Shown here in pieces: positions 1 through 64,000 of a DNA stretch of 64,000 bases. The position numbers and the translations under genes are program-made. The stretch's first letter is position 1, and every line of letters begins with the position of its first letter. The notes beneath the pieces were generated by a model. That model made no database searches. It saw nothing but the letters and a program-made list of their open reading frames with translations, and had not been told where the DNA came from. This stretch comes from Cymodocea nodosa (Eukaryota; Streptophyta; Magnoliopsida; Alismatales; Cymodoceaceae), in NCBI GenBank assembly GCA_036874045.1, contig CM072336.1:11002501-11066500 (forward strand), written 5' to 3'.

Positions 1-634
1 CTCAACGAACCAGTAATAAACAAATGTTTTTATAATAAGAATTTTACCACGTGCAAAAATAACAACTTAAGTTTATAACGCTAATCTAACGCGTTGCCTT
101 AATATTCAATATAGCTACTCAACACATTTAGTTATGTTAACGAGTTAAACATGTGCACCTCACATGATACAATATAACATTCGTAACTTATAATTTCACC
201 ACGTATACAACACTAACTTAACGAGTTCGTCTCTTCTTTTACTCACTAACTTAATAAGTTCTCACGTGACCTATTTTAACCTTTAAGCCTCTAACTTAAT
301 GAGTTCTCACGTGACCTCTATACGAACAAAACTCTAACTTAACAAGTTGTCTTAACGTGCACTATTCATGATATAGAAAATATAACTTTAAAACATATCA
401 TGCTTTTCAATAAAAACACACGTTAACTTAACATTTAGTTAAATGAGAAATTAATGCAACGAAACAACTAGTTATTAACTTAGTATAATTTCAAATCCAA
501 TTCAGACAAGTATTTATCTCAGTAAGCATTTTCTGTATTAATTGATGATTTCAATTTCTTTTCACAAGCAATAGTAATTGAGCAAATATGATTATTTTCA
601 TTCAGCATACATCATCAAAACAAAATACTCAACA
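1..634 (-). mobile_element. Family B copia LTR, partial, runs off the left edge
   Basis: Read on the minus strand this begins TGTTGAGTATTTTGTTTTGA at 634. The same start is seen next to a polypurine tract at 39844, which identifies it as an LTR 5' end. The same sequence recurs at 11665-10860, 22898-23225 and 39844-40561. It carries repeated short motifs of the AACTTAACGAGTT type and three CACGTG hexamers (48-53, 263-268, 308-313). It has inserted into the gag gene of F1: from 635 on, the sequence matches the gag of F2 at about 57203. The far end is outside the window, so I cannot say whether this is a solo LTR or part of a full element. Confidence 0.8.
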
Positions 635-1033
635 AGTAAAGCACAATTAATATGTATAATTTATGAAGGCATAGATGTTTCAACAAAATCTTTTTTAGAA
701 TCTACTTATCAAAATGGATTTTTAAAACTGTGTAGTGAAGAAGCATGGGCATATTTAGAAAACTTTGCAAAAAGAACTGCACAGTGGGAAAACTCGGCTG
801 AAGCTATTACAGATAAAAGAATATTGCTAAGGGGAATGCATGAAATAGATTCAAGCACTATGCTTGAAGTTAAATTAACTGAATTAATAAAGAAAATAGA
901 AGAGTTATCATTAAATCAAAAGCTAGCAGAAAAGAATGCAAACATTAATGATTTAGATATTATTTATGCTAGAAACCAAAAAGATAACTTTCGAAATTCT
1001 TATAACCTTAACTCCACAAGGGTGTGTAAGTAG
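635..1033 (+). pseudogene. Gypsy-type gag fragment of element F1
   Basis: The open frame visible from 578 starts in LTR sequence. Only residues from 635 onward are gag. They match the F2 protein at 57203-56982, including the stretch SEEAWAYLENFAKRT, and resemble the mid-part of plant Ty3/gypsy Gag, the nucleocapsid precursor that packages element RNA. A hydrophilic part with KKIEELSLNQ (probable coiled coil) and the run DNFRNSYN follow, then a stop at 1031. The 5' half was cut off by the family B LTR. Compared with F2, about 0.5 kb of the gag 3' end is missing just after this stretch. No zinc knuckle, protease or RT follows; the next gene is an F-box gene 57 bp away. Clearly non-functional. 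Confidence 0.8.
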
Positions 1034-1089
1034 CTATGTTAATTTTGTCTCTATTAAATTTTTGTTTATGTTATACAGAATTACAATAG

Positions 1090-2212
1090 ATGGAATTGAT
1101 GAAATTACCACTAGATGCACTAAGGGAAGTACTGAGTAACTTGTCAGCTAAAGATTTGTGCAGATTGTGTTGTGTATCAAAGGAAATCAAAGACTGTGTC
1201 AAAGAAAAATATTTTCATAGACTACAAGCTGCAAAAATGACTAAGATTAGAGATGGATTTTTATGGAAGTCATTTAATCGTAGTTCAATCTGCTATGAAT
1301 ATCTGAATATGGAAGAAACTGCTAGAATTCCACCCAATACATTAGAAGGAATAAATCATATTGTGGGGATGGATGAAGGATTAATTATATACAGAATCAA
1401 ACTAAGGTATGCAATTCTGTTACCTGACATTTTGATTAGAAACCCTATCACAAGAGAAGAATGGAATATAGGAAGGCCTAATACATTTGAAGTACCAACT
1501 GAAAATTGTGGGTCAGCTTTAATATTTTTTGATAAAAATTTGACCATTCTTGAAAAATTATATTACTAGAGACCAACTAGAAATTGGGATGAAGATTTAT
1601 GCTTAAGTGTGTATAATTTTCTAAATAGATCTTGGACTGAAAATACTATGATATATCTAGGACAGAAAGCATTAATTAACAACATGCATGTCATACTTGA
1701 TGGATATATATATCTTGTCATAGATATATCAGTTGCATTTAGATCTGATTTATACATAGTAAGTAGAGATAGTTATGATGATGATTTTATAGAAATATTA
1801 CCTATATCGAGTGATATAGCTAAACCACCATCTGTAGAATATGATAAAATTCAATTAAGCATGTGGTATAATGAATATGTCTGATAAGATGGTGGGATGA
1901 ATTGAGGAAATTTCAAATATAGATTATGAAAGACCTAAATGAATGGAAGTGGGAAGAAGAATATATTGAAATAGATGTAGAAATAGAATAGTTACATTAT
2001 CTTGGAACATAAGAGGATCCCTTTCTACATTTCATTTCATTAACGGTAATACACTTATATTTAGTATTGATAACATACTGCAAGTTTACAAGCTAAAAAA
2101 GAAAGCAGATTGCATTAAAACAGAATTAATAACAAGAAGAATTATGCCTAAAAAGTTTGCATGGACTGACACGTTTATTCCATTTGTTACTACTTTTCAA
2201 TCATGTTCTTAA
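1090..2212 (+). pseudogene. F-box protein gene carried by element F1 (degenerate)
   Basis: The first 50 residues are a recognisable F-box: LPLDALREVLSNLSAKDLCR, then LCCVSKEIKD. The F-box binds SKP1 in SCF ubiquitin ligases. The remainder resembles an F-box-associated substrate domain: RNPITREEWN near residue 117, FLNRSWTENT near 175, MKDLNEWKWE about two thirds along, and a C-terminal part ending QSCS with the stop at 2210. Intact length would be roughly 375 residues, usual for the family. Breaks: an in-frame TAG at 1567-1569, a 16-bp deletion near 1877 relative to F2, and a further frame change near 1995-2003. F2 carries a homologue in the same position and orientation after gag, so the gene travels with the retroelement. 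I infer capture of a host gene. The family's target protein is unknown. Confidence 0.82.
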
Positions 2213-3228
2213 ATGATAATTCTATTTTTTTAATGTTGTGTGTATTTTGCATTTATTTTTAGAAAAAAAAAAGAAAAAGAAAAGAAAAAATTTTAGTTTT
2301 AGTTTTAGTTTTATTTTATAAGAAAAAAAGAAAAGAAAAAATAAAATATCAATCCAATTTGTTGGTATCTGTTCTAGGAAACTAACTGGCTTGCTTGTAA
2401 GCCACCAAAGGCATAGGAGCCTAGGTTCCACACAAGACACCAATTTAACAATTTATGTTTTTTATTTTGTTATATATATTTTGCTTTTATTTGTGAATGA
2501 AAAGTTTTTTAGAATCAAAAATCAGAAGATATGAAGGAGATACAAAAGGGCAAGGTATGTAATTGATTACTTATCCTGAATTTACATTTAAACTCAGTTT
2601 GTGGAGTTATTCATTAACTCAATGAATTAAGTTCGTTGAGTTAGGTGCTAAATCAATGAAATAATATTCATGCCTACTACAATTACTATATTTATTGTAA
2701 AATCTTTTACATTGAGGAAAATGCAAAATGTAGGTATGGGGGGAGGTAATTAAAGTAACAGCCATGTAATTTTGTTAATTAGAAGAATTAGAATGGTACT
2801 GCAAAAGTTCTATGGAAATTGAAAATTTTTTTTTATGAATTTGCTGTAACTATCCGATAATTGAAACTATAAAATTTGTAAAAACTATAACTACTTGAAT
2901 GTTATATAAGATGCTACAGAATTTTACTATTCATACAAATCTAGATATAGTATCTTATGTTTTTGCTGAATTTTACGAGTTTAATAGTTTCACGATTTTA
3001 AAAAGAAATCAGAATGCTTAACTGAAACTTAGTAAATTATCTAAAATCCTGAAAGAGCTGAAATGTTGATATTTGGATTAAATGAAATACATATGATCAA
3101 GGATACATTTAATTTGATTGATTAAACTTGTAGAATGATTTATGTGTAGATCTTATTAAACTACAAAAAAAGTATGAGCTTATTGATATGGATTCATATT
3201 TTTAGTAAATAATAGAAGCAAGACTATA
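2213..3228 (+). other. F1 noncoding region after the F-box gene, with a first polypurine tract
   Basis: No coding potential. It is colinear with F2 from 55135 down to about 54155. It holds a purine/pyrimidine-biased stretch (2260-2345) and, at 2733-2746, a GGTATGGGGGGAGG tract like the priming site for plus-strand DNA synthesis. A second such tract lies at 5948-5961 immediately before the LTR. The stretch stops at insertion H and resumes at 5138. Confidence 0.6.
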
Positions 3229-5137
3229 GAGACAAAATTTGTGCATTTTATTAGATATTATTGCATTATAGTTATGGACTTAATTGTGTTAAATATATGT
3301 TTTTGAATGAGATTACATGTCAACTGTATTTGAGGCTATTGCATGTCAAATGAGTTAAGTGTTGGAAAAATGCACAAATTTATCACTATTCTAGTTGCAT
3401 CACATCAAATAACCCACGTGTAGCATTATAGTTAGTATAGAATTGATTTCATGAAATATGCAACTAGTGAATTTTTTATTATTATTTCATGAAACATCAT
3501 GCACGTAACACATTTATTTTGACAACACCACCGCAAGAGTAAAGTTATCGTGGAGGAATTTCATTTAGCAACACACAACATCACTTCCATGCAAATGAAT
3601 TGTGAATTAAATTTCTCACACATGTCAATGTCGTCAATTGATAATTATTGCATGTATGTATATTTTTAGTACAAATTTAATGTTCCTTATGCATGCCACA
3701 CATTTATTGTATTAGTTATCAAGTTTCATTTAAAGTGTGACATTTAACATTATTTGTAAGTGGTTAGCAAAGGAAAAGTAAAGCATGGAAAAATGAGAGC
3801 CATTGATCTTCCTTGGGATCATCTAAAGCACTTTTGAGATTCTAAATCTAGATCTAGAATCTCACTATATATGGCCCAAGCCATTCTCGTTGGAGCCCCA
3901 TCTCCACTCACATCCAAGGCTGAAAGCTCCACATTCTTGCATCCTCATTTCTCTTCTTCATTCCATTCTTCTTCTCAAGGTAAGGGAGGCCAACTACATA
4001 GCTAGTGGTGAGCCAAGGGTCTTGGCGTCCTTCCTCCATTTTGAGTTCCGTGCTCCTCTTGCAATGAAGGGCACATCTAAGGCTTCATGGTGGAGTTGGA
4101 TGGCAGCATTGGGAGGAAACCTTGGTTCTACATTGTTGGATTGAGGAGGCTCTTGCAATGAAGGGCACGTCTAAGGCTTCATGGTGGAGTTGGATGGCAG
4201 CATTGGGAGGAAACCTTGGTGCTACATTGTTGGATTGAGGAGGCATCACGTGGACTATCCCTAGAAAGTGCTCCTTGCTCAAGGTTGGAGAAGGTTTGAA
4301 GAACGATGGCCTTTTCTACTCAATCCCAAAGGAGGTGCTCTTCAAGAGGGGAAAACACAAGTGTGACAGCCTTGTGGAATAGCCAAATGAGGGAAGCAAC
4401 ACTTCCAATGGTGCACGTTGGGCTGGAATTGGAATTCTCCTAAGGTATATGAGGGTTAGAGTGAGATCCCTATGCATATGTTTATGTTTGTGTGTGTGCT
4501 CATGTGCATAGGTATATGATTATAGATATGTGTATTTCGTGTGTTGTCTTGTGTTGTCATATATCTTGTTTGTGTGTTCTTGCATGATACATTAGGAGTA
4601 GGAGTAGCGGTAATTGCAGCATTTTATTGTTAGATTTTGATATAAAACAATGGTGGAAACTTGTGATTATGTGAATAAAATCTTGTGCATATGTGGTGTT
4701 TGTGTATATGCCTAACAATAGCTAACTTAGTATAGTTTTTAATTGGTTGTGAATGACTATTCCTTGCTGTCACTATGACCATACTCATGCGGTAGTTACA
4801 TATGAATTTAGTGGATGACGTTAAGTGTGAATGCATGCACACTCGTTGAAATGATGGAATGTAAATTTTAGATTATATTGATTGAGGTTGTATGTTTTAT
4901 ATACATATTCTCTTGGATTTTTAGGTTTCTGTTAATAGCCGTTCACTCTCTCCTTTAGTGGCTAAATTTCTGCAGCCAAACTTGTATTCATTCAGTATAT
5001 CATTAGATACAACATATTAAAATCCTTGTGGAGATGACCTGTACTTGCACTACTTAATACAATAGGCACTGTGCACTTGCGGAAAATTTATAAATGTAAA
5101 ATTTGCGATTGTTGTGTTAACAACAAATATCATTACA
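3229..5137 (+). mobile_element. Insertion H, probable gypsy LTR, inside F1
   Basis: F2 lacks this block at the matching place (near 54155), so it is an insertion into F1. It is flanked by a 9-bp direct repeat, AAGACTATA, at 3220-3228 and 5138-5146. Inside are a TATA-like CTATATATGG near 3863, a transcribed-looking segment rich in short direct repeats, and near 5020 the text AATCCTTGTGGAGATGACCTG. Text of that kind is typical just upstream of the 3' end of plant gypsy LTRs. A TG at 3240 and a CA at 5136 could be the true LTR ends, but then the flanks do not form a 5-bp target duplication. A Mutator-like element could explain 9-bp repeats, yet I see no terminal inverted repeat. Identity is left open. 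Confidence 0.5.
4056..4243. repeat. 94-bp tandem duplication, two copies
   Basis: Two nearly identical units with a 94-bp period (4056-4149 and 4150-4243). Each contains GCAATGAAGGGCAC and GCAGCATTGGGAGGAAACC. They lie inside insertion H, downstream of its TATA-like box. Confidence 0.85.
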
Positions 5138-5961
5138 AAGACTATATGAGATTTGTGTTTTATTGCATCTGTATTAATAAAATATGTATATATACTATAT
5201 TGAAAAGAAAAAGGAGGAAAAAAGAGAAAAACTTTGAGAGTTTATTGACTTGTTTGATCACGAGCCTTTTGTAATTGAATAGATAGGTATGTAAGGATTG
5301 TTGACCTAAAAAGGACTCTTTAAATCTGGCAACCTAAGATCCTAATCAGATCTGGGATTGTTGAATAAAAGCTCGATACATGGGTACACTAGAAAGCTCT
5401 TGTATGATTCAAGCATTTCAAATTAACTTTTAAAGTACAAATATGCATATACTGTTCTAAAAAGATAAAAGTGTTTTGTGAAATACAGATATCTTTTGAA
5501 TCGAGTATATTTTCTGTTATCTAAAATTGCTGAAGTATGAATCTAGAATAGACTTTTGAAGTTGTTTATCTAAGATACAATTCTTTATTCTACTTGTTTT
5601 AATCATATTGAATTGGATTGTGTTTTGATTCATATGTAGTTGAAATTTATTTTGGAAATCATATTGGAAAATTCAAGATGACAAATGCTGAAAAGAAGAA
5701 AAAAATGATAATATAATTAACACCTATGTGATGCTAATGTATTTTATATGTAATTTACATATGTTTTAAATATATTTGCAAGTTGTAGAGGAGAAAACAA
5801 TGTTAAAACAAATTACTGAAAAATACAGAATATCTATATAGTAATCTAAATTATGTATTCTAAAGAAGAACGAAGTGAAGAATTAATTCTAGACTTTAGA
5901 AAGACCAACTAGTTAGATCTTAGTTTGCTAAGTGACTAGCAAAATTTAAGTATGGGGGAAG
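5138..5961 (+). other. F1 3' noncoding region and main polypurine tract
   Basis: Continues F1 after insertion H and is colinear with F2 (about 54155-53336). It ends in AAGTATGGGGGAAG at 5948-5961, directly before a TG, the layout expected for the priming site and start of a 3' LTR. F2 has the same tract at 53349-53336. No RT, integrase or protease remnant is seen anywhere between the F-box gene and this point. Confidence 0.65.
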
Positions 5962-6972
5962 TGTTTAGAATGAAAAAGTGCATAATATTAAGGGTTAAAT
6001 GATGGTTAATTGCATAATATTTAGCTTATCATATAAGAATTAAGCCATTATGTTATAATTGCACTGTTATATGCTTTAATGAAAGAATCTACATAATTTC
6101 AGGGAATTAATGTTAATTTAGTATATTTTTGAACTGTCGGTAAATTGTAGGCTGTGAAATTCTTAAGTATCCGAATTTTCTATTATTTCAGAGAGTTATA
6201 TTGCATGTACCAGACAGTTATGTTTTTAATGATAGAAGAATATTTTATTATTTCCTAAAGTACATGTGTTGAAACCTTAATGCATGACTTATGTGGATTT
6301 TCAGTAAATTATCTGTTAACTATCTGAAATACATCTAGGCATCGGATAGTTAGGTTCGTAAGTGTTTGAAATATCTGAACTCATTAAGTTAGAATTATGC
6401 ACGTGTTGAATTTAAATGCTTTAGTATATCACGTGAGATACACATGTTTAACTCGTTAAGTTAGCATAACTGTACGCATTGAGTTACATGAATACACACT
6501 AAGGTAACATGTTATGTTAGCAGCTTATTTCTTTATTGCATGTGTTTTATAGTTAAATCAATGAAGTAAGTCCGTTGAGTTATCTGTAACTCCATGGACC
6601 TTTTATTTTCTAATATGCCACTATAGCGGTTACAGAAACAGGGCATTCGAAGGAAAACCATGATTGCATGTATCATGTAGGAATTAACTCGTGGAAGGAA
6701 GAAGAAATCACCATCGTTGATATGAATGAAGGAAATCCAACTGATCATCTAAGCAGAAGTAGTTACTACTGAAGAAATATAAAAGAAGAGGAGAAAAACG
6801 AAGAAAGTGTGGTTGGTAGTGTGTATAGAGGTGGAGGACCGCGCTAACTGTAGGTAGCATCAGAAGTTCATTGAAGCTCCACACCATCACCAACATCACC
6901 ATAATCACCAACCATCGGAGGTCTGTGAGGATACTTTTCTGATATTGGGTCGATTCCGAGCCAAACACGGTG
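5962..6972 (+). mobile_element. 3' LTR of F1 (3' end lost)
   Basis: Starts TGTTTAGAATGAAAAAGTG just after the polypurine tract and matches F2 from 53335 downward, apart from the E solo LTR in F2. It contains hairpin motifs (ATCGGATAGTTA near 6341; AAGTCCGTTGAGTTATCTGT near 6569), CACGTG at about 6401 and 6430, and a TATA-like GAAATATAAAAGAAG near 6773. Similarity to F2 stops at 6972; beyond it the two copies diverge, so the true LTR end is not placed. The intact LTR is at least 1 kb. Confidence 0.6.
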
Positions 6973-7011
6973 TGATTGGATTTTTAGGCGGCACCAGAGA
7001 ACTTATTTAGT

Positions 7012-7029
7012 TCCCCGGCAATGGCACCA
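7012..7029 (-). other. Gypsy primer-binding site, tRNA-Asp type (remnant G)
   Basis: On the minus strand this reads TGGTGCCATTGCCGGGGA. From memory it matches the complement of the plant tRNA-Asp 3' end at 16 of 18 positions, and the two changes are of the CG-to-TG/CA type expected from methylated-cytosine decay. The site marks the start of a minus-strand gypsy element whose 5' LTR would lie to the right. Confidence 0.65.
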
Positions 7030-7036
7030 AAAAACT

Positions 7037-7727
7037 TGTTAACTTCTGTTTGTAACTTAATTAATTTATCTTTATGCTTATCATTAATTCCTCTTTAGAA
7101 GTCAACAAACCATCTTTCACACAAATTAGATATTAATTCTAATTTGTAGTTTAACTACAAGTGTATAGTGTATATTGTATTTGTGTGCAAGTATAGGTCG
7201 ATCCCACAAAGAATTAAGGAAGAACTGTGTACAGTTCTGTTTTTAATAATAAAATTTATATCCTCAGTAAGCACTTCGTGGAGTTATAGCTAACTCAATG
7301 AACTAACCTCATGAAATTGAAGTAACTCAACGAAGTTGTCTATCTAGATTAATACTTCTATTTACAAAAGAATTCGGTCAACCATTGAGCGGTTCTACAG
7401 ATTGTAAATAACATCAATTAAGCTCTTTAATGCTAGTTAATATTAAATTTATCATTCAGCAACACTAACATTCAAATATTTCAAACAGTAACCATTAAAA
7501 TCTTTGAGTATCAGGAACAATTTCATTTCAATAATTGTAAAACTATTTTCTATTTTCTAAATTTAAACAAACATGAAACATTCCAAACACTGACAATGAT
7601 AACAATAATCACAATACAAAACAAACACTACAACACTCAAATACTAACTATAAACACAGATAAGTTGTTTTTGGTATTTTTGTTTTTATATGATCATGAA
7701 AATGGGCAAAAGGTGAAATGTAAAAGT
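7037..7727 (-). mobile_element. Remnant of a gypsy LTR (G), minus strand
   Basis: Adjacent to the tRNA-Asp-type primer site. On the minus strand it ends ...GTTAACA before the primer site and contains TTTGTGGGATCGACC, typical of the 3' part of Tat/Athila-like LTRs. Two AACTCAACGAAGTT-type motifs occur near 7270-7340. The start of this LTR is not resolved. The right part (7440-7727) is AT-rich sequence without a recognisable gene. Confidence 0.45.
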
Positions 7728-8530
7728 AATCTCTAGTAGGATTAAATGAGTGTTCAAGTTTAATTACTGCATTGTTCTCTTAATTTCAGTTTACATTCAT
7801 TTGATTTGTTGGGACCATACATAGGGCTTTCACAAGAGTGGTCGACACCTATGTATGGTATACTTGGCACATATGAATGTGAAGTGTTGATTCAAGGAGA
7901 AGAAGAGGAGTATAAGAATTTGGAAGTATATTGTGTTGAATTTCTTCTTAATGAAGAACCTCTCATTTACCTTAGTTGTTAATTTTAATTTCAGTAGTTA
8001 GCTGAATTTGTTATACCTTATATTGATCACATTTTGTCCAAATCAATCTCCAAAAAGAATTTCTAATGCAAGTAGTATAGTATAGTTTAGCTAGATTAGC
8101 AAATAGCATAGTTGCATGCATTTAGTATAAATTAGAATAGAGTAGTATAGTCTATTGAACCTTGTTGTTTTATTTTTCTTTCCTTAATATTGATGCATTG
8201 ATATCACTTCTGAAATCACGTGGAACTTGTGTGCATGTTATAATTGAATGAGTTGATAGATTTACAAGTAAATAAATTGATTCACATCACCATTTTCCAC
8301 TACACATTGCCTTGAAATTGCATGATTTGTGAGCTTGTGTTAACTTTGATTATTCTACATTCACATGTCATTAATTTACTAAAGTATACCTAAGAGCTTG
8401 AAGAACAAGTTGAGTAATAGTTGATTAAGTCATAAACACAATCCTTGTGGAAGAATGACCTGTATTTGCCATGTACACCAAAAGAGCTGTGCACTTGCAG
8501 TAAAGCTTGAGCTAAAAATATAGCTCAACA
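7728..8530 (+). mobile_element. Family A gypsy LTR fragment
   Basis: Matches, in inverse orientation, the solo LTR A2 at 25166-26779. Shared blocks include GTCGACACCTATGTATGGTA and AATCCTTGTGGAAGAATGACC, and the end ...ATATAGCTCAACA at 8530. The 5' half of the LTR is missing, since similarity begins near 7728. No target duplication can be shown because of the truncation. Confidence 0.7.
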
Positions 8531-8539
8531 GTTCACAGG

Positions 8540-8690
8540 CTGAATTCTATGAAATTTACCTAACTCACATGCATCACACATGAAATCCTTTGAGTATTTA
8601 ATCTTTAGTAAACTTCTTATTAAATTTTTATTAGATAATTTATGTAATAGTTTCATATTTATATATTTGATCCTTCTATGTTAAAAATAT
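8540..8690 (-). pseudogene. Scrap of a copia pre-integrase zinc-finger region
   Basis: On the minus strand a short frame reads MCDACELGKFHRIQ. It corresponds to the HHCC zinc finger preceding the integrase core and is homologous to MCDACQLGKLHKTSF of element D1 (around 35900). Only about 40-50 codons are recognisable. It shows that a SIRE-like copia element once occupied this place before the family A LTR fragment joined it. Confidence 0.6.
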
Positions 8691-10859
8691 GTATTATTTT
8701 TTTTAGTTAACAAACATGAATTTAAATTAACTACACCAAAAGATAAAGATAAAATACATTATATTACAAGTCAATATTGTTATCCATCATTTCTAAGAGG
8801 CTGAGGTAGAAAATGATGAAAGACATTTTCTTTGATACGAGAGGAGATGATGGAAAATTATCTTTCCTTGTTTCTAAGAGCACAAACATAAAAAATAAGA
8901 GAAAATTTTTTCCTATCATTTTCTTTCCCTTTATTTCTCTTCGTCGCTTGATTGTACAAACCCTCACATAAGTGTCTTGATTTTGAATTTTCTAAGCAAA
9001 TGAATCAATAAGGAGGGAGAACTTTCCTCTTCTTTGTCTTTCTTTTTTGTTAACCGCTTTAGATGTCCCTACATTACATGGTAACACTTTGGGATGCATC
9101 TTGAACTTAGATACCAACGTGAGGTTTGTGCGTACAGGAAATGAAAGAGAGAAATAATATCCACTATGTCATATGTTTATTTAGGAAAAGATAATGGAAA
9201 ATCATTTTCCATCATTTCCCTCGTATATAAGCTACTCATGAAAATAATGCCCCATCTCCCTTCCTCGAGATTTTTCCCCTTCACGATTTTAGTCTTCTTC
9301 CACTCAGTGCCCTTCTCGATAGCCTTCTTCTTCCACTAAACTCGATGCCCCCTTCGTTCGACGACATCTATTGCCAGTACAAGGACAATGTCTCTATGTC
9401 ATGCGTAGGGGAGCTTTGTCCATCGAATTACCTGTCATTGACCAAGGAGTGCATACAGATTAGATTGCAACAGTCGTCAACAACACGTGTGAGCGATAGA
9501 CTGGCAAGCTCTCGAGTGAGGTAAGCTTAGTTCGTCTAGTTGAGAAGTTGCGCATGAGGGTTGTCTGCTAATTGTCTTTAGTAAGGTCTGGCCGCGTGTG
9601 GAGGAGGGAGAGATGTAGAAGGGAGGTCGATGTTTTGTGAATTTTGTTGTGTTCAGTTGGGTTTCGAAAGTCGGTAGAAGGAAGAAGAAAAGGGAAATTT
9701 GGTGGTTTTTGTGGGAAAACTGAGATTAATGTATTTTCAGTATATTAGTGTTTAGAAATGATTGTGAGCTTAACATTATTTGAAATTTTCGATCGAAAGA
9801 TCAGAAATTCCATTCTAGCCTTTTTTATTTATAATCTCACATCTTTCTTTTATGAAATTTTATTTTGTTATATAATTTATTTATAAAAATTAATTTTAAA
9901 ATAATCTACTTCAAATATAATAATTTTTAAATTTTTTTTTAAAATAATGTGTCTTTTTATTTTTTGACAAAAAAAATACACAAATAAGATCTAAGTATCG
10001 GTGTTCTATAAAAGAATAGGGCTGACCTACCGTCTTAGAGGCTACATGATGGTTTCTCGATTAAGTGAACAACTACACGTTAACGAAAAAGCCATTGGGA
10101 CGAAATTGTCACCATAGGTGATGCTTACTCCAAAATTGTCTCGTGCTCTAGATAGTCACCAAAAAGAAGATCAAACTAAAGGTTAGAACAAAGACTATAG
10201 GAGAAAAATTATAAAATCGTATGATTACATAAGAGAATGGTCAATTATCTTTTTCAATATTTTCAATTGTAATTAAAACTTTAAAATTAAAAGTTAAGAC
10301 ATTATTTTATTCAAATCATTTTTTTCAAAGTTTCAATTACAATATACAATTCAATTATCTTCAGTAATTATAGATACAATGATATATCAATATAATATTT
10401 CATCTAATCAATTTCATAATTATAAATAGAGAAAATTAATTTATAGAATTTAAAACATTTCTCCGTATTTGATATTTTTCTTTTTCTTCTACAAATCTTT
10501 AGTGACAAATATCTGACTTTCTATTCTTCACTAAAGTTGCTTCCTTCAGAGAGTTTTTCTCTTAAGAGGTGTTGATCGTTGAAAGTATATTTCTTTAAGT
10601 GTACTAAGATAATTTGATTAATGAGAATTCTATGTCTTTTATACTTTATTTTCATTTCATGTATATCCTCCACGTTCGTCTACAATCAACCTCCACTCTA
10701 CACATCTTCTATTTTACTTTTAAATTCAAATTTCAAAATACACACATTTTAGTTCACGTTTTCTTTTTGAATTTTTTTAAATCATCAATCCTATATCCTT
10801 TGAAAAATTTCCTGTAAAATAACTTTCTCGTCTAAAATTTTTCATCAAATTTAATAAAA
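8691..10859. other. Noncoding DNA, no gene recognised
   Basis: AT-rich with a more GC-balanced patch at 9240-9700. In that patch a 59-codon plus-strand frame starts at 9345 (MPPSFDDIYCQYKDNVSMS...) and stops shortly after a GTAAGC that could be a splice donor. I do not recognise the peptide and do not annotate it as a gene. The rest shows only A/T-rich runs and no LTR ends. Confidence 0.5.
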
Positions 10860-11665
10860 AGATGTGTTAATACTAACTAAAAATGTAAAACAAATAGACT
10901 TATAACTCAACACATCTAACTTAACAAGTTCAACATGTGCCATTCACGTGACATGCTCTATTGTGTAAGTTGCTAATTCAACGAATTATATTCATGGTGT
11001 TACGTTAACTTAATGAACCAACTTCGTGGTGTTAGTTAACTCAACTAACTAATACAAATGTTTAAACAATAATGTATTTATCACGTGCAAGAATAATAAC
11101 TTTAAATTATAATGCTAACTTAACGCATTACATTAGTATTCAATATAACAATTCAACACGTGCAGTTATGTTAACTTAACGAGTTAAACATGTGCAACTC
11201 ACGTGATACAATATAACATTCATCATGTGCATAATACTAACTTAACAAGTTCATTTATGAAACTTAACATTTTGTTCATTAACTCAACGAATTCTTATGT
11301 GACCTATTTTAACCTTTAAGCATATAACTTAATGAGTTCTCACGTGACATTTTTACAAAAAAAATACTAACTCAACGAGTTCTCTTAATGTGCATTGTAC
11401 ATGATACAAAATTATAATATTAAAGCATATCATACTTTATAATAAAAATACACGTTAACTTAACATTTAGCTAAATGAAAAATTAGTATAACTTAACAAT
11501 TAGTTATTTATCTTAGCATAATTTCATATTCATTATAGACAAGTATATATCATTAAAATTTTTCTATATTAATTAATGTTCTTAATTTACTTTCACAAAC
11601 AGTAGTAATTGATTAAATATGATTACTTACATTTTGCATACTTCATCAAAATATAATAGTTAACA
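10860..11665 (-). mobile_element. Family B copia LTR fragment, minus strand
   Basis: Parallel to 1-634: about 600 bp align block by block, and the LTR start on the minus strand is at 11665 (TGTTAACTATTATATTTTGA). It contains repeated CACGTG and short ...AACTTAACAAGTT... and ...AACTCAACGA... motifs between 10900 and 11400. The half of the LTR carrying its 3' end is absent, so it is a truncated copy. Confidence 0.7.
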
Positions 11666-12187
11666 AAAATTCCTAACACTATGTTGTGTAGATGGCTAAA
11701 GAACATTTGATACTTAGGTTTTTAATGTCTTTGGAAGATTAAATTTATTTGAATTATTTGAGATTGGAAAGAATAATACTTTGGGAATTCTGCTATTTAT
11801 AATGGTGGGATTTCCTTTATTGCTAAACATTTAAGGGCACAAACATGATGCCATGTGGCATAGTGTCTAGTCATTCCACATGGTGAATACATGAACATCA
11901 TCACCCTAAGGTGCTTGTTGGAGCTATCAAATGTTCTAGCAACCATGGGGAACTCATGACAAAACGTACCAAGGGATTCAAAATCACTAACAAGTATTGT
12001 TCTCTTAAACTCAAAAGCATATTTGCAATACATATGTATCTGTAATCTTCTTAGCATAGCATACCACACTTTATCGAGTTCAAGCAACTTCAATAACATG
12101 ACTAGTAGTGAGATAACACTAATTTTTCTTTCCTTCCTGTCTGGAACACTAATATACTTTTCATGTCAAACTTCTTTCACGAAGACA
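11666..12187 (-). other. Region downstream of the RIN4-like gene, possible 3' UTR
   Basis: Follows the stop codon of the minus-strand host gene. It holds a minus-strand open frame of 100 codons (12099-11797) with no recognisable domain. That frame is more likely 3' UTR than a separate gene, but I cannot exclude an alternative last exon. Confidence 0.35.
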
Positions 12188-12881
12188 TTAAAGAATAACA
12201 CATTTTGAGCACTACAAAAGAATATAACGATGGAAAAGAGTAAAGATCAAGTTAAGAAATGAAATAAGACTGGAATGTAAAGATGATGCTAACCTTTGAT
12301 GTAGAAGCATTTTTCCTAGGTTTTTTACCATTGATCACCTGATTTGGTGTTACTGCACCCGTCTTATCCTCATGCAATCTCTGGAAAACTAGTGTGTAAT
12401 TCGTACTAGTTTCTTTTTCCGATTCATAAATATCTTTGAATTGTACTCCATCAAGGCCAGTCTTGAACCCCTAATTTAAAATTCACATTTTCTCAATGAT
12501 GAGTGAATAATGCTTCATTTGAATGAGGAAGGGCAATGCCACAACACATATTTAACTTAAACTTACATCTGTTACATGGATTTGTTTGGGATGTTTAATT
12601 GTCTTCTTTCCTTGATCAATCTTCACTTGTCTACAAGTAGCTACAGCATCATCATTGTTGGTGCCCCTACAAGGAGTGGTCCCATGGCCATTCTTTCTCC
12701 TCTCTCCCTCATGCAATGCCTGAGGATTGTGGGCATCTTTCTTTTTTCTTTTAAGATCACTTGGTAAATTCCCTGTGACGCCTCGATACCTCTTTTCATC
12801 TGTTGCTCGAAGAAATTGAAGGGTATAAGCAGCATCTTCATCCCACTCTCCATTGGGGTATTTTGGAATATGTCCAGATTG
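12188..12881 (-). CDS. RIN4/NOI-like protein, exons 2-4 of a spliced host gene
   Basis: Three exons with consensus junctions: 12881-12567 (105 codons; acceptor TTTAG, donor GTAAGT), 12470-12294 (59 codons; acceptor ATTAG, donor GTTAGC) and 12211-12188 (acceptor TTGTAG; seven codons and TAA). All junctions are in phase 0 and no stop occurs. Exon 2 opens QSGHIPKYPNGEWDEDAAYT, resembling the NOI motif (HVPKFGxWD...YT..F) of RPM1-interacting protein 4. Exon 3 has GVQFKDIYESE and NYTLVFQRLHEDK, like a second divergent NOI repeat. RIN4 proteins are plasma-membrane immune regulators cleaved by bacterial effectors. The last exon ends CVIL, a geranylgeranylation-type CaaX box, instead of the cysteine cluster I expect for RIN4. 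That the exons form a gene is well supported; the family is a motif-based guess. The start codon must come from an upstream exon. Confidence 0.62.
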
Positions 12882-13894
12882 CTAAAGCACCATAAACAAG
12901 ACATATATGTAATATAAAAATATTTTCCTTTAAGCCATGATATCTGTACACCTCTTTTACTTGTTGCATTTAAAAGTTAAAGTAAATCTATATCTAACAC
13001 ATAGCCACCTTATTTAAAATCCTATTGTGAAATCATTCTGGATTAATGCTGGAGCGAAGGGCATCATTGTACTTGTGCTTGGCACAAGTTGAACATGTTC
13101 TCAAATCTCAACATTCAATTGGTTCTTGTCTCTACACTAACGTGCTTGAGTTTAACTGGAACTATCATCAATTAAATAGACAAAATTTCCATGAACTATT
13201 ATATAGACTCTATAGAATGACAAATATCAAGATCCCATTCACACTTTTGGCAATACGTGTTGAGCATGGAGACCTTTATAAGGCTCTCACTCGTGTAGAT
13301 GGTGCATATGACCTCCAATCATTTCCTTGCTTGTCTAAAGGCAATGTTATCTTACCATCTCAATTCCTCTATATCACTACAAAAATAACAATACAAGCAT
13401 TTGAAAAATCAATCTTGAGCAACATGTTTTATTTATTCACATGTAACACGTGAAAATCATAAGGAAAGCATGCAAACCTTGACTCATCAAAAGAATTTAA
13501 ATCAGTGTGATGCTAATTTGCATTCCTGCCTATTACCATAATCAATGTTAACTTGGCATCAAAATAAATATGTAAGAGACCTAGGAATGTTGAGGAGATT
13601 GGTCCTTTATTTGGGATGCTGGGTGAGTTAGTCTTAGATTTTGTTTATATTTTGCATTGAAGTGTGAGAACTTGTAGAGGGTCAAAATAAAGATCTTTTG
13701 AAGAGATCGTTATTTAATAAAGAACTTGCTAGGGGCTAAGAGGGTTGACAAGGTATTAACAGCATAGAAGAGATCTCCAGCTCAAACTACATCTTCCGAG
13801 CATCGAGATTGACTTCCCAAGCTTGCTAATCAAGTCAAATAGATGGTTTAGAGGCCTCAAATGTATAATACCCAAATTGTATTTCCCCTACATC

Positions 13895-13991
13895 ATATGT
13901 TGGCTAGAGAGTTGCTACACAAAGTAGACCTTCGTGTATCAAAGATGCTTGTCATATGGGTTAGGTGGGGCCTATTATTTCATTATCGCAC
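13895..13991 (+). repeat. Left arm of a dispersed inverted repeat
   Basis: About 100 bp, including GGCTAGAG, CAAAGATG and CATATGGGTTAGGTGG. It is repeated in inverted orientation at 15021-15117 with roughly three-quarter identity. The arms are 1.0 kb apart. They may be two copies of a short repeat or the remains of a fold-back element. Confidence 0.6.
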
Positions 13992-15020
13992 ACTTCCCTA
14001 TTGCAATTACATTGTTTTGGTAGTTGGGTGTCCTCATTTAGGCTCATCATTAGTATCTAGAGTGATTCTAGGACCTAGATGTCACTAAAAAAAGTTAGGT
14101 ACTTCCACTTCCAATGATGCTAGCTTATGTGAGAAGGTGCTTGAGCAAGCAAGATGAGAAAATTGGTTGACCTATGTGCTGATCATGTCAAACATGATTA
14201 TATAGCACGGTTAATTGATCTTACTTGAACAAATGCTTTCGTTGGGCAAATCATTAGTTATCCGACCCAAAATCAATCATACTATGTGAAATAATGAAAT
14301 AAACATGAATTATGACACAAGGTGGGTTGGTAGATTGACTCTAATGAATCGACCACTCCTTGATGATATTCTATACTATGACTTAGATCATGAATAATTA
14401 ATTGATAATATTTATGCAAATCATGATATATAGTTATAGATGATTTCAGTTAACCGGCAGTAGATAGTTGACCAAAATTCAATAGACCTCTATATGCATG
14501 AATTAACTCATGCTCATTAATTAATATAATTTTATGCAACTTAAGCATGCAATTTAACTATGAATTAGCATGATATTTTAGTTAACCATTGAGGGGTGGC
14601 TGACCAATTCTATGTTTTCCTCAAAACTAAGTGCCCATGGTCTCTATGATGATGCATGTCTCTAATCTATATATACATTATGAACTAAGAACAATGAGGG
14701 AAAATTACTTATATTAATCTTATGTAAATAGGAAAAGAAATGAAATAATTTATCTTTTCTTGATGCACTTGATCCAATATTCTTGCCCTCCAATAGACTT
14801 CACTTTGTTCTTTATTCTTGTGCTTTCATTTCTCTTGATCTTTCTGCTTCTTAATTCATCTTACTAAGATCTTTTTTATCATCCTTTCCTTGATTAGGTT
14901 TTGTAATCATCAAAACTACCATGAGGTGGAACTAACAAGTGCAACCACTCTCATGCTACATTGGTAGTCAAGGGAGGATAATTGAAAGGTGGGATTAGCG
15001 TATACTTTCATGAAAGGATC

Positions 15021-15117
15021 TATGCAACAATGAAGTAATGGGCTCCACCTAACCCATATGCCAAACATCTTTGAGGCACTAATTTCCACTTGTATGGCAA
15101 CTCTAGCTAACATATAA
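15021..15117 (-). repeat. Right arm of a dispersed inverted repeat
   Basis: Minus-strand partner of 13895-13991, sharing TTAGCTAGAGTTGC, CTCAAAGATG and GCATATGGGTTAGGTGG. The intervening sequence has no coding potential. Confidence 0.6.
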
Positions 15118-18100
15118 TGCTTCGACAGTGCTCAACTAGCTTGCCCCATGAACAAACCCAACCAATACCCACCATACCCTTTCATGGCTCATTAGGAAAA
15201 TTTGGAGCCCACCAACACTTAAAATTTGTGTAATCTCGATAGCTTCTAATTAGTGTATGGGCCTCAATTTTTATTTGATTTGTGATTTGTTTATGTTTTA
15301 GAGCTAGGAAACCTCTTAGAGAAAGAGGAAGAATTTCCATGATATGAATTGGGAAGGCTGAGTACATATTTGTTTCTTTAAAACCCAATTCATAGTCAAC
15401 TCACATCAAACTATGATTCACACTAATTTTTGTCTTTCAACAATACTTTCATGCTTGAAAATGTACACACTAGCCTAGAATTTAGATTTTAAGTGATTAA
15501 TCACTTTCTTCAATTAGATTCATCATTAATTCTTATTATTCAAGCTTAGCGAAGTATGAGATACAAGTAAGAAAGACCAATTGGGCAAGCAAATATGCCA
15601 GGCAAGTTTTCCCTACATTGACCTTGCCTAGAAACCCTAGGACATGGGATAATCACTTTCACCTATGATTTTCTAATTTTGTTCTCATATAATCTCACAT
15701 ACATGTTTTCTATCTCATTTGACCAATTTGGTATGTCTTACCAGATTGGATTTGTCACTAGGTTTTACCATCCAAGGTTAGGTGAATACCCATGTAACCA
15801 AGTTGGGTGATTTCACCTAGAAAGTATTCTTGTGAATTTCAGAGATAGCTTTAATCTTGTCAAGATCACCAAAGATCTAGGTTCCATGTTCACCTATGCT
15901 ATTCAGAGATCTTTTGGTTTTATTCTACTTTGTAGACCATCTTTTGGTTTATCATTCCTACTAGTTTATATTGATATGTAATGCCTAATAGAATGACTAT
16001 TTGTTTTAGTGACTATTTGTACCTCTTAGCCATTGGTTTTGACCATTGGGTCTAAGTAAAGAAGGCTAGGAAACTCTCTCAAGAGATTTTTCCAATTGAC
16101 TCTCAAGAGAGCTTGCTTAGCTCAATCTATTTTCCTTTTTCTTATTATCCTTGAAACCCTTCCTTTGTTCTCACTCTCTTTTAGGCTCAATGAATCTATC
16201 TCCTCTTCCTCCTTTCATATCCACTACTTACACTTAGGGAACTAATTATGCCTAGGATGCTAATCACATGTTTAGGACACTAATTAGTCACCCACTTAGG
16301 ACACACTTAGTACACTAGGACACAAATTCACATATGCACTTTTGCACATTTATCACATAGATTTAGATATGACTAGAGAGATTGAGTGATTTAGGCATGT
16401 GAGAGTTTCTAATACCTTCAGTGCATACCTAGGCACTTACCTATCATTCATTCGATCAAACCATCGATCTTATCGACTTTGTTGTTTGGTAGTCTTACAC
16501 ACACATGCATCAATTAGATTTTCCTAATTTTCATGAAATAGGCTACATGGCAATTTTCCCTCCCACTCACTCCTTTCCAATTTGCCATGTCTGCATCTAG
16601 TGACCTTTTCACATACTTACTGAAGCTATTGTAGCCTTCAAGCATGCTTTGTGGATCTTAGGAACTACCCCAACTTAGGCTTTTCAAAGAGTGGTGGTTT
16701 CGTCTAGTGTTTATTTATCCTATCAAATGCAAGGTTGAATTTTGACCTCCAATGGAATCTACTTTCCTTTTGATTGACTCGTTAGCAAGTTGAAGAATGG
16801 TTAACATTTGCTGGCCACAAGAACCTTCTCAATGTTGTCACTCTATCGGTGAGGCTTCATAGCTCCTTACCTGTTGTTGTTGTTGGTCACATTTCTTCAT
16901 AGTTTTTATCTTTCTAGGAATATCCTCTATCCCTTAAGTTCATGAAGATAAGGAACTCTCTACTTGCAACACAAAAATGCACTTCTTAATGTTCAATTTG
17001 AACTTGAATTTTTGCTACTGGGCAAATGTATTTGTCAAATCATTGACATGCTAAGCCTTGATTTTACTCTTCACCATCTTATTGTCCACATAACGATGAA
17101 GATAGCTTGAAAGAAAGATGAAGACAAGGCAAGTGCCTTAGATGACTATTTTTATAAACTATTTTTTTAAGTAATTTTCAATCTTGGCCATCCTACGACC
17201 ACCACATGCCATCTCCAACATCTAGAGCAGAGAATAGAATCTAAAGGAGCTATTTGTGGATCATCAAATGTCTACAAATGTCTGCAAACCATTAATCTAG
17301 GTGCCACATCATAACACTCTGCTTCCTTCCTTCTTCCTAACTATAGATGTTAAACAGACTAGGCTGAATTACAACAGGTTGACCCTACACGGTTTGATCG
17401 GGCTAGTGCACGACCGAACTGTGTTGTGTCAACTCGACACAGTTCCAGTCTATATGTTGGCTTAGCACAAAGTGGTAAAAGCATGGCTGGTGAAGGTAGA
17501 GTCATTAGCGTTAGGGCGAGGGGTTGATGCCTAGTAAGTTGGTCAACGCAACCAAGTGGGTTGCCTCCTGGCTACGCTAGTGCATCTTCGAGTCGTGCAA
17601 GTACCGTCGTGTGGATGAGTGTGGTGATTTGAGTGCTATGAGCCATGCGGACTGGTGGATGCAAATACCACACGGTTGGAGCGGGCATCAACATGGTCAA
17701 ATTGTAATTTCAAGGGAGCCTCCTCCATCTAGATTTTCAAATTGTAATTTTCAAAAATCTGGATTTTCAAATTGTAATTTCTAGAAATCTAGAAATCTTC
17801 TTGCCCTTCCTTTTTTTCACTTTCCATTCAATGTCGTGATCTAAAAATCATGAGTCACAATAAAGAAATCTGGAAGGAGGCCCCTTCCTTCCATTTGAAT
17901 TTTCAAAAATCCGAAAATCTTCTTATCTTGTTTTCATTTTCTATTTTTCCATTTTCTTTTTTTTACCCCTTTCTTCTTCTTTTCTTTCTTCTTTTGCTTT
18001 CACTTTTCCCTTCCCTCATGTGTTGATCACAAGTTGTCATCTTCCATACTTCACAGTTTTAAATCTTTCGTTCGATGCAAACCTTTAGGGTTTTGACATT

Positions 18101-19860
18101 TCGTGAGGGCAAGACGATTGGTGACAACGATCAGCTGTCGAGTCAAAGGTAGCTTGAAAAAGTCAAGGAGTCGGAACTTGCGGGTATCTTACAGTATGTG
18201 TGTCCAACACTGCTCTAACGCCAATAAGCATCCAAGTCTAACAAGTTGGCATCGTTGTTCAACAGTCAGGCATCCGTTCTCATTGCTAATCGCAAAGTGA
18301 TGGTCACCTCTCTTGTTTGCCTTTGCAAGTTGTGCTAGCATGATTAAACTATATTGTTGACCAGGACTCGTGTAGGTTGAGTCTACGGAATGTGCTTGGC
18401 TACTACAAGTCATGCCTAACACAGCAAGTGCTCAAGTGGTTGACATATATATCTACAGGCAAGGTGAGTAAAAGAAAAAGACAAGGTGTATGGCGCTCAG
18501 TTTTCTATAAGTGCAGACAAGCATTTGCACATTTTCTATGGAAACAACGGAACGTGCCTTCAACTATCAACGACGACAACAGCCGGGAAAAGTATTATGG
18601 CAGTAGTTATAACTACAATTCTAAACGTTTTTTTTTTTTTTCTCAATGATTTTTTATGCAGTTGCCATGTTATAATTGTACTGTATTGGCATTTTTTAGA
18701 GTTTTATATGATTGCCAGTCCTACTATTTTGTCGTTGTAAAATATAACTGCATGAGTGTGACAGGAAAAGAAGTCCAAATGTTAAACTATACATTGATCC
18801 CAACTGTAACCCACCAAAACCAATATCCTTTCTATCGTGTCAACCATTTATGTGAGACTTAAACTTTAATATTAATAATGGATGAATTCCCTCGTGGAAG
18901 TTCGGTGATGGTCCACTATCGATGTTTATTTTTCATGTGAATTGTAGCAAACAATAACAAGTAACAATGGATGATGGAGTTAGTGTTTTTTTTTTTTTTT
19001 TTGTCTAAAAGGAAAAAAAGAATAAAGTCCAATTAAAAACATTATCAATATCAATAATCTAAATATAATCCTACCAATGTTTTTCTGATAATTATAACAT
19101 TTTCCAAGATTCGAAGTCTTAAATAACTTAACATTTGCAATTACGCTTATGATGTCCTCCAAATGTTATTGTCAATAATAAATATCCAGCATTCCATTGC
19201 TACGGCGTAAAAGGACAAATCTACTGCTTCGGGATTTTCATGAATGGCAGTGCGGAAAAAGACTAATCATACGCAATCTTATTTCAATAAATAGAAAATC
19301 TACTTTCCTAAGCAAATCGTTCTTGTTTCAGCATGCTAATTTCAGGTGGCAGCGACTCCACTCAAATAAAACAAGATTAACGCTGTCACAAAGTTTTCGT
19401 CACTTACGATTTAGGATATATTTAAGGTTGTGGGACATGACAAACACCCACCATGACTTAGGTTCTATGTGATTGCAGGGAGATCAGTCGTCAACGGCAT
19501 CTTCATCGTTCATCAGCATGTCAGTAAAACAAGGACCAGGAAGTCAAGCCCAAAATCTCTTCTTGTCGTCCGATTACCATCAAGTAATGGCTTATATATA
19601 TTTATGAATTATCTAGACCTTGATCGATGACTAGCTTATATACCCAATTAAACTCAAGAATGGAAAAACAAAAGAAGGATAAGCAATATATGCAGTTCGC
19701 CGTGAAGAAACAACAAAAACACCAACCATCAAACGATAAGGGCTACTCATCTTCCCTTTCGGGAGAGAATTATATAATCACTGCTTGTGACAATTGAAAG
19801 AGCCTGACCTGGGATCTAAATTAATGGAGCAAGCAATAGCCAACATAGGAGGTTACTTAC

Positions 19861-20165
19861 AGCCATCTTTCTCTGCAACACCATCAGGGAAAACTCAACC
19901 TCGAGAAGGAGAAGCAAGGCGGTCGGAGAACGCGATCAGCCTCGTTGAAAACTCTCATCCGTTTTATAATGCGTTCCTTGCCTCTCATTACAAAAACTTT
20001 GATTTGTTTACTTGTTTTCTTTTTCACAAGCAACATGCTTTTGACGGATTCTACGAAACGCCTACAAACAAGCCCTTCGAATCTCAATCCACGCCCGCAG
20101 AATACGTGGTAGTCGTCAACATGCACACTTCCTATGGAAAAAGGATAACATCAGTTGAGATTAAA
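19861..20165 (-). CDS. Candidate first exon (Met-Ala) and 5' leader of the RIN4-like gene
   Basis: On the minus strand ATG GCT (19866-19861) is followed at once by GTAAGT. Many NOI/RIN4 genes encode only Met-Ala before a first intron, and MA joined to QSGHIPKY gives an appropriate N terminus in phase. Total coding length would be 522 nt (173 residues). The leader from about 20165 down to 19867 is less AT-rich than its surroundings. A TATA-like TTTATATTA lies near 20195. The leader contains an 80-codon upstream frame (20126-19884). The 7-kb distance to exon 2 makes this link an inference, though both splice sites are good. Confidence 0.4.
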
Positions 20166-21269
20166 GAAAAGTAGAGAAGAGAGCAGAAAGTAATATAAAC
20201 GACTTTTCGTCCGGATGTTTAATTCAATTGAGGGTGGACTTATTTTTTCATTAATATATTATTTTTTAAAAAAAAAAAATATTGAAATTTATTGTTATAT
20301 TTTTTGAAAAAGATCAATGCTAGCTTAAAATTTAATAGAAATGTGTTCAATTTTAAGACTTTTAAATCAAGGATCAGTATTTATTTAATTTCAGTGAAAT
20401 TTTATCATCCATTTATAGTCATCTAATAATAAAATATATACGATTACTTACACCTCTCGAAGTACTTATAAATAAAATTAGAATGATAGTAGAAAAATTA
20501 TATAATGTCACTGCTGGGAACTCCTCTCTGATAATAAGGAAATGGGAAAAAAATGTAGAGAGGAGTTAAGATAATTGTTTTCTCTCTTATAAAATGCTCA
20601 AGAGAGAAGGAAGAGATAAGATAAAATGTAAATGCCACCTAATTCCTTTCAGGTAAACTACAAAAACAAAGATGATACTTGTGTGTAGATGAAATGTGTA
20701 ACTAGTACTTAGATACATTCAATAGCCTCATCAAAGTAAGATATGTATACACTCTAGGTATGCATGAGGAATATATTCGGCACTGGCATGAGTCCAAATC
20801 ACGTGGCCTCAAGTCAATCCGATGTGATTCCTACATGTAAGACATGTGTAATCAATGGGTGATTAACCTGTGAATCTGAAAAATGATAAAAAGAAAATAA
20901 TGAAAAATTATAAAAAATGATAAAAAGGAAAATGATAGAAATTAATAGAAAATTAGAATATTTGTGTACAGAATAAAAAATGATGAAATTTGAAATACAT
21001 GTATTTGTACACAAAATAGAAAATGATGAAAACTTATAAAATATAAAGTATGTATGTTTATTCACAAATTAGAAAATATTGAATTTGATGAATTCAATAT
21101 TTTTTGTATTTGTTTGCAAGATAAAGAATAACAAAATTTGTCATAGATAATAAAAAATAGAGTCATTTGCAATAATAGTTACAACATAAAATATATATCA
21201 CATATCTCTATTGTTCTACATATCTTTCATAATATTAGCACGTATTGTATCAATAATTTATTTTCTATA
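20166..21269. other. Noncoding DNA upstream of the RIN4-like gene
   Basis: Contains the presumed promoter of the minus-strand gene (TATA-like element near 20195). The remainder is A-rich sequence with repeated AATGATAAAAA-type runs (20880-21070) and no recognisable gene or element end. Confidence 0.4.
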
Positions 21270-22897
21270 TGATGAGATCGAATGATACTAGAGGGGGGGT
21301 GAATAGTATCCTAGTAAATTTAATTACTTTTAAATTTATTTTTGAAGCAAAAGACACTAATGAACCCTAATTAGAGTGATTTGAAAATAGTAAGCACAAA
21401 GTAGAAATAAAGTGACATAGGAAATTTATAATGGTTCCCCAAACTAGGTAGTCCACTCATTAAGACTACAACCTTGAGAATTCACTAAGTGCTTTTAAGG
21501 CGTAGCACAAACCTAAATCAAGTTGCTTTTGTAAGCTAAGCAACAATCTTACAAATGTTGTTTTTCACAAGCTAAATAATAACCCTACAAATGTTGTTTC
21601 TATAAGCTGAATAACAACCTTATACAAAGCACCAACTTTGTGTAGTCAAGACTCCAATCTTGAACAAGTGAAGCATCATACTTCACTCTCTTCACCAAAG
21701 CTCCGACCTTATGAAGGTATACTCACAACACCCTTGTGAGCTAGGGTTTTTTCAGAATTTTAAGAAACCAATATAAGCTCAAGAGTCTATGACTCAAATT
21801 AATTCAAAAACACACAATAGAAATGAAAAACTCCTGTGAAGAATTCGATTGCTGAAGCTCAAGAAAAAATCTAAATTAATTTGCAAGATTTAATCTTCAA
21901 TGGTTGTTGCAAATGAGTCATCCAAAGGTTTGTAGAATTGTCAAAATCTTTTTCTCCTTCTATGTGTTCTGTAAATTTTTTTGTTATCTGTAATACTATT
22001 TTTCTATTTTCCTTTGAGATTTCTATTTCTGGAAAGGACTCTGAATTAGTTAGATTTCTTGTGCATCAATCCATTTCAAGTAATGCTCAACCATCATTAA
22101 ATTAGATTTACAATCAAAAAGATATATTGTTAAACTAGTAAGTTAACAAATAATAGTATCATATCTCTTAAAAATAGAATCATCAGATGTTTTCAAAAAA
22201 TTAGAGACATAGAGTCAAAACCTTTCGATACTCAAAAACATTTCGGATAGTTTAGAACAAATATTCTGAAGGACCACTTAAGTTATGCGTTTAAATAAAG
22301 ACACGTGTCCTTCTATAAATAATAGCATAAAACCTTAAAACAAACTATCCGATGGTGAAAAAGTGTTTTAGATATTTGAAGAATGTAACTCTTTGATGCT
22401 TAAAGCATTTTGGATAGTTTCATTCGTAACCTTCTAAAAGACAACTTAAGTTGTGTTAAGATCATGACATGTGTCTTTCTAGAAATAGTAAACGAAATAC
22501 ATTTAAAACATTAAAAGCCAAACTGTCTAGAACATAAAATCAAACTTTTTGAAAATAAAGACATTTTAGATACTTAGAGATAAAATAGTTTGAACATAGA
22601 AGAAACTTAAACTCACCAACAGTTAAATGTTTTCGGATAATTTCAAAGGGAACTCTCTAAACATACAGAGTGAAAATCAAACTGTCCGATTTACCTAGAT
22701 TTTCAGTAACTTCCAATGTAACTCTCCAATAGTATACTTAAGTAGAAGTGAAACCTTCCAAAACCTACTTCCAAAGATTTACTGAATATAAAATAGTTAT
22801 GCAATTTCAATTTAAATATTATAAGTGCTAAAAACATTTGGTTTAATACTAAGCACCGAGTTTTTCATCATCAAAATTAAACCAGTAAATAATGAAC
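21270..22897 (-). mobile_element. Family C copia LTR, minus strand, terminal bases lost
   Basis: Homologous to the LTRs of C1 (40562-42295). At the plus-strand left end is the shared terminal signature GATACTAGAGGGGGGGTGAATA. At the right are TTTTTCATCATCAAAATTAA and ...AATGAAC, where the C LTR starts. Its last bases are replaced by the start of a B LTR at 22898. It carries CGGATAGTTT/AACTGTCCGA-type motifs (22200-22760). No internal region accompanies it, so it is a solo or truncated LTR. Confidence 0.75.
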
Positions 22898-23225
22898 TGT
22901 TGAGTATTATGTTTTGATAATGTATGCTAAATAAATGTAATCATATTTAATCATTTACTATTGTTTGTGAAAGTAAATTAAGAACATCAATTAATACAAA
23001 AAGTTTACTGATATAAATACTTATCTGTAATGGATTTGAAATTATTCTAAGTTAAATAACTAGTCATTAAGTTATACTAACTTTTCAATTAACTAAGCAT
23101 TTAGTTAACGTGTGTTTCTATTGTAAAGCATGATATGTTTTAAAAGTTATATTTCTGTAACATGTATAGTGCACGTTAAGACAACTCATTGAGTTAGTGC
23201 TTTGTTTGTAAAAAGGTCATGTGTG
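22898..23225 (+). mobile_element. Family B copia LTR, 5' fragment
   Basis: Starts TGTTGAGTATTATGTTTTGA and follows the B consensus for about 325 bp, up to GGTCATGTG. There a family E LTR begins, which probably inserted into it. The rest of this LTR copy is not found on the other side of the nested block. Confidence 0.75.
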
Positions 23226-24524
23226 TGAAAGGACCTCTAGATTTTGATAATGCAAAAATCAATGTGAGGAATATTCTTTTGTATTTCACAGATAGCAGTT
23301 AAAGTCAGTCACAAATAGATCATTCAAAGTTGACAAATGAAATTAGAAGGATCAGACAGTTATCAGTCTAAGTATCCGGAAGTAGTAGATTTTTGGAAGG
23401 TTAAAAGCCTAAATATTTGAAAGACCACTTAAAGGTAGCAAACAAGCTCTTTAGAAAGTTACAAGGTTAATTATCCGAAAATAAGGTCTTCAGATTGTTA
23501 GTTTTAAGGTATGAATTCTTTAGAGAGTTAGGACAACTAACTATCCAAAAATACAAGCAAATCGAAAAGTTATCTAGAATAACTATCCGAACAGTTAAGT
23601 CAGAAGAATATGCATGTGTAGAAATTAAATTAGTAGAAAGATGCTTAAAGGATTTTTCAGTAAGTTAAGAAAGCTAACTATCTGAAAAATCAAGAAGTTT
23701 CGGAAGATTGTAGATTTAACTATCTGAAACTTAAGTTATTTAAATACACACGTGCAGAATCCAAAGAATAGTAGTTGGAAGCTTAGAAGAAGAATCGGGA
23801 GGTTACTATAGTTAAATATTTGAAAGTTGAAAAGTTTTGGTAAGCTAACAATTATAACCATCCGAACTTAAGACACTTCACGTGTATGACTTAAATCTCA
23901 CATGACAAAAGGACTTAAGTGAATTTTCAGTGAGTTACGATCATCCTTCGGAAAGTTACACAACTAACTATCCAAAAGTTTAAGAAAATTGGAAGGTTAT
24001 CTTGAAACACCTTCCTAAACGATAACTTACCATATATGGACCTGCAATTTCAATAAGTACAGTACAATACATCTGTTAGAAATGAATATGATCATTATGC
24101 TGAATGTTATAAATATAAACAATAAACAAGAGAGTTAAATAGTTTTTTGAACATACAAATCTATACACCAAGCTCCATATATATAGTAGAACATCTTCAA
24201 GATCAAATCTTCAATAAAGACAAACTCAAGTCTAGAGCTCTCCACGCAAATAAACTCTGATTTCTTCAAGCCCATGGTTACTGAAGTATACCAACTAAAA
24301 ACTTTAGAGATAGGTTGGTTGGAGCTATGACTAGAAAGCTTAGTTCGATTGGTTGGTTCTTGCTTTGACCTTAAAGCAAGTGTTTGTAAGTTTTGAAAGA
24401 TTAGTGAAGCTCAAGTATCCCTTGGGGGTGGACTAGCCGTTAATGGTGAACCACCTAAAATCCCTATGTGCTTTATTTTCCTTTTACCTTATGTTTGCAC
24501 TTAGAAAAATCGTTTCATGCTTAT
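23226..24524 (+). mobile_element. Family E copia LTR, 3'-truncated
   Basis: Starts TGAAAGGACCTCTAGATTTT and matches the solo E LTR at 51659-53295 in inverse orientation, as far as GGTGAACCACCTAAAAT near 24450. It has a dense array of ATCCGAA/TTCGGA-type hairpin motifs at 23340-24000. The last part is missing: a family A LTR starts at 24525, and the sequence on its far side (39409 on) does not match the E 3' end. Confidence 0.7.
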
Positions 24525-25165
24525 TATTGAGCTATATTTTTAGCTCAAACTTTACTACAAGTGCATGGCAAATACAGGTCATTCTTCTGCAAGGATTGTG
24601 TTTATGACTTAATCAATTATTACTCAACTTTTCTCTTTAAGCTCTTAGTTATACTTCAGTAAATTAATGAGATGCTAATGTAGAATCATCAAAAATAACA
24701 AGCTCACAAATCATGTAGTTTCAAGGCAATGTGTAGTGGAAAATGGTGATGTGAATCAATTTTTTACTTGTAAATCTATCAAGCCATTCAAGTATGAAAT
24801 CCACACCAATTCCACGTGAGTTTAGATGCAAGATATATGCAAATAAAACAAGAGAAAAAAAATAGAATATGAAGAAACAATACACTACACTACTCTATTC
24901 TAATTTATACTAAGTGCATGCAACTATGCTATTTGCCAATCTAGCTAAAACTATACTACACTACTTGCATTAGAAATTCTTTTTGGGGTTGATTTGGATA
25001 AAAGGTGATCAGTATAAGAGATAATAAACTCAATTAACTACTAAAATTAAAATTAACAACTAGAGATAAATGATAGGTTCTTCATTCAAATGAACATCAA
25101 CACTTATTTTCTTCTTCTTTCAATTCACACCTACTCAAATGCGCCAAGCCACCATTGATGGGTGT

Positions 25166-26779
25166 TGTTGAGTTATATTTTTAGCTCAAGCTTTACTGCA
25201 AGTGCATAGTTCTTTTGGTGTACATGGCAAATACAAGTCATTCTTCCACAAGGATTGTGTTTATGACTTAATCAACTATTACTCAACTTGTTCTTCAAGC
25301 TCTTAGGTATACTTCAGTAAATTAATGACATGTGAATGTAGAATAATCAAAATTAACATAAGCTCACAAATCATGCAGTTTCAAGGCAATGTGTAGTGGA
25401 AAATGGTGATGTGAATCAATTTCTTTACTTGAAAATCTATCAACTCATTCAATTATAACATGCACACAAGTTCCACGTGATTTTAGAAGTTATATCAATG
25501 CATAAAAATTGAGGAAAGAAAAATAAAATACGAAGATTCAATAGGCTATGCTACTCTATTCTAATTTATATTAAATGCATGCAACTTTGCTATTTGCTAA
25601 TCTAACTAAACTATACTATACTAGTTGCATTAGAAATTGTTTTTGGAGATTGATTTGGACAAAATGTGATCAATATAAGATATAACAAATTCAGCTAACT
25701 ACTAAAATTAAAATTAACAACTGAGGTAAATGAGAGGTTCTTCATTAAGAAGAAATTCAACACAATATACTTCCAAGTTCTTATACTCCTCTTCTTCTCC
25801 TTGAATCAACACTTCACATTCATATGTGCCAAGTATACCATACATAGGTGTCGACCACTCTTGTGAAAGCCCTATGTATAGTCCCAACAAATCAAGTGAA
25901 TGTAAACTGAAATTAAGAGAACAATGCAGTAATTAAACTTGAACACACATTTAATCCTACTAAGACATCATAAACAAGAAATGTATCTCTACCAAACTCT
26001 TCTAGCCTTCCTCTACTACCAGAAAACAAACTTTCCAAGGGCTGTCACTACCTTGGTGAGCTTTGAAAATCTGTAATAGAGGAAGTTGCACAATGGAGCT
26101 TTACTAGGGAGTTTGGGAAGAGCTTTCACTCCCACAAGGATGCTCGGATGCTCAACCGCATCTCCACCTCTCGCGTGCGTTGTCCTTCCAGCTGCCGAAC
26201 TCTCGGTCATGTATTTTTTCTCGGTCGCGTCTCTCGGTCCCGCAATTATTTCTTCCGGCTTTAAATAATTCTCTCCACTAGGCGGATCTCACCCAGCGAA
26301 TGGATTCTCGGTCGCGCATACGTCTTCCGCGCGTACGTCTCTCGCATGTGCTTCTCTCGCGTGCTCCCAACTTTTCATGCATCGAGTGTATCACCCTCCA
26401 ATGAAAATCCATAGATCTAAGGGAGCCAATGAGGTGTTGGCATGTCCACTTCTTTAAAGTTTAGTCCACCAACTTTGATTATTCACATCTTCTTTTTGTC
26501 TTTTGCAATAAGCTCCTTCCACATGTGTGTTACCTATAATTAATGGAAATTGAACTCCAAGAGATGTTAGCCAACATAGGACATGCAAAATAAATCAATG
26601 TGTTCCATGTAAAATTATATCCAATGGGGGATGCACTTGTTAATTAAATTTCTATATTGCACTATATTTCAAGACTTATATTACCCATAATTAATATCAT
26701 TTATCCACCATAGATATATAATATCATGCAAAATCACTTATAAAACTCATTAAAAATGGGCAAAATTAAAGCTTGAACA
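25166..26779 (-). mobile_element. Solo LTR A2 of gypsy family A
   Basis: 1614 bp. On the plus strand it starts TGTTGAGTTATATTTTTAGC and ends AAAGCTTGAACA, with a perfect 5-bp target duplication GGTGT at 25161-25165 and 26780-26784. It sits inside another LTR of the same family (A1), whose sequence continues seamlessly on both sides. It contains AATCCTTGTGGAAGAATGAC-type text near its 3' end. A GC-rich patch at 26120-26370, with repeated TCTCGGTCGCG and TCTCGCG words, is not shared with A1. Confidence 0.88.
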
Positions 26780-27150
26780 GGTGTCATTCACTCTTGTGAA
26801 AGCCTCACCAATAGCCCCAACAATACACGTGAATAGAGGATGCAATTTAGAAGGTGAAAAGAAGAATTAAACATTCATATACATTCATTGGAACTCTATC
26901 TAGCTAAAAAGACATATAATTGAGATGTTCACCACCATTTCTCATCAATTCTTCCTTCTATACAAGAAAATAATAAACTCTAAGGGTTGTCACTACCTTA
27001 GGAGCTTCTTCTCTTCTTCTCTAGAGCTTTGAAATCAATAGAACTTTGTAGCTACCTCACCTCCAAGCCTTAACGTTTTCTTCTTAGCCCTTGGAATGGT
27101 GAATAGCATCAATGGATGGTCTCCTTGCAAGCACAAGCTTCACCTCCAAG

Positions 27151-28389
27151 TGTAGGATCGTTTGTATTACAAGAGGGGGGGTGAATTGTGTCTTTAGTAA
27201 TTAAATACTAGCGAATAAAACAAGAGCACAAAACACTCGTAATTAAAATTCTATTCTTTTCTTTCAAGACAAAATTTATAATATCTTTTCAGCTCAATTC
27301 CCTTCTTGACGGTTTTGATACAGAAATGTTCGATATACAATTTGAATATAACAATAAAGTTCTTATTGAAAACTAATTTCGAATTGTATAAAACCTGATC
27401 TTTCTTTGTCTTTACTCAGCTTTTGTATCTCTTCTTCTCCAATTGTCGAATTTCCAGACTTCTTACGTTTGCAACTCCTTTTCTGAAATTGCTTGGAATT
27501 TCGAACTTCTTCTAATGTTGGAGAATTTTTCAGAATATGAATATTCAAACTTAACTTTTTAGTTAGGAATCTGGATTGAATATTCAAACTTGGTTTTTGA
27601 GATTGGGATCCTCTATTGTAATGTAGCTCGTACTCTCAATTAATAGTCGAACTCTGTTGTCTTTCACGTTTAGCATGTTCATCCACTTGATCCACAATCC
27701 ATAATCCATAATCCACGTACTAATTTTCTCTTTAATCCAAATTACTTTCTATTTTAATTTCCACTTTCTCCACTAACAATTTGAATTTCCACGATCTCCA
27801 CTTCGTAGATTCATCGAAGCTTTATCTTCCTGGAGTCTTGTAGAATATCTTCTAAGTCTTCAATTTAGTCGAACAGTTATCCTTTAAGTCTTGTAAAAAG
27901 TCAAACACTTATCCTTTAACTCTTCGAGTTTTTGCACCTGCAAAACTCGTGACTAAACAAAGAAACTTATCTGTTCATTAGTCCTTTTATAAAACTCAAA
28001 CAGTTATCTATCCATGCGTATAAAAACTCGAACAGTTATCTAACTATTTGATTTTTCATTACCGAACGCACATGGAAAACACGTGACAACTTAAAACATT
28101 AAAAACACACGTGTAGATAACCTCAACTATACGAGTTTTTAACATAAAGTATTCGACAAAAATGAAACGTTAACTATCTGAAAGTTTAACTATCTGAAAC
28201 GTTAACTATCCGAAAGTTTAACTATTGCAAATCTAACTCTTCAAAAATCTTTAATTTATTCGACATATAAATGAAACTTTTCGATAATCTATTAACTATT
28301 ATACTTAGAGAAATATACTTAGAGAATATTATGTAGACTTATTGAAATACGATAATAAAGCATATATCATCAAAATTAAATACCTAGCA
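27151..28389 (-). repeat. 3' LTR of D1
   Basis: 1239 bp. Sense start TGCTAGGTATTTAATTTTGA at 28389, just after the polypurine tract; sense end ...ACGATCCTACA at 27151. Motifs of the CGAACAGTTATC and TTAACTATCCGAAAG type fill 27880-28250, including a short tandem run near 28165-28225. Confidence 0.9.
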
Positions 28390-28906
28390 ATCTCCCCCTT
28401 TTTGATGATGTCAAAACCTAATAAGTCACATAATTTATATCTCCCCCTTTTTGGCATTATAAAAAAGTAAACTAGTTTCTCCCCTTTTAGGAAGTTAAGC
28501 AAGTTAAATGTAAGGAAGGAAATCTTACTAAGTATATATTAATCAAAATGATAGTTTCAAACATACATAGGATTTATGGATTAAGCATAAACTGTTTAAT
28601 ATCATAAACTATGAAAAATAATCACGTAACATTAAAATCAGTAAACAGTTTACATAATAGTTTTGGTTACAAATTACAAAAAATAAATCATGTAATACAT
28701 AATTTGTATAATCACAAGCCTCTTTGTCTTCAAAAAATATCAATAAGAGTATCTAAAATTTTCTTTGCAATTTCTATACTAACTCTGTTTATCTGATCAA
28801 GTAATGCTTTATCTAAATCATTTTGAGAAACTTGTGATGGTTGCTATAAAAATTTAGTATGTATGTCTATATCTATACCTGTATGTATTTCTGTATGTAT
28901 ACATTG

Positions 28907-29760
28907 TTATATATCTGTATGTATATCTTGTTGTATATCTATATGTTGCTGTGTTTCTATAAATTGTGTGGATTGTTGCTGTTGTGGTTGTGACTGTGTT
29001 TGCCGATCTTGTTGTTGTTGTTTGAGGACAGGTGTATCTGCGTCCTGGTATTTTTGGAGTTCCTTTGCAGAGAAAGATCTTGACTTTAATCTTTTCTGTG
29101 GCCAAGGTGTAATATCTGTTTGACTTGCCATAATTCTCAAAATCGTATCACCATAAAATAATTTACTCTGCAAATGTAAGATATGAGAAACAAAAATATC
29201 ATACCAGTTCACCTGTATATGGTTTATTAATGCGTATGTAGTATAAAGACAACATCTGCCAACTTTTGCCCCATGACCAAACCTCTGAAACAATGTAGCA
29301 TGCAATATTTTTGTAATAAAACGTGCTTGGCCATTTAAGTCATTTAGTAATCTCAATGGTTTGTTGGTAGTTGGATCTTTGGCTAAACTTGTAATGTCTC
29401 ATCCCAATCGATAAACCTATTTTCTTTCTAATAATTTAACTCCTTCATTTTTCAAACCAAGTACCTGATAAAGTAAATATGGAGTTAAATATATGTCATT
29501 GTCTTGTATATTAGAAACAGGAATACCTTCTTCCACTGTTAAGTTTGAGTAAAAACAATTGATAAGTTCAGGTATAGCAAGATGACCTGGCTGTTGTGGA
29601 AGTAGAGTTAACAAGCCTTGAAATTCAAACAGTTCTCGTATGTGTGCCATCCCTTCAAACTTAACTGGTCTTGAATATAAAATTGTAAAAGTTTTATATG
29701 TCTAAAATTTGTCATAACAGGAATTATTTCTGAACCATAATAGTGTATTTTCATCTAAGC
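28907..29760 (-). pseudogene. D1 extra ORF, plant-transposon-protein-like domain
   Basis: Minus-strand frame with several stops. Readable blocks: ILYSRPVKFEGMAHIRELFE, FQGLLTLLPQQ, CFYSNLTVEEG, YQVLGLKNEG, LLNDLNGQARFITKIL and HIQVNWYDIF...KLFYGD, then a glutamine-rich tail. The same block order is found in C1 (45734-46561) and in F2 (59878-58808). The pattern resembles the family annotated in plants as putative plant transposon protein (Pfam PF20167 in my recollection). It lies downstream of pol, where Sireviruses often carry an envelope-like ORF, but I see no clear signal peptide or transmembrane segment. The function is unknown. Confidence 0.7.
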
Positions 29761-30230
29761 TCTGTTCAGGATTAGGTATTTTCCTATCATGATGTTCTGA
29801 TTTGGGACTTGTTTCAATATTATCAACAGCATCTATATTTTCAGATATTTCAGAACTAGTGGAATTGCCATCAAAACTAGTATAAATGTCTGAAATATCT
29901 GTTATTGTCGTATCAATAATCTACTAAATTTCTTTTGTTTGTTCTTCTAGAAACATTTCAGTAACAACAGTCTCTATAGCAATTTGTATATCAGCAACAT
30001 GTATATCTATATTTGATCTATTTAACTATCTTTGTATCAAAAGAATGTTCTATATCTGTCTGTGGAATAGAATCATCCTGTATTTCTGAAATTTGTATAT
30101 GTGAGACATTGGTAGTATCATATTCTATTTGTAACTGTGTATGTTGTTGATTATAGACATTTATCAACAAGTATACTATATACTGTAACAAACATAACCA
30201 TATATGTAAAGTGTAATATAAGCAACTGTA

Positions 30231-31334
30231 CTAAAATTCAAAAGTCTCTGTTCGAGATATAGTAAAAGGAAGAATATCTGTACATTCCTTTTCAGATGAA
30301 ATATCTTCAAAATTCATAAACTTAGTGTCTATGTTATCAAAAATATCATCAAATTGAATATCATCTGTATATGTATCATCAAAATTTCCTACATTCTCTT
30401 TTTCCGTAGGAAAAGAATGTGTGCTTGTAGCATTGTGTAAAAAACTGTTCATTGTCTTAAAAGATACATTATACACTAATGTGACACAATACCTTAGAGT
30501 ATATGTTTGTAAGCCAATATTTGTCACATCTACTAGGATTCCTGACAAAAATGTCTATCCAGCTTCTACAATGGAGCATAGTTTTCCATTTGTCACTGAT
30601 TCTTCTTTTTGCTGTAATATTCCTTGTACACTTGTAGTTAGTCCAAAATATTCAATTGTTTTTTTCTTTTTCCAACTATATATCTGTAGTGTTTCAAGCT
30701 GTTCAGGAGGTTCTAAAATTGTCTTAATTTCTCCTATTAAAGGCACCTAGGGTCTTGATGGTCCTTCACCATGATGCCTAGGTGGTAATAATGAACTATT
30801 GAGTTTTAAGCTCTCCACCTCTACCATTTTGAGTTGATAAACTCTTTGTCCTTCACTTCGAAGGCCCATTTTGCTAATGACAGTTTTATGTTCATCTATA
30901 TACAGTTTAATATCATCTAAAACAGTTGGGGTAAAATAATGTTGGGAATACAAGGATTGTAATTCCCTATTTGCATTTTTGATCATTGGTCCCCACTTCT
31001 TTCCATAATAAGTGATAGACTGTACCAATGTCTCTAGTACATGTCTAGAACTTACAACCGCAGGGTTAGGTTGTAAATTTCTTTTCCATAAATGTAATGC
31101 GGAATGTTCAGTATGTTTTAGTCTAAACTGTGTTTTAGCATAATTGCGAATAAATTTCCAATAGAAATTTCTCTCATCTTGAATAGCTTTTCTTATTTCA
31201 TGTAGTACTTCGTTTGAAAAGGTGTACCTGGAGTAGATATCATTGATTTCACTTTGTATTTTCTGAATTTCTAGCTCTCTTTTCTGCACTTTTGTCATTC
31301 TACAACGTCCTCTTCCACATTCTGACATTGTCAA
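30231..31334 (-). pseudogene. D1 extra ORF, N-terminal basic/coiled-coil part
   Basis: One frame of about 367 codons with only two stops (at 30747 and near 30549). It begins MTMSECGRGRCRMTKVQKRE, then a charged, probably helical stretch, and ends in an acidic region (DDTYTDDIQFDDIFDNID). It precedes the transposon-protein-like domain at 29760-28907 in a different frame. Both may once have formed one protein, as in F2, where an E/Q-rich N-terminal part precedes the same domain. No family recognised for this part. Confidence 0.5.
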
Positions 31335-33324
31335 TTAATCTTCGCTTTGCACTGTAGAACTTAGTGGAAGTAAAGATTGTGAAGCTAGGGTTTTACCAAG
31401 GTAGAAACATGAAAGGTTGTTAGTAAAACATTTATAACTCTTCGAGTGTATAAATGGATTCAATCATTGAAATCATAAATATAAGATCTGTTATCGATAA
31501 ATAACTCGAGTGCTTGCAATAACTATACAAGTTTTACAACCAACAATTGCAAAATACTTAGCATAACTGTTTGTATAAAGAAAATAACTTCAGGCTAAGT
31601 GAAAAGTGAGAAAACTCGAAAACTTATGATAACTGTTCGAGTTTCTCAAAGGAATAGGTGTGAAAAGTCGAAGAGTTAAACATAACTGTTCGAGTTTTCA
31701 ATTGAGACATTGTAAAGCAGTGAAATTCAACATGTGCACAATTTGAACTTAAGGTATTTAGAAAGTTTTAGAGACTTATAAACCTAACTATCCGATGCTC
31801 AGGTGCATTTCGGAGAGTTACAGATAACCTTCCGAAAGATAACTTAAGTCAATCTTCCAGATCACGACACATGTACTTAAGTAGTTTTATAATAAAGAGA
31901 TGTTTCGGATAGTTACAAATCTAACTTTCCGATGCCCAAACGCATTTCGGAGAGTTATAGATAACTTACCGAAAATCCACTTAAGTCATGCATTACGGTT
32001 TTGACACGTGTACTTCAGGAAATAATAAGATAGTCTATTGAACGTTTTAAAACACAACTGTTTGATACTTGCAATATAAGTTGCCGAAACAATAGAGAAT
32101 TCAGATACTTAAGAATTAAAAAACCTATAAGTCACCGATAGTTCAGAAATGTACTGTATTAAAGTGTATTTCCTGAAATTTATGCAGATTCTTTCATGAA
32201 AACATATAATAGTTCATAAGAGATGAAATATTATATGAGAAATTGCTCCCCCTACATAAATGTAGTGTAAAGAATCTATGGCGTACTTAATGTGGGTTGC
32301 CAAGCCCTAAGTAGATTTGGCTTTAAAAGGTCAAATAGCTTACTTAAAGAGGATGCTAAGCCTTAAATAGATTTGAGTCTCTCTTTTTCTTAATTTAATT
32401 TGAATTAAATACAGAAATAAGTAGTAGAGTTAACAATTTAGACTTTCTGGCTTTTATCTTATTCAGTTTACAAAAGATAATTCATAGAGATATACCTTCA
32501 AAACTTTAAAAGAATTCAATAATGAGTACACAAACTTAAGACAATAAATATTGTACATTATGTGTAAAGAGTAGATAATAAATAAAAAAAACAAGGATTA
32601 TATGCACAGATTATGGTAGGATTGTTATAACACATTGAAAGATAAATTAAGCTTGAGTACATTGCCCCTTTTTTTTTGTTTATATTCATATATATATTTT
32701 ATGTATTACTTCCCACAATATCATCTTTTCACGTGATCACAATCCCTTGCTTAGGGGAAAGATAACCAGTTACTCAATGACAAGTGAGAATAGGTAATAA
32801 ATTTTTTTTTTTTAAATATAATCTGAATTACTTGCAAAATGAGTTTTCAATCAACACATCCCAAACTACTTGGTTTAAGTGACTAGGGTTTAAGATCCCT
32901 CAACGGACTTAATTACTCAAGTAATTACAGACAAAAAACTAATAAAAAATAAAACAAAACAGTAAATTAAATTAGAGGCAACTGCAAGACTTAATTTTTC
33001 TAACAGAATGTTAATAACTTTCCTTTAATAAAAAGTACATACTTTCTATGTATTTTCCTATTAAAATATCTATAATAGCATAGACATAAGTAACAAAAAT
33101 ATAGTTGGCACTCATATTGAATCAATTTAACTGTTCTTAAGTAATCTTTTCTGAATTTTTCTTAAATAAATTGACTTCAATAAAAATCAGAATTTCATAA
33201 ATTCTTAACTACCAGAAAACTATAATTCGAAAATAGATATTTTGTTTTGTTTTTTTTTTAATGATAAAGACATTAAATTCTAAAACTACCTTATAGCAAA
33301 CTAAAATACAATGAACATGACCAT
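31335..33324 (-). other. D1 noncoding spacer between RNase H and the extra ORF
   Basis: No coding frame. 31420-32130 is dense in TTCGGAGAGTTA/TAACTATCCGA-type inverted motifs like those in the LTRs of families C, D and E. It also has a purine-poor TTGCTCCCCCTACA stretch at 32248 and poly-T/A runs. Confidence 0.6.
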
Positions 33325-36318
33325 TTAAATATCAGATAACCTATAGATACCAAGTTCTAATCGTAATTTTGAGAAAGTATTTTCATCTAAGGGTTTTGTA
33401 AATAGATCTGCTAATTGTTCTGTGGTAGGAACAAAATTTAATACTATTTTTCCTTTTATAACATTATCCCTTAGAAAATGATGTCGCACTTCTATATGTT
33501 TTGCTTGTGAATGTAACACAAGATTTTTAGATAAACTTATTACAGAACTACTATCACAGAAAATCTTAGTTGGTTCATAGTCTAAATTAAAATCTTTTAA
33601 GGTTTGTCTGATCCACAGGATTTGAGCACAGCAAAGTGCAGCAGCTATATATTCGGCTTCAGTTGTAGATAATGCTACACAATTTTGCTTTTTGTTGAAC
33701 CATGACACTAAAGAATTACCTAACAATTGACAAGTGCCACTGGTGCTTTTTCTTTCAGACTTACATCCTACGAAATCAGCATCACTATAACCTACTAAGT
33801 TTAAAGAACTGTGTTTAAAGTAAAACAGTCCGAAATTGATGGTTCCTAATAGATATTTAAAAATTCGTTTAACAGCAAGTAGGTGTGATTCCTTAGGATT
33901 AGATTGATATCTAGCACAAGTACACACACTAAACATAATATCTGGTCGGCTAGCTGTTAAATAAAGTAATGAACCAATCATACTTCTATATTGTTTTACA
34001 TCTACAGTTTTTCCAGAGTCATCTTTATCCAACTAGGTGATAGTACTCATTGGTGTATTCTTTGTTTTAGTGTTGTCTAAACCAAATCTCTTTAGTAAAT
34101 CTTGAGTATATTTTTCTTGTGAAATAAAAGTACCCTGATCTAATTGCTTAATTTGTAAGCCTAGGAAAAATGATAGTTCACCCATCATACTTATTTCAGA
34201 TTGATTAGTCATGTCTTTCGAAAAGGACTCAACTAATTTATCATTTGTTGCTCCAAATATGATGTCATCTACATAGATTTGAACTACTAGTATATCTTTT
34301 TCGATCTTCTTGATAAAAAGAGTGTGATTTGCCTTTCCCGTAGAATACCCTTTTTCCATAAGAAATTTAGATAATCTTTTATACCAAGACCTAAGAGCTT
34401 GTTTAAGGCCATATAGTGCCTTCTTAAGCTTGTAAACATACTTAGGATGTTTTGAATCTTCAAAACCTGGAGGTTGTTTTACATACACTTCTTCTTTTAT
34501 ATATCCATTTAAAAAAGCAGTCTTAATATACATTTGATATAATTTGAAATCCATTTAACAAGCATAAGCTAACAAAATTTGTATTGATTTTAGTCTAGCA
34601 ACAAGAGCAAATATTTCATCATAGTCAATTCCTTCCTCTTGCTTGTAACATTAAGCAACTAATCTAGCTTTATTTTTAACTATATGTCCATCTTAATCTA
34701 CTTTGTTTCTAAATACCCACCTTGTTCCTATTATGGACTGATTTTCAGGTGGTGAAACTAGATCTCATACCTCATTTCTTATAAATTGATTTAGCTCATC
34801 TTGCATAGCTAAATACCAAAATTCATCTTCTAAGGCATCTTCAATTTTCTTAGGTTCTAGCAAAGAAACAAATGAATAAGCACAACAGATGTTGACTACT
34901 GATGACCGAGTCCTAACTCCTTGATTAGGATTGTCTATTATCTGATCAATAGGATGAGATGAAGCATAATGCCAAATTCTATGTTGTTCCACATTTTCTA
35001 TAGGTATGACATTATTTTCTTCTAAATTTTCATCATTCAAACTTAGATTTAATATTCCGTCAGATAATCTCTCAATTTCTTTGTCAACATCATTTGGTAC
35101 TATTTCTGGGAGAATTTCTGAATCAAAGTTTTCAGCATGTCTTAAATCCAAATGAGAATTTTCATGAAATTTCACATGCAGGGTTTCCTCAATGGTTTTT
35201 GTTGATTTATTATAAACTCTATATGCTTTACTTCTAATGGAATAACCAACAAAAATAACTTCATCCGATTTGGCTTTAAATTTGTCTCTTCGTTCCTTAG
35301 TGTTTAAAATAAAACACTTACAGCCAAAGGGTTTTAAATAACTTATTTTGGGAACCCTATTATACCATATTTCATAAGGAGTTTTATCTAAAATTGGTCT
35401 TAGATGTACTCTATTTATAGCATAGCATGCTGTATGAACTACTTCTGCTTAGAGAAATAGGGGTAACTTATTCTTATTTAACATGGTTCTGGACATTTCC
35501 TGAAGTGATCTGTTTTTACGTTCTACTATCCCATTTTGTGAAGGAGATCTTGGAAATGAGTACCTATGATCTATGCCTAATTCTTCACAAAAGGTGTCCA
35601 TTTGATCATTATCAAATTCTGTACCATGATCACTCCTAAGTTTTTGAATTTTAACATTTTTCTCATTCTGAACTTTATTACAGAATATCTTAAATATTTC
35701 AAAAACTTCAATTTTATTAGCTAGAAAATAGACCCAAGTGAATCTAGAATAGTCATCAACTAGTACAAAAGCATAATGTTTACCTCCTAGACTAGTTGTT
35801 CTAGTAGGTTCAAATAAATCCATATGCACTAGTTCTAATACTCTTTTGCTTGTTATTTCATTTAAGCTTTTAAAGGATGTTTTATGTAATTTACCTAGTT
35901 GACATGCATCACACATAAACTCTTTCAAGTACTTAATACTAGGTAAACCTCTAACTAGATTCTTTTTAGACAGCTTTTGTAATAATTTTAAGTTTGAGTG
36001 TCCTAGCCTTCTATGCCATAAAATGACTTCATCCGATTTTACAATTAAGCAAGCATTGTCTTTAATAATATCAGAAGGTAAATTTAGAATACAAACAGAT
36101 TCTTTCTTGTATGCAGTGAATAAAATTTTGTTTGTAGACATGTCCATAATTTTACAAGAATCTTTTTCAAAAATTACTCTGTAAATCTTCATTAAAACAG
36201 GAACACTCAATAAATTAAAACCTAAGTTTTCCACTAATAAGACATCATTTATAAAGCATTTCTCAGTTACCTGAACCTTGCTAGACCAAAAGGATATTTG
36301 TTTTGCTTTTATTTCCAA
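33325..36318 (-). pseudogene. D1 pol: pre-integrase, integrase, RT, RNase H
   Basis: A single frame interrupted by about six stops (for example near 35446, 34762 and 34030). Order: pre-integrase zinc finger (LWHRRLGH ... MCDACQLGK), integrase core with catalytic residues visible as HMD, RSDHGTEF and NGIVERKN, a linker, RT and RNase H. RT keeps the YVDD box ([12 protein letters not shown]), but motif A reads [11 protein letters not shown], so the first catalytic Asp is now Tyr. RNase H shows GYSDADFVG and [11 protein letters not shown] and ends in TKPLDENTF, a normal copia C terminus. These enzymes would copy element RNA into DNA and insert it. A frame change separates pol from gag-protease. 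The amount of damage shows a dead but once autonomous element. Confidence 0.88.
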
Positions 36319-37498
36319 AGGTAACTTGTCCGATCTTGGTCTTTGTTATTTCTATAAGTAATCGTATATCTCCAGTCATGTGGTTGGATGCTCCATTGTC
36401 CATTATCCATTTTGATTTGTGTACCTCACTGGATTTTTCCATAAAGCATACATTTGTTAGATTTTCTTCTGAATCTGATGTTGATGAGGATTCGTTGTCT
36501 GATGTTGAATCCTTTGTTTCTTTACTTTGTGAAGTTGAAGAGTCATTCCATGTCACTTTAAGTGCCATTCTCTTTCTGAATTTCTTATTCCTGAAATTCC
36601 TCCTCGAATTCTTCTTATCTTTGTTGAGAGGACAATCAATTTGAAAGTGACCCGACCTGTTGCACTTGTAGCATATACTTTTGTCTTTCATGAATGACTT
36701 CTTCTCCATATCTCCAGATGTCTTTGCTGACCTGAAGTTCCTGCGTTTCTTAAATAGATTTCTAAATTTTCTGGTCAACAACAGTAAATCATCGTTAGAA
36801 TCACTAGTGACTTCTAAGACTTTATCAGCCTCAAAAGTCAGATCCCTTCTAGGATTTTTTCCTTTTGGATCTAAATGCTGTACTTCATAGGCTGTCAGAT
36901 TTCCTATGAGATCATCAAGAGTATATGTATTTAAGTCTTTGGACTCTTTAATAGATGTTGTCTTTTCAACCCAAATTTTAGTTAAAGATCTAAGGATCTT
37001 TCTTACCAAGTCTTTTTCCTCGAATTTCTTGCCTAAAGATTTTAATGAATTTACAATCTCAAGAAAGCGGGAAAACATGTCAGAGATACATTCATTTTCG
37101 TGCATTTTAAAAAACTCATATTTATGTACTAACATATTGATATTAGATTCCTTGACCTGATTAGTACCTTCGTTGGCAACTTCTAATGCATGCCATATCT
37201 CATATATAGTTTGATATGCAGAAACTTTATTAAATTGATCATGAGATAAAGCACAAAACAAGATGTTTAAACCTTTAACATTTAGTGTTATTCACTCCTT
37301 TTCATCAAAAGTCCAAGTATCATAGGGAGTCGTAACTAACACTATAGGATTGCTAATTATATGCCATAATTTGAAATCAATTGACTGAAAGAATACTTTC
37401 ATCCTATATTTCTAGTTGCCATAATTGCTACCTTCGAACATAGGAGGACGATTAGTGGTTTGTCCTTCAATCATAACTAAGATTTCAGAATTGTCCAT
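36281..37498 (-). pseudogene. D1 gag and protease
   Basis: Begins MDNSEILVMIEG at 37498, about 155 bp after the 5' LTR. Two in-frame stops lie in the first 80 codons (a TAG where Trp is expected in NYGxxKYRM, and a TGA). Then comes the SIRE-type Gag core (LVRKILRSLTKIWVEKTTSI), a CCHC zinc knuckle CYKCNRSGHFQIDCP that binds RNA, a basic then Ser/Glu-rich linker, and the protease start WIMDNGASNHMTGD. Copia proteases usually read DSGAS or DSGCS, so the catalytic Asp is kept and the next residue is changed. Frame is lost inside the protease at about 36285. Confidence 0.88.
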
Positions 37499-37654
37499 TT
37501 TATACAGATGATCTGAAGTAAATGATAGGAAAGATTGATTCCTAAATAGAGAAATGAAGGCTTTTCGGATGCTTTAAACAGTTTAAGTGCACTAATACTA
37601 GTTGTAGTAGAGCATAGTAAATCTAAAAAGAATAAGTGAAAAACAGATACTAGT

Positions 37655-38886
37655 TGTAGGATCGTCTGTATCACAAGAGGGGGGGTGAATTGTGTCTTTA
37701 GTAATTAAATACTAGCGGATAAAACAAGAGCACAAAACACTCGTAAATAAAATTCTATTCTTTTATTTCAAGATAGAATTTACAATATCTTTTCAGCTCA
37801 ATTCCCTTCTTGATGGTTTTGATACAGAAATGTTCGATATACAATTCGAATATAATAATAAAGCTCTTATTGAAAACTAATTTCGAATTGTATAAAACCT
37901 AATATTTCTTTGTCTTTGCTCAGCTTTTGTATCTCTTCTTCTTCAATTGTCGAATTTCCAGACTTCTTACGTTTGCAGCTCCTTTTCTGAAATTGCTTGG
38001 AATTTCGAACTTCTTCTGATGTTGGAGAATTTTTCAGAATATGAATATTCAAACTTAACTTTTCAGTTAGGGATCTAGATTGAATATTCAAACTTGGTTT
38101 TTGAGATTGGGATCCTCTGTTGTAATGTAGCTCGTACTCTCTATTAATAGTCAAACTCTGTTGTCTTTCACGTTTAGCATGTTCATCCACTTGATTTACA
38201 TTCCATAATCCACGTACTAATTTTCCCTTTAATCCAAATTACTTTCTATTTTAATTTCCACTTTCTCCACTTACAATTTGAATTTCCACGATCTCCACTT
38301 CGTAGATTCATCGAAGCTTTATCTTCTTGGAGTCTAGTAGAATATCTTCTAAGTCTTCGATTTAGTCGAATAGTTATCCTTTAAGTCCTGTAAAAACTCA
38401 AACACTTATCCTTTAACTCTTCAAGTTTTTGCACCTGCAAAACACGTGACTAAACAAAGAAACTTATCTGTTCATTAGTTCTTTTATAAAACTTGAACAG
38501 TTATCTATCCATGCATATAAAAACTCGAATAGTTATCTAACTATTCGATTTTTCATTACCGAACGCACATGAAAAACATGTGACAACTTAAAACATTAAA
38601 AACACACGTGCAGATAACCTTAACTATACGAGTTTTTAACATAAAGTATTTGACAAAAATGAAACGTTAACTATTCGAAAGTTTAACTATCCGAAACGTT
38701 AACTATCCGAAAGTTTAACTATTGCAAATCTAACTCTTCGGAAATCTTTAATTTATCCGACATAAAAATGAAACTTTCCGATAATTTGTTAACTATTATA
38801 CTTAGAGAAATATACTTAGAGAATATTATGTAAACTTATTTAAATACGATAATAAAGCATGTATCATCAAAATTAAATACCTAACA
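37655..38886 (-). repeat. 5' LTR of D1
   Basis: 1232 bp. Sense start TGTTAGGTATTTAATTTTGA at 38886; sense end ACGATCCTACA at 37655. The sequence that should be the initiator-Met primer site next to it (ACTAGTATCTG) matches TGGTATCAGAG only weakly. A run of four TTAACTATCCGAAAG-like units lies at about 38663-38722. Confidence 0.9.
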
Positions 38887-39408
38887 CCAATCTATTTCTC
38901 CTTCTTTCTCCCTCTTGTTGGAAGCACCAAGGTGGCCTACAAAAATTTGCTTCCCCCTCCCCTTGCATTTATGTTGGCTATGTATTCTCTCTCTATTTGA
39001 TGTGGCACCTTGGTTTTATCACCAATCCAATAGGATGCCATAGATCTAGGAGCGCCAATAAGGTGTTGGCATGCCCTCTTCTTTAAAGTTTAGTCCACTA
39101 ACTTTGATTTTTTACATCTTCTTTTGGTCTTTTGCATTAAGCTCCTTCCATATGTGTGTTATGTAAATTAATGGAAATTGAACTCCAAGAGACATTAGCC
39201 AACATAGGACTTTCAAAATAAAATCAATGAGTTTCATGTAAAATTATATCCAATGGGGGATGCACTTGTTAATTAAATTTCTATATTACACTATATTTCA
39301 AGACTTATATTACCCATAATTAATATCATTTATCCACCATACATAGATAATATCATGTAAAATTACTTATAAAATTCATTAAAAATGGGCAAAATTAAAG
39401 CTTGAACA

Positions 39409-39843
39409 CTTACTAATTAAACTATAAATTAGTCATTCAGAAAGTTTGGCTGTAACTATATCTTTCCATTTATATACTGTGTAATCATCTTTTTGATTAA
39501 TGACAAAAAGGGAGAGAAATGTTATAAATTCAATAGAAGAAGATGATTATGATTTTAATTGTATATATTATAAAGGGAGATGATATTTATGTGGTTATTG
39601 TAATCTGAAAGATAATCATGTGATTATTAAAATCTAAAGATATTTATGTAATTATTGACATCTGAAAGTTTTATTTCTGAGAGGTGAATTTTACACAAAC
39701 AATAGAAATAAGTTTAAGTGAACTTAAGTCAACAAACTTGTTTGTTGAATTAAAAATTAACCTAACGAAGGTGCTTTGTTGAGTTATATATATATTTCAT
39801 AATTTATTTAATATGGTTTTGTCATCATCAAAAAGGGGGAGAT
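39409..39843 (+). mobile_element. 3' internal end of a family B copia element with polypurine tract
   Basis: Noncoding. Contains GACAAAAAGGGAGAGAAATG near 39503, common between pol and the 3' LTR of SIRE-type elements, and ends in AAAAGGGGGAGA (39831-39842) immediately before a B LTR. The genes of this element are absent from the window, so it is a truncated copy. Confidence 0.7.
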
Positions 39844-40561
39844 TGTTGAGTATTTTGTTTTGATGATGTGTGCTGAATGAAAGTAATCATATTTGCTCAA
39901 TTACTATTGCTTGTAAAAGGAAATTAAGAACATCAATTATATAAAAAAAGTTTACTGATATAAATACTTATCTGTATTAGATCTGAAATTATACAAAGTT
40001 AAATAACTAGTTGTTTCGTTGCATTAATTTCTCATTTTGTAGTGAATTCTGCACATGTATTTTGGATCTAAATAACTGAAATTTTTCATTGAAAATTCGA
40101 AATGTAAATGTAGGTCAGAACTTGTTTATTTCGATAAAGGAAAAAGAGAAGACGTGAAGAAGTGGAAAACTGATAGTGATTAAACATGGAGGATATGCAT
40201 GAAGTGAATATATAGTATAAAAGGCATAGAATTCTCGTTGTTCAATTATCCCTGCACACCAAGTGAAAAATCTTTTCAGGGATCAAAAACACCTCTTCAG
40301 GGAAAAGCTCTCAAATGGAAGAAAATTCAGTGAAGTAGAAAAGGTCAGATTTATGTCATTAAAGATTTGAAGTATCAGAAGAAAGAAAATTCAGTGAAGC
40401 AGAGAAAGACAAAATATTCATCACTGAAGAATTGCTGAAGAAGAAAAAGAAGAAGAAGAAGAAAGATCTCAAACAAGAAGAAATGTTTTAATTTCCACAC
40501 ATTAGTTTTCTCTATTTGTAGTTATGAAATTATATAGATGAAACATGATATCGATATATAA

Positions 40562-42295
40562 TGTTAGTTCAATTATTTATCAGTTAATTTTGATGATGAA
40601 AAACATGTGGTTTAATTATTTCTGCCATATTTTAGCTGTCATTTTACTCAAATGAATCTTGGCTAACTGCTATGTACTCAAAGTCTTTTAAATTAGATTT
40701 CGGTAGGTTATTTTGTCTACATTGTATTGATCAGAGAGTTAATTTATAAGTCACCAAATAAAACAGGACAAATCGGATGGTTAAGCTTCTCTCTTGGCTT
40801 TTCAGATAGTTATATCAGTAACTATCCAAAAAGTATTTATCTTCGGTGAGTTAAGTCTTTTTATGTCCGGATATAACTTTTATGGTACGTATCTGAAATC
40901 CCTTCAGTTTCTAATAATTAAGGTTTTTCATTCCGGATAGTTATTTGTTTCTCTGATTTAATGTATTTTTGGTTACTTTCTTCTGAAGGACACGTGTTAG
41001 TCTCTCATCGCTTGACTTAAATGAGTTTTCGGAAGGTTACGATGTAATTATCCGAAAACTCTTAAGAATCAAAGAGTTACCTTTAGTAAGTATCTGAAAT
41101 TAGTTTTAAGCTTCGGATAGTTAAGTTTTTTATTATTTCTGACTTAAGTGACTTTTTAGAAGGTTACTTGTGTAACTATTTGAAATGACTTAAGGATCGG
41201 AGTGTTACCTTTTATAAGTATCCGAAACATGCCTTCTCTATTGGATAATTTATTTTTAATATTTTATGATGCTATTTCAGAAGGACATGTGTTTCAATTT
41301 TAATACATGACTTAAGTGGTCTTTCGGAATGTTAGTTCTATCTATCTGAAATGATTTTGAGTTTTGACAAGTTATCTTTCTAAGTCTCTCATTTTTTAAA
41401 AGCCTCCGAAGATTTTATTTTTACAGAAATTGCAACTATTATTAATTGACTAAGCATTGTAGCAAGTTATCTTTTGATTGCAGATCTTAACTTTATTATG
41501 ATTGAAGGTTGCTGGAAATGAATTACTACATAAGGCATCTGACCATTTCAGAATCCTTTCCACCTATGCAAATCTTGAAGGAAAAATAAAAAGGATTTTA
41601 GAAAACTGAAACACATACACACAAAATTTTTTTCAACACTCGAAAGGAGAAATTGTCTACTTAGCAATTCTGCAAACATTCTAAAGGTTCGTCTACAACA
41701 AAGTCTAGAAGATCAAAAGCTGCGGATCAATCAAGACTTCTCCTCAAAGCTTCTTTGTCAACTCTTCATTGGAGTTGATTTGGTCTTGTGCGTCTTTTTC
41801 ATTTTGAGTCTATGACTCCTAGTTTTAAACTGTTTTCTCATTAGCTTTAAAAACCCTAACTCACAACGGTGTTGTGAGTATAGCCTTCACAAGGTCGAGG
41901 CCTTGGTGAAGAGAGTGAAGTGTGACACTTCACTTGCTTAAGATTGGGGTCTTGAGTACACAAAGTTGGTGCTTTGTGTGAGGTTTTTGTTTAGCCTTTA
42001 AAAACATCATTAAGGTTGTTGCTTAGCTTGCAAAAACAACTTGTTTAAGGTTTGTGGTTAGCCTTAAAAACACTTAGTGGAATTCTCGAGGTTGTGGCCT
42101 TGAGGAGTGGACTACCTAGTTTTGGGAACCACTATAAATCTCTTGGTGCTCTTTACTTTCTGCACTACAAGTTTTAATTCCAAAATCAATTAATCAGGGT
42201 TCATTAGTGTCAACAGCTTCCGAAATTTTTAAAAGCAAAATAAATTTTATTAGGACACTATTCACCCCCTTCTAGTGTGTCATTCGATCCTTTCA
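40562..42295 (+). repeat. 5' LTR of C1
   Basis: 1734 bp, TGTTAGTTCAATTATTTATC to ...ATTCGATCCTTTCA. 40740-41400 carries repeated GGATAGTTA/TAACTATCCGAA-type motifs separated by ACTTAAGT and CACGTG words. Confidence 0.93.
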
Positions 42296-42297
42296 AG

Positions 42298-42309
42298 TGG
42301 TATTAGAGC
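42298..42309 (+). other. C1 primer-binding site, initiator-Met tRNA type
   Basis: TGGTATTAGAGC, two bases after the LTR. One base differs from the usual plant TGGTATCAGAGC. It primes minus-strand DNA synthesis. Confidence 0.88.
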
Positions 42310-42347
42310 AGGTTATCTCTGTAATAGATTTAATCAATCTAAGATTA

Positions 42348-43166
42348 ATGGTAGAGGGTTAGCATGTACACCGATCTCCACTCTTTGATGGAAATAATTA
42401 TGGCTTTTGGAAAAATAAAATGACTAATTTTTTAAAATCTATGGATGTGAAGGTATGGAGAGCAGTGGTTCATGGAATACAACTTCCAAATGTTCTTGAA
42501 GACATGTGAAATGATAAAGATGAATATGGACCAACTGTTGATATTACTAAATATAGAGGAATGATAGGTTCTCTTCTTTATTTAAATGCTTCTAGACTTG
42601 ATATCATGTTCAGTGTTTATGCCTGTGCTCGTATTCAAGCTCAACCAAAAGAATCTCACCTATCTACAGTTAAAAGGATAATGAAATACCTACAAGGAAC
42701 TTCAAATTTTGGTTTAATGTATTTCAAAGATAGCAGTTTGGATCTAATTAGATACAATGATGCTGATTATGTTGGATGCAAATCTGATAGAAAGAGTACT
42801 AGTAGAACTTGCCAACTATTTGGCAGTTCATTAATTTCAAGGTTTAGTAAGAAGCAGAATTGTGTTGCCTTATCAACTACTAAAGCTGAATATGTTGCTG
42901 CTGCCCTATGTTGTGCACAAATTCTTTGGATGAAACAAATTATGAAAGATTATGGAATTAAATATGGAAAAACTCCTATTAATTGTGATAGTAATAGCAC
43001 AATAAGTTTGTCAAAGAACCCTGTGTTGCACTCTCGGGCAAAACATATTGAGATAAGACACCATTTTTTGAGAGATAATGTTATGAAGGATAACATTGAG
43101 CTGAATTTTGTTTCTACTCATGAGCAGTTGGTAGATATTTTCACAAAGCCTCTTGAAGAAAAATAG
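42348..43166 (+). pseudogene. C1 gag start fused in frame to RT end/RNase H
   Basis: The first about 54 codons are a SIRE-type Gag N terminus (SPLFDGNNYGFWKNKM, MDVKVWRAVVHG). Directly afterwards, in the same frame, comes the C-terminal pol: DKDEYGPTVD, YRGMIGSLLYLNASRLDIMF, then RNase H (ADYVGCKSDRKST, CDSNSTISL) to TKPLEEK. Everything between, several kilobases in D1, is deleted. Stops occur at codon 5 and at the junction. The RNase H motif that should read STTEAEY is STTKAEY, so the catalytic Glu is lost as well. It is homologous to D1 pol at 34000-33350. It shows how C1 arose by an internal deletion. Confidence 0.87.
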
Positions 43167-44703
43167 TTTATCAAATTGAGAAGAGATTTAGGAATATGCT
43201 GCCTAAATGATTTTTAGCTTTACCTACTATCTTTTATCTTCTACTTTTTTCCATATTTACTTCACCATCTCATTTTCTATTATTTGTTTATATTGAGTTA
43301 TTTTGATAATCTATTTCTGTTTAATCCTTATTTTGAGTTATTTCTTGAGAATATTTACAAATTATTATTTTTCAAACTTTAAAACAAAAACAAAACAACC
43401 AACACTCTTCATGGGATTTTCTATTGAGTTTATAAATTACAATGATTTCATACATCTATATTAAAATCAACTCAGAATAACTCACAAAATTACTCAAGGT
43501 TTCTGCTCCACAAATAGAATAATGTCCACATGACACTTAGAATAGGGATCTAAATCCGAAAAATAGCCAAGTTACCTTCTTAATTCAGTGATTGTATTCC
43601 TATTTGCTAGACTGAATGTTACATGATTAGATAATTTAGATGTATTTAATATGTGAGGATGAAAAATAAGGAAAAGTGGTTGGAAGCAATAAGACTCAAG
43701 ATATTTAACTTGATCTTGTCCAAATGTTTTTAACTTTCTACACTTTCCCTTTTTCAGTATTGTCAAAGTGATTGCCATTATAAAAATAAAAATAAAAACC
43801 TCTGATTATGGCTATGTAGTACTGACAGTTTCATAATTATCAAAGATCTTCTTTTCCTCTTAATTAATTACATAATAGACATTGTTAAGGGAAAATATAC
43901 CTTGGGTTGCTTCATGGAAATTTCAAACTAGTTGGAGAGAACATATTAAATAATTCTGAATTTTTCTATTCTAAAAACATTAAGTTATAACACTAAAGTT
44001 TATGAAAACTGATTTTTTAAGGTTAATAAGGTGAACCATAGGATCAAGTTCTTATACTAAGTGAAATGTGTTATTTATCTTAATGTGGAGCCTTGAATAT
44101 TTCAGTAATTCTCACACAAATAAAAATAAAAATAATAATAATATTTTTAATTTAAAAAAATGAATGATAAATATATATATATATTTTTATATATCTATAT
44201 ATATAATCATAAATAATAATAAAAATTAATAATAAAAATACAAATACCACAACAAAATTTTTTTTTCTTGCTGATTTCTTTTATTCAAAAATTCAGGGGG
44301 AGTTTATTCTTTTTGATATGTCTGATTTTCTCAATTTTAAGCTCTATCCTTTCTTAGTCAGCATATTTTTAGGGGGAGTTATTTTCTTTACTTGATTAGG
44401 TGCTGGAAGTCTTCGGAGAGTTAGCTTTTTGTCTTAAGGGCTTTTCAGATAGTTAAGTTGTAACTATCCGAAAAATCCTTAGTTTCGGCAAGTTCCTATC
44501 TTGTGACCTTTTTTTTTTTCCAGATAGTTATTCTATAACTATCCAAAATTCTCTTTTTTTCAGTAAGTTCGACCTCTAACTCACCGATCTCTAGAACTTT
44601 TCGATATTTATATGCTTTCGGAGGGTTATCTTCTCACTTTGCCTTAACCTTCCGATTCTCAAATCCTTCGTCTGCTTCATTTCTTTTTCGTGCCTTCTCC
44701 TTC
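43167..44703 (+). other. C1 noncoding region
   Basis: No gene. Contains an AT/TA-rich low-complexity tract (44110-44260), two AGGGGGAGTT stretches (near 44296 and 44372), and a short array of hairpin motifs with CGGAGAGTTA, AACTATCCGAAA and similar words (44400-44660). Confidence 0.6.
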
Positions 44704-46870
44704 ATGGCTTCGTCTAGACATTTTTCTGCCCTCTCTCAGCAAGAGCAAGAACAACAGATTCAAATAATGGAACAAGATCTCTAGACAGGTATGGCAGATC
44801 TTTCTCCTGTAAAAGCTTAACTCATTATTTCTACTGGAGAAGAGGTCATTGATATTGAGTCAGTTTATGGAACCTCAGAAATAGTCACTCATTTCCTGTG
44901 TTTGGAGAAACAATTGTCTGTTCTTTGTAAATTTCGTCCTATTACCACCTTTGTTAAAAGTGGGAATAGTTGAAAACCAAAAAGCCTTCCTCGAGAAAAT
45001 ACAACAAACCCTGTACTGGACATAAGAAATAGAAGACCATGTCTACCTATTCTTCATAGTGTAGTAAGATAGATTCTGTTGCTCCTAGGGTTTCTAAGGA
45101 TTCTTCCTCGGATGATGAAGACATATTTACTACCAAAATTAACTCCTTAGAACCTCAATTTAAATCTGTTTATGAGGCTTATGTTAGCCAATTTTTGAGT
45201 ACTTTTGAGGATACTAGGGCATCTAAGAAACGTGAATTGCATATGGCCCTATAGTTACAAGCTACCTTACTCAAGAGGAGAAATCTAGTGTTACTCAATC
45301 GACTCAGTAATCAACTAGAAATAAAAATTCAAGAGTCTTCTGAACCTGCTTGTTATCATGTTGCTTCTGATATGGCAGATAAGTAGAAATTTATTGCTGA
45401 ACTAGAATTCTATTTGCCTAAGAAAGGAGTTGATTTCAGGTATGTTGCTGGAAGAACTCATTCTAAATCTCCTGAGCTAACTATTGGCTCTTTATATCAA
45501 ACTGCTCCTGGTTCTCCTAAATTGATTTCTCCATTTCCACAGGATTTACTGCTTGCTTCTCCTATTCCTTCCTTTGAGGCTGTCAAAACTCAATTCACAC
45601 ACTCTAGGAGAAGAAAGAAAACTCTCTCCTCTCATTCGAGTTTTGCCAAACCTCTTTCTATAAATAAAGAAGACTCCACACCTCCTTCTTTTGATGCAGA
45701 ATCTCAACCAATTTCTTCTCTCACAGTCATATTTTGATACAAGGATTGTATGCAGATTCGAGCTCTGCTCCTGTTTCTCCATCTCCTCCACCTTCTGAAA
45801 CCCCTTTAGCAGATGAAACTCTAGAGGTTCCAGTCAATTATTCTTCAGATATCCCTACAGATGTATATTATTTCAGATCTTCTACAGCTAGGGATCTCTT
45901 TTTCAATAAATATCAAGGAATGAAGATCATCTATAATAGACCTGTAAATTTTCAAGGAATGGATACAATTCACAGTCTGCTCAATCATCAAGGGCTTTTA
46001 GGTCTTATTTCTCCTTCATCAGGTTTATCCATTTTTGAAGACCTAATTCCCCTTTTCTACTTAAATCTTGAGATTTTTCCACATTTTTTACTCTTGCACC
46101 TACAACATCAAATAATAAGGATTGATGGAGAATTTTTGAAGACCCTTTTTGGAATACCATCTACTAGTATAAATATTGCTTTTTCTCCATCAAAACTAGG
46201 GTGGCAGGAATCAAAAATGAATAAATTGATTGGCAAAACTCCTAATAAACATTTTAAGTTAGTTAAGACTGTAGATCTTCATGGTTTGGCCTAGATGATT
46301 GCCACCATTCTGTCTTCCTCTATATTTCAGAAAATAGGTCATGCAGATGGATTGGAGAGGAAAGTCTACCAAGCCACTTATGTTATGATGGCTGGTATAA
46401 AGGTTAACTGGGCAAAAGTAATTATTGCTCAGATTACTCATCTACAAAGTTTTCTATTTTATGGAGATTTCATTTATCATTTGATGGCCAGATATATTGA
46501 TTTATCGGGCAAACCTCTGAAATCCATTAAAAGAAGAGTACTACAGATTAAGGATCTTTAAAGAATGTCCTCCTCTAATCCGGTTGAATTGCCCCCTCCT
46601 TTTCAACCATCTACAACTCAAAATTCAGCATCTCATTCAATAGCAACTTCACCTCCTACCGCAACTCCTTCTGTAGAAACTCCACCTCCTGCAACACCTA
46701 CTCCAGCTCTAACAACTCCATCTACAGTAGTTGACAGTTCTGTTACCGTCTTAAAATAGAATGAGCTTCTACTTCAACATAATCAGATGCTTTTGGATCA
46801 AGTAGCTCATTTAGAACAACTTCTGAGGGAGAGGGATAATTTAATTCAAGATTTGTTATAGAAAAAGTCA
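44704..46870 (+). pseudogene. C1 extra ORF, plant-transposon-protein-like, broken
   Basis: Starts MASSRHFSALSQQEQEQQIQ at 44704, soon interrupted by stops, and continues in shifting frames. From 45734 one frame holds the conserved domain: FRSSTARDLFFNKYQGMKI, IIYNRPVNFQGM, NHQGLLGLIS, LIPLFYLNLEIF, a TAG at 46292, then IKVNWAKVIIAQ and SFLFYGDF. A proline/serine/threonine-rich tail (TPPPATPTPALTT) follows a second stop, then a leucine-rich, probably coiled-coil end. It is the counterpart of the D1 extra ORF (29760-28907) and of the F2 ORF (59878-58808). The position after RNase H matches the Sirevirus envelope-like ORF position; no membrane segment is obvious. Confidence 0.72.
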
Positions 46871-47064
46871 ACTGAACCTTAGACTTTTTATTTTCCTTTG
46901 ATGTAATTTTCTTTATTTGTTTTACTTTGTATCCATATTGTTTCTTACTCTTCATCAATGAATTTACATTTTATTTATCTCCGAGTATCCTTCAATAAAT
47001 TGCCTTCACTTTTTAATTTTGACAAAGGGGAAGAATATATCTATTTATAGTTTTGTCATCATCG

Positions 47065-47076
47065 AAAAGGGGGAGA
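47065..47076 (+). other. C1 polypurine tract
   Basis: AAAAGGGGGAGA next to the 3' LTR start at 47078; primer for plus-strand synthesis. Identical in type to those of D1 and the B element. Confidence 0.9.
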
Positions 47077-47077
47077 T

Positions 47078-48812
47078 TGTTAGTTCAATTATTTATCAAT
47101 TAATTTTGATGATGAAAAATGTGTGGCTTAATTATTTCTACCATATTTTAGCTATCATTTTACTCAAATGAATCTTAACTAACTACTATGTACTCAAAGT
47201 CTTTTAAATTAGATTTTGGTAGGTTATTTTGTCTATAATGTATTGATCAAAGAGTTAATTTATAAGTTACCAAACAAAACAGGACAAATTAGATGGTTAA
47301 GCTTCTCTCCTAGCTTTTCGGATAGTTATATCAGTAACTATTCGAAAAGTATTTATCTTTGGTGAGTTAAGTCTTTTTATGTTCGGATATAACTTTTATG
47401 GTAAGTATCCGAAATCCCTTCAGTTTCGGATAGTTAAGGTTTTTCATTCCGAATAGTTAGTTGTTTCTCTGATTTAATATATTTTCGGTTACTTTCTTCT
47501 GAAGGACACGTGTCAGTCTCTCATCGCTTAACTTAAGTGACTTTTCAGAAGGTTATGATGTAACTATCCGAAAACTCTTAAGAATCAGAGAGTTACCTTC
47601 AGTAAGTATCCGAAATTAGTTTTAAGCTTCAGATAGTTAAGTTTTTTATTATTTTTGACTTAAGTGACTTTTTGGAAGGTTACCTGTGTAACTATCCGAA
47701 ATGACTTAAGGATCGGAGAGTTGTCTTTTATAAGTATCTGAAACATGCCTTCTCTATCAGATAGTTTATTTTTAATATTTTATGATGTTGTTTCAGAAGG
47801 ACACGTGTTTCAATTTTAATACATGACTTAAGTGGTCCTTCGGAATGTTAGTTCTATCTATTTGAAATGATTTTGAGTTTCGGCAAGTTATCTTTCTAAG
47901 TCTCCGATTTTCTAAAAGCCTCCAAAGATTTTATTTTTACAGAAACTACAACTATTATTAATTGACTAACCATTGTGGCAAGATATCTTTTGATTGCAGA
48001 TCTCAACTTTATTATGATTGAAGGTTGTTGGAAATGAATTATTGCATAAGGCATCTGACCATTTTAGAATTCTTTCCACCTATGCAAATCTCGAAGGAAA
48101 AATAAAAAGGATTTGTAGAAAACTGAAACACATACACACAGAATTTTTTTCAACACTCGAAAGGAGAAATTGTTTGCTCAACAATTCTGCAAATATTCTG
48201 AAGATTCGTTTGCAACAAAGTCTAGAAGATCAAAAGCTGTAGATCAATCAAAACTTCTCCTCAGAGCTTCTTTGTCAACTCTTCATTGGAGTTGATCTGG
48301 TCTTGTGTGTCTTTTTCATTTTGAGTCTGTGACTCCTAGTTTTAAACTATTTTCTCGTTAGCTTTAAAAACCCTAACTCACAAGGGTGTTGTGAGTATAC
48401 CCTTCACAAGGTCGGGGCCTTGGTGAAGAGAGTGAAGTGTGACACTTCACTTGCTCAAGATTGGGGTCTTGAGTACACAAAGTTGGTGCTTTGTGTGAGG
48501 TTTTTGTTTAACCTTTAAAAACATCTGTAAGGTTGTTGCTTAGCCTGCAAAAGAAACTTGTTTAGGGTTTGTGCTTAGCCTTAAAAGCACTTAGTGGAAT
48601 TCTCGAGGTTGTGGCATTGAGGAGTGGACTACCCAGTTTGGGGAACCACTATAAATCTCTTTGTATTCTTTACTTTCTGCACTACAAGTTTTAATTCCAA
48701 AATCAATTAATCAGGGTTCATTAGTGTCAACAGCTTCTGAAATTTTTAAAAGCAAAATAATTTTATTAGGACACTATTCACCCCCCCTCTAGTGTGCCAT
48801 TCGATCCTTTCA
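47078..48812 (+). repeat. 3' LTR of C1
   Basis: 1735 bp, TGTTAGTTCAATTATTTATC to ...ATTCGATCCTTTCA. Hairpin-motif array at 47240-47900, generally better preserved than in the 5' LTR. Confidence 0.93.
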
Positions 48813-48992
48813 TATAATTGCATCTATAATTTCTAAGGAGAATTGAATTGTATATTGTAATTGAAACCTTGAATAAAAATGATTTTATGAAAACAGTATC
48901 TGAACTTGTTTTTAATTTTGAAGTTTCAATTATAATCGAAAATGTTGAAAAACACAATTCACCCCCCTCTTGTGTAGCCATACGATCCTACA

Positions 48993-50074
48993 AGATTGGT
49001 GAGTTAAAGTTTTTCGAATACTTAGAAAACTTAACTATTTGAAACTTAAACTCTTTTCGGTGAGTTAGCATCTAACCTTCTGAAAGATAGCTTAAGTCAT
49101 GTTTTCAGGTCACGACACATGTCTCACTAGTTTTATGATAAAAAGATCTTTTGGATACCTAGAAAACTTAACTATCCGATACTTAAACTATTTTTGGTGA
49201 GTTAATATTTAAGAAAGGTTAAGCTGGTTCGTTGAGTTAACTGTAACACCACAAAGCTGGTTCATTGAGTTAGCGTAACACTACAGACTTAGTTCATTGA
49301 GTTAGCTACTGTACTTATCACATGATTTGGGATATGATGAACTCGTTGAGTTAGATACGTTAAGTTATAAATCTACTTGTTTTACTCATTTAGTTAACAT
49401 TAACACAACGACTTGTTATTACACTTGATGAAAAATTTTGGATGAGAAAGTTTATTTTGCAGGAAAACGTGGGTCAGAACATGTGTATTTCAATGAAGGA
49501 AAAAAAGAAGACATGAAGAGTGGAAAATTGATAGTGATTAAATGTGGAGGATATGCATGAAGTGAATATATAGTATAAAAGACATAGAATTCTCGTTGAT
49601 CAATTATCCTTGCACAACAAACGAAAATTATTTTCAGGGATCAAAAACACCTCTATGGGGAAAAACTCTCAGATAGAAGAAAATTCAGTGAAGTAGAGAA
49701 AGTCAAATATATGTCACTAAAGATTTGAAGAATCAAAAGAAAGCAAATTCGATGAAGCAGAGAAAGTCAAATATTTGTCACTAAAGAATTGCAGGAGAAG
49801 AAAAATCTGAAATAAGGAGAAATGTTTTAAATTTTGTAAACGAGTTTTCTCTATTTATAGTTATGAAATTGATTAGATAAAACATAGTATCATTATATAA
49901 TTTCATCAACAATTTCTGAGAAGAATTGAATTGTATATTGTAATTGAAACCTTGAATAAAATGATTTAATTAAAATAGTGTCTCGACTTGTTTTTAATTT
50001 TGAAGTTTCAATTATATTTCAATATGTTGAAAAACACAATTCACCCCTCTCTTGTGTAGCCATTCGATTCTACA
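48993..50074 (+). mobile_element. Hairpin-rich sequence and 3' part of a family B LTR
   Basis: 48993-49230 is an array of TATCCGAT/TTTCGGTGAGTTA motifs of unclear family. 49230-50074 is B LTR sequence: repeated GGTTCGTTGAGTTAACTG-like units, then the segment shared with 40100-40561, ending CATTCGATTCTACA before a primer site. The LTR 5' end is missing. It is the 5' LTR of the truncated element whose gag follows. Confidence 0.7.
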
Positions 50075-50076
50075 AG

Positions 50077-50088
50077 TGGTATTAGAGC
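50077..50088 (+). other. Primer-binding site of the family B element
   Basis: TGGTATTAGAGC two bases after the LTR end, the same variant initiator-Met site as in C1. Confidence 0.88.
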
Positions 50089-50273
50089 TGGTTAATAATC
50101 TTTGATATAAAGTTGATACCAACTTAATTAATATGAGAGCTTATTCTAGCTTCTTTGTTTTTAAACAAAAATTAATATCTAAGCATACGTTTAACTTTAT
50201 TGATTTTAGGCTCAAGTTGTTTTTAAAGTTTTAAACTGTTTAAAATCAAATAGGTTGAAAATTTTAAGGTAAA

Positions 50274-50520
50274 ATGGCTACTGGAAATGGTAATTTTTCT
50301 TTATATGAAGGCCAAAATCTTAATCATCCTCCTTTATTTGATGAAATACATTTTGAATATTGGAAATATAGGATGATAGTCTTTCTTCAAAGTATAGATC
50401 ACAAGTTGTGGTTCATGATTTTTAAACCATATACTTTGTTAACTACAACTTATAATACTTGGACAATTATTGAAAAGGAAAATGAAACTTTGAATGCTAA
50501 AGGCTTAAATATCTTACAAT
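50274..50520 (+). pseudogene. Copia gag N-terminal fragment (family B element)
   Basis: Starts MATGNGNFSLYEGQNLNHPP about 200 bp after the LTR. It matches the SIRE-type Gag start of D1: HPPLFDEIHFEYWKYRM, VFLQSIDHKLW, and NAKGLNIL, the last shared with D1 NVKGLNIL. The homology breaks after NIL at about 50515, where sequence next to F2 begins. The rest of the element is not seen, so F2 either inserted here or was joined by a rearrangement. Confidence 0.8.
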
Positions 50521-51658
50521 CCTACCTCCTCTCCCTATAGAATCACAAATCCAGAATTGTAAGATGATCTCCTCTTCAACATATTGGCATCAACCTGATA
50601 CCAAGGCTAGAAGCTTTACGATCTCTTGAGATATGAGTCGGTGCTTGGTGAAAATGACTTCCCTTCCCGCGACGCGATCACTCCTCATAGTAGTTGTCAA
50701 GCACCGTGTTTGGCTCGGAATCGACCCGACATTAGGAAAGTATCCTCATAGACCTCTGATGGTTGGTGATTTTGGTGGTGGTGTGGAACTTCAAGGAACT
50801 TCTGATGCTGCCTATAGTTAGCGCGGTCCTCCACCTCTGCACACACACTTTCTTTGTCTTTCTCCTCTTCTTTTATATTTCTTTCTATAGTAACTACTTC
50901 TACTTAGATGATTGGTTGGATTTCCTTCATTCATATCAACGATGTTGATTTCTTCTTCATTCCACAAGTAAATTCTTACATGATATGTGTGATCGTGGTT
51001 TTCCTTCGAATGTCCTGTTTCTGCAATTGTTATAATGGCATATTAGAAAATAAATGGTCCTTGGAGTTATAGATAACTCAACGGACTTACTTCGTTGATT
51101 TAACTATAAAACACGTGTAATAAAGAAATAAGCTGCTAACATAATGCGTTACCTTAGTGTGCATTCATGTAACTCAACGCGTATAGTTATGCTAACTTAA
51201 CGAGTTAAACATGTGCATCTCACGTGATAGAATAAAGCATTTAAATTCAACACATGCATAAATCTAACTTAATGAGTTTAGATATTTCGAATACTTACAA
51301 ACCTTAACTATCCGATGCCTAGATGCATTTCGAATAGTTAGCAAATAACTTAATGAAAATACACTTAAGTCATGTATTGAAGTTTCAACACATGTAATCC
51401 AAGAATTAATAAAATACTCTTTTATTGTTAAAAACATAACTGTCTAGTACATGCAATATAACTCTCTAAAATACAGAAAATTCAGATACTTAAGAATTAA
51501 AAACCTGCAATTTACCAATAGTTCAAAAATGTATTAAATTAACATTAATTCCTTGAAATTATGTAGATTCCTTCATTAAAGTATATAATAGTGCAATTAT
51601 AACATAATGGCTTAATTCTTTTATGATAAGCTAAATATTATGCAATTAACCATCATTT

Positions 51659-53295
51659 TGTTAGGACCTTAAGGCTTACCAGAGGGGGGGTGAATGGTAA
51701 TAATTCGTTTCTTAACCTTTTAGAAGTAGTTTAATGTAAAGAGATAGCAAGCACACAATAAAAGAATTCACATAGAGATTTTAGGTGGTTTACCACTAAC
51801 GGCTAGTCCACCCCCAAGCGATACTTGGGCTTCACTAAACTCTTGCAAACTTACAATCACTTGCTTTAAGGTTTAAGCAAGAACCAACCAACCATTCACT
51901 TGAGCTTCCTTGTCAAAGCTTCAATCAATCCTTTCTCTAAAGTTTTGATCTGTGTACTTCAGTAAACACTAGCTTTTAAGCAATAGGATTGAGTGCATGA
52001 TGAGCTTCTGAAATTTAGTCTGTAAACGTTGAAGATGATTTGATCTATAAAGCTTTTCTTCTGTTGAGCTTGGTGTAAGTATGTATATGAGCAAAAGCTA
52101 TCTAAATCCGTTGTCTGTATCTTGTATATATACCAAACATGTGTGACAATCATATTTTCTTCCAACGGATGTATTCTACTGTACTTGATTAGACTTCAGT
52201 CCTAAATACGGTAAGTTATCGTTTAGAAAGTCATTTCAAGATGTCCTTCCGATTTTCTTAACCTTTCGAATAGTTAGTTGTGTAACTCTCCAAAGAATAT
52301 CTACAACTCACTGAAAGATCACTTAAACCTTTCTGCCATGTAGGATTCCAGAATATATACTACGAGCTGTCATTCAATCGGATACTTATAACTGTAACTT
52401 ACCGAACCGTTATTTAACTGTCGGATAGTTGGCTACAGTAACCCTCCGTTAACTTTCCGATTGCTTTAATTCAGCACGTGCATAAAAGACTAACTTAAGT
52501 TTCGGATGGTTATCCTAGTAACTCACCGAAATGCTTCACGATTTTAGATAGTTATCTTTCTAACTCTCCGAAAACTTATTTGAGCTTCTTTCTAGAATTC
52601 TACAGGTGGAAAAATCAATGACTTAAGTTTCAGATAATTAAATTGTAACTCACCGAAACTCTCTTGAATGTTTGGATAGTTATCTTTCTAACTCTCCGAA
52701 ATCTTATATGAACTTCTATTTGGAATTCTGCACGTGGGGAATTTAGTGACTTAAGTTTCGGATAGTTAAATTGTAACTCACTGAAACTCTCTTCAAGGTT
52801 TCGAATAGTTATCTAACTCTCCTATTTTTCCTTTTAAGCTTTTGACTGTAGGCTTCTCCATTCTGCACATGCATAATAAGATGACTTAAGTTCTGGAAAG
52901 TTATACCTGTAACTCTCCGAAAAACTCGAATAGTTATCTAACTCTCCAAAAAGAAAACTCGGATAGTTATCTAACTTTCTGAAAAGTCCTTTAAGCTTCG
53001 GTTCTATATTTCTGCACGTGATTAATTGAATGACTTAACTTTCGGATAGTTATACCTGTAACTCTCTGAAAAGTCTTTTAAGCTTCCGTATAGTTAACTC
53101 CTTAACTATCCGATCATTCAATCCTTTCTTAACTGTCCGATTTTCTGTAGCAGCACATTCTGAGATTTACTGCATCCTATTTGCTACTTCGATTTGTCTG
53201 CCTTCTAATCTTTTTGCTGTATTGACTAAACCTGATAAATACAATGCAAAACCTTAGATTGATTTTTGCATTATCAAAATCTAGAGGTCCTTTCA
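51659..53295 (-). mobile_element. Solo LTR of copia family E
   Basis: 1637 bp, sense start TGAAAGGACCTCTAGATTTT at 53295, sense end AAGGTCCTAACA at 51659. The target duplication CATTT is at 51654-51658 and 53296-53300. F1 supplies the empty site: around 5996 it reads straight through GGGTTAAATGATGG. Contains hairpin-motif arrays at 52200-53150. No internal region. Confidence 0.93.
52493..52876. repeat. 128-bp imperfect tandem repeat, three units, in the E LTR
   Basis: ACTTAAGTTTC starts at 52493, 52621 and 52749, a 128-bp period. Each unit holds two inverted pairs of the form TTCGGATAGTTA ... TAACTCACCGAA or ...TAACTCTCCGAA. CACGTG or a near match lies near the unit boundaries, with exact copies near 52475 and 52733. 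Confidence 0.8.
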
Positions 53296-53335
53296 CATTT
53301 AACCCTTAATATTATGCACTTTTTCATTCTAAACA

Positions 53336-55135
53336 CTTCCCCCATACTTAAATTTTGCTAGTCCCTTAGCAAACTAAGATCTAACTATTTGGTCTTTCCA
53401 AAGTGCTAGAATTAATTCTTCATTTTGTTCTTCTTCAGAATAATAAATTAGATTACTATATAGATATTCTATATTTTTCAGTAATCTATTTTAACTTTGT
53501 TTTCTCCTCTTCAATCTGCAAATATATTTAAAACATATGTAAATTATATACAAAATATATTAGCATCATGTAGGTGTTAATTATATTATCATCTTTCTTT
53601 TTTCTTTTCAAACATCTATTATCCTGAATTTTCCAATATGATTTCCAAAATAAATTTCAACTACATACGAATGAAAACACAATCCAATTCAATATGATTA
53701 AAACAAGTAGAATAATGAATTGTATCTCAAATAAACAACTTCAAAAGTCTAATCTAGATTCATACTTCAGTAATCTTAGATAACAGAAAATATACTTGAT
53801 TCAAAAGATTTCTGTATTTCACAAAACACTTTTATCTTTTCAGAATAGTATATGCATATTTGTACTTTAAAAGTTAATTTGAAAAGCTTGAATCATACAA
53901 GAGCTTTCTAGTGTACCCATGTATCGAGCTTTCAACCAACAATCTCAGATCTGATCAAGATCTTAGGTTGCCAGATTTAAAGAGTCCTTTTTTCAGGTCA
54001 ACAATCCTTATATACCTATCTGCTCAAGTACAAAAGGCTCGTGGTCAAACAAGTTAATAAACTCTCAAAGTTTTTCTCTTTTTTTCTCTTTTTTCTTTTC
54101 AACACAGTATATATACATATTTCATTAATATAGATGCAATAAAACACAAATCTCGTATAGTCCTGCTTCTATTATTTACTGAAAACATGAATCTATATCA
54201 ATAAGCTCATATTTTTTCTATAGTTTAATAAGATCTATACATAAATCATTCTACAAGTTTAATCACTCAAATTAAATGTATCCTTGATCATATGCATCAC
54301 ATTTAATCCAAAAATCAACATTTCAACTCTTTCAAGATTTTAGATAATTTACTAAGTTTCAATTAAGCATTTTGATTTCTTTTTAAAATCGTGAAACTAT
54401 TAAACTCATAAAATTCAGCAAAAACATAAGATACTATATCTAAATTTGTATAAATAGTAAAATTTTGTAGCATCTCATATAAGATTATAAAATATAACAT
54501 TCAAGCAGTTATAGTTCTTAAAAATTTGACAATCTCAATTATTAGATAATTACAGCAAATTCATAAAAAAAAATTTCAATTTCTACAAAACTTTTGCAGT
54601 ATCATTCTAATTTCTCTAATTAATAAAATTACTTGGATTTTAATTAAATTACCTCCCCCCATACCTATATTTTGCATTGTCCTCAATGTAAAAAATTTTA
54701 CAGTAAATATAGTAATTGTTAGTAGGCAGGAATATTGTTTCATTGACTTAGCACCTAACTCAACAAACTTAATTCGTTGAGTTAATGAAGAACTCCACGA
54801 ACTAAGTTGAAATGTAAATTCAGGATAAGTAATCAATTACATACCTTGTTCTTTTGTATCTCCTTCAATATCTTCCGACTTTTGATTCTGAAAAACTTTT
54901 CATTGATAAATAAAAGCAGAATATATAACAAAATAACACTTAACAACAAAACATAAATTGTTAAATTAGTGTCTTGTGTGGAACCCAGGCTCCTATGCCT
55001 TTAGTGGCTCACAAGCAATCCAATTGGTTTCCTAGAACAGAACCAACAAATTGGATTGATATTTTGTTTTTCTTTTCTTTTTTTTAAAAAAATAAATGTA
55101 GAATACACACAACATTAAAAGTACAGAATCACAAT
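53336..55135 (-). other. F2 noncoding region between the F-box gene and LTR
   Basis: Colinear with F1 (2213-3228 joined to 5138-5961) and lacks insertion H. Polypurine tract at 53349-53336, and a second G-rich tract (reverse complement of ACCTCCCCCCATACC) at about 54652-54666, matching 2733-2746. A pair of ...AACTCAACAAACTT/AATTCGTTGAGTT motifs lies near 54755-54785. No coding remnant of pol. Confidence 0.65.
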
Positions 55136-56274
55136 TTAAGAACATGATTGAAAAGTACTAACAAATGGAATAAACATGTCAGTCTAAGCAAACTTTTTAG
55201 GCATAATTCTTCTTGCTATTAATTCTATTTTAATGCAATCCATTTTCCTTTTTAACTTATAAACTTACAGTATGTTATCAATACTAAATATAAGTGTATT
55301 ACCATTAATAAATTGAAATGCAGAAAGGGATCCTCTTCTGTTCCAAAATAATGTAGCTATTTCTATTTATACATCTATTTCAATATATTCCTCTTCCCAC
55401 TTCCATTCATTTAGGTCTTTCATAATCCATATTTGAAATTTCATCAATTCATCCCACCATCTTATCAGACATAAAGTACGATCATCATATTCATTATACC
55501 ACATTCTTAATTGAATTTTATCATATTCTGCAGATGGTGGTTTAGCTATATCACTCGGTATAGGTAATATTTCTATAAAGTCATCCTCATAACTATCTAT
55601 GCTTACTATGTATAAATCAGATCTAAATGCAACTGATATATTTGTGACTAGATATATATATCCATCAAGTATGACATGTATGATGTTAATTAATGCTTTC
55701 TGTCCTAGATATATTATAGTATTTTCAGTCCAAGATCTATTTAGAAAATCATACACACTTAAGTATAAATCCTCATCCCAATTTCCAGTTGGTCTCTAGT
55801 AATATAATTTTTCAAGAATGGTCGAATTTTTATCAGAAAATGTTAAAGCTGACCCACAATTTTCAATTGGTACTTCAAATCTATTAGGTCTTCCTATATT
55901 CCATTCTTCTCTAGTGATAGAATTTCTAATCAAAATATCAGGTAACAGAATTGCATACCTTGGTTTGGTTCTATAGATAATTAATCCTTCATCTATCCCA
56001 TAATATGATCTATTCCTTCTAGTGTATCGAGTGGAATTCTAGCATTTTCTTCCATATTCAGATATTCATAGCTAATTGAACTACAATTAAATGACTTCCA
56101 TAAAAATGCATCTCTAATCTTAGTCATTTTTGTAGCTTGTAGTCCATGAAAATATTTTTCTCTAACATAGTCTTTAATTTCCTTGGATACACAACACAAT
56201 TTGCATAGATCTTTAGCTAACAGGTTACTCAGTACTTCCCTCAGTGCATCTAGTGGTAATTTCATCAATTCCAT
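55136..56274 (-). pseudogene. F-box protein gene carried by element F2 (degenerate)
   Basis: Minus-strand homologue of the F1 gene at 1090-2212, roughly nine in ten bases alike. F-box: LPLDALREVLSNLLAKDLCK, LCCVSKEIKDYV. A one-base deletion near 55995 breaks the frame at EGIDHIMG; it returns to the original frame later. It shares with F1 the in-frame TAG after KLYY (55798-55796). It keeps the segment TLCLIRWWDELMKFQIWIM that F1 lost through its 16-bp deletion, and shows FINGNTLIFSIDNILQ and a C terminus ending QSCS. A TAA replaces a Glu codon near 55372. F-box proteins choose substrates for SCF ubiquitin ligases. The gene lies 217 bp after the gag stop, where a gypsy element should have protease and RT. 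Confidence 0.82.
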
Positions 56275-56342
56275 CTGTTGTGATTTTGTCTAACATAAAC
56301 AAAAATTTAACAAAGATAAAATTAACATAGCTACTTACTTAC
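56275..56342 (-). promoter_or_regulatory. Possible intron/splice signals directly before the F-box ATG
   Basis: In F2 GGTAAGTAAGTAG (56343-56331) is a strong plant donor-like sequence, and ACAACAG ends at 56275 immediately before the ATG. In F1 a weaker GTGTGTAAGTAG (from 1022) and TTACAATAG flank the same stretch. If used, splicing would remove about 68 nt and place the F-box gene on a spliced subgenomic transcript. Unproven. Confidence 0.35.
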
Positions 56343-56491
56343 CCTCATTGAGTTAGGTCATAACTTAATGGACTAAGTTCGTTGAGTTAAGTAATACTCT
56401 ACGATATTACTAACTATAATTAAACTTACATTTTTTTCTTTTTATATTTTTCTACTTCTATATTATACATAGTTACTTTAGTTATACTACT

Positions 56492-57744
56492 TCATTCAAC
56501 TTCCCTCTCATAGGAGGTATCAATTTCATTAACAGTTCTGTTGACAGGGTTAGGTACTACTTGCATTAGCAATCCTCTAGTAGGTCTAACTTCTATTGAT
56601 TCCTTCTATCTAGGGGGCATATTTCTATTCATATTTTGATTTTGAATGGCAGTATTTCCAAATACAAGATCTAGACGATTATTTAATTATTGAATTATCT
56701 TTTCTAATTTCTTTATTCTAGATCCTTGTTCAATTAATGTTTCATAACTTATATTCTTGTCATTTATATTTTCTCCTCCTTGGAAATTTTTGTTTCTCCA
56801 AGATAGATTCGGGTGATTTCTTTAATTAGGGTTATAAGAATTTCCAAAGTTATCTTTCTGGTTTCTAGCATAAATAATATCTAAGTCATTAACATTTGCA
56901 TTCTTTTCTGCTAGTTTGATTTAATGATAACTCTTCTATTTTCTTTGTTAATTCAGTTAATTTAACTTCAAGCATAGTGCTTTAATCTATTTCATGCATT
57001 CCCCATGGTAATATTCTTTTATCTGTAATAGCTTTAGTCGAGTTTTCCCACTGTGTAGTTCTTTTTGCAAAGTTTTCTAAATATGCCCATGCTTCTTCAC
57101 TACACAGTTTTAAAAATCTATTCTGACAAGTAGATTCTAATAAAGATTTCCTTGAAACATCTATACCTTCATAAATTATACCTATTAATTGTGCTTTATT
57201 CATTGCATGATGTGGACATTGAGTTAATAAATCTTTAAATCTTTCAAAATATTTTCAAAATGATTCTCCTTGTTTTTGGCGACACATTAATATTTCCTTT
57301 TTTCTTTCTAATCGTTTGATGTGTTGGATAATATTTTTCTAGAAAAACAAAGCAAAATTCTATTCATGTAGAAATTTAATCAAGCGATAGAGTATATAAC
57401 TATCTCTTAGTTGTGTCTTTTAAAGCAAAAAGGATATATCTAAGTTTAATAGCATCAATACTCATGTTCGACATTTTCATCATTTGACAAACTTCGTTAA
57501 ATTCTCTAAGGAAATAATAGGCATCCTCTCTTTCTAATCCATGAAAATGTGGCAATTGACTAATATAATTAGATTTAAATTCAAACTTATCTCCCTCAAA
57601 GTTTGGCAATCGAATACATGAAGGTTCATCAACTAATTTAGGATACAGAATTTCCCCTAATGGTTTTTCTACTAGAGCAGCCATATCTTCATTCTCTTTT
57701 AAAGAAAGGTTAGCTACACCCCTAAGGATTTCGTTTAAGTCCAA
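56492..57744 (-). pseudogene. Gypsy-type gag of element F2
   Basis: Begins MDLNEILRGVANLSLKENED at 57744. SQLPHFHGLEREDAYYFLRE is the usual start of the plant Ty3/gypsy (Tat/Athila-like) Gag domain. After a stop cluster it continues GESFxKYFERFKDLL...CPHH, then SEEAWAYLENFAKRT. The distal part shows a HPNLSWRNK-like block followed by IKKLEKIIQ and VRPTRGL. The stop is at 56494. At least two frameshifts and many stops. The sequence upstream of the B LTR in F1 would have been the same. No CCHC knuckle or protease motif is seen before the F-box gene. Confidence 0.8.
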
Positions 57745-58807
57745 TTCAGAAAATATTTCAGTACAGCTCTATGTTGAATAATCTTGTGTAGGTGTTCTTA
57801 CAAATTGTTTAGTACTAGGAGAACGAACCTATGCGCTCATAAACTCTTAACATAAAGTAAAATAGCAGAAGTTTGATTACATACCAGTCTGAAACTTTGT
57901 TTTTTGTAAATAGTTGTTGACGAATGAAGTTGAATCAGCTGCTTCTCCTTCCAATTCTCCAACGAATTTTCTTTTCTTTCAAAAGTGCTGGTAACTCATA
58001 AATACATGCTATTCTCTATTTATAATGCATGTCCATAAGGCAAATGAATCTCATTGCAAGAACGTGTTTTGTAACGTGTAGTGTGGTTCCTATTTTTATG
58101 GATACGTGTTCTACTTCTAATTTTAAATTTCAGTAATCGTTAAACCCATGAAGTTTCATTCGTGGCTAAAAGAATAACTATTTAGCTTAATCCACGAACT
58201 AACCTCGTTGAGTTATAGTTAACTCAACAGACTAGCTTCGGTTACTATTTACTAACTCCACAGACTAACTTCGTTGAGTTACAGTTAACTCAACAGAGTG
58301 ACCTTATATTCTATTATTGACCTCGTGGAGTTAAGGTTAACTCAACGGACTTACTTCGTTGAGTTAACACTTAGCAAATTTCTCTAAAACTTACTCCTCG
58401 TATTAACTTCTATATATTTTTTTTTGCGTTTTGTCAACTTAAATAAAGTTAAATACATGTCATTAATGCAATGCTATAATTTAAAACTCATTTCAATTTG
58501 AACATTATATGCATGTTTAACTTACAGTTCATTTCCTGTTGGGTAAAATTTACATTTTACTTTGCAGCATGTAGGTATTTTCAGGCACTAACCAATTATC
58601 GTGCATTTAATCATATCATTCATAAAATTTATAAATCTTTTAAACAGTCTTGCATATTGTTCAAACAGTTATATAATATTCAATACAGTTCATCAATTCT
58701 ATCATTTATTCTTAAACACAAACATCTAAAATTCAAACATTCATTTATATAAATATTTACAGTACATTTTGTCAGATATTTTTCAATACAAGCAGATGAA
58801 CGATAAA
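57745..58807 (-). other. F2 spacer between upstream ORF and gag, with motif array
   Basis: No gene. 58180-58370 is an array of inverted motifs (see separate entry). The rest is AT-rich; a plus-strand frame at 58498-58752 has no recognisable content. Confidence 0.55.
58190..58370. repeat. Array of GTTGAGTTA/TAACTCAAC inverted motifs in F2
   Basis: Three to four units of the form CTTCGTTGAGTTACAGTTAACTCAAC, with variants in which CTCGTGGAGTTA replaces the left half. Each unit can fold on itself. Related motifs are in B LTRs (for example 49230-49350), in the F LTR and in remnant G. Confidence 0.75.
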
Positions 58808-60660
58808 TTAAACTTTCTTCCTAAGTTCATGTACTTCCTTCTGGAGTTTTTCTAATTGATTTATCCTCTCTACAGCTCCTATAATGTCTCTAGAAGGTCT
58901 AGATATCTCAATAGCAGCATAATTTCTATATTCTTTCACTAAAATGGTTCTTGATCTTAACCTTTTGGATGCCCATTTCGTGAAATCAATATTATCCACC
59001 ATCAGTAGTGGAATCAAATCTCCATAAAATAATTTCTTCTTTACTGTTCTCAGCTTGGAGATAAATACTTTGTACCAATTAACTTGAATTCTGTTTACAA
59101 CTGCATACGTGGCCCACTTGACAAATTGACTAAGTTCAATGTCGTGGCCTTGTCTTTGATAAACAGTTTTTACCAATATGGTTGCAACCATGTGTGCCTT
59201 TCCATTTAAGTACTTCAGTCTGTTCAGTAATGGCACACTAGGGTCGATGGCTATGCACTGTTTAATTTCCTGTTCAGCACATTCCACTGTAGTTGTTTCT
59301 TCCAGAATTTCAATTCCTTCATTTCTCAATTCGAAAATAATGTGGAGAAGCTTTGGTGTTATTTGTACATCAGCTTGCTCCACATTGGAAATTAATCCAC
59401 TTTCTCCTTCTCTCAAATTTGCATAGAAACAGGGTACTAGATTTTCGTATACTACATGCCCTTTCTATTGAGAAATAAATTGTAGTAGACCTTGGAACTC
59501 AAATAAATCCTTAATTTCTTGCATACCGTCCTAGTTTACTGGTCTACTGTATATAACATCATAACCCCAAATTTCTTGATATTCATTATATGCTTCCTGA
59601 CTCCAAAAGTGTACTTCATTCAAAACTATTGCTATAGTCGGGTTAGGAATTTGAATTTGTTGCTCTAGAGGGGTTTGTTCTTGAATTTCCTCTTCCATGT
59701 GCTGAACTTGAATTTGTTGAAAATGCTTGGCAGATTCCTTCATTTTTGCTTTTGCTTTTGTTTGTGGTGGAGAGCTAGTAGAACTCTCCACTCTTCTTTC
59801 TTGCACCCTCTCTAAAATTTGTTGAAGAGTTTCTCCCTCTTCAATGGAATCTGTCGAGATATTTCCTTTTTGTTCCATATCCTCTTGTTCAGTTTCTTCT
59901 CTTTCTTCTTCCTCCTGACTACCAATCTACATTGTCATTATTCTTTTTGATTCTGTGGCAGATTGGGATGGAGTCACGGGCAAATCAGCCTTTGCCCTAA
60001 TTTATGTTCTTTCTATTTGTATAGGCTGTAGATTAGTTTCAACCTATTTTTCTTCTTCTCTTTGCTCTTGCTGTTGCTGCTTCTGCTGCTTCTGCTCCTA
60101 CTCAGAATTGGATAGCAGGTTTACAAAAATTGGCTCTACAAGCCCTACTGATATTTGCATCTCAGATTTAATCTCTTCTTTATGTTCATGCACTATCTAT
60201 TATCCTTTCCTTCTTTTAATTAGCTGTGCCTGGTCTTCCTCTTCCTCTTCTCAGATTAAATCTACAAAAATGGACTCTATAGGCCCTCGAGCCACAGGTA
60301 CTGGCTCTTCTTGTTTTACCTTTTCTATAACTATTAGTCTCGAAGGACCAGCTTCCATTTCTTTAACAGTAAGTATGGTAGTGGCTTCTTGATGTTGTTC
60401 AACTTTAACTTTGTATTGGGCCTTCAACTTTTCTACAACCCTCCTTTTTGTGAAGTGCATCATACACCAAATGTGCTTTAGCTATTGCCAAATCTTCTAG
60501 TTCTCCTTGGTTTTTCCCAACTCGAACCAGTTCTTCAAATTCTCTTAATTCTTCTTCAGTGGAAGGCCGCATAACTACCACCCTTTCTAGTGGTTTAGGT
60601 GGTGGAACTGAAGGTCCGGGCTATTGTTCCTCTTGTTCTTCAATTGCATATTCTTCATTT
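58808..60660 (-). pseudogene. F2 ORF upstream of gag, plant-transposon-protein-like
   Basis: From 60463 to 58808 one frame is followed through about eight stops; a further N-terminal part (60660-60465) is in another frame. The N-terminal half is very rich in Glu and Gln (probable coiled coil). The conserved domain follows: VHFWSQEAYNEYQEIWGYDV, IYSRPVN, DLFEFQGLL, CFYANL, YLNGKAHMVATIL, RIQVNWYKVF and KKLFYGDLI, ending in a leucine-zipper-like tail (INQLEKLQKEVHELRKKV). Homologous to extra ORFs of copia elements D1 and C1. Tat/Ogre gypsy elements are known to carry an additional ORF before gag, which fits this place. Function unknown. Confidence 0.72.
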
Positions 60661-60670
60661 CCTTTCCTCT

Positions 60671-60970
60671 TGTTATGCGAAGAGCGAATGCGGAAAAGGA
60701 GAAGCTTGGGCACGTGGAGAAGAAAGAAGAAGACAAAGAAGGAATAACGTGTGCAACAACAACAAATTTAACGTGGTTCCCCAATTAGGTACGTCCATGG
60801 ATGGAGCTCAACTGGTTGATTCTTCTCTAGGTGATCAAAAATGAGATACAAGATTCATCATCCTTCCTAAAGCTCACGTTGGGGGCCTATTTATAACATT
60901 TGTGCACCCCAAGTGGCAAGGACAAAAATACCCCTACGTGTAACTAATTAATTCAAGACACATAATAACA
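60671..60970 (-). repeat. 3' LTR of T1
   Basis: 300 bp, sense start TGTTATTATGTGTCTTGAAT at 60970 and sense end ...GCATAACA at 60671, with inverted TGTTAT/ATAACA tips. It includes CTTGGGGTGC and a TATA-like ATAAATAGG near 60893, the probable transcription start region of the element. Confidence 0.82.
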
Positions 60971-61052
60971 ATCTCCACCTTGTCTTGAATTTACAAACTC
61001 CACCTAAAACCAAACAACAATAACAAATCTCCATCACAAAAGACTCGAAGGG

Positions 61053-62505
61053 TCAACTGTAAGCAAACACATTAAGTAAGTCTAAGCAATGCTTAAACTT
61101 GCTTTCAAGAATGCCTTTCGTAAACATATCAGCTAGATTGTCATGTGTGTTGATCTTCAAAATCTTCACACGATCTTTAGTTCTAAGAAAGTGATAACGA
61201 ACATCAATGTGTTTTGTCCTGTCATGAAACACATTGTCCTTCGTTAAGCTGATGGCACTGAGACTGTCACAAAAAATTTCTGCCTTACCATATCGCAGAC
61301 CAAAGACTCCAAGTAATCCCTTTAGCCAAATACCTTCTTTTGCAGCTTTTGTCATTGCCATATACTCAGCCTCTGTGGTGGATAATGAAACTGTAGGCTA
61401 TAGAGTAGATTTCCAACTAACAATGGAATCTGCCAATGTGAAGACATATCCTATTAAGGACCTACGTTGATCAACATCACCTGTAAAATCTGAATCAGAA
61501 TGTCCAACCATACTATAGTTATGCTTTACTCCATAAATCAGTCCTACATCAGATGTGCCCCTCGAGTACTTAAAGATCCTCTTCACAGCCTGCCAATGAC
61601 TCTTTCTTGGATTTGACATAAACCTACTTACAACACTAAGAGGGTAAGTAAGATCTAGACGAGTACAAACCATGGCATACATGAGACTGCCAACTTCTTG
61701 TGAATATGGAACTTTCTTCATGTACTCCTTCTCTGACTGTGTTTGAGGTGCCATAGCAACTGATAATCGCAAGCTCCTATCATAGGGCATTTCGATGGCC
61801 TTACTTGAAGCCATGCCAAACCTGCTTAGAATTTTCAAAACATAACTGTGCTGATGGAGAAATAACCTTCCAATGTTCTTGTCACAATAAATCTCCATCC
61901 CAAGGATTTTACCTGCTGGTCCTAAATCCTTCATTGCAAATTTAGTTTTTAATGTGTCTTTCAAAAGCTATATCTCATTGACATCTTTGGCTACAATCAA
62001 GATGTCATCCACATACAAGAGAAAATAAACAAATTCATCTTTAATTTGTTTAATATAGACACATGAATCAAAACTACTTTGAATAAAACCAACATCTGTG
62101 ATAAAAGAATCAAATCTTTTATACCACTACCTGGGAGACTATTTTAGCCCATACAAAGATTTCTGCAACTTACAAAAGATGTCTGATTTACCTCTTTCTG
62201 CAAAAACCTATTGGCTGTTCCATCTAGATGTCCTCATCTAAATCACCATGCAAGAAAGCTATTTTCACATCTAATTGCTCAAGTTCTAAATCCTTTACTG
62301 CAACAATTGCCAAAAGGACTCGAATGGAGGTGTGTCTAACTACTAGTGCAAAGACTTCATTGAAGTCTACACCCTCCTTCTGTGAAAAACCTTTTGCTAC
62401 CAATCTTGCCTTATATTGAATTGCATGATTGCCTTGTGTTCCTAATTTCCTTTTGAACACCCATTTGTAACCAAGAACATTCTTGTCCTTAGGATGTTTT
62501 ACCAA
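61053..62505 (-). pseudogene. T1 reverse transcriptase and RNase H, broken
   Basis: Fragments in minus frames. RT N-terminal part at 62505-62224: GYKWVFKRKLG, ARLVAKGFSQKEGVDFNEVF, and motif A LEQLDVKIAFLHGDL with the catalytic Asp kept. A badly damaged middle (62223-61965) should hold the YVDD box. The RT end/connection at 61964-61398 shows MKDLGPAGKILGMEI, YSQEVGSLMYAMVCTRLDL and HSDSDFTGDVDQRRS. RNase H end at 61361-61053 shows [12 protein letters not shown] and [10 protein letters not shown]. The stop between the last two pieces lies at the STxEAEY site. Confidence 0.85.
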
Positions 62506-62673
62506 CTCCTAAGTCCTATTCTTATGCAAAGATTGTAGTTCTTCTTGCATAGCTCCCATCCAATGTATGGCTTCTGGTCTGCTAACAACAGCATCAAAAC
62601 TAGGTGGATCAGCATCCTCCACCTCACTAGCTACCTGAAGGGCAAAAACAACCATATTGTTGTAGCCATACCT

Positions 62674-63993
62674 CTATAGAGGGTGAACATCCCTCCTAGG
62701 ACGATCTCTGGCAACACACCTTGGACGTGTATTCTCCACAAACTCATCTTCATGGTTATCTTCCAAAATCAAACCTTGATCTGTATCAACAGGAATAGAT
62801 TGATCAGAAATCAACGGTTGATTCAAATCAAGCTCCACCTGCTCAAGAGTACTAGGTGGATCTAAAACTGTTGGCTTTTCTTGCTTGTGCATCAAAGAAA
62901 TCTCATCAAAGGTAACATCCCTGCTATGAATGACCTTTTTTGTTCCTTTATCATATATTCTATACCCTTTTACTCCCATTCCATAGCCCACAAAGATGCC
63001 TTCCTTGGCATGTGGCTCCAATTTACCATGATTCACATGGTAATAAGAAGGACATCCAAATACTTTTAACTTAGAGTAGTTTACCGCTTTATCCATCCAT
63101 ACTTCATAAGGGATCTTATCGCCAATTGCATTAGATGGCGATCTATTTACCAAATAGGAGGTTGTATTAACAGCTTCAGCCTAAAAACATTTTTCCAGCC
63201 CAACATGCAAGAGCATACATCTAGCTCTCTCCAATAACATCCTATTAAGACGTTCTGCAACTCCATTTTGTTGTGGAGTTCCCTTGACAGTATAATACCT
63301 AGTTATGCCTACATCTTCGCAAAAAATATCAAATTCATTTGAGCAGAATTCTAATCCATTATCTGTTCTCAAGTATTTTACTTTTCTCCCTACTTGGTTT
63401 TCAACAATAGTCTTCCACTGTTTAAAGTTCTTAAAGGCCTCACTCTTGTGCTTCATAATGAAAACCCAAGTCATATGACTAAAGTCATCAACAATGGAGA
63501 GAAAATACTTAGAACCTATTAAGGAGGGTTGTTGAGATGGTTCCCAACAATCTGCATGGACGTAATCCAACTTCCCCTTAGTGGAATGTTCTGCTCTTCC
63601 AAAAGAAACACATTTCTATTTCCCATAGATGCAATACTTGCACAAATCAATATCAGTAAAGATATGACCATCTAACTTGTCAAGTGTGCTAAGCTTTTGC
63701 ATTTCCTTCAGACCCAAATGTCCTAACCTAGAATGCCAAATAGCTGATGTAGACTGCTGATCACTCACTGTCACAACTACTGATCCAATGATAGGCTTGC
63801 CTTGAAGAATGTATAAAGATTCGTCCTTGATTCCCTTCATCACTACTAGGGAACCCTTCAAAACATGGAGTTTACCTCCTCCACTTGAAAAACTGAAACC
63901 TTTCTGATCAAGAGTCATCAATGAAATAAGACTCTTGCCCAACCTTGGCACATGCCAAACATCTTCCAAGACTTTAACTGTCCCATCATACAT
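62674..63993 (-). pseudogene. T1 pre-integrase and integrase, broken
   Basis: 63993-63616: pre-integrase with WHSRLGHLGLKEMQKL and CKYCIYGK (HHCC zinc finger). 63570-63181: integrase core with DYVHADCW, the RTDNGLEF Asp and NGVAERLNR Glu, so all three catalytic residues are present. 63153-62674: integrase C-terminal part (YEVWMDKAVNYSKLKVFGCP, GYRIYDKGTKKVIHSRDVTF) and an acidic linker toward RT. These pieces are in related frames separated by stops. The protein would insert element DNA into the genome. Confidence 0.87.
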
Positions 63994-64000
63994 CTTGAAT

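What the first reader, a model, noticed from the sequence alone, without database searches (positions are those of the whole stretch)
635..6972. Gypsy-like retroelement family carrying an F-box gene in place of pol (copy F1)
Gag sequence is followed within 60 bp by an F-box gene in the same orientation, then noncoding DNA, a polypurine tract and an LTR. A second copy (F2, 50702-60660, opposite strand) has the same order with more of the 5' part. Two diverged copies with the same gene order argue that the F-box gene was mobilised as part of the element, not adjoined by chance. No RT, integrase or protease is left between gag and LTR in either copy. An E3-ligase adaptor moved by a nonautonomous gypsy element would be a notable case of gene transduction.
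Basis: partly seen in the sequence, partly recalled or inferred. Interest (0 to 1): 0.88.

Follow-up and report, generated by a model that had tools for sequence, protein, structure and literature searches.

The report
Retrotransposon with F-box and displaced capsid
A jumping-gene family present in well over a thousand copies in this plant-like genome carries, besides its copying enzymes, a host-type F-box gene kept under selection, and it has its capsid gene placed behind the enzyme genes, an arrangement our limited paper searches did not turn up.

Summary
In detail: F1 and F2 have capsid-gag, F-box, polypurine tract and LTR in that order. The reading 'nonautonomous, F-box in place of pol' is wrong for the family. 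F1 and F2 are broken copies of a ~17.5 kb Athila-like Ty3/gypsy element: LTR, tRNA-Asp-like PBS, ORF A (CCHC knuckle, protease, RT, RNase H, integrase; no capsid), ORF1, spacer with TATA box, capsid-gag (no knuckle), F-box, PPT, LTR. Five of six loci picked only by integrase-ORF1 carry capsid-gag and F-box where expected; 40 of 40 scored hits run from LTR end into ORF A with no room for a capsid; 36 of 40 run unbroken from ORF1 into capsid. 32-mers with up to 3 mismatches count 3862 ORF A, 2409 capsid and 1874 F-box starts, reversed controls 0. F-box dN/dS between deep subfamilies is 0.21-0.33, gag 0.19-0.28. So gag is split, capsid and F-box lie 3' of pol, and the F-box is a lasting part. Mechanism (inferred): capsid and F-box come from a downstream mRNA; the F-box protein directs an SCF ligase against a host factor, perhaps in silencing. 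No TSD, donor, transcript or protein evidence.

The parts
637..1011 (+). F1: 3' part of capsid-gag (CA ORF), 5' end cut off by another repeat
   Evidence: 93.6% to F2 57198-56826; 92.0% to the gag part of locus c6
1090..2212 (+). F1: F-box gene (378 aa in intact copies; here a stop at 1567-1569 and indels)
   Evidence: (Pfam F-box 2.8e-11)
2734..2746 (+). F1: internal polypurine tract (GTATGGGGGGAGG)
   Evidence: read from sequence; same motif in L006 and L007
3233..5139 (.). F1: 1.9 kb insertion absent from F2, gactata on both sides
5949..5961 (+). F1: 3' polypurine tract
5962..6972 (+). F1: LTR, first half only (full LTR about 2.1 kb)
6981..7725 (-). inverted LTR 3' part with PBS-like TGGTGCCATTGCCGGGGAA beside F1
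   Evidence: PBS-like letters read
58811..60632 (-). F2: ORF1 (open pieces 59534-59926 and 58811-59464), weak Transposase_32 (PF20167) similarity
   Evidence: E 0.0057, below cut-off; collinear upstream of gag and F-box in c6 and c19
57841..58810 (-). F2: spacer with TATA box at 58024-58016 (TATAAATAG)
   Evidence: in 6 of 6 aligned copies, one as TATATATAT
56492..57840 (-). F2: capsid-gag ORF (broken), no CCHC knuckle seen
   Evidence: Retrotrans_gag 1e-4, just below cut-off; 3.1e-14 in locus c19
55136..56274 (-). F2: F-box gene (broken)
   Evidence: 91.6% to the L025 gene
53336..53348 (-). F2: 3' polypurine tract
50497..53335 (-). F2: LTR (incomplete) with nested solo-LTR-like insertion 51658-53296

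Best explanation
F1 and F2 are decayed, incomplete copies of an Athila-like Ty3/gypsy element of about 17.5 kb. SHOWN: gag is split. The 5' ORF begins at a CCHC knuckle and goes on to protease, RT, RNase H and integrase; the capsid part is a separate ORF lying 3' of integrase and ORF1, and an F-box gene follows it before the PPT and LTR. The order is shared by many loci, and the F-box gene has evolved under purifying selection inside the element lineage, as gag has. INFERRED: the LTR-driven full-length RNA serves as genome and as message for the knuckle-Pol protein; a second RNA, from the TATA-bearing spacer and/or by splicing, makes capsid and F-box protein, which would set the capsid to Pol ratio by promoter or splice choice. 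The F-box protein acts as an SCF substrate adaptor that removes a host factor hostile to the element, most plausibly one in RNA silencing or DNA methylation, as polerovirus P0 does to AGO1.
For: Order: C19 read from LTR to LTR, C6 from protease to LTR. The six best integrase-ORF1 hits after C19 (40 scored of 5555 candidates): 5 of 6 carry capsid-gag and F-box at the expected place. Upstream stretches of 4 of those 6 were fetched: 4 of 4 run LTR-PBS-ORF A-protease without capsid. LTR end-PBS-protease stretch: 40 of 40 scored hits (5421 candidates), 38 over nearly all of it. ORF1 end-spacer-capsid stretch: 36 of 40 scored hits (5376 candidates) span it at unchanged length; the other 4 lack most or all of the ORF1 end. 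ORF A to integrase 3700-3753 bp in 8 pairs, mirrored control 0. Capsid to F-box 1546-1578 bp in 12 pairs among 56 capsid and 100 F-box exact hits, mirrored control 0. Genome counts 1874, 3862, 2409, reversed controls 0. LTR pair of C19: K2P 0.066, 1225 sites. F-box: 11 of 109 scored hits without stop, the query's own locus included; dN/dS 0.33, 0.21, 0.22 to L001, L002, L008, gag 0.19-0.28 to L002/L008; median 0.31 over 55 pairs; 8 intact ORFs favour free omega over omega 1 (MG: lnL -3396.2 against -3442.2; MGK: -3270.6 against -3298.9, best of three kappa values). F-box CDS against 3' flank in copies not chosen by F-box: 0.044 (5 copies) against 0.149 (4 copies) substitutions per site. TATA in 6 of 6 copies.
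Against: No transcript, SCF complex or target is shown. FBA_1 matches only 3 of 18 rows, below cut-off, plus L070 at E 0.026; L071 has none at E 0.1. No usable fold (pLDDT 38.0 and 32.5). ORF A starts (3862) outnumber capsid (2409) and F-box starts (1874): pattern conservation may explain it, or pol-bearing copies without capsid and F-box exist. One of six loci (L053) lacks both at the expected place. At locus c5 capsid-gag follows the PBS directly; I read it as a deletion because the CA start region is missing. No TSD was found, and the C19 3' LTR is followed by an integrase piece of another copy, not by clean flank. L002 and L008 are almost identical to each other (dS 0.019), so they are one comparison, and F-box dS to them (1.05-1.11) is twice gag dS (0.49-0.56): the two genes may not share all of their history. 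Gag to L003 gives 0.62 and 0.79, to L010 up to 1.11. The gag-F-box intergenic stretch is nearly as conserved as the CDS (0.065 substitutions per site, no indels, 5 copies). The site-class test gave 0.58-1.02. Methyl-C decay was not modelled.
Confidence: 0.6

Rival explanations
1. Nonautonomous element: capsid-gag and F-box with LTRs, no pol, moved in trans.
For: F1, F2 and locus c5 show no pol between gag and LTR; c5 has LTR-PBS-capsid directly. Pol-less Athila families with gag and env under purifying selection are reported (PMC2410132, passages).
Against: Pol lies upstream in the same unit at C6 and C19 and capsid-F-box lies downstream of integrase-ORF1 in 5 of 6 loci; 36 of 40 scored hits run unbroken from ORF1 end to capsid. 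c5 lacks the CA start region.
Confidence: 0.08
2. Two elements fused: a pol element that lacked or lost capsid and a capsid-F-box element recombined once, and the fusion then spread. The F-box came with the second partner.
For: The spacer before capsid-gag has its own TATA and a 5' UTR-like stretch. Recombination between distant Athila families is documented (PMC2410132, passages). F-box and gag dS differ.
Against: No PBS-like site (up to 4 substitutions) in the spacers of F2, c2 and c14 and only a 91-bp LTR-like match in the F2 spacer. This concerns origin and does not contradict the present order.
Confidence: 0.35
3. The F-box gene is a passenger without benefit to the element, seen intact only because some copies are young.
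For: 98 of 109 scored hits have stops; some classes and pairs give dN/dS near or above 0.6.
Against: dN/dS 0.21-0.33 at dS 0.5-1.1, intact ORFs at 77-90% aa identity, fewer substitutions and indels in the CDS than in the 3' flank.
Confidence: 0.08
4. The F-box protein regulates the element itself (capsid or Pol turnover, copy-number control) and does not attack host silencing.
For: It is encoded right behind capsid, possibly on the same RNA.
Against: No direct evidence either way.
Confidence: 0.3

Closest known systems
Athila group (Athila, Calypso, Diaspora), Ty3/gypsy OTA superclade
   Same: LTR, tRNA-Asp-like PBS a few bases after the LTR, CCHC, protease, RT, RNase H, integrase, extra ORF between pol and 3' LTR. 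Diaspora's PBS starts 5 bp after the LTR and pairs with tRNA-Asp (PMC1142308, passages).
   Different: In Diaspora gag core, Zn finger, protease, RT and integrase form one ORF; here the capsid part is detached and lies 3' of integrase and ORF1, followed by an F-box gene.
Phalaenopsis Gypsy elements with an AlkB-type RNA demethylase ORF
   Same: Giant plant gypsy lineage that fixed one host-type enzyme gene (PMC9289625; abstract and the section on the domain screen read).
   Different: The domain is 2-ODD, and Gag and Pol form a single ORF. That screen of 121 angiosperm genomes reports 15 uncommon domains; F-box does not occur in its main text; its supplementary chart was not seen.
Retand and other elements with additional ORFs between pol and 3' LTR
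   Same: Long pol-3' LTR region with extra ORFs (PMC11963269 part 1 of 5 and PMC7264820 part 1 of 3 read, plus term finds).
   Different: Those are env-like or antisense ORFs; the term F-box occurs in neither main text.
Transduced or retroduplicated host genes (maize Bs1; an F-box 'LTR-gene' in Thlaspi arvense)
   Same: Host gene inside or carried by an LTR element (PMC7264820; PMC8764390, passages).
   Different: Transductions are said to sit in one or a few copies, and the Thlaspi case is named as one gene; here there are about 1900 F-box starts with deep subfamilies.
Polerovirus P0
   Same: An F-box protein encoded by a parasite genome; P0 builds an SCF ligase that degrades AGO1 (PMC11371168, passages).
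   Different: No sequence relation tested; the target here is unknown.

Membership tests
Ty3/gypsy LTR retrotransposon | Protease-RT-RNase H-integrase order with gypsy-type domains | tested here: met
   Pfam RVT_1, RT_RNaseH, Integrase_H2C2, rve in order in c6 and c19; protease only weak (E 0.001 and 0.014, below cut-off)
Ty3/gypsy LTR retrotransposon | LTR pair with PBS and PPT | tested here: met
   C19: LTRs at both ends 93.8% over 1232 bp, PBS after the 5' LTR, PPT before the 3' LTR
Ty3/gypsy LTR retrotransposon | Short target site duplication | tested here: inconclusive
   No match at C18:3873278 (L067/L068); the C5 locus is a tandem array sharing LTRs; C3 and C19 sites are nested or rearranged
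Athila group | tRNA-Asp-type PBS | tested here: met
   TGGCATCGTTGCCGGGGAA and variants (up to 4 substitutions allowed) in 5 of 5 loci; the host tRNA itself was not examined (PMC1142308)
Athila group | No archaeal RNase H (distinguishes from Tat, PMC6317226, passages) | tested here: inconclusive
   No such domain in the pol pieces scanned; pieces from two decayed copies only
Athila group | Capsid, CCHC, protease and pol contiguous in that order | tested here: not met
   Capsid-gag lies 3' of integrase and ORF1
Athila group | RT falls in the Athila clade | not tested
   No reference RT set at hand
Nonautonomous TR-GAG/LARD-type element (names recalled) | No pol in the family | tested here: not met
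F-box SCF adaptor | F-box domain | tested here: met
   Pfam F-box best E 2.2e-12; 12 of 18 rows match, the 18 including pieces without the N-terminus
F-box SCF adaptor | FBA substrate domain | tested here: inconclusive
   FBA_1 in 3 of 18 rows, best E 0.028; L070 0.026, L071 none; all below cut-off
F-box SCF adaptor | Binds SKP1/ASK and cullin | not testable with these tools
   Needs experiment
P0-like silencing suppressor | Degrades ARGONAUTE | not testable with these tools
   Needs experiment

The most novel reading that the evidence does not exclude
A plant retrotransposon lineage that has split gag in two, expresses capsid from an internal promoter at the 3' end apart from a knuckle-Pol polyprotein, and encodes beside the capsid its own SCF adaptor that disarms host silencing: a retroelement with a dedicated, long-conserved ubiquitin-ligase counter-defence.
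Probability: 0.3. Interest if true: 0.93.

Novelty: new variant of a known kind. Interest (0 to 1): 0.8.

Why it matters
Gag before pol, with capsid and nucleocapsid joined, is the usual order of LTR elements. A high-copy family with capsid detached and placed 3' of integrase would show that this order can be changed and would offer a test of how the capsid to Pol ratio is set. An F-box gene kept under selection inside a retrotransposon offers a testable plant case of element-encoded counter-defence through ubiquitin. It also warns annotators: 9 of the 10 F-box hits that I read (of 150 scored) belong to the element family, so F-box gene counts in such genomes may be inflated.

Tried and rejected
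Considered and rejected: F-box in place of pol; one segmental duplication; chance adjacency; LTR-PBS-capsid as the main form (1 of 7 loci read, c5).

Led nowhere: protein database search with the F-box ORF, none of 1112 candidates at E 0.001, and with ORF A, 2 unnamed hits among 1001 candidates, best E 5.4e-14; PDB, nothing better than E 0.52; two structure models unusable, so no fold search was run; TSD search; host donor: the 109 scored protein hits are all close element-type genes, and the one ordinary F-box gene read (L005) matches over residues 6-211 at 21.6%, E 0.46. ORF A knuckle: no Pfam zf-CCHC match; the CX2CX4HX4C motif was read by eye, complete in 2 of 6 copies (L062, L069), the other four with one or more changed residues. 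A splice reading for the F-box start (AG before ATG in 24 of 30, donor-like in 27 of 30) is suggestive only. The site-class test gave omega 0.72 (singletons), 1.02, 0.66 and 0.58 (6 or more copies), on copies chosen by similarity: weak.

Papers: searches, judged from their listings (some show only part of the matches), turned up no F-box gene fixed in an LTR retrotransposon family and no capsid moved 3' of pol; the library holds open-licence papers only. PMC12440569: passages, conventional order. PMC8764390: passages, one F-box LTR-gene.
Full report
What is in the window. F1 (635-6972, +) and F2 (about 50497-60632, -) are collinear copies, 88-94% identical over shared blocks. Both contain gag sequence (F1 only its 3' part), an F-box gene, a long non-coding stretch with two polypurine tracts, and the start of an LTR. 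F1 starts inside gag and its LTR breaks at 6972; F2 reaches further 5', through a spacer into ORF1, before a copia element. Both F-box genes are broken.

How many copies. A search of the source genome (374.6 Mb, 28 contigs; the window is C2:11002501-11066500) with 635-2300 scored 40 of 5370 candidates; all 40 match the F-box side, and 33 of 40 (F1 included) have the gag hit upstream in order. An F-box ORF from one of these (378 aa, L025) scored 109 of 7041 candidates, all nearly full length, at 86-91% identity apart from itself; 11 of 109, itself included, have no stop. A 32-base F-box start pattern with up to 3 mismatches occurs 1874 times, its reversed control 0; the same test gives 3862 for the ORF A start and 2409 for the capsid start, controls 0. 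These counts depend on how well each pattern is conserved and do not give a ratio of genes.

Where pol is. Reading loci on C6 and C19 outwards shows RT, RNase H and integrase upstream of ORF1, then spacer, gag and F-box, all on one strand. C6 is rearranged upstream of the protease. At C19 the order is complete: 5' LTR (its first half interrupted by another insertion), PBS at L052:7686, ORF A, protease, RT, RNase H, integrase (Pfam), ORF1, spacer, capsid-gag (Retrotrans_gag E 3.1e-14), F-box, PPT, 3' LTR. From PBS to 3' LTR is about 13.3 kb and the LTR about 2.1 kb. To avoid choosing loci by the F-box, I took the six best integrase-ORF1 hits after C19 (40 scored of 5555 candidates) and read 2 kb where the F-box should lie: 5 of 6 have the end of capsid-gag and the F-box there, one (L053) has neither. 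For four of the six I read the 5' side: 4 of 4 run from LTR through PBS into ORF A and protease. With that stretch as query, 40 of 40 scored hits (5421 candidates) match, 38 over nearly the whole 1.7 kb. With ORF1 end-spacer-capsid of C6 as query, 36 of 40 scored hits (5376 candidates) span it at unchanged length, so no LTR lies between; four lack most or all of the ORF1 end. Five of these hits have an F-box hit or 98 about 2.9 kb further on, noticed by eye. Spacings repeat: ORF A to integrase 3700-3753 bp in 8 pairs; capsid start to F-box 1546-1578 bp in 12 pairs among 56 capsid and 100 F-box exact hits; mirrored control windows give 0.

Split gag. ORF A opens with MAYAYAQRF..., then a CX2CX4HX4C knuckle, a linker and protease; no capsid homology was seen between PBS and knuckle. 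The knuckle was identified by eye, complete in 2 of 6 copies; Pfam does not report it. The capsid ORF has the Retrotrans_gag domain and no knuckle in the pieces read. So capsid and nucleocapsid-type sequence are encoded at opposite ends. In the Athila relative Diaspora, gag core, Zn finger, protease, RT and integrase are one ORF with a tRNA-Asp PBS 5 bp after the LTR (PMC1142308, passages). The PBS here is of the same type. PMC6317226 (passages) separates Tat from Athila by an archaeal RNase H; none was seen in the pieces scanned, which leans to Athila; no RT tree was made. ORF1 lies where Athila elements have an env-like ORF; its similarity to PF20167 is weak (E 0.0057) and not seen in other copies.

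Selection on the F-box gene. I read ten of the 150 scored Pfam F-box hits: the eight best (L001-L008) and two picked for long open frames (L070, L071). Nine belong to this family (61-92% aa over the matched parts) and one is an ordinary F-box gene. Five of the nine have capsid-gag in the short flank held. Pairwise dN/dS (Nei-Gojobori, stops skipped) to L025 is 0.33 (L001), 0.21 (L002) and 0.22 (L008) for F-box, and 0.22/0.28 (L002) and 0.19/0.27 (L008) for two gag pieces; L002 and L008 are nearly the same sequence. Nearer relatives are noisier: L003 gives 0.45 for F-box and 0.62/0.79 for gag, L010 up to 1.11 for one gag piece. Among 11 copies (55 pairs) the F-box median is 0.31, range 0.21-0.78. 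Eight intact ORFs at 77-90% aa identity fit a free omega better than omega 1 (lnL -3396.2 against -3442.2 under MG; -3270.6 against -3298.9 under MGK, only three kappa values tried; the omega estimates were not printed). In 30 copies chosen by similarity the CDS has 0.066 substitutions per site and 0.75 indels per kb against 0.168 and 12.9 in the 3' flank; in the copies not chosen by F-box 0.044 and 1.09 (5 copies) against 0.149 and 6.9 (4 copies), while the gag-F-box intergenic stretch has 0.065 and no indel, so it too seems constrained or too short to tell. Of 64 in-frame stops counted in 30 copies, 39 replace tryptophan TGG, as expected from decay of methylated cytosines. Against a simple story, F-box dS to L002/L008 is about twice gag dS.

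Age. The C19 LTR pair differs by K2P 0.0655 over 1225 sites: about 2.5 My at 1.3e-8 per site per year, 4.7 My at 7e-9 (both rates recalled). No target duplication was found: the loci tested are nested, tandem or recombined.

Expression. The spacer before capsid has a TATA box kept in 6 of 6 aligned copies, a 5' UTR-like stretch and the capsid start codon. An AG sits directly before the F-box ATG in 24 of 30 copies and a donor-like GT further up in 27 of 30. I infer a second, 3' RNA for capsid and F-box; no transcript data were available.

Mechanism. The protein has an F-box and a C-terminal half with a sub-threshold FBA_1 match in some copies. I consider an SCF adaptor role likely. The target is unknown; silencing is my first guess, by analogy with P0, which assembles an SCF ligase to degrade AGO1 (PMC11371168, passages). 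Self-regulation of capsid or Pol is a live rival.

Known or new. Eight searches of the open library, judged from listings, turned up no F-box gene fixed in an LTR retrotransposon family and no element with capsid 3' of pol. A single F-box LTR-gene is named in Thlaspi arvense (PMC8764390, passages). A screen of 121 angiosperm genomes for extra domains in LTR elements does not mention F-box in its main text (PMC9289625), nor do PMC7264820 and PMC11963269. Absence from this library is not proof of novelty.

Noticed in passing
C2:8752576-9714503 of the source genome: Eleven of the 109 scored F-box hits lie here on one strand, ten with a single TAA as only stop, 59-200 kb apart: probably a duplicated array.
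   Followed up: no
L041 (c5), L064/L069 (C5:3282400-3285500), L040 (c2), L050 (c6): Tandem or rearranged copies in which one LTR is followed by another copy's PBS side or internal sequence.
   Followed up: partly
window 51658-53296: Solo-LTR-like insertion (TG...CA, aaatg on both sides) inside the F2 LTR; a relative lies at 23224-24470.
   Followed up: partly
window 33325-37135, 42561-43166, 61398-63993: Copia-type pol ORFs; the last belongs to the element that abuts the 5' side of F2 (copia by eye).
   Followed up: no
window 7730-8530 and 24561-25965: Inverted repeat pair, 95.8% over 801 bp, with a second block at 86%.
   Followed up: no
window 4056-4244: Tandem repeat of 95 bp inside the F1 insertion.
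   Followed up: no
L051:7378-9564: Inverted capsid-gag and spacer ending directly at an LTR start, without F-box: a nested LTR or a copy lacking the F-box.
   Followed up: no
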